38,963 nucleotides of DNA from Halobacteriovorax sp. (GCA_002716825.1 PBCC01000033.1:1-38963), one strand, 5' to 3'; numbered from the stretch's first letter, positions 1-38,963 are shown. Made by a program: numbers and translations. Notes: a model not told the origin generated them from the letters alone.

Positions 1-2264
1 AAAAAAGCTCCCTTCGTCGGAATAATAGGATTGTCTCTATAGTCCAGTGAAATCGACGGAGTAATACCACCAATTTGAAAGCTGTCTTGGTCCTTGGACT
101 CGGTTGCATCAAACTGACTAATGTCTTCGAACTGGTAACGAACAGATGTCGTTAAGTGATCACCAAATTGTTTTGTAAGTCGTGGACCAATTCTAAAGAT
201 ATCCGCATCAAAGCCAAAGAAGCGCTGCCTTTTAAAAGATGCTGAGAACTCAAACTCCCACTTGCTACCAATGACTTTAGGAAAAAGCCATGGATCCCTA
301 TAAGAAACTTCAGTCGAAAACTCTGGTTTCCTGTGACCCTCTTTCGATCTGCGTGAATCAAACTCATCAGTATTTAATCTAATGTTGGTCTGAGCTTTAA
401 AGCTGACCGTTCTATTCATTCCTTGAACATTATTATAGGCAAGTTGAAAACTAGCTTTTGGCCCAAGATCAGTTCTGTAGCCTGGTGCGATCTCACCAAG
501 ACCAAAGTTTCTCTCTTTGACCTCTATCAGAAAACTTAACCAGTATTGGTCTAGCTGTGATGACTGGGTCAAAAAGGGAGTGATATTAACATTTGCAAAT
601 AATCCTAGAGAGACGAGTCGGTCTCGCAAACGATTGATCGCACTGCTTGTTACTAAATCACCTTTGGCCAGATCAACTTCTCTTTCCACGACAACAGACT
701 TCGTCTGGGTATTACCAGTAACCAAAATTCCATCAAAGTAAGTCTTCTTTCCAAGCTCAAAAGGAATAACAATTTGAGCCGTTTGAAATGAACGACCATA
801 ACGAACAACTTTTGAGTCTCGAATTTGTGCAAATCTTGCAAAGAAGTATCCTTCTTCTCGCAATACCTCTAAGGCAGTATTCATATCAGATTCAACTTGC
901 GTTACATCAAGCGGCTGACCTTGTTTAAGTTTAATTCTATCTATAATTTTAAGCGAGAGATCCGCCGGTACTCCGGGAAACTCGATTCTTGAGATTTCGA
1001 CTTTTTGGTTTTCCAGAACAATATATCGTACATTTAATTTGTCATCAGATTCATTGTCAGCCCTTCTAATCTCCGGTGCTGTCACATTGGCCATCACAAA
1101 GCCACTTTTTAAATAGTTTCTTCTGAGCTTGTCCGAGAAATCGACAAAGAATTTTCGATCATAATAACCACGACAAACTAGCACTGAGCACTCTTGATCA
1201 ATAAGTTTATCGAATTCATTATTATCGATAAAATGATTTCCTTCGAGAGAAATAGACCCAAGTTTTGTTTTTTTCCTTTCTGTAATTTCAACATAAAACT
1301 CTGTTCGTCGCACTTCAAGCTTATCTACTGACTCGACAACTCTGATCTTGGTTGAAACTTTATAGTGCCCGACAGCATCATAAAGATCTTCAATTGAGGA
1401 TATGATTGTTTCATTGATTTGAGACGCACTACTGGATTTTGCTCTTTCTCTAATCTTATTTAGAATCTCGCCTCTGCCAAAGGCCTTCATGCCACTGAAG
1501 CTGAACAGATACTGCTTACCAAGCTTGGCCGAGATATTAAGGACATTTCCACCGTTTACTTGAATCAGTGCTGCCTCTATATCGGCTCCCCAAAATCCTT
1601 TTGTGAAAAACAATTGTTCAAGGCGCTCGGACGTTTTCTTGGCATCACTAGAGTTCCAAGTTGTGCTCATTAAGACTGAAAACTCTGTTAAAATCTCTGA
1701 CTCAAAAGCCTTTACATCACAATCTAAAACCATGCTCGAGATATAAATACCTTTTCCGGGATCAACTGCAATTTCCATTACAATTCCATCTTCAGAACTA
1801 GAAGTGCTGAAATTAACTTTGGAATTAGGGAAGCCACGATCGCTTAAATAATCTTTTATAATTCGTTCACTCTCAGGCAATTGATCAGCTTCATAGAAGC
1901 CGCTCTCTTTTAAGGGGAGAATAGTCTGTACCGGACTTAAATCTATGGAGCTCGTCAAATTATTAACTCTGACCTCGCTAATCCTCAGCTTTGGAACAAT
2001 AGTTAAGTTTAGTTTCCACTTTCCATTATTATCCTCTAAAAGCTTATAACTTAGCTTGTCGATACTTTGATCGAGCAATAGAAACTCAATTCCACTTTCA
2101 ATATCACTTCTCGAAGTCTTTCTCTCTAGAAGGTTTTGCGCTCTGACCTGCAATTCATCACAGCTTGTTTGAGCTGGACAGGTGACGCTAACGCTCTCAA
2201 CCTCAGCTGCAAATACAACTGAAGAAAGAGACAAGATAAATATGAGCGCTCTTAAAATGACCAT
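1..2264 (-). CDS. tamA: Omp85-family outer-membrane assembly protein, TamA/BamA-like (C-terminus beyond the window)
   Basis: Partial gene: it is open from an ATG at 2264 through the left edge, about 754 residues, with no stop. The N-terminus is a signal peptide (MVILRALIFILSLSSVVFA, then AE). About six POTRA-like repeats follow. The last is clearest near residues 500-560, with an FDGILVTGNTQTKSVVVERE segment and a later LGLFANVNI strand. The beta-barrel begins around residue 590. The last visible residues include LDYRDNPIIPTKGAF, matching the DxRDNPxxPTKG signature of Omp85 barrels. The family inserts or translocates proteins at the outer membrane. The start overlaps the end of tamB by 13 bp, and that pairing favours TamA over BamA. 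However, six POTRAs is more than the three of enterobacterial TamA, so a BamA-type assignment remains possible. I read the frame by hand over most of the window part and saw no stop. Confidence 0.88.
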   Translation of the reverse strand, partial: MVILRALIFILSLSSVVFAAEVESVSVTCPAQTSCDELQVRAQNLLERKTSRSDIESGIEFLLLDQSIDKLSYKLLEDNNGKWKLNLTIVPKLRISEVRVNNLTSSIDLSPVQTILPLKESGFYEADQLPESERIIKDYLSDRGFPNSKVNFSTSSSEDGIVMEIAVDPGKGIYISSMVLDCDVKAFESEILTEFSVLMSTTWNSSDAKKTSERLEQLFFTKGFWGADIEAALIQVNGGNVLNISAKLGKQYLFSFSGMKAFGRGEILNKIRERAKSSSASQINETIISSIEDLYDAVGHYKVSTKIRVVESVDKLEVRRTEFYVEITERKKTKLGSISLEGNHFIDNNEFDKLIDQECSVLVCRGYYDRKFFVDFSDKLRRNYLKSGFVMANVTAPEIRRADNESDDKLNVRYIVLENQKVEISRIEFPGVPADLSLKIIDRIKLKQGQPLDVTQVESDMNTALEVLREEGYFFARFAQIRDSKVVRYGRSFQTAQIVIPFELGKKTYFDGILVTGNTQTKSVVVEREVDLAKGDLVTSSAINRLRDRLVSLGLFANVNITPFLTQSSQLDQYWLSFLIEVKERNFGLGEIAPGYRTDLGPKASFQLAYNNVQGMNRTVSFKAQTNIRLNTDEFDSRRSKEGHRKPEFSTEVSYRDPWLFPKVIGSKWEFEFSASFKRQRFFGFDADIFRIGPRLTKQFGDHLTTSVRYQFEDISQFDATESKDQDSFQIGGITPSISLDYRDNPIIPTKGAF

Positions 2265-5200
2265 CTATACTTTACATCCGCACCAAGTGATTGAGTGCCC
2301 CCCTGGTTTTCTTCAACTGAGGACTTGATCTCATAGACCCCCTCTAAAGACCAGGCCCTGTTAAAATCGTAATTCACATTCATTTCTTGTTTCTGCTCTA
2401 CTTCTCCACCAAGCGTACTAGAGAAAGATACAGATGTCTTTTTGCCTACCTGACTTTGTACTCTTAACTTCGTTCCGGTTTTCAACCGTCGCGATCCTGA
2501 AGTATCGGAGCTTGCCTCCTCGATGAGATTTCCCTCTTCGCTAGAAAACTCAGGCGCAAGACTAACTTTCAGTCCGAGATTACTATCCAAGTCCCGTGTG
2601 AGCTGTAGTTGATCAAATAAGAAGCCACCCAAGCTCATCGTTGTAATACTTCTTCTATCTTCTTCATTTAAATTCCTGGAGATATCTGAAGTTATTCCTA
2701 GTGTTAAGAGTGAAACAATTTCATCTTGCGGAAGTGCCGGATCGGAACTTAAGACAATGTTCATTTGATCTGCAGCTCCGTTAACTAAAAGATCAATTGA
2801 GTAACCCGCAACACTCGCCCGTCCACTTAAATCAAGATTCGCTTTAGATGGACCATCCTCTTGTGCGAAGCTGACATTCGACTTAGACAGAACAAATTCA
2901 TGGCCCTTAAATGCAACCTTACTCTTCCCTGGAGACCCGTAAATTCGACCACCTATTCTAGGGGTCATGAGTTCACCATTAAGTTTTAAATTTGCACCGA
3001 GATTCAAGTCCATTAAGGGATTTTTCACTGCTATTGTATTATTACTAATAACCCCGACATCAATCTCCAAATACTGATTAATAAGACTCTGTGTTGTGTT
3101 AGGAATAAATCGCTCATAGCTGCTTCCTGTTTTAACTTCACCTAGATAAGTCCCAACATCGTCAATCAGATTAACTTGCTCTAACGAAACGTTACCTGCA
3201 AAAAGGTAAGGAGCTTTAGCACCAATGAGGCTTAACCTTGAGTCAAAAGTCACATTAGACCTATTAAAGAGAGGGTAAGTCACATCATTAAAACTCAGTC
3301 TAAGATCAACTGAAGGATAAGGAAATCTTACAGCGACTTTTCCCTTGAGCCCAAAGTCACCTCTTCCATATTTGCCAGATAAATCCTGAATTTTTATTTC
3401 ATTATTTTCTAATGCGATATCGAGAACCATTTCACTGAATTTTCCCGGAATATCTTTTAGTCTAAACTGAACATCACGGGCGTTGTGATTTATAAATGAC
3501 TTAACACCATCTTCGCTCCAGTCGACACTTAGCCGACCATCTAACGTTCCACTCATATCGACAAAGCGATCACTTACTAGCTCAAAAAATTCAGCAGGTA
3601 CTGTATATGAAGAAAACAGAGAGAAGTTTCCACCAAGATGCCCCTGTGCCTTGGCGAGAAACACCAGTTCACTTTCCGTTGAAGAAGTTAAACTCCAACC
3701 TTCAAAAACGCCCTGTTTTACCAAAAGCGGTGTTTTTTGTGACACACGAACATTTTTAGATTTGTACGAAAGTAGAACATCACGAATATCTAACTTAATA
3801 TCAGCAAGCTCAGGTTTAAGCGTTGGAAACGAAGCTTGCATTTGAAAGAAAGCTCGTCCATTCAATGTCGGCTCGTTCATGCGTACTGGTGCAAGTAAAC
3901 CCACAAGAGGCTTGATATTTGCTGCTGTAACATCAACTCTAACAAGGGCTGGTTTTTTAGTGTGATTCACAGGAATGAATGCTTCCAGTCTACCCAATCC
4001 TTCCATTAATTCGCCCTGGAAAGTCCATTCGCCCCTCGAGTAATAAGCATCTAGCTTTGAGTTTGCAACTCTTCGTCTTTTGATCGTCGAGTCTTGTAAG
4101 GAAAGTGTTGCGCGAAGTGAGTGGTCATTATCAATAATTCCACTTCCATACAGGTCGAGTTCAAGGTTACCTTCCAAAGAAAGTGGACTCAGCCTGTATG
4201 CATTAAAGGACATTAAGGACATTCCGCCCATCGAAAATTCATATTCTAGGTAGTTAGAGTCTGTATCCCAAATCAATTGACCTCTTCCATTTACGCCCTC
4301 GCGCCTCAAGTTAAGCTCTCGAATATTTAATCGTCCTGCATTCATTCGCAGCTTTGTGTTAAAGGCATCAAAGTATTCACCATAAAAACTTAACGATTCA
4401 CCATCTGCCTCAATATCAAGCTTCACCGGCCGATTATCAAAGTCGACACTTACTTTACCTTTGGTTGAGAATCTCGCTTGTAAATCTTTAGCATCAAGCA
4501 CGGCCTGAGGAACGATAGGCGCGATAATTTCTTTAAGATCTATAAACGTTGCCCTTGAAGCATCAAAGGAGATGGCCAAGGGGTAGGCCGTGGCTTTAAT
4601 GTCTAGATCAACGGCCCCTGTATACCTTGTGAATCCTTTTCGCCCTTCAATTTTAGGAAATGAAAGTTTGCTCGACTGAAGTGGCAATTGCCCTGTAAAG
4701 ATAATACTTCCAAGGTCGTAGCCGCTCACTTTTGTACCGGCCATTTTGCCATTAAAGTCAAAGACAACATTATCCCAGGTGCCATTAACACCAACACTTA
4801 GATCTCCTCTACCGGCCAACTCAACACTTGAAATCTTCTTTATTTCATCAAACGAAAATGAGTCACTAACAAGTGAAGCTTGAATTCCTTTTGTATTAAT
4901 CATGGCATTAGTAACCAAAACTGACTCACCCATATTTAAATCAGCTAGCAGCTGTAACTTGAAAGGCTCAAAGTCCAAGTCTAACTTTAGTTTCTTGGCA
5001 AAAACATTGGGGTGCGCTAGCAGGGGCTCACCTTTACCAAGCTCTAAAGAAAGATTCGCTATGCTCAAAGGTGTTTGATTTCGAATAACTAAACCACGCT
5101 TATTAAGATCAACATTGATCTTACCGCTCAGGTTCGCCCTGAAAGGTTTGAGCGTTTCCTGTAAAAAATGAAAAACTGTACTTGTTGGCAGATCAGTTAA

Positions 5201-6271
5201 AGTAACAATCATGTTTTTCAACTCTAAGTCTGCAGGTTCTCCAGAGAGAGATACAGGTTGATTGATCTGTATCTCCGCTGTTCCAACACCATCTGTTACG
5301 TTGGCGCTTCCAATAATTATAGTATCTGGTGTTACCTCTGCGCTAAGGCTTACTTTTTTAGCATTCAGAAACTTACTAGAGAGTTCCTCAATATTTGCTA
5401 ACACTTTTGCCTTGGGCATTATCACCGGACCAGATAGCTCTACGGCCAACGAAACATATGATTCAAATAGCGGATCAACTTTTTCAAATCCAGGAATCCA
5501 TTTTGTAAATGAATCATCTGGCCCACTTGTTACAATTTTCACCTCATCAAAAACGACCTCTGGATAAAAGTGGATATTCCCTCCACCTTCAAGGTTTGCG
5601 AGACCTTTTTGTATTGATAGCTTCTTTAATGTTGCACCTTTTGCCCCAAGGCTAACATCCACAAAAAAGGATTCAGGAAGAAGCTCTGGGTCAATAGATT
5701 CAAGCTCTACTCTATCGACTTGCGCCTTTAGGTGTAAGTCTTCATCTACAAACAAATGGGCATCTGATACAAATACCTTTTGCTCATTAAGGTTTAAGCG
5801 AATATTGCTTAACTTTAAGTTTTGAATTTGTATTGGTGCGTTTACAAGCTTTGAAAAGTTCTTATTCCATTCATCACGAAGCAAGTTAAGTTTCTCTTTG
5901 AAGGCAGTCTCATTTTTAATTTTTTGCGCCGAGCTTTCATACTTTACATGACCCTGAGAAAGTTGAACCTCTTCAATATAAACATCACTCTTGAAAGCAT
6001 TTTGCAGTCCATAATTGACGGCTATATAGGAAAACTCGAGATCAATTTCATCATGTTTAAACTGAACATCTTCAAGCTGCATCCCGAAAGGAAAGAGCTC
6101 CATTCGAATCTGACCAATTTTTATTTCGCCACCAATATCTCGGGCGATATACTTACTCAATCTTTTTGATACGAAGTTTGAAAACTGACTACTATGTAAG
6201 ACTTCTCTTACCGTTATAAAGGCAAATGCAACTAGTGCAAGATAGACAAGAGCAAAGCGATTAATTTTCAC
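2252..6271 (-). CDS. tamB: TamB / DUF490-type AsmA-like translocation and assembly protein
   Basis: A 1339-residue protein with one N-terminal membrane anchor (about residues 7-25) and a long repetitive body. The body is rich in alternating beta-strand motifs typical of AsmA/TamB proteins, which form a periplasm-spanning hydrophobic groove for lipid or outer-membrane protein traffic. The start region (IGGEIKIGQIRMELFPFGMQLEDVQF) has the usual AsmA-like layout. The last ~350 residues resemble the TamB (DUF490) domain: IGGRIYGSPGKSKVAFKGHEF, then a stretch like SSDPALPQDEIVSLLTLG, and a barrel-like ending with a final aromatic (YRWSF). Length is close to E. coli TamB (about 1260). The ATG overlaps the upstream TPR gene by 4 bp, and the 3' end overlaps the Omp85 gene, so all three are probably translated from one message. 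Confidence 0.9.
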   Translation of the reverse strand: MKINRFALVYLALVAFAFITVREVLHSSQFSNFVSKRLSKYIARDIGGEIKIGQIRMELFPFGMQLEDVQFKHDEIDLEFSYIAVNYGLQNAFKSDVYIEEVQLSQGHVKYESSAQKIKNETAFKEKLNLLRDEWNKNFSKLVNAPIQIQNLKLSNIRLNLNEQKVFVSDAHLFVDEDLHLKAQVDRVELESIDPELLPESFFVDVSLGAKGATLKKLSIQKGLANLEGGGNIHFYPEVVFDEVKIVTSGPDDSFTKWIPGFEKVDPLFESYVSLAVELSGPVIMPKAKVLANIEELSSKFLNAKKVSLSAEVTPDTIIIGSANVTDGVGTAEIQINQPVSLSGEPADLELKNMIVTLTDLPTSTVFHFLQETLKPFRANLSGKINVDLNKRGLVIRNQTPLSIANLSLELGKGEPLLAHPNVFAKKLKLDLDFEPFKLQLLADLNMGESVLVTNAMINTKGIQASLVSDSFSFDEIKKISSVELAGRGDLSVGVNGTWDNVVFDFNGKMAGTKVSGYDLGSIIFTGQLPLQSSKLSFPKIEGRKGFTRYTGAVDLDIKATAYPLAISFDASRATFIDLKEIIAPIVPQAVLDAKDLQARFSTKGKVSVDFDNRPVKLDIEADGESLSFYGEYFDAFNTKLRMNAGRLNIRELNLRREGVNGRGQLIWDTDSNYLEYEFSMGGMSLMSFNAYRLSPLSLEGNLELDLYGSGIIDNDHSLRATLSLQDSTIKRRRVANSKLDAYYSRGEWTFQGELMEGLGRLEAFIPVNHTKKPALVRVDVTAANIKPLVGLLAPVRMNEPTLNGRAFFQMQASFPTLKPELADIKLDIRDVLLSYKSKNVRVSQKTPLLVKQGVFEGWSLTSSTESELVFLAKAQGHLGGNFSLFSSYTVPAEFFELVSDRFVDMSGTLDGRLSVDWSEDGVKSFINHNARDVQFRLKDIPGKFSEMVLDIALENNEIKIQDLSGKYGRGDFGLKGKVAVRFPYPSVDLRLSFNDVTYPLFNRSNVTFDSRLSLIGAKAPYLFAGNVSLEQVNLIDDVGTYLGEVKTGSSYERFIPNTTQSLINQYLEIDVGVISNNTIAVKNPLMDLNLGANLKLNGELMTPRIGGRIYGSPGKSKVAFKGHEFVLSKSNVSFAQEDGPSKANLDLSGRASVAGYSIDLLVNGAADQMNIVLSSDPALPQDEIVSLLTLGITSDISRNLNEEDRRSITTMSLGGFLFDQLQLTRDLDSNLGLKVSLAPEFSSEEGNLIEEASSDTSGSRRLKTGTKLRVQSQVGKKTSVSFSSTLGGEVEQKQEMNVNYDFNRAWSLEGVYEIKSSVEENQGGTQSLGADVKYRWSF

Positions 6272-7803
6272 CTTTGCTCCAACAACGATATTTTATATTT
6301 GGTGAGACGATAGTTTTCATTGCTTTCAAGAATCTTTTTATATACTCGTAGCGCCTCTTTTACTTTTCCCAAGTGCTCCAAGCTTTCGGCGCAAAGATAG
6401 AGAGCTTCATTAAGCTCATTTTGATCCAACACACAAGATTCGATTAATGATTCAGCTATCACTTTTGCTTGATTATAGTTTCCAATTTCAAAGTAACAGC
6501 GCGCCTTTAGGTAAGAGCCGTCTTTAAATGCCTCAACACTCATCTCTAATACTTTTTCTAACAATTCTATGCAGGCTTCAAATTCTCGAGCTTGTATGAG
6601 GGCGACACTATAGTCCCTATAGTTTTTCACCAGTTCGGGTCTTGAAATTGACTTCCATGAAAATGTCATCGCAGGCTTCGAATCTACTTTTTTTCCTACA
6701 TATGAATCAATTTCAGCCAATGTCGAGATTACGGCATCCCAACTACTCTTGAGTGCATCTGACTTCTCTAGGCTAGGTTTATTCCCAAATACATTTTCAA
6801 ATTTCTGATTACTAGGATCAAGTCTGCGCAACTCTTTTTCGAGCCTCTTAGCATCATCTTTCTTGTTTTGATTAAGAAGAAATGAAATTCTATTTTCAAG
6901 GGTCTTAATCTGTTCAAACAGTGATCTTTCCTCTTCAGCAAATAGATCTTCGCCGAGGTCGATTTCGACATCAATCTCTTCAGGCGGCTCCACCGAGAGA
7001 GAGCGCTTAAATGCCGAATCAATCCAAGCAATCTCCGGTAACTCAACTTTAAGCCCTGAGTTTTCTTTGAGGAAATAACCTATATGCGTTGAATCTGTTC
7101 TGATGAAATACTTTACAACCTCTTGCAAGAGGGCTTGATTGGTTCCGTGTATCATGAATGCTTCATAGATTTTTTTTATAAATAGCCTTCTATGCTTTTC
7201 ATCATTCGTTAAGTGTCCTGATATCTCTTCAACGGCCTCAATGCTTTCTTCCCACGGAGCATCTTTTATAAAGTCGTTCGTATACGATCTCTTATCTTTG
7301 GTTTTAATTACGCTTTCAATATCTCCCTCTATGATAGAGATATTGAGTCTAATTTCACTTTCAACTTTTTTCAGTAAATTAAAGTCATGCAATAGCTTTG
7401 CTATTTGTTCTAGTTGAACAACATTCTTCTGTTGTATCTTCTTGGGTAAACTTTCTTGTAACTGAATGCGGAGGTTTTCTATTTCACCTTCACTGGCCAA
7501 TGATTTAATTAGACCATACAGATCTTCCCAACAATCATCTTCGATGAGGATTTTTCTATAAATAACTTTGGCTTTAGCATGGCGATTGACTGCACTATAT
7601 GATGCTGCCAATCTTCTTAAGATTATTAGCTTTTGATCGCGCGAGGCATGATCTCTTTGCATCGCTTCGAGTGCGAGTTCGCCTAGTTGTATGATTTCTA
7701 GTTCGTTAAGTGGCTGTGAATTATATGCGGATACAACTCCGCCTATCACTTCTTGAAAGCGACTTTGTTCAAAAGCCTTTTTTAGAGGAACGTAAACGCT
7801 CAC
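6268..7803 (-). CDS. TPR-repeat protein encoded directly before tamB
   Basis: 511 residues, probably cytoplasmic: no signal peptide or membrane segment is visible. The N-terminal half is helical and TPR-like. Residues around 295-340 form a charged predicted coiled coil (acidic run IDVEIDLGEDLFAEEE, then LENRISFLLNQNKKDDAKRLEKEL). The last ~120 residues hold clear TPR units (SVALIQAREFEACIELLEKVLE; ARCYFEIGNYNQAKVIAESL; ALYLCAESLEHLGKVKEALRVYKKIL). The start is a GTG at 7803 with GGAG seven bases upstream. The gene follows accC after 47 bp and overlaps tamB by 4 bp. Its position suggests a scaffold linked to envelope assembly, but no function is shown by sequence. A small imperfect hairpin (CCACGC/GCGCGG) lies in the gap next to its ribosome-binding site. 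Confidence 0.82.
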   Translation of the reverse strand: MSVYVPLKKAFEQSRFQEVIGGVVSAYNSQPLNELEIIQLGELALEAMQRDHASRDQKLIILRRLAASYSAVNRHAKAKVIYRKILIEDDCWEDLYGLIKSLASEGEIENLRIQLQESLPKKIQQKNVVQLEQIAKLLHDFNLLKKVESEIRLNISIIEGDIESVIKTKDKRSYTNDFIKDAPWEESIEAVEEISGHLTNDEKHRRLFIKKIYEAFMIHGTNQALLQEVVKYFIRTDSTHIGYFLKENSGLKVELPEIAWIDSAFKRSLSVEPPEEIDVEIDLGEDLFAEEERSLFEQIKTLENRISFLLNQNKKDDAKRLEKELRRLDPSNQKFENVFGNKPSLEKSDALKSSWDAVISTLAEIDSYVGKKVDSKPAMTFSWKSISRPELVKNYRDYSVALIQAREFEACIELLEKVLEMSVEAFKDGSYLKARCYFEIGNYNQAKVIAESLIESCVLDQNELNEALYLCAESLEHLGKVKEALRVYKKILESNENYRLTKYKISLLEQR

Positions 7804-7850
7804 TTACACTCTCCGCGCCAAGCGTGGAATTGTACGCTATCCCTCTAATT

Positions 7851-9194
7851 TTACTTGAATTTGGTGGTTAAAAAGTGTGTGGCGTAATTATTGCCGACGA
7901 AATCTTTGTGATTGATTATTGAAAGGTGGAGTTTTTTATTTGTTTTAATTCCTTCAATAACCATCTCATTTAGTGCGCGATTCATGCGCTTAATACATTC
8001 TTCTCTGGTAGGGGCAGATACTATAATTTTCGCTAACATAGAGTCGTAGAATGGGGGCACTTTATATCCCGAATAAATAAAGTCATCTATTCGTACGCCG
8101 ATTCCTGCTGGACGATGATAGTGATCGATCTGCCCAGGGCACGGCATAGAGGTTTCTGGATCTTCAGCGTTGATACGACACTCCATTGTGTGCCCGCGAA
8201 AACTAATATCTTCTTGTTTAATTGTAAGCTTCTCGCCTTCGGCGACTCTGATTTGCCATGAGATCAAATCGATTCCAGTTCGCTCTTCGGTAACGGGATG
8301 CTCTACTTGAATACGCGTATTCATCTCCATGAAGTAAAATTTATCTTCATCTTGATCGTATAAAAACTCTACCGTTCCAACGCTGTCGTAATTTACGTGC
8401 TTAGCGAGGTTAACAGCAGCATCACAAACTTCTTTTCTTTTCTCAGGTGAAATAACCGGACAAGGGCTTTCTTCAATTAATTTTTGAAAGCGTCGCTGAA
8501 CGGTGCAATCGCGCTCGCCCAAATGAATGACATTACCATGCTTATCACCCAAAACTTGAACTTCAACGTGTCTTGGATTAACGATATACTTTTAAAAAAA
8601 TAAAGTATCATCTCCAAATCCTGCAAGTGCTTCGGTCTTGAGTCGTCTCGTTGTTGGAATTAAGTCCTCAATTTCATCGACTCGCTTCATGCCACGACCG
8701 CCACCACCGGCCGATGCCTTAACTAGAACAGGAAAACCCATATTCTTTGCATCTTCTAGAATTTGCTCGTCAGTTCGAGTGTTTACTAAAATTGGCTTTA
8801 AAACCGGAAGACCCGCTTTTTCCGCAATTTTCTTTGAGAGAATCTTATCTCCCATTTTTTCAATCGCTTCCAGATTGGGGCCAATAAAGGTAATTCCCCA
8901 CTTTTCGCACATTTTTGCGAACTCTCTATTCTCCGATAGAAAACCAAATCCAGGATGAACCGCATCAGCTTCAGTTATTTCGGCAGCCGATAAAATAGCT
9001 GGAATATTAAGATAACTTTGAGAGCTTTTAGCAGGACCGATACAAACTGATTCGTCTGCAAGTTTTACATGGAGCGAAGACTCGTCAGCAACACTGTGAA
9101 CGCTGACAGTGGCAATGCCTAGCTCTTTGCAACTTCTCACAACTCTAACGGCAATCTCACCGCGATTGGCTATAAGTATTTTTTTAAACTTCAC
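7851..9194 (-). pseudogene. accC: Biotin carboxylase subunit of acetyl-CoA carboxylase, interrupted by an in-frame TAA
   Basis: The reading frame is 447 codons, matching the ~449-residue family length, but codon 201 is TAA (bases 8592-8594). The N-terminal half carries the biotin-carboxylase N domain (KILIANRGEIAVRVVRSCKE) and the ATP-grasp glycine loop KASAGGGGRGMK. The C-terminal half continues in the same frame with KYIVNPRHVEVQVL, ERDCTVQRR, FMEMNTRIQVEHPVTE, ECRINAEDP and YDSMLAKI. All are conserved catalytic or ATP/biotin-site motifs. The stop replaces the Glu of the family motif (M/F)EK(Y/F)xxNPRH; GAA to TAA is one substitution. It is not a frameshift, because both halves share one phase. 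The gene starts 2 bp after accB. It could be a consensus error after a run of six T, a real nonsense mutation, or read-through. Because the flanks are undecayed, an error or a very recent event is most likely. Confidence 0.85.
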
Positions 9195-9196
9195 AA

Positions 9197-9640
9197 TTAA
9201 GCCTTATTTGGTTTAACGCGAAAGAGCACTTGGCCAAACTCGACGTAAGTCTCATTTTCGGCACAGATCTCAACGATTTCACCTGAGATATCAGACTCAA
9301 TTTCGTTCATGATCTTCATCGCCTCAACGATACAAAGAACTTTTCCAGGCGCTATTGAATCACCTTCTTTAATGTAAACATCTGAATCAGGCGAAGCTGA
9401 ACGATAGAATGTTCCAACAAATGGCGAAGTGATTTCTTTCAAATTTCCAGCAGGTTTAGCTGCTGCAACTGCAGCTGCAACAGGAGCTTGAACTGGCGCA
9501 TGATGTGATACACCGGAAACAACTTGAGGCTCTCCAGCAAATGAAACAGCGAACTTTTCTTCGCCTTTTTCATACTCGAGCTTTGTAACACCAGCTTTTT
9601 TGGCCAGCTCAATAAATTCTTGTAATTTTCCAAAAGACAT
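9197..9640 (-). CDS. accB: Biotin carboxyl carrier protein of acetyl-CoA carboxylase
   Basis: 147 residues. It carries biotin between the carboxylase and carboxyltransferase in the first step of fatty-acid synthesis. The layout is typical: an N-terminal helical segment (about 1-35), a flexible Ala/Pro-rich linker (about 45-65) and a C-terminal biotinyl domain. The biotinylation motif EAMKIMNEIE has the acceptor lysine at about residue 109. The start is the ATG at 9640, four bases after the efp stop, because AAAGG sits about 8 bases upstream. An upstream in-frame start would run into efp and adds residues not found in the family. It is followed 2 bp later by accC. Confidence 0.96.
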   Translation of the reverse strand: MSFGKLQEFIELAKKAGVTKLEYEKGEEKFAVSFAGEPQVVSGVSHHAPVQAPVAAAVAAAKPAGNLKEITSPFVGTFYRSASPDSDVYIKEGDSIAPGKVLCIVEAMKIMNEIESDISGEIVEICAENETYVEFGQVLFRVKPNKA

Positions 9641-9644
9641 AGAA

Positions 9645-10214
9645 CTAGCCTTTAACACGCTCCATGTACTCACCTGTACGCGTGTCGATTTTCAAAATTT
9701 CACCCTCTTTAATAAAAAGAGGGACGTTGATTTGTAAACCTGTCTCCATAACAGCTTTTTTCATGCCGCCTGAAGCAGTATCACCTTTTAGACCTGGGTC
9801 GGTCTCTGTCACTTTTAATTCAACAAAGTTTGGAAGCTCGACCGCAATAGGTTTGCCGTTATAATATGTCAGCTTTAACTTAATACCTTCTTGCAAATAT
9901 CCCGACTCTTCTTCAACATATTCTTTGGCCACATGAATTGGCTCAAAGTTTGATTGATCCATGAAGTTGAAACCATCTTGATCGGCATATGTATACTCTA
10001 CGTCGCGCTCTTGAAGATCTGGTGCAACTAAACCTGTGGAAACACCTGACTTAAAGGTGCGCTCAAGGACTTGCCCTGTTTCTAAATTTCTCATACGACA
10101 TTTATAAAATGCCGACCCCTTTCCAGGGTTAGTGAAACTCGCCAAAAGAATAACGTAGGGCTTACCTTCCATTTCTACTTTTAAGCCTTTTCGTAAATCT
10201 GTAGTATCAACCAT
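9645..10214 (-). CDS. efp: Translation elongation factor P
   Basis: 189 residues, the usual length. EF-P binds ribosomes stalled at consecutive prolines and promotes peptide-bond formation. The N-terminal KOW-like domain contains the NPGKGSAF loop with Lys32 at the position of the modified lysine (Lys34 in E. coli). The ending GEILKIDTRTGEYMERVKG is the conserved C-terminal OB domain. Lysine at the loop tip would suit EpmA-type beta-lysylation, but no modification gene is in the window. The ATG at 10214 overlaps the end of aroQ by 8 bp, and accB starts 4 bp after the stop, so it sits in the middle of a coupled gene string. Confidence 0.98.
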   Translation of the reverse strand: MVDTTDLRKGLKVEMEGKPYVILLASFTNPGKGSAFYKCRMRNLETGQVLERTFKSGVSTGLVAPDLQERDVEYTYADQDGFNFMDQSNFEPIHVAKEYVEEESGYLQEGIKLKLTYYNGKPIAVELPNFVELKVTETDPGLKGDTASGGMKKAVMETGLQINVPLFIKEGEILKIDTRTGEYMERVKG

Positions 10215-10653
10215 GCCAGAGACCTTTTTTAATTAAGAGAGCCAATACGGCTACCAGGTAAACGTCCTTTCCTAGGCCCTCAATAATGCTCTCGACCGCT
10301 TGGGCCGTCAACTTGGTGCGACGGTATTCCTCCCTAGCTGCTGTATTTGATAGATGAACTTCTACTATCGGTTTTGCTACGCTTCTAAGAGCATCCATTA
10401 GGGCCAAGCTTGTATGCGAAAAGGCTCCAGGATTTATGATAAGCGCGTCATGATCTGACTTTCTTATGCTATGAATAATTTCAATCATTTCACCTTCATG
10501 GTTACTCTGCTTCCATTCCATATCCACAGCGTAGGATTGCAATGCATTTTCAGTAAATCCCTTAATCTCAGCCAGCGTCATATTGCCATAGATATCAACT
10601 TCTCTATCACCCAATAAATTCAAATTAGGACCGTTTAAAACCAAAATTTTCAT
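10207..10653 (-). CDS. aroQ: 3-dehydroquinate dehydratase, type II
   Basis: 148 residues. It converts 3-dehydroquinate to 3-dehydroshikimate in the shikimate pathway. Family motifs run in order: KILVLNGPNLNLLGDREVDIYG with the catalytic Arg17 and Tyr22, QSNHEGEMIEII, LIINPGAFSHTSLALMDAL, and EVHLSNTAAREEYRR with the catalytic His. The C-terminus is hydrophobic then basic (YLVAVLALLIKKGLWHG), slightly longer than a minimal homologue. It starts 15 bp after a TPR gene and overlaps efp by 8 bp. Placing aroQ upstream of efp and accBC is a common arrangement in several phyla. Confidence 0.97.
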   Translation of the reverse strand: MKILVLNGPNLNLLGDREVDIYGNMTLAEIKGFTENALQSYAVDMEWKQSNHEGEMIEIIHSIRKSDHDALIINPGAFSHTSLALMDALRSVAKPIVEVHLSNTAAREEYRRTKLTAQAVESIIEGLGKDVYLVAVLALLIKKGLWHG

Positions 10654-10668
10654 GGGATCTCCAACAGA

Positions 10669-11607
10669 CTATGGACGCTGCATCTTTTCTTCGGCGCGTT
10701 GTTTAATATGACGAAGAAAGGTATCTAATAATAAAGTTGAATCTGATACTTCTTCTTCATCGGTCTCAACAAGGATATTTTGTTTTTCCTCAACCATTTG
10801 AAGCAGACGTGAGTGCGCATCTTCCTCGGTTTGCTCTTCTTCGACGCTCGTTTGAACTTGATCTATTTCTGCTATTTTCTCTTTAACTCTCAGGTCACTT
10901 GGATTGAGTTCCAACATTTTTTCAAGAACATCCATCGCTTTTTCAACATGCCCTTGAGCGATATAGAGATCGACAAGTGTCAAACTCATGAGCGGTGATT
11001 CTTCTGCCTGCTCAATCTTTTCTGCCACATCTTCAAGTGAGATCATATGAACTTTCTCGAGCTCTTTTTGTGACTCTTTAACGATATCTGCATTTGGCTT
11101 CTCAAGATCAACCCTGACCCAATCATCAACATCATCTACAGGAGATGCCTTAAGCTGATCAATTTCAAAAATTTGAGGAGCCGATAATTCATTTTTTTCT
11201 GCCAATGGCTCTGCTTCTAGAGCTGTCACCTTTGCGATACTCTCTGGATCTTTTGGATTAATAAAGAGAAGGTACTTCCAGGTAGCAAGCGCCTCTTGAT
11301 TATAGTTTAATTTTTCGCAGCAGCTGGCAAACAATCTCTGCAAGCGAATATTATCTCTATTAGAATCAACCAGTGGCTTAAGGGTTGCGTAGACTAATTG
11401 AAATTGCTCTAGATCATAATAGCAAAAAGCAAGACCTAGATACCCTAGCACGTATGATGGATGACGTTTAATTCCCTCACGATAGACATGCATGGCCTTA
11501 TCAACCATCGCCATCTTGCGATAGACTTCTCCTAGCTGAGCAAAAACTCGCGAAGATGGGTCCCTAGCAAGAGCGTCTTCGAATTTCTTGACGAGCTCAG
11601 CTTCCAT
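10669..11607 (-). CDS. TPR-repeat protein between pilQ and aroQ
   Basis: 312 residues without a signal peptide or membrane segment. TPR units fill the first ~140 residues (SSRVFAQLGEVYRKMAMVDKAM; AMHVYREGIKRHPSYVLGYL; YNQEALATWKYLLFINPKD). Another follows around residues 205-240 (SLTLVDLYIAQGHVEKAMDV; LEKMLELNPSDLRVKEKIAE). The middle and the end are acidic and low in complexity (VEEEQTEEDAHSR; ETDEEEVSDS). It starts 3 bp after pilQ and is probably co-transcribed with it. TPR proteins are often pilotins or assembly factors in T4P loci (PilF/Tgl), but those are lipoproteins with signal peptides and this one has none, so I do not assign that role. Confidence 0.82.
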   Translation of the reverse strand: MEAELVKKFEDALARDPSSRVFAQLGEVYRKMAMVDKAMHVYREGIKRHPSYVLGYLGLAFCYYDLEQFQLVYATLKPLVDSNRDNIRLQRLFASCCEKLNYNQEALATWKYLLFINPKDPESIAKVTALEAEPLAEKNELSAPQIFEIDQLKASPVDDVDDWVRVDLEKPNADIVKESQKELEKVHMISLEDVAEKIEQAEESPLMSLTLVDLYIAQGHVEKAMDVLEKMLELNPSDLRVKEKIAEIDQVQTSVEEEQTEEDAHSRLLQMVEEKQNILVETDEEEVSDSTLLLDTFLRHIKQRAEEKMQRP

Positions 11608-11610
11608 TAA

Positions 11611-13431
11611 CTAGCCCCTATCTACTAGACCAGCTTCTTCCTGGTTAATAATTCTTGGAGTAAGAAAGATAATCATTTCATTTTTTGTAGTTGAAGGCGC
11701 ATATGGCGTCCTAAACAGCCAACCAATTAAGGGAATATCTTTCAAGAAAGGGATACCTGAATGCGATTCGCTCTTTGTGTATGAATAGATCCCACCTAAG
11801 ACGATCGTCGATCCATTATCAACGAGAACATTTGTATTCACCTTTCTCGTTTGTTTATTTGGCGGAGCATCTGGAGAAGGCCTTGTACCAAACTGTGACT
11901 TAGACAGGGCAATCTCAAGCGCGATAGAACCTTCATTCGTCACCTGAGGCGTAACCTCTAATGACAAGTCTGCTGATACTTCCTGAAAGGAGGTGCTCGC
12001 CGTGTCCCCAGCTCCAGTCGTCACCGTAAAACTAGTCGTATCAGTGGTTGAAAGATTAGCTTTCTTTTTGTTTTGAGTAATAACTTTTGGACTGGCAATA
12101 ATCTTGCCCTTAGATTCATTCTCCATCAACTGGAGTGCGAAGTTTAAATCTAGCAAGCGACCAAACTGACCGATTGAAAGCGAGAATAAGTTTCTAGCTG
12201 ACTCACCTGAAACTGGTGCAGAACTAAATGAGAAGCCAGGGCCAACATCAACTCCTGCACCACTGCCAGATGTTCCAAGATCACCAGCACTTGTGGCCGG
12301 AGCTCCTACTGGATCATAACCAAAGTTAAAGCCATTTTTCAGACCAATTTCTTTTGAGTATGACTCAGAAACTTCTACAATTTTACTTTCAATTAAAACT
12401 TGCGGAGTTTGTGTATCAAGAACTTCAATAATTTTTCTAATCTTTTCAATCGTCTCAGTTGTATCTTTTACGATGAGTGAATTGGTTCTAACGTCTTCAG
12501 CGATGGAACCACGATCTTTCGTAATATAACTTGTAATAATTGTTGAAAGCTCTTTTGTTGTCGCATAGGAAACGGGAAAGATTTTTGTCACAAGGGGCTC
12601 AGTGCTAAGAGCAGCAAGCTTAGTTTCTGCTTCTTGTTTTTTATCGTCAGTGGCACGTTGCAAACTTTGAACAATTAAAATTTTACCGTTTTTCTTAGCA
12701 ACAAGTTTATTCAAAGTCAGAATTGTATCAAGCGCCTGATCCCATGGAACGTTAGTTAGAGACAATGTTAGGGGCTCAGTTTTTTTAACGTCATCGGTTA
12801 GAATAACGTTAAAACCAGATACGTCCGAAATCATTTTCAAAATATCGCTTACAGGTACGGCCTTAACATTAATAGAAATACGCTTGCCGATATATTTTTT
12901 CTGACCTGATAGCGTTAGGTTTTCTAAAATATCATCAATAGATTCAGTCTTTGGAACAAGCAGTTCAGATGCTTTTGTTTTTGTGCCCGTAACCTTTTCT
13001 TCAAAGGCATTATTCTCTTCGATAACTCTTTGATTAAAAACACCAAATCTATTTTCTATTTGCAATACGATGGCGTTTTCTTTTCTTTTAAGCACGGATC
13101 TTACATTGTCTCGAAGCTGAATAGCTATTCTCAAATCGTTCTTAGATTCTGGCTTTTTATAGGCAGATACAAAGACAACAGCGCCACTAAATTCTGAGGC
13201 GTCAAAGGCTCGCATCACTCGCTCAGTGCTCGCTACATCTTCAAGATCGATAATAATTTGCTTATCTTCTTTGATTTGAAACTTACTAGCTTTGACATCA
13301 TTGGAGTCTAGAAGCAGTTCAAGCTGGCTTAGTTCGCCCTGTTGAGTAAAATTAATCGCCTTTAGCTCTTTGGCCAAAGCATTAACACTAAGACATAGTC
13401 CAATGAGGGTGAAGAAAAATCCATTTTTCAT
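11611..13431 (-). CDS. pilQ: Type IV pilus outer-membrane secretin PilQ
   Basis: 606 residues. It forms the outer-membrane channel through which the pilus passes. It has a signal peptide (MKNGFFFTLIGLCLSVNALA), one AMIN-like domain (about 22-115), and an STN domain (about 175-250; RISINVKAVPVSDILKMISD). An N1-type secretin domain follows (SLIVKDTTETIEKIRKIIEVLD), then the secretin core with ASPKVITQNKKKA, VDNGSTIVLGGIYS and GIPFLKDIPLIGWLFRT. A Gly/Ser-rich stretch (about residues 375-400) sits inside the core. The ATG has GAGG seven bases upstream. It lies 75 bp after pilP, the largest gap inside the pilM-Q set. That gap holds a hairpin and a weak promoter-like pair (TTTACT, 18 bp, TAGAAT at 13467-13496), so pilQ may have some independent control. 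Confidence 0.97.
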   Translation of the reverse strand: MKNGFFFTLIGLCLSVNALAKELKAINFTQQGELSQLELLLDSNDVKASKFQIKEDKQIIIDLEDVASTERVMRAFDASEFSGAVVFVSAYKKPESKNDLRIAIQLRDNVRSVLKRKENAIVLQIENRFGVFNQRVIEENNAFEEKVTGTKTKASELLVPKTESIDDILENLTLSGQKKYIGKRISINVKAVPVSDILKMISDVSGFNVILTDDVKKTEPLTLSLTNVPWDQALDTILTLNKLVAKKNGKILIVQSLQRATDDKKQEAETKLAALSTEPLVTKIFPVSYATTKELSTIITSYITKDRGSIAEDVRTNSLIVKDTTETIEKIRKIIEVLDTQTPQVLIESKIVEVSESYSKEIGLKNGFNFGYDPVGAPATSAGDLGTSGSGAGVDVGPGFSFSSAPVSGESARNLFSLSIGQFGRLLDLNFALQLMENESKGKIIASPKVITQNKKKANLSTTDTTSFTVTTGAGDTASTSFQEVSADLSLEVTPQVTNEGSIALEIALSKSQFGTRPSPDAPPNKQTRKVNTNVLVDNGSTIVLGGIYSYTKSESHSGIPFLKDIPLIGWLFRTPYAPSTTKNEMIIFLTPRIINQEEAGLVDRG

Positions 13432-13489
13432 AATTATCCTCGAAGAAAATCCTTTTTCTCCAGTTTATTCTAACACTTAAAGTCGCCAG

Positions 13490-13512
13490 GAGTAAAAAAT
13501 AACGTTTTACTC
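13490..13512. repeat. Perfect inverted repeat at the pilP-pilQ junction
   Basis: Arms GAGTAAAA (13490-13497) and TTTTACTC (13505-13512) are perfectly complementary, with a 7-base spacer. On the minus strand the 5' arm contains the pilP stop codon. The stem is AT-rich and no T-run follows it, so it does not look like a terminator. An RNA hairpin limiting or processing the message between pilP and pilQ is possible but unproven. Confidence 0.6.
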
Positions 13513-13986
13513 AACTGTTACCGGCATAATCGTTTCTATATATTCTTCCTGATCGTAAACGTTCTTAATCTTTTCTACCAAAACTATTCCACCAGGTAGA
13601 ATCGCTTTGACTTCTGCTTGATTAAATCCAAGCTTCATCCCTTCTTTAATTATATAGGTTTGGATATCCCCTGCTGCGCCAGCACCTTCTTGCTCGCTAG
13701 CAATCTTTGCGATTGCTCGTCTTTCATCACCTAGAATCACCCCTGTGATCTTGATTTGATCAAGTGGCACACCATCAAGCGTTGGCAGATTAGAAAAGAT
13801 AGTTTTATCTAGCTTATAATCTTTTGTTGATGTGGATTTAAGCTTTACCGCCTTTCTTTTGAATGGATCACGCATTTCAAAGGGGTTTGTTATATTGGTT
13901 TTAGTGCGCTTAAAGAACTCTGGTAGCTTCTTTTCAGCTGCGACTACTGTGCTCATTAGAATTGAGAGGAATAACACTAGTCTCAT
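13507..13986 (-). CDS. pilP: Type IV pilus alignment protein PilP
   Basis: 159 residues. PilP links the PilN/PilO inner-membrane complex to the PilQ secretin through the periplasm. It has a signal peptide (MRLVLFLSILMSTVVA, then AEKK), an unstructured basic region with the family FEMRDPFKRK motif (about residues 36-46), and a compact beta domain (KITGVILGDERRAIAKIA ... IKEGMKLG). Unlike many PilP proteins it has no lipobox cysteine, so it would be a secreted periplasmic or uncleaved anchored protein. Its ATG overlaps pilO by 4 bp. Confidence 0.92.
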   Translation of the reverse strand: MRLVLFLSILMSTVVAAEKKLPEFFKRTKTNITNPFEMRDPFKRKAVKLKSTSTKDYKLDKTIFSNLPTLDGVPLDQIKITGVILGDERRAIAKIASEQEGAGAAGDIQTYIIKEGMKLGFNQAEVKAILPGGIVLVEKIKNVYDQEEYIETIMPVTVE

Positions 13987-14606
13987 GCCTGCTCCTCCTC
14001 GCCTTCAACTTTAACTGGCTCAACATCTCTTTGCTCTTTGTGATCAGGATTATAGCGATAAGCTTCAATACTCATTTCAGCCTTAATGAGTTGAAAACGA
14101 CCGCGAACCTCTGTGCCAGAATCTTTAAACATCTTGATTGATTTAATATTGAGAAGTCTTTCATTTTCTGCAATTTTCTCCATCAATATTAGGATTTGAA
14201 GAAAAGTCCCTCTACCTTTAAGTTCGTAGCGTTTTTTAAAATAAAATCCTAGGTTTTCCTCTTGGCCTGGGACGATAGAGACGTCCCTAATATTCAGGCT
14301 GTCAGTGAAGCCTTGAAACATGGCAAGATTTTCAGGGTCGGAGATATTACTTGGTAGTTTCTTTTGAAGTGCTTCAACTTCCTGAGCTACCAATTCAATC
14401 CTTTTCTTGGCAGACTCGATATCGGCCATATAGGTATCAACTTCTTTTCGATCCCGCTTAAGTTTATTAATTCTATTTTGAATTACTGGAATAGTGCCTT
14501 GCTTACTTTCAACAAGCTCAGCATGTTCTGTATAAAGGTTATTAAGCTCATACGCTGAGTATAATATTAGGAAAAGCGGAAGGTATTTCATAAGTTTTGC
14601 AAACAT
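13983..14606 (-). CDS. pilO: Type IV pilus inner-membrane protein PilO
   Basis: 207 residues: a short cytoplasmic N-terminus, one membrane helix (about 7-24), a periplasmic coiled coil (about 27-90) and a ferredoxin-like C-terminal domain (YELKGRGTFLQILILMEKIA; KAEMSIEAYRY). This is the standard PilO layout; PilO dimerises with PilN and binds PilP. The C-terminal tail is acidic (EPVKVEGEEEQA). It starts 2 bp after pilN and overlaps pilP by 4 bp. Confidence 0.93.
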   Translation of the reverse strand: MFAKLMKYLPLFLILYSAYELNNLYTEHAELVESKQGTIPVIQNRINKLKRDRKEVDTYMADIESAKKRIELVAQEVEALQKKLPSNISDPENLAMFQGFTDSLNIRDVSIVPGQEENLGFYFKKRYELKGRGTFLQILILMEKIAENERLLNIKSIKMFKDSGTEVRGRFQLIKAEMSIEAYRYNPDHKEQRDVEPVKVEGEEEQA

Positions 14607-14608
14607 AA

Positions 14609-15223
14609 CTACCTCCCCATAATCTCAAAAGATTCAACTGTACCAGTTATTTCATAAGATTCCGTTCTAACTTCTCTTCCTCCATCGACTTCAGTTTTCG
14701 TCTCAGACTTTGCGAGGTTTAGAGAGTTTTTAAAATAAGGCGTTTCATTGAGAGTTACGATCAAATCACCAATGGATTTATACGAATCGGCTCCGCCCTT
14801 CAAAAACAGGCTTCTATCATCTTGTATAGTTAATTCATCAAACCACAGATCCTGCGGAGCTACTCGCGCCATGCGCTCAAGTAGTCTCTTTGGAGAAGTT
14901 TTTTCTTTTAAAATTCTATCAACTTGGGCAGATCTTTCTCTAAGCTTTTCGATTTGTCTTTTATAAGACTCAAGTTCTTGCTTAACGCCATCAAACGATT
15001 TCAAATCTTCTCGAACTGTCTTTGATTGGGCATCAAGAATTTCAATCTCTTTATCAAGAGATCTAATTTCTTCTTGCCACACTCCTGCCATATAGTTTTT
15101 AGGAATGTAGTAAATGAGGATGGCAACAAAGAGAAGCTTGAAATTGATGGTTCTAACATCAACACCTAAAACCACGACTGGCTTTGAGTTCTTCTTACGC
15201 TCGATGAGATTAATCTTAATCAC
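14609..15223 (-). CDS. pilN: Type IV pilus inner-membrane protein PilN
   Basis: 204 residues. The N-terminal MIKINLIERKK corresponds to the conserved INLLPxR-type peptide that docks into cytoplasmic PilM. One membrane helix follows (about residues 28-45), then a periplasmic coiled coil (about 52-100) and a C-terminal ferredoxin-like domain (PQDLWFDELTIQDDRSLFLK onwards). Its ATG overlaps the end of pilM by 4 bp, as expected for proteins made in fixed ratio. Confidence 0.94.
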   Translation of the reverse strand: MIKINLIERKKNSKPVVVLGVDVRTINFKLLFVAILIYYIPKNYMAGVWQEEIRSLDKEIEILDAQSKTVREDLKSFDGVKQELESYKRQIEKLRERSAQVDRILKEKTSPKRLLERMARVAPQDLWFDELTIQDDRSLFLKGGADSYKSIGDLIVTLNETPYFKNSLNLAKSETKTEVDGGREVRTESYEITGTVESFEIMGR

Positions 15224-16344
15224 TTATCGAGCTCCCGCATGGCAAGACCTATAACAGAAACTCCGCGGTGAACGAGTTGATCAATATCTTCTTCGCTAAA
15301 ATCCGATTCATCATAAGAGATAGCATCAAAAGGATTAAGCTTTCTGACGGGGAAGCCTAAAAGAGCTTCAAGCCCTTCAAGTAGACCTGGTATCTGAGAA
15401 GAACCACCAGTTATATAACAACCAGAAAAGGCCTCATCTGAAGTGGAGCTAACATAGAAATCAAGAGTCTTTTTAAGTTCAGAAAAAAAGCTTTCAATGA
15501 CTGAGTCAATAATCTCAACAATTTCTTCAGGCAGGTTTCCGCTTTGATCTCCTGTTATTTTGAGATCTTCAGCTTCCTTATAATTAACACCCATTTGCCT
15601 TTGAATTTCTTCGGTGATCATGAGACCGCCGATATTAATTTGCTTAGCGAACGAGATCATTCCATTTTTGTAGATTAGAAACTCGGTTTTTTGAGCACCA
15701 ATATCAAGTAGCACCCAAGAACTTCTCTCAGCTGCCGCTAACTCTTCGGCCGCTGCTAACTCAAACACATTCACGAGTGATATTTGTAATAGATCGACAA
15801 TCTTTGGCTTAAGCCCTGAGAGTTCAATGACATCTTTAAAACTGTCGATTAAATCTTTCCTGGCAGCACCGACAACAACGTCGACTCCGCCACCTTCGTT
15901 TTCACCAACAATATGAAACGATATACTAGAGTCTTCAACGTCGAACGGTATATACTGTTCGGCTTCCCAAATAACCTGATCTTCAATTTCTTCAGGAGTT
16001 CCACCAGCAAGCTGCAACCTTCTCGCCACAGTGTTTGATCCCCAAAGGCCAAGACAAACTAATGGTGTCGAAAATTTTCCGCGCTTATAAGCTTGTGCGA
16101 CACATTCGACGATCTGTTCTTGGTTTTGAATCTCATCTTCAATGAGTGCTCCCTCTGGCAAAGGGACGAAAGACTGTCTTACTAATTCGAAGTTACCTTT
16201 TTTTGATTTTTTAAGCTCAACGATTTTTACCGCACTGAAGCCAATATCAATCCCAACGAGATTGCGAGGCCCAATTTTGAGCGTATCTTTAATTTGTTCG
16301 ACCAAGTCATCAATGACTTTTTTTGGGTCTATTGGCGTTGACAA
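15220..16344 (-). CDS. pilM: Type IV pilus actin-like ATP-binding protein PilM
   Basis: 374 residues. It is a cytoplasmic actin/FtsA-fold protein that binds the PilN N-terminus and connects the motor platform to the alignment complex. Nucleotide-fold motifs are visible: VGIDIGFSAVKIVELKK (phosphate 1), VLLDIGAQKTEFLIY (phosphate 2) and YITGGSSQIPGLLEGLE (adenosine). The start is TTG at 16344, with an AGGAG ribosome-binding site about 6 bases upstream; no ATG fits better. It is the first gene of the pilMNOPQ string and lies about 40 bp downstream of a consensus-like promoter. Confidence 0.96.
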   Translation of the reverse strand: MSTPIDPKKVIDDLVEQIKDTLKIGPRNLVGIDIGFSAVKIVELKKSKKGNFELVRQSFVPLPEGALIEDEIQNQEQIVECVAQAYKRGKFSTPLVCLGLWGSNTVARRLQLAGGTPEEIEDQVIWEAEQYIPFDVEDSSISFHIVGENEGGGVDVVVGAARKDLIDSFKDVIELSGLKPKIVDLLQISLVNVFELAAAEELAAAERSSWVLLDIGAQKTEFLIYKNGMISFAKQINIGGLMITEEIQRQMGVNYKEAEDLKITGDQSGNLPEEIVEIIDSVIESFFSELKKTLDFYVSSTSDEAFSGCYITGGSSQIPGLLEGLEALLGFPVRKLNPFDAISYDESDFSEEDIDQLVHRGVSVIGLAMRELDK

Positions 16345-16391
16345 TCAAACTCCTGCGCCGCACAAAATCCTTAATATACGGGCGTAGGCAA

Positions 16392-16421
16392 ATTATACCT
16401 GTACGAGGGACGCGATTTCAA
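16392..16421 (-). promoter_or_regulatory. Sigma-70-type promoter of the pilM operon
   Basis: On the minus strand TTGAAA (16416-16421) and TATAAT (16392-16397) are separated by 18 bp, a near-consensus housekeeping promoter. The predicted transcript starts near 16385, giving a ~40-base leader with AGGAG before the TTG start of pilM. It lies in the 98-bp gap after pilD, so pilM onwards need not depend on read-through from the ABC/pilD genes. No terminator is visible between pilD and this promoter. Confidence 0.72.
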
Positions 16422-16442
16422 CCTTTTAATGCAACATGCTTA

Positions 16443-17225
16443 TTAGTACGGAATAAGGAAGTTTTGCCACTGCGCAAAAATATCTGGAAACAAAAGCTGT
16501 ATCAGCGCCGTGATGAGAATGTATGGCCCAAAGGGAATATATTGATCTCGCTTAACTCTTCCAGAGATCATTAAAACAATCGTTATCAAACTACCCAGCA
16601 TGCAGCTTGAAAACAAATTGATCAATACACCTTTAACTCCAAACAATAACCCTAGGATTCCAAAAAGTTTAATATCTCCACCACCAAGACCGATTTGTCC
16701 TCGAAGCAGGTAAAATATCCAAGTGATAAGAAGCGGAAATCCAAAGCCGATGACTGCCCCTACGCCTGCATCGAACCAACTTTCATTGATCGCCACGATC
16801 ACCAACACAAAGGGAACTAATGCGAGATTTAACTTATCTAGTAAAAGCTGATGCCTTAGATCAATTAAGATATGCGCCGAAAAAATACTTGCTATAAAGA
16901 AAGCCGAGATTGCTTCAAGCCACTGTGAATTTGAAAAGGTGATCCAAGATGAGAAAATATAGACAGCCAAAAGTGCATGCCATATTTCAAACAGTGGATA
17001 CTGCCAGGATATTTTCTGCTGACAATTTCGGCATTTACCTAATAAAAAAGCGAAAGAGAAAATTGGAATATTGTCATACCAGCTAATTTTACCTTTGCAC
17101 TTTGGACAGCCCGATCTTTCAAAGACAATATCTTCAGATCGTGGAAGTCTTAGAACGACAACATTCATAAAGCTTCCAATCAGTGCCCCCCAGACAAGTG
17201 AAAGTAGTGTCGCCGTAAACTCCAT
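16443..17225 (-). CDS. pilD: Type IV prepilin peptidase / N-methyltransferase
   Basis: 260 residues. It cleaves the prepilin leader after Gly and methylates the new N-terminal Phe at the inner membrane. The N-terminal domain has the zinc-type pairs CPKC (Cys40, Cys43) and CRNC (Cys65, Cys68). The membrane domain has the two expected aspartates, one in ILIDLRHQLLLD (about 122) and one in GLGGGDIKLFG (about 184). There are about seven hydrophobic segments. I start at the ATG at 17225, which overlaps the permease stop as TGATG; a TTG three bases earlier is the alternative. pilD is the third gene of the ABC-permease-pilD set. Confidence 0.95.
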   Translation of the reverse strand: MEFTATLLSLVWGALIGSFMNVVVLRLPRSEDIVFERSGCPKCKGKISWYDNIPIFSFAFLLGKCRNCQQKISWQYPLFEIWHALLAVYIFSSWITFSNSQWLEAISAFFIASIFSAHILIDLRHQLLLDKLNLALVPFVLVIVAINESWFDAGVGAVIGFGFPLLITWIFYLLRGQIGLGGGDIKLFGILGLLFGVKGVLINLFSSCMLGSLITIVLMISGRVKRDQYIPFGPYILITALIQLLFPDIFAQWQNFLIPY

Positions 17226-17992
17226 CAATCAAGGCTCTTTCTATGGATCAAAACTGCCCCCATAATCATGAGTGCTATGATGAAACATAAAGAATGGCCA
17301 AGGGTTGCAAAAAGCGTATTTAACTCAATCCCCTGCTGATAGATCAGGTAATCCTTAAGATTGAGCCTAGAGAAATTCGGAAGAGAGATATTTACAATTT
17401 TCAATATGGTGTTAAATACGGGTGCCTGTGCAAACTGATTAGAGTCTAACAGTGCTGCTGAAACATAACCGCCAACGTAAGCACTTACGCCCAAAAGTAT
17501 CGCTAAAACTTTAGAGCAAAACAAGGAGCAAGTTACAACTGTTAATAACAGTAACAAGGATTCAATAAATATAAAAATCAGTGCCCAAGCCATGAGACTG
17601 TCAATTGCCCCCCCCATAATTAAAAATAATGCTATTGAGAAAGGGCCGAGGATCATAACATTTAAAAAAAGCATTGAGCTCATACCGAGTGTTCGACCTA
17701 AAAAGTATTCCACCTTTGATATCGGCCTAGAGAGGATGAGGTAAATGGATCTATTTTCGATTTCACTCTGGATAATATTTACCCCGTAAAAAATCGCAAT
17801 AAACTTAACGGCTAGAGAAGTTAAACCAATGCCAATATCCAGAGCTATTTTTTCAGGGCTACCATATGCAAGCTCTGATGCAACATAAGAAGTTAGCAGC
17901 AAGGCGATACCTAGAAAAACAATATTTAGCAAAAGCTTGCTTTTAACGGCTTCATTGAAAGTATAATGTGAAACAATTAAGATTTTTTTCAC
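17225..17992 (-). CDS. ABC-2 type transporter permease in the pilus locus (PilI-like by position)
   Basis: 255 residues with about six membrane segments, starting with a cytoplasmic amphipathic N-terminus (MKKILIVSHYTFNEAVKSK). The conserved ABC-2 segment ENRSIYLILSRPISKVEYFLGR is followed by hydrophobic helices; there is no ATPase domain. It begins directly after the ATPase gene, whose stop ends at 17993, and runs into pilD. The family moves lipids, polysaccharides or peptides across the inner membrane. In Myxococcus xanthus, PilH (ATPase) and PilI (permease) occupy the same place before pilD and are needed for pilus formation. The assignment here is by position, and the substrate is unknown. 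Confidence 0.88.
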   Translation of the reverse strand: MKKILIVSHYTFNEAVKSKLLLNIVFLGIALLLTSYVASELAYGSPEKIALDIGIGLTSLAVKFIAIFYGVNIIQSEIENRSIYLILSRPISKVEYFLGRTLGMSSMLFLNVMILGPFSIALFLIMGGAIDSLMAWALIFIFIESLLLLLTVVTCSLFCSKVLAILLGVSAYVGGYVSAALLDSNQFAQAPVFNTILKIVNISLPNFSRLNLKDYLIYQQGIELNTLFATLGHSLCFIIALMIMGAVLIHRKSLD

Positions 17993-18904
17993 TTATATTC
18001 TCTTATTTGTTTGATAAACAATGTCTTCAAGTGTCGGATTAACTTCTAAAAAGCGCACCAACTCGCCTTTTTGCGAACTCAGAGCTGCCAAAAGTTCATT
18101 ACGATTTTCTTTTTTTATAATTATTTTCGAGTATCCGTCCGCAAGCGATATTATGTCACCTAGAGACTTAAACTGATCACTATCACTAACTTTATATATG
18201 ACTTCGCAAAGACCGCTTGATCTACTTACCAGAAGGTCGCTAACCTTTCCGTCATAGATCATGCTTCCTTTATCTAAAACTATAAGTGAGCTACATATCT
18301 CTTCAATATCTGAAACAATATGACTACTAAAAAATATTGTCTTGCCTGCTTTATTAAGTTCGACCATGACATCTTTTATTTCTTTGCGCCCAACTGGATC
18401 TAGACCAGATACGGGTTCATCTAAAATTAAAAAATTAGGATCATGGACGAGACAGGCGACAAAGCCAATTCTCTGGAGCATACCCTTTGAATAATTATGC
18501 AATTTTCTATCAAGGGCGTGATCGATTCCCAGCCTTTCGCCCCAGTGCTTAATTTGAGCTCTGTAATCCGGTCGTTTCATGTCGTGTAGCTTGGCCATAT
18601 ATTCAACAAAATCTTGACCGGTTAAGTTGGCATGAAAGTATGGTCGCTCTGGTAAATATCCCAAGTTCTTAATAAATTGCTTATAGCTTGATCCGAACTT
18701 GTTTGAGTACCTGACTTGACCGCTATCAGATTGAATAAAGTTTAGTATAATTTTAATGGACGTTGTCTTACCAGCACCATTAGCGCCGAGAAATCCACAG
18801 ATATCACCATCATTGACAGAAAAACTAACTTTTTTAAGCGCTTCGAAGCGACTCTTAAAAAGATCTTTTTTAAATGTTTTTTGAATATCTACCAGCTCGA
18901 TCAT
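17993..18904 (-). CDS. ABC transporter ATP-binding protein in the pilus locus (PilH-like by position)
   Basis: 303 residues. Motifs run in order: Walker A GANGAGKTTS (about 40-49), signature YSKGMLQRIGF, Walker B FLILDEPVSGLDP and the switch histidine in FFSSHIVSD. The ~80-residue C-terminal extension is typical of ABC-2 exporters such as the NatA/GldA/YbhF type. The ATG at 18904 has no Shine-Dalgarno and lies 7 bases from a TATAAT, which suggests a leaderless message. The partner permease follows with no gap. M. xanthus PilH is the obvious functional parallel. Confidence 0.92.
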   Translation of the reverse strand: MIELVDIQKTFKKDLFKSRFEALKKVSFSVNDGDICGFLGANGAGKTTSIKIILNFIQSDSGQVRYSNKFGSSYKQFIKNLGYLPERPYFHANLTGQDFVEYMAKLHDMKRPDYRAQIKHWGERLGIDHALDRKLHNYSKGMLQRIGFVACLVHDPNFLILDEPVSGLDPVGRKEIKDVMVELNKAGKTIFFSSHIVSDIEEICSSLIVLDKGSMIYDGKVSDLLVSRSSGLCEVIYKVSDSDQFKSLGDIISLADGYSKIIIKKENRNELLAALSSQKGELVRFLEVNPTLEDIVYQTNKRI

Positions 18905-18930
18905 AAATCAATTATAATCGTTTCATGATT
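18898..18930. promoter_or_regulatory. Symmetric divergent promoter, probably leaderless on both sides
   Basis: Only 20 bp (18905-18924) separate two opposed ATG codons. The centre ATTATAAT (18911-18918) is a perfect palindrome that reads TATAAT on both strands: 18913-18918 on plus and 18911-18916 on minus. Each -10 lies 6-7 bases from the start codon it faces, and neither start has a Shine-Dalgarno. The dyad extends outward to ATCAT/ATGAT at the ends. TTGTAA on the minus strand, 16 bp from the -10, is a partial -35. No clear -35 is visible for the plus direction. Confidence 0.6.
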
Positions 18931-19749
18931 CATTACAATCTTAAATACCTTGGAAAGAGTCTTTGCATTATCTTAGTGCTGGGTACACTGATAGGCTCTG
19001 CTTCAGCGCTGAAGAAACACTTTCCCCTTAAGCCGCCCTTAGTAAACAAAGAGAATACTTCAATTAATTTAAAACCGATTCTCTATCAAACATTCACTCT
19101 AGGTTATTCACGACTTTTAAGCTCAACTCTATGGATAGCAACACTTCTTGAAAGCGACATTGAACATTATAAAGGCAAAAAAAACTCTTGGATGTACTAC
19201 CGATTTTTAGCCATTTCAAAGCTTGAACCTCGATTTTATCAAAACTATCTATTTGGAGGTCAATACCTATCAATTATTAAGGATGATATTTTTGGGGCTG
19301 ATCATATCTACAGTCTCGGCTTAAAACTTTATCCCGCAGACTTTAAATTAAATTATCACGCTGGATTTAATGCTGCGTTTGAAATTGGCGATTATTCGCT
19401 CGCACTTAAATATTATAATTCGATTTACGACTTACCCGAAGTGCAGACAAAGTATCCATCACTCCTCTCCATTATTAACAAACTAAGGCTTAGTAGCGGA
19501 CAATTAAACCTGAAAGAAGTTTTTGACCTTATGCTACTGAGCCGTCAAAACTCGACCAATGAGGCGGTTAATAAGTCGCTTGATCATTACCTCTACTCAA
19601 TAAAAGCAGAACTAGACCTTATTTGTCTTAATTCTCGCGCAACAGACAACTGTAGTAAACATGACTACTTTGGAGAAACATACAAGAGAACTCCAGATGG
19701 AAACTGGCGAGCACAGAAAGAATGGGTGCCGTACCGTTTAAAAAAATAG
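18925..19749 (+). CDS. Membrane-anchored TPR-like protein of the pilus locus (PilG-like by position)
   Basis: 274 residues of unknown family. A hydrophobic N-terminal segment (about residues 9-28, LGKSLCIILVLGTLIGSASA) acts as an anchor or signal; the rest would be periplasmic. The middle (about 85-190) reads as helical TPR-like repeats (RFYQNYLFGGQYLSIIKDD; KLNYHAGFNAAFEIGDYSLALKYY). Two cysteines near residues 231 and 241 could pair. It is the only large plus-strand gene, sitting between pilA and the ABC ATPase, exactly where M. xanthus has pilG, an accessory pilus gene. Homology to PilG is not shown. The stop codon lies inside the terminator hairpin of pilA. Confidence 0.85.
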   Translation: MIHYNLKYLGKSLCIILVLGTLIGSASALKKHFPLKPPLVNKENTSINLKPILYQTFTLGYSRLLSSTLWIATLLESDIEHYKGKKNSWMYYRFLAISKLEPRFYQNYLFGGQYLSIIKDDIFGADHIYSLGLKLYPADFKLNYHAGFNAAFEIGDYSLALKYYNSIYDLPEVQTKYPSLLSIINKLRLSSGQLNLKEVFDLMLLSRQNSTNEAVNKSLDHYLYSIKAELDLICLNSRATDNCSKHDYFGETYKRTPDGNWRAQKEWVPYRLKK

Positions 19750-19770
19750 CCCCGCACAAAGGCGAGGCTA
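19740..19770 (-). terminator. Intrinsic terminator of pilA
   Basis: On the minus strand a hairpin with arms TAGCC...GGCTA plus CGC/GCG (one mismatch, 6-base loop; 19747-19770) is followed directly by seven T (19740-19746), a good rho-independent terminator 24 bp after the pilA stop. The same hairpin faces the plus-strand gene, whose TAG stop is its first three bases. On the plus side the trailing sequence is only moderately T-rich, so termination there is less certain. Confidence 0.85.
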
Positions 19771-19793
19771 TTATACTCTCTTAATTTTAATTC

Positions 19794-20366
19794 TTAATAG
19801 CCTCTATTCCCCTGGGTCATGAACTTGTTCTGGTCAATTGCCCACTGGCTTGTAGCACCGTTTGTGGTGGAACCGTCGGTTCTAATGATGCCTTCAGCAC
19901 CTGCGACGAAAGCCGTCTGACTTGTCGCTATTGTTAAAGTGCTGTGGGTTGGTAGTGTTACTGTTGGAGTACCTGTACCTGCCTTACCTGCACGATACCA
20001 GTTTGTACCTTCAGCAGAAGTTTGTGTACAACCAGTGCTTAAGCTGGTGCTAACACCCGCGGCTAGAGTTAGAGCCGCTACCCCGACAGAATAATAGCGA
20101 TTTAAACGCTCATTAGACGCATCATAACCAATATATGCTAAACAACTCGCATAAGTATCGTAGTCAGCAGCAGTTGCTAATTGAGCTGAATAAAGTGCGG
20201 CTAACTGAAGCTTTGCCTCTGAAGTTTTTGACTTGGCTTGATATTGCTTAAAGTTAGGAATGGCAACAGCTGAAAGAATACCAATAATGGCAACAACAAC
20301 CATAAGCTCAACGAGCGTAAAACCAGACTGCGTTCGGACTTTAAAGTCCTTAAAAAAAGTACCCAT
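19794..20366 (-). CDS. pilA: Type IV pilin, major subunit PilA
   Basis: 190-residue prepilin. A 15-residue basic leader ends in Gly (QSG), followed by the mature N-terminus [20 protein letters not shown] with Phe+1 and Glu+5, the class III signal cut by PilD. The hydrophobic helix runs to about residue 40. The globular part has two cysteines (in [10 protein letters not shown] and STGCTQTS) that could form a disulfide loop, and is Thr/Ser/Ala-rich. The start is the ATG at 20366 because a strong GGAGG lies five bases upstream; a GTG 12 bases earlier lies in front of that site and is rejected. It follows pilC after a 250-bp structured leader and ends at an intrinsic terminator. Confidence 0.97.
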
Positions 20367-20371
20367 ACGAA

Positions 20372-20376
20372 CCTCC
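20372..20376 (-). promoter_or_regulatory. Ribosome-binding site fixing the pilA start
   Basis: GGAGG on the minus strand, five bases before the ATG at 20366. It abuts the palindrome CCACTAGTGG (20375-20384) and shares GG with its right arm, so local folding could modulate access. Confidence 0.75.
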
Positions 20377-20384
20377 ACTAGTGG

Positions 20385-20540
20385 TCAATTAAGATGACCT
20401 GTTTCTTCTGCACCACTGGCATTAAGAGCCAGTAATTTAGAAGTCGGAATTGAAAGCCAGATCGTCTTAAACCCGAAACTTTGTAGACATTGAGAGCCCA
20501 CATCATTTCTTGCCAAGAACCCACTTGCTTTCAATTTCAT
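20385..20540 (-). CDS. Possible 51-residue leader ORF upstream of pilA
   Basis: A short open frame in the pilC-pilA gap: ATG at 20540, TGA at 20385-20387, 51 residues starting MKLKASGFLARND and ending EETGHLN. It has a good ribosome-binding site (TAGGAG, four bases before the ATG; 20545-20550) and begins about 20 bases after the predicted transcript start. The stop lies 18 bp before the pilA ATG, close enough for translational coupling. The sequence has no recognisable domain, signal or membrane segment, so it may act as a leader whose translation matters more than its product. It may also be chance. Confidence 0.35.
   Translation of the reverse strand: MKLKASGFLARNDVGSQCLQSFGFKTIWLSIPTSKLLALNASGAEETGHLN
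20415..20433 (-). promoter_or_regulatory. Hairpin in the pilA leader
   Basis: Perfect 6-bp stem ACTGGC/GCCAGT (20415-20420 and 20428-20433) with a 7-base loop, not followed by a T-run. On the transcript, AGTGGT (20413-20418) overlaps the 3' arm of this stem. AGTGGT can instead pair with ACCACT (20380-20385), just before the pilA ribosome-binding site, so the two pairings exclude each other. Confidence 0.5.
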
Positions 20541-20564
20541 TTTACTCCTAATCGGTACAAAACA

Positions 20565-20570
20565 ATTATA
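20565..20570 (-). promoter_or_regulatory. Candidate -10 element of the pilA promoter
   Basis: A perfect TATAAT on the minus strand in an AT-rich stretch 47 bp after pilC. The best -35 at normal spacing is poor (TTATGT at 16 bp), so an activator or another sigma factor may be involved. A sigma-54-like TTGCT lies further upstream, but its -24 half is not convincing. The predicted start is near 20558. Confidence 0.4.
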
Positions 20571-20616
20571 TATTTATTTAATTGTGACATAAGTTGTAAT
20601 TTCAGCAAGTTAAATT

Positions 20617-21834
20617 CTAGTTGCCACCGGCCGACATAAAGATTGGAAGGTACATAGCGACCAAAACAATTGCCACCATGCCGCCTAAGAACACGATAAT
20701 AAAGGGTTCGATCAGCTTGGTCATATTGGTCACCAATTCATTAACTTCGTCCTCGAAGACCTCTGCGACTTTTTCAAGCATATCGTCAACTCGCCCCGTT
20801 TGCTCACCAACACGGATCATCTGGCTCACCATATCTGGAAAATAGTCGATCTTAGTTAGAGGCTCAGTTAATGTTTTACCTTGCTCGATCGCCTTTCTGA
20901 CGGTTTTAAGGTCTTTAGCCACGACTCCGTTATCAATCGTCTCAACGCAAATCTCTAGCGAGTCAATTAGTGAGACGCCTGAACTAAGAAGCGTCGACAT
21001 GGTTCTACAAAAGGAGGCTAGATTACCTTTAACCACGATAGGGCCAAAGACTGGAAGTCTCATCATAAAATTATCAAAGGCAACTTTACCAGTCTCTGTC
21101 TTAATATAGTTTTGAAGCAGAATAACTAAAACGATCAATCCAGGAATTCCCACCAGTGAATATTCTTGAATGAAATTAGAGCAATCAATCACCATCTGAG
21201 TAATCCATGGCGGCTCTTGGCCAGTGTCTTTGAGCATGTCCACAAATTGCGGAACAACGAAAGTCATTAAGCCCCAAATCACAGCAAGCCCGACAAAGAC
21301 TACAATGGCTGGATAGGTCATGGCCGATTTAATCTGAGCCTTAATCTTCTCAGCGCGGTCCATATGCTCGCCGAGTTTTTTTAGAATATCATCGAGAATA
21401 CCACCTGCTTCACCGGCCTTGACGAGATTGCAATAAAGGCGATCAAAGCCCTTTTGCTTGCTCATAGCCTCAGCCAGTGTCTTTCCTTCACCGACATCAA
21501 TCGAGATTGTTTTAACGGCATTTTTTAGAGAGGGATTTCTCTCTGACTTAAATAGAATCTCAAGCGCCTGAATAATTGGAACACCGGCGTCAGTCATAAT
21601 TGCCAACTGCTTAGTAAAGGTCATAAGTTCTTTAGGTCCAAAGGATTTGGCCAAGCCCTTGGCCACCATCCACTCACCGATATCGAACTCTAAAAAAGAA
21701 GGTGGCGTAATTTTTTTTACACGAATGCCCTTGGCACGCAACGTACGGCGTACTTCCTTTTCGTCAGCGGCGTTAACCGTACCGCTTTCTCGCTGGCCGT
21801 CCTTATTGAGGCCTTCCCAGCCGTAATTCGCCAT
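20617..21834 (-). CDS. pilC: Type IV pilus inner-membrane platform protein PilC
   Basis: 405 residues, GspF/PilC family. It is the platform in the inner membrane that couples the PilB and PilT motors to pilin assembly. Two repeated GspF domains are visible, the first around residues 68-190 (LMTFTKQLAIMTDAGVPIIQ; GFDRLYCNLVKAGEAGGILDDIL). The second is around 270-395 (FCRTMSTLLSSGVSLIDSLE; VSQMIRVGEQTGRVDDMLEK). Three membrane helices are present, one after each repeat region and one near the end (IIVFLGGMVAIVLVAMYLPIF). The N-terminus starts MANYGWEGLNKDGQRESG. It lies 18 bp after pilT. Confidence 0.97.
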   Translation of the reverse strand: MANYGWEGLNKDGQRESGTVNAADEKEVRRTLRAKGIRVKKITPPSFLEFDIGEWMVAKGLAKSFGPKELMTFTKQLAIMTDAGVPIIQALEILFKSERNPSLKNAVKTISIDVGEGKTLAEAMSKQKGFDRLYCNLVKAGEAGGILDDILKKLGEHMDRAEKIKAQIKSAMTYPAIVVFVGLAVIWGLMTFVVPQFVDMLKDTGQEPPWITQMVIDCSNFIQEYSLVGIPGLIVLVILLQNYIKTETGKVAFDNFMMRLPVFGPIVVKGNLASFCRTMSTLLSSGVSLIDSLEICVETIDNGVVAKDLKTVRKAIEQGKTLTEPLTKIDYFPDMVSQMIRVGEQTGRVDDMLEKVAEVFEDEVNELVTNMTKLIEPFIIVFLGGMVAIVLVAMYLPIFMSAGGN

Positions 21835-21852
21835 CTTAACTTTCCCTCTTCA

Positions 21853-22965
21853 CTATTCTTTTAATCCAAGCTTTTTAGCTAATTCTTCAGGTACCGTTGC
21901 ATAACTCATGGCCGTCTCTGGTGAGATCAAGCCCGATTCAACAAATCTGACAAGCGACTGGTTCATCGTCACCATGCCGGTTTTATCTTGTCCAATTTGC
22001 ATCTGTGAATAAATTTGGTGAACCTTGTCTTCACGAATAAGATTTCTAATCCCTGTTGTTGGGACCATTACTTCCATTGCGGCGACTCGTCCCGGTTCAA
22101 ACGACTTAGGAATAAGCTGCTGGGCCACAACACCTTGGAGAACAAATGATAAAAGTGTTCGAATCTGTTCTTGCTGGTCAGATGGGAAAACGTTCACAAT
22201 ACGATTGATCGTTTGCACACACGAGTTGGTGTGAAGCGTACCAAAAACTAAGTGTCCAGTTTCTGCAATAGTCAGGGCCGCTTCAATTGTCTCAGCATCT
22301 CTAAGCTCACCCACCAAAACAATATCTGGATCCTGTCTTAGAAGTGACTTGAGTGCTTTATGGAATGATAATGTATCCGTACCAATTTCTCGTTGATTCA
22401 CGATACAGTTTTTATGTGGATGCACGAATTCGATAGGATCTTCTAGTGTAATGATATGACCGGCTTCTTTTTCATTAAGTCGATCTAGGAGTGCTGCAAG
22501 GGTCGTAGATTTACCCGAACCAGTCGGACCAGTAACAAGGATTAGACCGTTTGAAACATCTGTCATTTCAAGTAAAACATTTGGAAGATTAAGTGCTTTG
22601 AAATCAGGAATGATGCTTGGAATTGTTCTAAAAACAGCAGCAACTCCACCTTTAGAATAAAAAACGTTGGCACGAAAACGCGCGAGACCTTTAATCCCAA
22701 AGGAAAAGTCGAGCTCCATATTCTTTTCATACTCGGCGCGCTGGTTCTCAGAAAGAATTTGATACACAAGTCGCTTTGTATCCTCTCCACTCAATGATGG
22801 AATTTTAACTCTCACAACTTCGCCGTTAACTCTCAGTCCAGGGGAGGAGCCAACTGTTATATGTAAATCCGATGCCCCACTATCAATCATCAGCTTAAAG
22901 AGCTGCTGGATCTTAACTTCTCCTGCTCCGCCCTGCTTGGTTTTAGTAACTGTTTGATCCGACAT
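21853..22965 (-). CDS. pilT: Type IV pilus retraction ATPase PilT
   Basis: 370 residues. A hexameric motor ATPase that powers pilus disassembly. It has Walker A GPTGSGKSTT (about residues 145-154), Asp box ITLEDPIEF, Walker B ILVGELRDAETIEAAL and His box TGHLVFGTLHTN. The retraction-specific C-terminal motif GIRNLIRED corresponds to the AIRNLIRE of PilT proteins and separates it from PilB. The ATG at 22965 follows AAGGAG, and the pilB stop lies inside that site, so the two genes are tightly coupled. Confidence 0.97.
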   Translation of the reverse strand: MSDQTVTKTKQGGAGEVKIQQLFKLMIDSGASDLHITVGSSPGLRVNGEVVRVKIPSLSGEDTKRLVYQILSENQRAEYEKNMELDFSFGIKGLARFRANVFYSKGGVAAVFRTIPSIIPDFKALNLPNVLLEMTDVSNGLILVTGPTGSGKSTTLAALLDRLNEKEAGHIITLEDPIEFVHPHKNCIVNQREIGTDTLSFHKALKSLLRQDPDIVLVGELRDAETIEAALTIAETGHLVFGTLHTNSCVQTINRIVNVFPSDQQEQIRTLLSFVLQGVVAQQLIPKSFEPGRVAAMEVMVPTTGIRNLIREDKVHQIYSQMQIGQDKTGMVTMNQSLVRFVESGLISPETAMSYATVPEELAKKLGLKE

Positions 22966-22974
22966 GGATGCTCC

Positions 22975-24648
22975 TTAAAATTTATCTGAACCCGAGTTCA
23001 TCACAGCTTCATCGAGAGTCGTTAGACCTTGAGCGACCTTGGTTAGCGCCGACATTCTTAGTGTCTTCATACCGTCCTTGATTGCCTGTTTTTTAATATC
23101 ATCAGAAGACGAGTTTCTAAGAATGAGATCCTTCAGACCTGGAGTCATCCCCATCACTTCGTAAATAGCTACTCGACCCTTATAGCCCGTATTATTGCAG
23201 TAATCGCAACCTTCGCCTTTATAGACTTTAATTTTTGAGGCTGACTGGGGCGCAATGCCACAGGCTACTAATTCCTCAACACCTACTTTATGTTCAACCT
23301 TGCACTCGACACATATGCGTCGACATAGTCTTTGTGCCACGATTACATTGAGGGCACCCACGACTAAAAACGGCTCAATTCCCATATTGATCAAACGAGT
23401 GACCGTTGAGGGAGCATCATTTGTATGAAGTGTAGAGAGAACGAGGTGACCAGTTAAGGCTGCCTCAACAGCAATTTCACCAACCTCAAGGTCGCGAATC
23501 TCTCCCACCATAATAATGTCGGGGTCTTGTCTTAAGAATGACTTCAATGCAGAGGCGAATGTTAATCCAATATCGCGACGAACGTTCACCTGATTAATGC
23601 CCTGTAGATTAAATTCAACGGGGTCTTCAGCTGTTGAAATATTTGTTGCTACTTTATTGAGGTCAGCGATCGCTGAATAAAGCGTTGTCGTCTTACCTGA
23701 ACCTGTTGGACCTGTGACCAAACACATTCCAAAAGGTTGATAAATGCCTTCCTTGAAAACAGCTAATTGCTTTGCTTCAAAGCCAAGCTTTGTCATATCG
23801 AGCTGAAGGTTAGATGAATCCAGGAGTCGAAGCACAATTTTTTCACCAAAAAGCGTCGGCAAGGATGAAACGCGATAATCAATAGGCGCGCCACCAATTT
23901 GCAGCTTAATTCTCCCATCCTGTGGTTTTCTTCGCTCGGCGATATCCATTTGAGCCATGATCTTCAATCGCGAAATCATAGGCAGCATCAGTTTTTTCTG
24001 TGGTTCGGCCATTTCGACTAGCTTTCCATCAATGCGAAAGCGAATACGAAATATTTTTTCATAGGGTTCAATATGAATATCTGAAGCTTTTTTAATGAAA
24101 GCTTCGGCCAGAATACGATTAACAAATGTAATCATCTCCGAGCCAATATCCTCTTCTCTTACTGTTTCGTTATCCTTTCCCTGATCGGGAAGAACCTCTT
24201 TAATAGTGGATAGTAGCTCATCAATTGACTCTGTTACGCGTGAATAGATCTTCTCCCAAGCGGAGAGGTTGGTGAGAATAAACTCGACTGGGCTTTGAAA
24301 CACAGACTGAAGCTCGGCCCTCAGATTAACAACCGAAGGATCAAAAATAGCCAGACTAACGGCAGACGAACTTTTTTGAATCGGCAGCATTCTATATTTA
24401 AGAACATCAGATTTTTTTGAGAGTTTAAGAATGCGTTCTTTAATTTTTGCTTTAGATAGATCAATAAACGTTAAGTTATAATTTTCGGCCAATTGCTTTG
24501 CAAATTTCACATCGTCAAAGAAATCGAATTGTAAGAGACCAAACTCAGAGACTGTGTTTGGATCTTTATCTAGCATCAGTGGGCGCAGGTCCTTAATCGG
24601 TACCATCCCAGTCTTGCTGATAACTTCGGCAAATTCCTTTCTGAACAT
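22975..24648 (-). CDS. pilB: Type IV pilus extension ATPase PilB
   Basis: 557 residues. A motor ATPase that powers pilin polymerisation. The N-terminal MshEN/GspE-N domain (about 1-150) is followed by the SDIHIEPYE arginine-finger region and Walker A GPTGSGKTTTLYS (about 315). Next come the Asp box STAEDPVEF, Walker B IIMVGEIRDLEVGEIAVEAA and His box LSTLHTNDAPSTVTRL. A zinc-binding tetracysteine follows (CVEC at about 447 and CDYC about 40 residues later), characteristic of PilB and absent from PilT. AGGA lies eight bases before the ATG. It begins the pilB-T-C-A set 53 bp after aroE; only a weak -10 (TATAAA) is visible in that gap, so read-through from aroE is possible. Confidence 0.97.
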   Translation of the reverse strand: MFRKEFAEVISKTGMVPIKDLRPLMLDKDPNTVSEFGLLQFDFFDDVKFAKQLAENYNLTFIDLSKAKIKERILKLSKKSDVLKYRMLPIQKSSSAVSLAIFDPSVVNLRAELQSVFQSPVEFILTNLSAWEKIYSRVTESIDELLSTIKEVLPDQGKDNETVREEDIGSEMITFVNRILAEAFIKKASDIHIEPYEKIFRIRFRIDGKLVEMAEPQKKLMLPMISRLKIMAQMDIAERRKPQDGRIKLQIGGAPIDYRVSSLPTLFGEKIVLRLLDSSNLQLDMTKLGFEAKQLAVFKEGIYQPFGMCLVTGPTGSGKTTTLYSAIADLNKVATNISTAEDPVEFNLQGINQVNVRRDIGLTFASALKSFLRQDPDIIMVGEIRDLEVGEIAVEAALTGHLVLSTLHTNDAPSTVTRLINMGIEPFLVVGALNVIVAQRLCRRICVECKVEHKVGVEELVACGIAPQSASKIKVYKGEGCDYCNNTGYKGRVAIYEVMGMTPGLKDLILRNSSSDDIKKQAIKDGMKTLRMSALTKVAQGLTTLDEAVMNSGSDKF

Positions 24649-24701
24649 AGAGCGTCCTATTAATTTATATGTCTATGTTATCGGAATCACAGAATTTATG
24701 T

Positions 24702-25388
24702 TTAATTTTTTAGCCTAGACCAAAATGCCGCTGCATCCTTTGCTTGTGCCCTAAGTAGATTGAGACCATCTATGTAGCGTCTATCACGTGCAAAGATAAG
24801 CTCATGTTCCTTGTGAGCGTAGTTCATGTCCCAAAATAATGCTCTGGCCGGGATCTCAGCACGAAATACAAACTCTCTAGCACAACAATTCACGATCAAA
24901 ATATTTTTGTCTGATACTTTTTCAAAATCCATCTGCTGGAATAAATTCGGCGTCTCGCTTCTTGACCACTGTTCATATTTTATTTTCAAATGCTCACAAG
25001 CCACTGATGTTACTCGCGCCATCACTCCTGAGCCCAAGATAACCACATACCGATCTCTGGTCATCTCAGGTAATAACTTGAGTAGAGCTGTGTAGTCTGT
25101 ATTAGTGGCCACAAACCCGCTCTCACCTCTGGCGATACAGTTAATGGCATTTAGTTTTTCTACTGGTTTGTCGAAAATCTTAACCGAGTCTAAAAAATGT
25201 TGTTTATAGGGTGCAGTGATATTGAGACCGTCTAGATCTTTGAATAAAACTTCAAGCGATGGAATAGTCATTTCATTTTGAAAATCTAGCAACCTGTATT
25301 TCACTTGCTCTTCGCCATAAATTTCTTGATAGAGCTTTGGCGATAGACTGTGACTGATATTTTTGCCCAAAAGAGCGAGCTTCAACAC
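24702..25388 (-). CDS. aroE: Shikimate dehydrogenase, short form
   Basis: 228 residues against about 270 usual. It reduces 3-dehydroshikimate to shikimate with NADPH. Substrate-site motifs are present: GKNISHSLSPK (the two serines), NITAPYK with the catalytic Lys, INCI (Asn) and NTDYTAL with the catalytic Asp. The C-terminus has GLNLLRAQAKDAAAFW with the conserved Gln. The dinucleotide motif is altered (GSGVMA where GAGGAA is usual) and the NADP-binding domain is shortened. I chose the GTG at 25388 because AAAGG lies seven bases upstream; a TTG at 25394 would leave no spacing. It overlaps the end of ribF by 7 bp. It could be a divergent AroE-family enzyme. Confidence 0.85.
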   Translation of the reverse strand: MLKLALLGKNISHSLSPKLYQEIYGEEQVKYRLLDFQNEMTIPSLEVLFKDLDGLNITAPYKQHFLDSVKIFDKPVEKLNAINCIARGESGFVATNTDYTALLKLLPEMTRDRYVVILGSGVMARVTSVACEHLKIKYEQWSRSETPNLFQQMDFEKVSDKNILIVNCCAREFVFRAEIPARALFWDMNYAHKEHELIFARDRRYIDGLNLLRAQAKDAAAFWSRLKN

Positions 25389-26302
25389 GACCAAGCCTTT
25401 GCCACTTCAGAATCTTTGGCAATTTGTGCTTTCAGCTCATCAACACCGGAAAAGCGTTTTTCTTCACGTATTTTGCCAAGAAAGATCACCGTCATCTCTT
25501 CATCGTAAAAGTCATCAATGCTAGAGAAGATATGAGTCTCAATTGTCATATGCAGGCTATCGTTAAATGTTGGGTTAAAACCGATATTAGTCACAGACTG
25601 ATATGTCTTACCGCGCAGAACTGCTTTTGTCGCATAGACACCTGTACTAGGCGCAATAAGCTCTTCAGCGATTTGCAGATTTGCCGTCGGGTAACCGATT
25701 CCCTTTCCTCGTCCTTTGCCCTTTACAACTTTGCCCTTTAATGAAAAATGACGCCCCAGAAAGCTCGAAATTCGCTCAACATTCCCTTTTCTGATAAGTT
25801 CTCTAATAACACTTGAAGAGATGTGTTCTGACTTATCACCACAAAACTCTTTTAAAGCGACAAGTTCAATTCCACTATTTTTAAGCATTTCATCAAATGT
25901 TGAATAATCACCAGATTTATGAGCACCAAAAGCAAAGTCGTAACCAAGGCATAGCAGTTTCATTCGATCTACATTTTGGACATATTGCTCAACAAACTGA
26001 GTTGCAGTGGTGGCACTAAAGTCTCTCGTAAAGGGTATCTCTATGAGATAGTCAACACCTAACGATTTTAATAGCGATCTTCGCTCTTCATAACCCGACA
26101 CAAGAAACCCGCGCATCGCTCTTAAAATTTGAGCCGGGTGTGGAAAAAACGTAATAACAACAAATTTAAGATTCTGACTCTTACATTTTTCTCGAACTTG
26201 CTCAAGCATAGCAACATGACCCAAATGGACGCCATCAAAGTTTCCAATGGTTGCTCCAAAGTCGTGTTCAACTATATCTTTCGTATGATTTAGAATTTTC
26301 AT
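25382..26302 (-). CDS. ribF: Bifunctional riboflavin kinase / FAD synthetase
   Basis: 306 residues, the standard length. It makes FMN and then FAD from riboflavin. The N-terminal nucleotidyltransferase domain has GNFDGVHLGHVAML (HxGH motif) and FVVITFFPHPAQIL, then LCLGYDFAFGAHKSGD and SSSVIRELIRKGNV. The C-terminal kinase domain has GRGKGIGYPTANL, GVYATKAVL and NIGFNPTFND, then ETHIF. The ATG overlaps the end of the BatD gene by 4 bp (ATGA), an unusual coupling of flavin synthesis to an envelope operon. Confidence 0.97.
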   Translation of the reverse strand: MKILNHTKDIVEHDFGATIGNFDGVHLGHVAMLEQVREKCKSQNLKFVVITFFPHPAQILRAMRGFLVSGYEERRSLLKSLGVDYLIEIPFTRDFSATTATQFVEQYVQNVDRMKLLCLGYDFAFGAHKSGDYSTFDEMLKNSGIELVALKEFCGDKSEHISSSVIRELIRKGNVERISSFLGRHFSLKGKVVKGKGRGKGIGYPTANLQIAEELIAPSTGVYATKAVLRGKTYQSVTNIGFNPTFNDSLHMTIETHIFSSIDDFYDEEMTVIFLGKIREEKRFSGVDELKAQIAKDSEVAKAWSC

Positions 26303-27933
26303 GCAAGGCTCTTAATTAGTTTTTTGAACATTTTCTTTTGCGGCTTTAATTTCGCATTGTTTGAATTGCGCGAATAGGTGGCTGATCTTAGAGAGTTAAT
26401 AAGTTCCGTAAAGTATGCCTTCACATCTTCTGGAACATTTTTATTCGCAATGACAGAGTCTAAATCACTTTCTCTAACTGATTCAATTTCGTTTACAAAC
26501 TGGTATAACCCTTTAAAGTCTACTCCGCGAGAGAGTTGAGTCTTATAGATCGACCATAACCTTTCTTTTTTGGTAATAGTGCCCAATTTAAAGTTAGATA
26601 AAAACCCTAGCACTAAGAGCAAGCTAGACACCAAAAGAATGATCCTAGAGACATTGCCCAGAGGATTATTTACCAGGGTCGAACCAAAAGGACTGATTGG
26701 TGTTAAAGACTTTTCAAAACTTGAGGCAGTAGAGGAGTTAGTTGAAGTGACTTGCGGTGCAGATTTAGTATTGTTTTGATTATTTCGAGCCACTCCTCCG
26801 CCAACAACTTGCAACTCTGGAATTGTAATTTCAGTTGTTTTATATGTCATTGTATCAGGGTCAAAGACTGATAGCTGGAGCTGTCTAGAGGCTATATTCA
26901 TTTGACCTCTTGGAAGATAAGTATATTCAAGCACCTTGCGCGATTGATCGGGTGAGACTTCTTGAATCTCTGATCTTGTATCAAAACTTTCAAGATCAGG
27001 ATGAGTAAATAGGACAGGGTCATCCATCTTCTCCAGTAAACCTGGTCCGACAACTTCAATCTTTGCTTCTATTGGCTCATTAGCTAAAAATTTTGTCTTA
27101 TTCATAATTAACGAGAACTTGTGCTCACCAACCAGGCCAGTGAACCCATCCGGAATATTCTCAACAGGTGTCTCACTTACTTTAATTTTTATGGGTGCAC
27201 TTGAAAGTGTAACATTCCTCATGTCACGAAGACCAAAGCCCCCGGCCCCACCAAACCCAACGGATACTTGGATTTTAAGAGGATCAATAGTTAACTCACC
27301 CGTTTTTTCCGCAAATAAGCGCGCTGAATATTCTTTTCCCCGTTGATAGATAAGGCCACCACGCTCTACGCGCTCGGGTGTTTGATCGACGTTTTTAAAG
27401 CGTTTTAAGAAGCCATTAAGTTTGGGGTATTCTTTAAGCTCTTTGTTGTAAATTGGAACTCTCGTGTAGAGGTAATAATTTACAAAGAATCCCTCTCCTT
27501 TATAAACATTTTCCTTTGAAGGTATAGCCTCTAAAAAATAATCTTTTGGTCGCTCCGCTTCTCGAAGAACCTGAACTCTCACATTGTCTTTTTTAATCGT
27601 TTTTTGCCCAACACGAACGTTGAAGTCACGTAGATAGAAGCTACCTGTTCTGTTGGCCCTAAGTTGATAGATAAAAGTCATTGTTTTCTGTGAGGTAAAT
27701 TGTCCGTTTATCAACTGAGTTGTAAAGGAAACACCGCCTTTACGTCTACCCTCGACGTTTAAGCCGCCTGGATCAAAACTTATAAACGGCTCTTCGTTAC
27801 CTTCGAAGGCAACAGTCACAATCATGTCAAAGCTTTCATCTTGTACAGGTCGTTCTGGCTTGAAATCTATACTGATCTGAGACCAAGCCGACACACTTAA
27901 TAGCAACATAAAAAGCATAGTGAACACTTTCAT
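26299..27933 (-). CDS. batD: BatD-like membrane protein (Bat/aerotolerance operon)
   Basis: 544 residues. It has a signal peptide (MKVFTMLFMLLLSVSAWSQ), then a large periplasmic region of immunoglobulin-like beta domains. The opening ISIDFKPERPVQDESFDMIV is typical of BatD, which starts with a segment describing oxidation-related beta sandwiches. Further domains sit around residues 250-380 (TGLVGEHKFSLIMNKTKFLA; PIEAKIEVVGPG; VLEYTYLPRGQMNIAS). A Ser/Thr/Asn linker, a membrane helix near 430 (ISRIILLVSSLLLVLGFLSN) and a basic cytoplasmic tail follow. The start is the ATG at 27933 with AGGA upstream; the longer frame (27 more residues) overlaps the previous gene and hides the signal peptide. 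Bat proteins are linked to stress tolerance and envelope integrity, and their biochemistry is unclear. Confidence 0.9.
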   Translation of the reverse strand: MKVFTMLFMLLLSVSAWSQISIDFKPERPVQDESFDMIVTVAFEGNEEPFISFDPGGLNVEGRRKGGVSFTTQLINGQFTSQKTMTFIYQLRANRTGSFYLRDFNVRVGQKTIKKDNVRVQVLREAERPKDYFLEAIPSKENVYKGEGFFVNYYLYTRVPIYNKELKEYPKLNGFLKRFKNVDQTPERVERGGLIYQRGKEYSARLFAEKTGELTIDPLKIQVSVGFGGAGGFGLRDMRNVTLSSAPIKIKVSETPVENIPDGFTGLVGEHKFSLIMNKTKFLANEPIEAKIEVVGPGLLEKMDDPVLFTHPDLESFDTRSEIQEVSPDQSRKVLEYTYLPRGQMNIASRQLQLSVFDPDTMTYKTTEITIPELQVVGGGVARNNQNNTKSAPQVTSTNSSTASSFEKSLTPISPFGSTLVNNPLGNVSRIILLVSSLLLVLGFLSNFKLGTITKKERLWSIYKTQLSRGVDFKGLYQFVNEIESVRESDLDSVIANKNVPEDVKAYFTELINSLRSATYSRNSNNAKLKPQKKMFKKLIKSLA

Positions 27934-27934
27934 T

Positions 27935-29620
27935 TTACCAATCCTTTTTCTGCCTTGAGTTATCTCGGTCCTGTGTGATGGTATCGATAAACTCACTTTG
28001 AAGAGCACGATCATCTTGCATGAGTTGCTTGAGTAGAGCAGGGACCTTCATCATTCGACGTTTTTTATCAATTTCTCTTTCTCGTTGGGCCATATTTGTA
28101 ATTTTCTGTTGCTGCTTTTGTTCGCCATCATTTGCTTGATCTTTATTTTCGTTTTTATCATTATTTTTTTCGTCCTGATCACTGCCTTCGCCGGTAGAAG
28201 ACCTTTCTTTTTTTTCGTCGCCATCGCCACTATTGTCTGACTTTTCCTTCTTACTTTCTTCGCCTTCCTCGCCTTCATCACCCTGGCCACCACCGCCGCC
28301 ATTTTGGGATAAATATTTTTTCACATTCGAATGTATCGTGCGCTCAAGTTCAATGTTTTTACCGGCGTTTTCTCTTAAGGTCTCATGTAAAATTTCAAGC
28401 CCTTCTGCTTTTCCTTGCGCCAACAGTGTTGCCCCTAAGTTTGCTTTAGCCTCTGGTGAAAGTTTTTGACTGGCTTCGCGGTAGAGCAATTCTGCCTTTT
28501 CTAGTTTTTTTTCTTTTGCAAGCTCAAAGGCTAAACTCTGTTTTTTCTGCGGCGACCAGTCGGACTCCAAATCAAGCGGTTTTTCAATGTTGCCAGGGTT
28601 AGCTTCTGCATTCGGTAAAACGAGAAGGAATAGCAAGCTAACAAGCACATACGATCGCATTTGAGTAAAAATAACGGATAGAATATAAAATGCTACTCCA
28701 GCAGAGACAAACCATTGCGATAATACTGGCCTGATTTTATTTTGATCAATGCCTACCGACTGAGTTGCTCCCTCGCGAAAGAAGCTCAATACCTCTTCGG
28801 TTGGAAGGTTGAACGATAGTACGACCCACTTTCTAGAGCGTTTAAAATGTGAAGCTAGCCTGTCTAGATAATCCTCGTCTAACTTTGAAATAACTTCTTT
28901 ATTCATATGAGTTTTGTAACCAGAAAAAGTACCACTTTGCGTACGCATGGGAATTTTACCGCCAGAAACAGTTCCAACACCTATTACGGCGATACTTATT
29001 CCAGCTGGCGCTTCAAAATTCAGAGGTTCTGTATTCTCTTCGGCATCAGTAATGAGCAAGATATTTCCACCAGGGTTGCCATTAGAGGTCTCTTGCTTTA
29101 ATGATTCGACAATTTCTGCCAACGCAGCTGTTATATTACTGCCCCCACCTCTAAGTCTTTCATCTTCAAGGCCGGCCAGTCTTGCATCAAGTAAGTCGAT
29201 ATCATCAGTGAATGGAACAAGACGTTTAGAAATATCAGAGAAAACATTTATTGAAATTTGATGGCCGACAGCATTTTTCACAAAATGTCTTGCTACAGTT
29301 AGTGCGCGCTTAAATCTGTTGGGTTGGACGTCTTCTACTAGCATGCTCGATGAAGTATCTATGAGTATAATGGTTTTTTGATCAGACAATGGCGTATCAA
29401 CCTGTTCTTCATGACCTCTGAAGTCTAGGAGTGCTAAACAAAAGCACAAAACACTTAGGACAAATGTTAACTTTCCTAAATAGTTTCGCAGGTTTGGCTT
29501 AAGCCCAAAACAATCTTTAAGCCATTGAAAATATTTTTTATAGTCATAGATCCAAAAAAGTAGAACAAGGAATACAACAAACAACAAGTACGGCGCATAG
29601 CTTAGTTTAAGAAAAGTCAT
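27935..29620 (-). CDS. batB: BatB-like VWA protein fused to a TPR and charged BatC-like tail
   Basis: 561 residues. Two N-terminal membrane helices (about 9-25 and 51-66) are followed by a von Willebrand A domain with an intact metal site: IILIDTSSSM with Asp88, Ser90 and Ser92, GGGSNITAAL, and LLITDAEEN. A membrane pair follows near 308-345. The C-terminal half is BatC-like: TPR-type helices (about 365-435; LAFELAKEKKLEKAELLYREA), a Gly/Glu/Lys/Asp/Asn low-complexity region (about 450-520) and a short basic helical end. BatB and BatC are separate in many genomes, so this is a fusion. AGG sits close before the ATG, which overlaps batA by 4 bp. Confidence 0.9.
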   Translation of the reverse strand: MTFLKLSYAPYLLFVVFLVLLFWIYDYKKYFQWLKDCFGLKPNLRNYLGKLTFVLSVLCFCLALLDFRGHEEQVDTPLSDQKTIILIDTSSSMLVEDVQPNRFKRALTVARHFVKNAVGHQISINVFSDISKRLVPFTDDIDLLDARLAGLEDERLRGGGSNITAALAEIVESLKQETSNGNPGGNILLITDAEENTEPLNFEAPAGISIAVIGVGTVSGGKIPMRTQSGTFSGYKTHMNKEVISKLDEDYLDRLASHFKRSRKWVVLSFNLPTEEVLSFFREGATQSVGIDQNKIRPVLSQWFVSAGVAFYILSVIFTQMRSYVLVSLLFLLVLPNAEANPGNIEKPLDLESDWSPQKKQSLAFELAKEKKLEKAELLYREASQKLSPEAKANLGATLLAQGKAEGLEILHETLRENAGKNIELERTIHSNVKKYLSQNGGGGGQGDEGEEGEESKKEKSDNSGDGDEKKERSSTGEGSDQDEKNNDKNENKDQANDGEQKQQQKITNMAQREREIDKKRRMMKVPALLKQLMQDDRALQSEFIDTITQDRDNSRQKKDW

Positions 29621-30591
29621 ACAACCTCCCTTAAGCCGGCCCAGCGCCCAAGAAACGAAAGAGCTAGAAGCAGGCTTCCTATCGCGAGAGGCTCCCAGTA
29701 AAGCTCCTCAAAAATTGCTCGCCCACTCTTTTCAATTTTTGTACGCTCAAGCTCATTAATTTTTGCTAGAACATCTTTCAATGCTTCTTCATTATCGGCG
29801 CGAAAAACCTCACCACCTGTCATCGTAGCAATCTTTTTTAGGGTATCAACATCAAAACTTCCGCCAGGAATATATTGGAAGCGTTGTGTGCCAAACCCAC
29901 CAGGAACTGGAATTCTGGCATCTCCATTGCCACCAATAGCTATCGCATAAACTTTGATTCCCGCAGCCTTTGCTTCTTCTGCAGCTTGGATTGGCGTCAT
30001 CGTTCCCACATTGCTAACACCGTCAGTAAGCAGAATGATGACTTTATTTTTAGCTAAGGATTGCAATCCACGTGCAACCCCAAGCGCTAAAGCATCTCCA
30101 ATATTAGTTCCACTGCCTAGAAATCCTGTACGAATATCGGAGATCGCTCGCTTAACCAAATCTAAATCTGTTGTTAATGGTAGTAATGTAAACACCTTTT
30201 CAGAAAACATAACGATGGCAATTCTATCTGTTGGTCGAAGTGACACAAATTCAAGAATTTTATTTTTAGAGACTTCAAGTCTGTTTGGCCTGAAGTCATC
30301 CGCCATCATAGACAGACTTACATCCACGACAAAAATGACGTCGTTTACCTCTTCAGGGTCAGTAATAAAGCCCGCTGGTTTTTTGGGGAGTGTCATAGAA
30401 AAAATAATAAATCCCCAGCCAATAAAACCGACACTAACCATGAGCATTTTAAGCAATCTAATTTTTACAGAGGCACGCTGCTTAATTGCTGGAACAATAG
30501 GCTTTTTAGCTGGATAAAACTGTGCATATAACCACACAATGGCGGCAACACCAGCAAGCAAGGCCCAAACATAGGTTGTATTCTCAATCAT
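29617..30591 (-). CDS. batA: BatA-like VWA-domain membrane protein
   Basis: 324 residues. Helices at about 7-25 and 49-66 flank a short loop, followed by a von Willebrand A domain. The metal-binding motif is intact: FVVDVSLSM with Asp90, Ser92 and Ser94, the Thr loop GSGTNIGDALALG, and ILLTDGVSN. A third helix lies near the C-terminus (about 299-315). The usual role is a cytoplasm- or periplasm-facing interaction module working with MoxR. The start is the ATG at 30591, which overlaps the previous gene by 8 bp; an upstream TTG is less likely because it adds eight polar residues within that gene. It is coupled to batB by an ATGA overlap. Confidence 0.92.
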   Translation of the reverse strand: MIENTTYVWALLAGVAAIVWLYAQFYPAKKPIVPAIKQRASVKIRLLKMLMVSVGFIGWGFIIFSMTLPKKPAGFITDPEEVNDVIFVVDVSLSMMADDFRPNRLEVSKNKILEFVSLRPTDRIAIVMFSEKVFTLLPLTTDLDLVKRAISDIRTGFLGSGTNIGDALALGVARGLQSLAKNKVIILLTDGVSNVGTMTPIQAAEEAKAAGIKVYAIAIGGNGDARIPVPGGFGTQRFQYIPGGSFDVDTLKKIATMTGGEVFRADNEEALKDVLAKINELERTKIEKSGRAIFEELYWEPLAIGSLLLALSFLGRWAGLREVV

Positions 30592-31345
30592 GAAGCAGCT
30601 TCTGTTTTGTCTCAATTATGTTTTGTGTCTCACTCTCAGTCCAGTTTTTCTTAAATTGGATTGCGTTAAGCTTGGAGAGAAAAACATCTTTGTTTTTAAC
30701 TTGAATGTATATTTCAATTTCCGAAAGATCTCTTGCTAGAGCCTCGATCGCTTCCCGCGTCTGCGCGGTTTCAATACGTTGTCTTAATTGCTTTTGAAAA
30801 CTCAACGCTGCTTTTTTCTTTCTAACGCTGTAAAGTAAAAACACTAAGGCAATAATTACAATTACGCTTGAGCTAGCTCCGCCAACATACAGCAAGAGCT
30901 CTTCTCTATTTGCACTTTCATACTCTGGTTGTTCGACAAACGAAAAGTCCTGCGCTGGTGGAGCCGTTGCAATTGTCGTAATTCTTCGAATCTCCAGCGG
31001 GACGCGTTGCTTTTGAATTTCAACAAAAATTTTTTCTTTAGGCTTAACGGCTTTAATGACGGCAATCACCGCTTTTAGTTCTGCAACCTCTTGGTTGTGT
31101 GCTGATAATTCACTTGAGATGACTTTAACTATATGAAAATTTTCACCAAGTTTTTTCTTCTCAAGTTTTAATAGGTTTGCATTTTCCCACTCACTTGATA
31201 CAGGCCAGACACGAAGAACACCTTCAAAAAGGGCACCTTCCTCAAGTGATACGCTTGTATTCACTAAAGGCGTCAACTCACCCTCTAGTGATGCGGCGAC
31301 AGAACGTAAGCAGAAAAACATGAGTGCTATAACAAGGTACTTCAC
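30584..31345 (-). CDS. Signal-peptide and single-helix membrane protein of the Bat operon
   Basis: 253 residues, family not recognised. It has a signal peptide (MKYLVIALMFFCLRSVAAS), a beta-rich periplasmic domain (about 20-148), one membrane helix (about 153-170; SSSVIVIIALVFLLYSV) and a cytoplasmic helical tail (about 171-253). It sits between the DUF58 and BatA genes, the place where related operons carry a DUF4381-type membrane protein, and its topology is similar. The relation is therefore by position and shape only. The ATG overlaps the DUF58 gene by 4 bp. Confidence 0.8.
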   Translation of the reverse strand: MKYLVIALMFFCLRSVAASLEGELTPLVNTSVSLEEGALFEGVLRVWPVSSEWENANLLKLEKKKLGENFHIVKVISSELSAHNQEVAELKAVIAVIKAVKPKEKIFVEIQKQRVPLEIRRITTIATAPPAQDFSFVEQPEYESANREELLLYVGGASSSVIVIIALVFLLYSVRKKKAALSFQKQLRQRIETAQTREAIEALARDLSEIEIYIQVKNKDVFLSKLNAIQFKKNWTESETQNIIETKQKLLHD

Positions 31346-32184
31346 GACATTTCTCTCACAAATTGTTCCAGGTGTCCGTCCTTCATTCTTATTGGAACGA
31401 CATGCTTAAGCGCTTCTTGTTCCAGCTCATCACCAAGGTGAACTTTAGTAAATTGACCAGCTCTTGTTATTCCAGGACCGAAGACTGCATAGGGCAAGTT
31501 GACACTCTCATCGATTGGCGCAATCACTCTAAAGCATTGCACATGAGAATGACGAGCTAGATGCGTAATCGCACTGCCACGAATCTGACCTAGAAAGTCT
31601 GAAAGAATAATGACCTCTTTTTTCTTATACAATAGCTTATTTAATTTGAAATCGAGCTTTGCTTGATCGACATCTTTGATTTCCATTACATGATCATAAG
31701 CAATTTCAAGATCGTCACTGAGAAGAGATTGTTTTTTAAGCATCTCAAGCATTGCTCTCATGCCTTTTTCACCACGCATTTTGGGAAGTTCATAGATATC
31801 ATTTGTGACAAGAACTAGATGAACCATATCACCAGTCTTGTCGGCCATAAGATAAAGCATACAAGCAATTTCGATACATGCTTGTAATTTGGAAACACCC
31901 TTACTACCTGCAAGTAGAGTCGGCGAGACCTCTAAAACTAAGATGATCTCGACATTTCGTTCTTCTTCAAAAGTTTTAATATAAGGATGCGATGTTTTAG
32001 CTAGCATCTTCCAGTCAATAAAGCGTACGTCATCACCGTGCGAGTAGACTTGATGCTCTTTAAACTGAAGTCCTGTTCCTCTTACGCGCGATTTTAAAAC
32101 TCCTATTGAATAGGAGTTGGCATTTTTGAAAAATCTCGTTTGAGATTTTGCCAGAACTTTTTTAACTTCTGCAATATTGATCAT
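31342..32184 (-). CDS. DUF58 protein of the MoxR/Bat operon
   Basis: 280 residues, no membrane segment. The DUF58 hallmark GDDVRFIDWK lies at about 50-59, after KSRVRGTGLQFKEHQVYSHG. A VWA-like fold follows, with EVSPTLLAGSKGVSKLQ and VIILSDFLGQIRG. DUF58 proteins are routinely encoded after MoxR ATPases and are thought to be their partners. The start is the ATG at 32184, which overlaps the MoxR stop as TAATG; an in-frame start ten codons upstream lies wholly within moxR. Confidence 0.93.
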   Translation of the reverse strand: MINIAEVKKVLAKSQTRFFKNANSYSIGVLKSRVRGTGLQFKEHQVYSHGDDVRFIDWKMLAKTSHPYIKTFEEERNVEIILVLEVSPTLLAGSKGVSKLQACIEIACMLYLMADKTGDMVHLVLVTNDIYELPKMRGEKGMRAMLEMLKKQSLLSDDLEIAYDHVMEIKDVDQAKLDFKLNKLLYKKKEVIILSDFLGQIRGSAITHLARHSHVQCFRVIAPIDESVNLPYAVFGPGITRAGQFTKVHLGDELEQEALKHVVPIRMKDGHLEQFVREMS

Positions 32185-33134
32185 TAAATCACACGCTCCG
32201 CGATTTTCAGACAAATATCTCTCGAGTGAATTTTATCAACCATGGCCTCATAGCTTAAAATTACACGATGACCTAGAACTGACGGAACAACATGCAATAT
32301 GTCCTCTGGAGTTACAAAATCTCTTCCTTTCAAAAAGGCTACAAACTTTCCAAGTTTATAGAGCCAAATTGTCGCTCTAGGGGAAGCACCTGCCGCGATA
32401 GCACCATTATAGGCCGTATCAAAGTAATCTGATCCAGGCCTAGTTGCGTGAGTTACTCTCACTAGCATGTCCTTTATTTTCTCGTCGACATAGATAGCCT
32501 CGACTTTCTCTTTCAGATCTTTAATATCGCTAGTCGACATGATTGCATCATTTTGCGTAATGCTTTCAAAGTTTAAAGCTAAAATATTTTTTTCTGCTTC
32601 AAAGTCTGGATAATCAACGCTAACTTTCATCATAAATCGATCAAGTTGCGCTTCAGGTAATGGATATGTCCCCTCCTGCTCGATTGGATTTTGTGTAGCT
32701 AGTACAACAAAAGGACTTGTCAGCTTATGCGTATTTTCGCCAATTGTAACTTGCTTCTCCGCCATCGCTTCTAGCAGTGCCGCTTGAACCTTGGCAGGAG
32801 ATCGGTTGATTTCATCGGCAAGCAAAAGCTGTGTGAAAATTGGGCCAAACTTCGTTGTGAACTGTTCAGTCTTCTGGCTATAGATCATGGTTCCAATAAG
32901 GTCTGACGGCAAAAGGTCTGGTGTGAATTGAATACGCTTAAAGCTTAAATCACAAAGCTTTGCCATTACTGACACACTAAGTGTCTTGCCTAATCCAGGC
33001 ATTCCCTCGATTAGCAAGTGACCTTCGCATACAAGTGCTGCCATTATTGAATCGAGCAAGTCGTCTTGTCCGAAAATCACCGATTTGGCCTTAGTCAGAA
33101 CTTGATCAATTTTTTGTTTGTCGTTCGTACTCAT
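32184..33134 (-). CDS. moxR: MoxR-family AAA+ ATPase
   Basis: 316 residues. It has Walker A EGMPGLGKTLS (about residues 43-53), Walker B LLLADEINRSPAKVQAALLE, sensor 1 FVVLATQNPIEQEGTYPLPEA and the C-terminal lid (GASPRATIWLYKLGKFVAFL). MoxR ATPases act as chaperones that remodel VWA-domain partners, here presumably the DUF58, BatA and BatB products encoded next. It lies 11 bp after the methyltransferase gene, so transcription probably comes from the promoter before that gene. Confidence 0.95.
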   Translation of the reverse strand: MSTNDKQKIDQVLTKAKSVIFGQDDLLDSIMAALVCEGHLLIEGMPGLGKTLSVSVMAKLCDLSFKRIQFTPDLLPSDLIGTMIYSQKTEQFTTKFGPIFTQLLLADEINRSPAKVQAALLEAMAEKQVTIGENTHKLTSPFVVLATQNPIEQEGTYPLPEAQLDRFMMKVSVDYPDFEAEKNILALNFESITQNDAIMSTSDIKDLKEKVEAIYVDEKIKDMLVRVTHATRPGSDYFDTAYNGAIAAGASPRATIWLYKLGKFVAFLKGRDFVTPEDILHVVPSVLGHRVILSYEAMVDKIHSRDICLKIAERVI

Positions 33135-33145
33135 GAGTTCCTCAA

Positions 33146-34318
33146 TTATTCAACGCTATATAGCGCATATTTAATGTAGTTTGCGTTATCTTTTAAACTT
33201 GTAATCGGATGATCTTTAGATTGCATTCCAATATCTCGCAGTACGAGAGATTTTCCAGCTTGCCTGGCTTCACTTTCCACAATACTCGTTAGCTCATCTA
33301 AACTAATATACTTAGTGCAAGAGGCTGCAACAAGTGTTGATGCTTCACTCATTAATCGAAAAATTCTACTGTACAGCTTTTTATAGCCTGATATGGCCTG
33401 CTGTTTTTGCTTAACTGACTTACAAAATGCTGGCGGGTCACATATAATTACATTCCATAATAGTCCTTCGTTTATCGATTCATCGAGAAACTTGAAAACA
33501 TCTTTATGGTGAAATCTTGCATCGAGTTTAGGTGAAATTATTTTTGAGTTTTCTATAATATAATCTTCAAAGTTTGCTTGGTCTACAAAGTCGACTCTGA
33601 TACTTCCAGCTCTTGCAGCCTGTAGCCCCCATGATCCCAAATATGAAAATAGATCTAACGCTCTTGTTTTAACAACTTCCTCATTAACCAAGTAAGATTC
33701 AAACTTCTTTCTATTGTCCCTATGGTCAAAATAAAAACCTACTTTTTGCATTTTCCCAATTGGCAATTGATACGTAATTCCGCTATCGACGATTGTTACA
33801 AGTTCATCTTCTTTCCACTCTTGAGCAAACTCAGGCAAGCTCTCAGCTTCGCGATATTTTTTTCGGTCTAGAAAGTAATTTTTTTTCTTGGGATAAATTT
33901 CATCCACTAAATTTTTAATATCATTCCGATATCGATCCATTCCAGCCGTATTAATTTGTATGAATGAATGATCTTTGTAGGTATCAATTATCAGTCCGGG
34001 CAACTTATCACTTTGTCCGTAAACAATTCGTTGACCTTCATTTTTATAGCATCCGGCCCTAAGCTTTAAGGCGTGCTGTATTTTTTTTCGAATAAAAGCG
34101 ACTGGCTCAACTGATTCTCGTCCAAGAACCCACAGACTTGGGGTATCTTTTGCAAACGGATTTCCATAGGCAAGCCATGAGTCAATTTCACTTTTGAGAA
34201 TAAACCACTCACCTGGCGTTAAGCTTGGAAAGGTAGCGGGTACTTCTTTTTGATAGAAGGACCTTTTTCCAGTTTTAATTTTAGCACTCATGGCCGAGTC
34301 GATACTAATGGTCCGCAT
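33146..34318 (-). CDS. RlmI-type class I SAM-dependent rRNA methyltransferase
   Basis: 390 residues, close to the ~396 of the RlmI/RlmK C-terminal family. The N-terminal part is a reduced PUA-like region; next is the linker GQRIVYGQSDKLPGLIIDTY. The signature KVGFYFDHRDNR, SAM motif ALDLFSYLGSWGLQAA and catalytic motif ICDPPAFCKS identify the family that methylates cytosine C5 in 23S rRNA. The C-terminal ASCTKYIS corresponds to the CSHHIS element of the family. I start at the ATG at 34318, because AGGGGA lies four bases upstream; the TTG at 34339 has no such site. The rRNA position methylated cannot be told from sequence. Confidence 0.9.
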   Translation of the reverse strand: MRTISIDSAMSAKIKTGKRSFYQKEVPATFPSLTPGEWFILKSEIDSWLAYGNPFAKDTPSLWVLGRESVEPVAFIRKKIQHALKLRAGCYKNEGQRIVYGQSDKLPGLIIDTYKDHSFIQINTAGMDRYRNDIKNLVDEIYPKKKNYFLDRKKYREAESLPEFAQEWKEDELVTIVDSGITYQLPIGKMQKVGFYFDHRDNRKKFESYLVNEEVVKTRALDLFSYLGSWGLQAARAGSIRVDFVDQANFEDYIIENSKIISPKLDARFHHKDVFKFLDESINEGLLWNVIICDPPAFCKSVKQKQQAISGYKKLYSRIFRLMSEASTLVAASCTKYISLDELTSIVESEARQAGKSLVLRDIGMQSKDHPITSLKDNANYIKYALYSVE

Positions 34319-34321
34319 AGT

Positions 34322-34327
34322 TCCCCT
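34322..34327 (-). promoter_or_regulatory. Ribosome-binding site fixing the methyltransferase start
   Basis: AGGGGA on the minus strand, three bases before ATG 34318. A complementary TTCCCC lies at 34355-34360, upstream of the predicted transcript start, so it would pair only in read-through transcripts. Confidence 0.6.
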
Positions 34328-34346
34328 GAATCTATTCAACCATTTG

Positions 34347-34352
34347 ATTATA
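34347..34352 (-). promoter_or_regulatory. Candidate -10 element before the methyltransferase/MoxR/Bat genes
   Basis: TATAAT on the minus strand in the 66-bp gap after the large lipoprotein gene; the -35 is weak (TTGTTT at 16 bp). The predicted start near 34340 gives a ~20-base leader holding the AGGGGA site. No terminator is visible for the upstream gene, so read-through is possible. Confidence 0.45.
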
Positions 34353-34384
34353 AAGGGGAATCAATCTTAAACAAGACGCGGAAA

Positions 34385-37300
34385 TCAATCCCTTGGAGAC
34401 TCAAGCATTATCAGATCAAGTGAGTCGGACATCCACTTCGAGACAGCAACAGGGTCTTCAAGCGGAGCCAAGATGTATTTATTCCAACTCGCTTCACTCG
34501 AACTTACACTCTTCAGTATTTTTATTGGTTCGTGATAGTGTTCATTTTGCTTACAAACAACAAGCTCACCATTTGCTTCACATGCCCGACTATGCGCTGA
34601 CCTTCTTATATAGTCGGCCAAACCAGCTCCATTTCCAAGCTCTGCTACGTTTGCAATGGCTTTTAGTGCGAGAACATCATCTGCATCGCTAGAGTAATCC
34701 CTGGCCATTAGCTCAGCTAACGCAAATAGCGCATTGGCAGTATCTTTTATGTCCTTTGCTTCAAAGTGATTTGTGATCAACGAGAATAGACCAATTCGCT
34801 CCTCATCAGAAAGTGCGAGTTGATTAAAGTACGAATAGCCAGATTTTAATAGTGCTAGATATTGTTCATTACCCTCAGTGATATTTTGAGCGATGTGATC
34901 TGTTATTGGATGGATGGCGAACAAAAAGCTCTTAAATGACTGCATTGTCCATGGCTTTGACAGCTCATCATAGTGACTAGCGCTCCAGGCCATAAACTGT
35001 AATGCCTTGTCCCAGTTACAGACTTGATTTATATCGCAAACACTTGAGGATATAATCAGCAAATCGCCTATAATATCTTCGATTTTTCTTAGTTCTTGAT
35101 ATTCTAATGTGCTGACGAAATCGATCACATTTTCTATCACTGTTGAATTTTCTGGATTAAGAGACTGCAAAAGACTAATAAGTGTTTCGTCTGATACGGC
35201 ACTGTCAAATCCACGAAGGAGCTGATCAGAAATGAGATTGAGAGACTTAGACTTAATAAAGACTTCGAATTCCTCTGGGCTTCGTGCAAAGCGATCACGC
35301 GTCCAGCGGGCCATGTTTGAAAATGCAGAAATCTCTGCCAACTCAGATAATACTTTTCCATTGTGTTTTCTAAGCTGTCTTTTTGTTTGAATCCAGGGAA
35401 TATTGAAGCCATCACCGTCTTTCTTGAACTTAACAATTGTAGAGATTTGGCTCACCTTTGATGAACTTCCCACAACAGAACCAAGCAGGGCCTTCATATA
35501 GTCACCATAGTTTAGTCCGTGAAGCTGGACGTCCATTAATGAAGGGAATGCTTCCACCGCATTTTTCGCCATTCTTTTTTCATTACGACTCATAAACTTT
35601 CCGCAAAAGCCTGCCTTGACACAAATTTTGAACATCTTATATTTGCTTTCAACAACACTAAGATAGTCAAAAGATTTTGCGACAGAGTTTTTGTAGTGCG
35701 CACCGAGATAGTTTTCATCAAAGTTCACATCTCTGATAACCACTTCGATTCGCTCCATCGCAGTAGTTTTCTGTGTCGAGCTTGAATCTTGCGTAGTATA
35801 ATTCAGTGCTTGATCATTATGAGGCAAGGCCCTATTGCTAAGGTCGTAGAACATCGACAATGACTCTTTAATCGAAAGGTTTTGATTGTGTGTTTGTCTG
35901 GCACGTAAGGGGATTGGAACTCCTGCATTTGAGTCTAAGGCCTTCAAAAACAATCTCGCTGCAATTGGAGATTCTGAATCATTGCGTCTTGTAAGAAGTT
36001 CTATGAATTTTTTAGCGAAATCAAGGAGTTCTTGTTTGTCTGGACAGGGCGTACCCCCAATCGACTTATTTAAATCATTTTCGCATTTAAGCTTGCGCTC
36101 TTCCTTAGGATATTCCTTTTGCGACAACTCGGCCCACTGTCCGGACTCTTTACTAACAGCAATCGACTTAAGTACGCTGGCCATATTTTTAAGAAGGTTT
36201 TGATCACTTACTGCCGAAGCGAGTTGTATCAGAATTTTAGATCTAAAATCCTTGTAGTCAGCGCCATCATTATTCAGAACTAGTTTTGACAGTAAATTGG
36301 CAAATTCATAAAACTCTTTTGAGGAAAGATTTTTTCTTGCATTTACTAGAAGCTTTTCAAGTGCATCACGACCACCAACTGCCATTTGAGCATTCTTTGC
36401 CATCAGAATTAGTGACTGCATGACATGTTCATCAAGTAGGCCACCGCTACTAAAAAGCTCGCTCTCATGTTCTAGTTGATACTGAAGTGCAAGCTCACTT
36501 AGAAGCTGTAAATTTTTAAGTGTTATTTGCGTGTCAAAAGGTCTGCAATCTTTTGGAAAGTCCTTTATCAATAGCTCTAAATCTGTTGATGAAAGACTAT
36601 TTAAACATTTTGAGGCTACAAAACTGTTTTCATCACTAAATGTGAAAGTCTGTCTATTTGGATTATTTGCAGGTAATAATGATCGAATTTGCTCTGCCCA
36701 CTGGGTTAGCCTTTCACCATTAATAAACAACTCGATCACTTTTAGAATATGTTCTCTTGAAAAAAAGAGAGAGAACTCGGCCAAGACTTCTTTGCCACTT
36801 AGGTTTGAAGCTATTGCTTTTAAACTTTCGAAGGTTTGCTCTGCTTTATTATTTAAGTTCAGCGTTCTAATTACAGACGGGATTCGATCTAGTAATACTG
36901 TATACGCATCAAGATAGTAGTTAAAAAGCGGTTTAAAGTTTGTCTGATCATTAAAGTGTCTATCGACGTAATTGAAGAGAAAATCTTTTTCTGCATCGTT
37001 AAAAAAAGACCAAACGCTTCCAAGGGCCGGCCAAGACTCACGAAACTCAGAACTAAAAGCCCGAGTTGCGAGATGTGCCATCTCTGTATAAGTTTCTTTT
37101 TTAAATCCTTTTAAGAATTTTACATAGTCACTTATAACGCTTGATTCTTTATCCTCGATAATCTCTAACATACTAAGTGCGACACCGAGATAATCTTGCT
37201 CTCCATACACGCTTACCAAGCGGCCAATTTCTGCCTCAGATTGCTCTGTTGCCTCAAGTACGGAACGACTAAGTATTCGCACAAGTGGTAGTACTCCAGG

Positions 37301-38434
37301 CACTGCAATGAGATCAACAAGCGATTTCTTTAATCTCACAACACTCAATTCATGTACTTTATCACTTAGATTTACCTTAATTGATCTAAACTCAGGACAT
37401 GACTGTGAGGCTATTTGATGAAGGGCTATATCTTCTTCGAGATATCTCGCAAGATCTTCACTGTCGAGATCCTTAAGTTTATTTAATATGACGACAAGAT
37501 GGTGATCCAGATCAACAAAGAACGATTTTTCGCTCAACTGGCTACATTTCAGACCCAATTTACGTACGGCCGCAATCGAGCGCAGATCATCTAATACAAG
37601 TGGATTATTTTTTTTAAACGCTAACAGTTTCTGTAGAAGCTCTTTGTTAAATGCATTGCTATTGACCCAACCGTAAAGAGTTTTCTCTAGAGGAAGAGTG
37701 GAGGTGTCCAATAGACTAGAGACAAGTTTAGAGTCTGTATCGGTTTTAGGTTTGGCAATAAAATTGACCAGTGTATCTAAGAATTTCACTCTAGACGTTT
37801 TAAACTGAGGCGAAGCGAGAACTTTTGAGAAGCGTTTTCCAAAATCATTTGGCAAAGAAACAGTGCTATAGATAAGTTGAGTTAACAGTTTATGTATTCT
37901 TTGGTTTTCTGCTGCGACAAGATTAAGAGTACGAATGGATTTCTCAACCTCTCGCCTCGATATCCTGTTCTTCCTGTCACACTCTTCACCAGCGGCACAA
38001 CGAAATAGATCGTTCATTCCATCATAAAAGTTGGTATCACTGAGCGCAGTAATGGCTTTACCTAAATCTTCTAGCCCATCCTCTTCATCAAGTTTTTGCG
38101 TTATACCGATAAATTGTCGTAGAATCTGGCGATCATTCAAGGCTTCGCTTGAAAGAGGCATCAAGAGATGATTCCATTTCTCCCCAGGAATTTTTGCAAC
38201 CTGTGCTCTCATACTTGGAAATTTTTTTGACCACTGTGTGCAGTCGAAAATTGCCAATTGATTCTCATGTTCGAACAGGTTTTGAAAGAGATTCATTCTA
38301 GAGCAGGCTATAAGGCGATCATTTTCTATATTTTCTGTGTAAGAATCTTCAATTTGGGATGGTGTTTGCTTTGTACACGACATGAGCACAAGTAAAAGCG
38401 TGAGGAATATTGAAGAGGTTTTCTTAATTACCAT
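34385..38434 (-). CDS. Large predicted lipoprotein of unknown family with paired cysteines
   Basis: 1349 residues; I do not recognise the family. The N-terminus is a lipoprotein signal (MVIKKTSSIFLTLLLVLMSC, lipidated Cys20; next residue Thr). The rest is almost entirely predicted helical, without repeats obvious by eye. After Cys20 there are 16 cysteines, and most lie in close pairs (CAAGEEC, CVKAGFC, CDINQVC, CEANGELVVC and others), as in an oxidised extracytoplasmic protein with local disulfides. The ATG at 38434 overlaps the upstream gene by 11 bp; a longer frame of 17 residues hides the signal. It is probably anchored at the inner or outer membrane facing the periplasm or cell surface. 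It is too large for a housekeeping lipoprotein and likely lineage-restricted. Confidence 0.85.
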   Translation of the reverse strand: MVIKKTSSIFLTLLLVLMSCTKQTPSQIEDSYTENIENDRLIACSRMNLFQNLFEHENQLAIFDCTQWSKKFPSMRAQVAKIPGEKWNHLLMPLSSEALNDRQILRQFIGITQKLDEEDGLEDLGKAITALSDTNFYDGMNDLFRCAAGEECDRKNRISRREVEKSIRTLNLVAAENQRIHKLLTQLIYSTVSLPNDFGKRFSKVLASPQFKTSRVKFLDTLVNFIAKPKTDTDSKLVSSLLDTSTLPLEKTLYGWVNSNAFNKELLQKLLAFKKNNPLVLDDLRSIAAVRKLGLKCSQLSEKSFFVDLDHHLVVILNKLKDLDSEDLARYLEEDIALHQIASQSCPEFRSIKVNLSDKVHELSVVRLKKSLVDLIAVPGVLPLVRILSRSVLEATEQSEAEIGRLVSVYGEQDYLGVALSMLEIIEDKESSVISDYVKFLKGFKKETYTEMAHLATRAFSSEFRESWPALGSVWSFFNDAEKDFLFNYVDRHFNDQTNFKPLFNYYLDAYTVLLDRIPSVIRTLNLNNKAEQTFESLKAIASNLSGKEVLAEFSLFFSREHILKVIELFINGERLTQWAEQIRSLLPANNPNRQTFTFSDENSFVASKCLNSLSSTDLELLIKDFPKDCRPFDTQITLKNLQLLSELALQYQLEHESELFSSGGLLDEHVMQSLILMAKNAQMAVGGRDALEKLLVNARKNLSSKEFYEFANLLSKLVLNNDGADYKDFRSKILIQLASAVSDQNLLKNMASVLKSIAVSKESGQWAELSQKEYPKEERKLKCENDLNKSIGGTPCPDKQELLDFAKKFIELLTRRNDSESPIAARLFLKALDSNAGVPIPLRARQTHNQNLSIKESLSMFYDLSNRALPHNDQALNYTTQDSSSTQKTTAMERIEVVIRDVNFDENYLGAHYKNSVAKSFDYLSVVESKYKMFKICVKAGFCGKFMSRNEKRMAKNAVEAFPSLMDVQLHGLNYGDYMKALLGSVVGSSSKVSQISTIVKFKKDGDGFNIPWIQTKRQLRKHNGKVLSELAEISAFSNMARWTRDRFARSPEEFEVFIKSKSLNLISDQLLRGFDSAVSDETLISLLQSLNPENSTVIENVIDFVSTLEYQELRKIEDIIGDLLIISSSVCDINQVCNWDKALQFMAWSASHYDELSKPWTMQSFKSFLFAIHPITDHIAQNITEGNEQYLALLKSGYSYFNQLALSDEERIGLFSLITNHFEAKDIKDTANALFALAELMARDYSSDADDVLALKAIANVAELGNGAGLADYIRRSAHSRACEANGELVVCKQNEHYHEPIKILKSVSSSEASWNKYILAPLEDPVAVSKWMSDSLDLIMLESPRD

Positions 38435-38963
38435 CTCGTCCTGTAAAAAACTTTTGTGCTGTACCTGTATTAATCTGATAATCACTCATTATGATTTCAG
38501 ACTTTATTGTCGAAGACTGTGCACCTTCTTTATTTGTCATCGCTTCGACTTTAGTGCTTGTTTTTATAGACTGAGGAACTCCAAATCCGTCCTTAGCAAT
38601 ATAACTAATGGATGTTACTACAGTTGTTTTTTGAATTCCTGTAACTCCCTCAACAGTAACTTGAGTCACAACATTTTTACTGTGACTCCACGGCTTTTGT
38701 TCGCTTGTAAAAGTAGCTGTTTGTGAGCCAGAGGGTGAGTAAGTCTTCATACTTTTTAGAGAAGAATCAGAGGCGAAGATTAAGTTAATTTGACTGATAG
38801 CTTTGCTGTGAGTCTCATCCTTTCCCTTCAATAATACATCGCCACTTTTAAGCTTTGTCGCTTGAAAATTATACCCTCGAAGTCGCCCACCTAAGTCTTG
38901 CGGCACAACGTACTCTAATCTTTCATATATTATTTTCTTGAGCTCTTGTTTTAAAGCTTCAAA
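38424..38963 (-). CDS. C-terminal part of an unidentified protein running off the right edge
   Basis: The frame stays open to the window end, so about 179 C-terminal residues are visible and the start is outside. The visible part has an alternating polar beta-strand pattern (GDVLLKGKDETHSKAISQIN; TQVTVEGVTGIQKTTVVTSI) and no membrane segment. It has no cysteine in the visible part, and it is rich in Ser, Thr and Lys. Start codons inside it (such as GTG at 38906) are internal, since the same frame continues upstream. Its last 11 bp overlap the start of the large lipoprotein gene, suggesting one message and perhaps a joint envelope role. Confidence 0.75.
   Translation of the reverse strand, partial: FEALKQELKKIIYERLEYVVPQDLGGRLRGYNFQATKLKSGDVLLKGKDETHSKAISQINLIFASDSSLKSMKTYSPSGSQTATFTSEQKPWSHSKNVVTQVTVEGVTGIQKTTVVTSISYIAKDGFGVPQSIKTSTKVEAMTNKEGAQSSTIKSEIIMSDYQINTGTAQKFFTGRDGN

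Follow-up and report, generated by a model that had tools for sequence, protein, structure and literature searches.

Described systems and the pil locus of the window

Myxococcus xanthus encodes PilG, PilH and PilI (MXAN_5782, 5781 and 5780) between pilA and pilD. Mutants deleted for pilG, pilH or pilI are counted among those without pili (PMC3724824, PMC5544727), and loss of the whole pilGHI cluster by deletion blocks both S motility and EPS (PMC5544727). In Bdellovibrio bacteriovorus pilG (Bd1291) adjoins pilA (Bd1290) (PMC3818213), and the same pair is found in the genomes of family f6, probably the Bdellovibrionaceae, in which pilH-pilI-pilD-pilM form a separate locus. The GldA-GldF-GldG system of gliding Bacteroidetes is likewise a motility ABC system, and GldA is the best NCBIfam match of the PilH described here, but the score (185.4 bits) is far below the GldA cut-off (402.6 bits) and no Gld or T9SS genes were seen in the pil locus. 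In NosDFY the ABC pair does mechanical work together with a periplasmic protein that is separate from it. This copper-site maturation complex (PMC11573801) has in common with PilGHI a small ATPase, a six-helix permease and a third protein outside the pair, which in NosDFY is the right-handed beta-helix NosD and not a TPR protein. The PilGHI locus, in contrast, is linked to the pilus, and no copper enzyme genes are found in it.

We have analysed a window of 38,963 nucleotides from Halobacteriovorax sp. (GCA_002716825.1 PBCC01000033.1:1-38963), that is, the whole stretch of DNA, which contains a complete type IVa pilus locus (Table 1). All its pil genes but one lie on the minus strand, in the order pilB-pilT-pilC-pilA, pilH, pilI, pilD-pilM-pilN-pilO-pilP-pilQ, the exception being pilG. 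An earlier note on this DNA had proposed that an anchored TPR-like protein, an ABC ATPase and an ABC-2 permease occupy here, between pilA and pilD, the positions of pilG, pilH and pilI of Myxococcus, with the first gene inverted and pilS/pilR missing. The three genes are indeed where it placed them, within a complete pilBTC-A-...-D-MNOPQ locus, and they belong to the same three protein families as those of M. xanthus. Compared with M. xanthus, pilG is inverted, and hence not collinear with pilA and pilH, and there is no pilS or pilR between pilC and pilA. What we have is a known module in a new gene-order variant, and, unlike in f6, all the genes are together. Since pilI follows pilH without a gap and shares 4 bp with the start of pilD, pilH-pilI-pilD look like one translation-coupled operon.

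Table 1. Features of the pil locus, in positions of the window
Feature	Position	Strand	Remark
pilM, pilN, pilO, pilP, pilQ	11611-16344	-	pilQ at 11611-13431
pilD, prepilin peptidase	16443-17228	-	next gene of the pilHI operon throughout the phylum
pilI, six-helix ABC-2 permease (PF12679)	17225-17992	-	NosY-like
pilH, ABC ATPase	17993-18904	-	
gap between pilH and pilG start codons, 20 bp	18905-18924		palindrome ATTATAAT at 18911-18918
pilG	18925-19749	+	sole plus strand gene, between pilA and pilH
terminator-like hairpin	19745-19772	-	between the ends of the converging genes pilA and pilG
pilA, major type IV pilin	19794-20378	-	GGAGG ribosome-binding site
pilC, pilT, pilB	20617-24648	-	pilB at 22975-24648

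Some other genes of the window were assigned by eye. Upstream of the pil locus there is a Bat-type aerotolerance operon (26299-33134; MoxR ATPase, DUF58, two VWA proteins and a BatD-like protein), and at 1-6271 a TamA/BamA-like gene adjoins a TamB-like one. The biotin carboxylase gene accC (7851-9194) is in two pieces, with one ORF at 7851-8552 and the other at 8592-9194, apparently because of a frameshift, which would be either an assembly error or a damaged gene in this draft genome.

Identity of PilG, PilH and PilI

The three genes are almost certainly orthologues of M. xanthus pilG, pilH and pilI, given that homology, a near-exclusive linkage to pilus genes and common descent have all been shown. 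A profile of the PilGs of the window's family aligned with M. xanthus PilG over 181 columns (hhalign probability 99.3, E 7.6e-21), and an HMM built from 30 of these family PilGs matched 28 Myxococcota-type pilus-locus proteins, M. xanthus PilG among them (39.8 bits). The myxobacterial loci, of which L042 is that of M. xanthus, were fetched with an M. xanthus PilA query as bait, the sequences analysed being those of the fetched records. When four whole myxobacterial genomes were searched with the family profile the top match was in each case a PilG-like protein, and in the genome of M. xanthus the profile matched the PilG of the pil locus and nothing else.

PilG is widespread. The window protein has matches in 112 of the 129 genomes of its class (70 of the 73 near-complete ones), and PilG was found in 243 out of 291 genomes of its phylum (199/222 of those near-complete) and in 132 out of 146 genomes belonging to the M. 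xanthus phylum. The window's phylum is taken as Bdellovibrionota on the strength of its gene content and of the published Bd1290/Bd1291 pair (PMC3818213). No PilG was detected with the family profile in G143 and G135 (L143, L144), though pilHI are present there, so that it is either lost or too diverged. The absence from the genus-mate G113 and from G009 is only apparent, because in both the contigs end inside the pil locus. One genome (G311) has two pilG copies close together after pilA (L124:8773-9504 and 9848-10366).

The window PilG has no match in Pfam or NCBIfam, and PilG profile searches of PDB gave no significant match. Its AlphaFold2 model (mean pLDDT 79.9) consists of a transmembrane helix followed by paired helices, and the best Foldseek matches of this model were consensus TPR proteins such as 1na0 (TM 0.79 on the target). 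The words “TPR-like” and “anchored” of the earlier note thus agree with the predicted structure, according to which PilG is a membrane-anchored TPR protein, a description that is new here. The parts of the protein are an N-terminal transmembrane anchor, a TPR-type helical domain and a short C-terminal tail, which in the window PilG carries two cysteines (C234 and C243) and a D-x-x-G-x-x-Y motif. Both cysteines were present in 30/30 family PilGs examined and the motif in 26 of the 30 tails. A C-terminal cysteine pair suits the oxidising periplasm and fits with a periplasmic location of the domain, and PilG may be the periplasmic partner of the transporter, which is consistent with the data.

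The myxobacterial proteins differ in this region, as in place of the short tail with the cysteine pair they have a longer C-terminal module. Secondary matches of the myxobacterial PilG profile fell mostly on its last 75 positions; the three that we examined (L248, L246 and L247) all match Pfam T2SSG, two above the cut-off and one just below it, and M. xanthus PilG (L042:11300-11632) gave E 3e-6 in a single comparison with a GspG. From these matches, myxobacterial PilG seems to carry at its C-terminal tip something resembling the head of the major pseudopilin GspG. That the tail of the window's family is the same module is unsupported, hhalign on the tails alone giving a probability of 0.2%.

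The motifs of an ABC ATPase can be read in PilH (Walker A GANGAGKTT, signature YSKGM, Walker B LILDEP, H-loop SSH). When 79 ATPases were placed in a maximum-likelihood tree (a quick tree, midpoint-rooted), all 55 pilus-locus PilHs stood apart from 24 other ABC ATPases by a single change with SH-aLRT 92, the window PilH falling inside its own family. The earlier note would have been refuted by a lack of likeness to M. xanthus PilG and by closest ATPase relatives outside pilus loci; the opposite was found on both counts. It could be thought that an unrelated housekeeping ABC-2 exporter and a TPR protein had landed in the pil locus by chance, there being many ABC ATPases in the genome. We consider this extremely improbable, as the single PilH group in the tree and a linkage conserved across two phyla already contradict it, and where its neighbours could be read PilG mostly adjoins pilus genes.

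The permease is the orthologue of PilI and belongs to PF12679, and a PF12698 search of its own genome gave no match. With a PilI profile the partner was found in 29/29 genomes tested, always adjoining a pilH-like ATPase gene. It adjoins pilD together with pilM, or else pilG, in nearly all genomes bearing pilus genes, even where pilA-pilG lies elsewhere. The matches were weak in G113, where the pil locus is cut by the contig end, and in G131 and G139, which have neither PilG nor a pilT-family match over the cut-off. Among solved structures PilI has a single convincing relative, NosY, both by sequence (E 2e-9) and by fold, a relationship that is new here; the best fold matches of the PilI model (pLDDT 82.5) are the NosY chains of NosDFY, with TM of about 0.6-0.74. 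Along the same lines, the best prokaryotic PDB relative of PilH is NosF.

Gene order and the inverted pilG

A search of gene neighbourhoods in both phyla, as the earlier note had suggested, showed that the linkage of PilGHI to pilus genes is conserved across them. In the window's family pilG opposes pilH in 42/42 distinct loci, the window included (these being the loci where both genes could be read), and opposes pilA in 37/37. The inversion seen by the earlier note is therefore fixed in the family and is not an oddity of one genome. A collinear pilAGHI operon is absent in this family, but it is found in Myxococcus and in family f17 of the window's phylum, while in most other families sampled of the phylum pilA-pilG is separated from a second locus with pilH-pilI-pilD-pilM. 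Collinearity is not a criterion of homology here, because other families, with their split loci, differ in gene order as well. The simplest history would be that the collinear pilAGHI was ancestral, with one inversion in the window's family and splits elsewhere. When the locus breaks up, the links that are kept are those of pilG with pilA and of pilHI with pilD and pilM.

The lack of pilS/pilR is also a trait of the whole family. Both are lost from the locus and have no close orthologue in the family, where the best candidate for a dedicated PilR scored 357 bits against 539 between pilus-locus PilRs. This is in line with the reported absence of pilRS in Bacteriovorax marinus (PMC6060248).

Two further observations concern these neighbourhoods. 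In L113, L115, L117, L120, L121 and L123, which come from other families of the phylum, pilA-pilG adjoins dnaJ-dnaK, and in several of them also clpS/clpA; the other pil genes are elsewhere in most of these loci, the exception being L123, where pilB-T-C-S-R still adjoins pilA. Besides, a record named Candidatus Hydrogenedens (L065) carries a pil locus of myxobacterial type with PilGHI, and is perhaps mislabelled, or the locus transferred.

Being turned round, pilG is probably expressed from its own promoter, facing pilH. The start codons of the two genes face each other, and in relatives, where the starts could be read (some start codons are uncertain), the gap is often of 7-42 bp. The palindrome ATTATAAT lies exactly midway between the two ATGs in the window, so that either ATG has a -10 element 6 nt ahead of it. 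In the family, -10-like boxes 5-7 nt before the start were found for 25 of 43 pilG genes (10.8 expected after shuffling) and for 22 of 43 pilH, compared with 5/40 for pilI and 1/38 for pilA. There is no apparent Shine-Dalgarno site before the window pilG or pilH, and pilA has a clear one. The position of the boxes suggests leaderless divergent transcripts, and ATTATAAT is a candidate for a shared -10 element, a putative symmetric bidirectional promoter of two leaderless mRNAs. It is quite possible, if somewhat less likely than not, that by taking pilG out of the pilA transcript such a promoter ties the level of PilG to that of PilHI and not to that of the pilin, whichever the mechanism of the complex. 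Short gaps between facing starts in relatives, the enrichment of boxes before both genes and the central palindrome all point in this direction. However, matches to a consensus box carry little weight where the DNA is AT-rich, the relatives are not independent and have the uncertain starts mentioned above, and the pilAGHI genes of M. xanthus make up a single operon (PMC3546991).

Transport or mechanical work

Our main reading, to which as a whole we would give a probability of roughly 0.6, is that the three orthologues form an inner-membrane ABC complex dedicated to the assembly of type IVa pili, and that this complex likely works as a NosFY-like motor. Sequence and structure together suggest, by analogy, a mode of action like that of NosDFY rather than that of an ordinary transporter. 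It is the likeness of PilI and PilH to NosY and NosF, together with the transmembrane-TPR model of PilG and its cysteines, that favours a motor working PilG from inside. The analogy rests on PilI and PilH, as PilG is a TPR protein and not a beta-helix like NosD. The two genomes with pilHI in which no PilG was detected, G143 and G135, also speak against it.

Two copies of PilH and two of PilI would form the ATP-driven motor. PilI, itself without a large outer domain, would change shape upon binding and release of ATP and would pass its movement on to PilG, anchored in the inner membrane and with its TPR domain outside. This domain might then grip the pilin, or else the PilM-N-O-P/PilC platform, and could help the pilin to leave the bilayer or to dock for the polymerisation driven by PilB/PilC, so that nothing need cross the membrane. 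That PilHI acts in this manner through PilG, by putative contacts of PilG with PilI and with the pilin, we would put at a little short of even odds. More tentative still is the full version, a mechanotransmission machine in which the ATP-driven PilHI moves a TPR arm (PilG) that loads or extracts pilins on the inner membrane's outer side without any substrate crossing; the arm of myxobacterial PilG would then end in a domain like the GspG head.

The main rival takes up the older view of the Myxococcus system. PilHI would be a true exporter, carrying across the inner membrane a substrate that pilus building needs (pilin, or some peptide, lipid or glycan), and PilG would be a periplasmic receiving or accessory factor. 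In the literature PilGHI has been annotated as an efflux ABC transporter with an accessory factor (PMC3546991) and called essential for pilin translocation (PMC3724824); the passage concerned in the latter takes this earlier reading from Wu 1998. PilI belongs to the family of ABC-2 export permeases, and, to the detriment of the motor, the next, fair fold matches of its model are PmtCD, which exports peptides, and lipid exporters of the ABCG type, while the overall best PDB sequence matches of PilH are the ABCA lipid transporters (ABCA1/4). Yet the protein closest to PilI, by both sequence and fold, comes from a machine for metalloenzyme assembly. Moreover, pilins normally enter the membrane by the general Sec/SRP route, and therefore an exporter for them is not required. 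We regard export as rather unlikely, although a serious contender.

The genetics of M. xanthus fits both the motor and the exporter. With a Walker A variant of PilB, EPS is restored to mutants deleted for pilG, pilH or pilI, as to one deleted for pilA, but not to pilC or pilM-Q mutants (PMC3724824). This pattern places PilGHI nearer to the supply of pilin than to the core machine.

These results indicate that the PilGHI module is an old one, present almost throughout two phyla with type IVa pili. Its role in pilus assembly seems unsettled in the papers considered here, and NosDFY offers a solved template for the mechanical model. Instead of asking what this transporter moves, one can thereby test whether it transports at all or does mechanical work on PilG.
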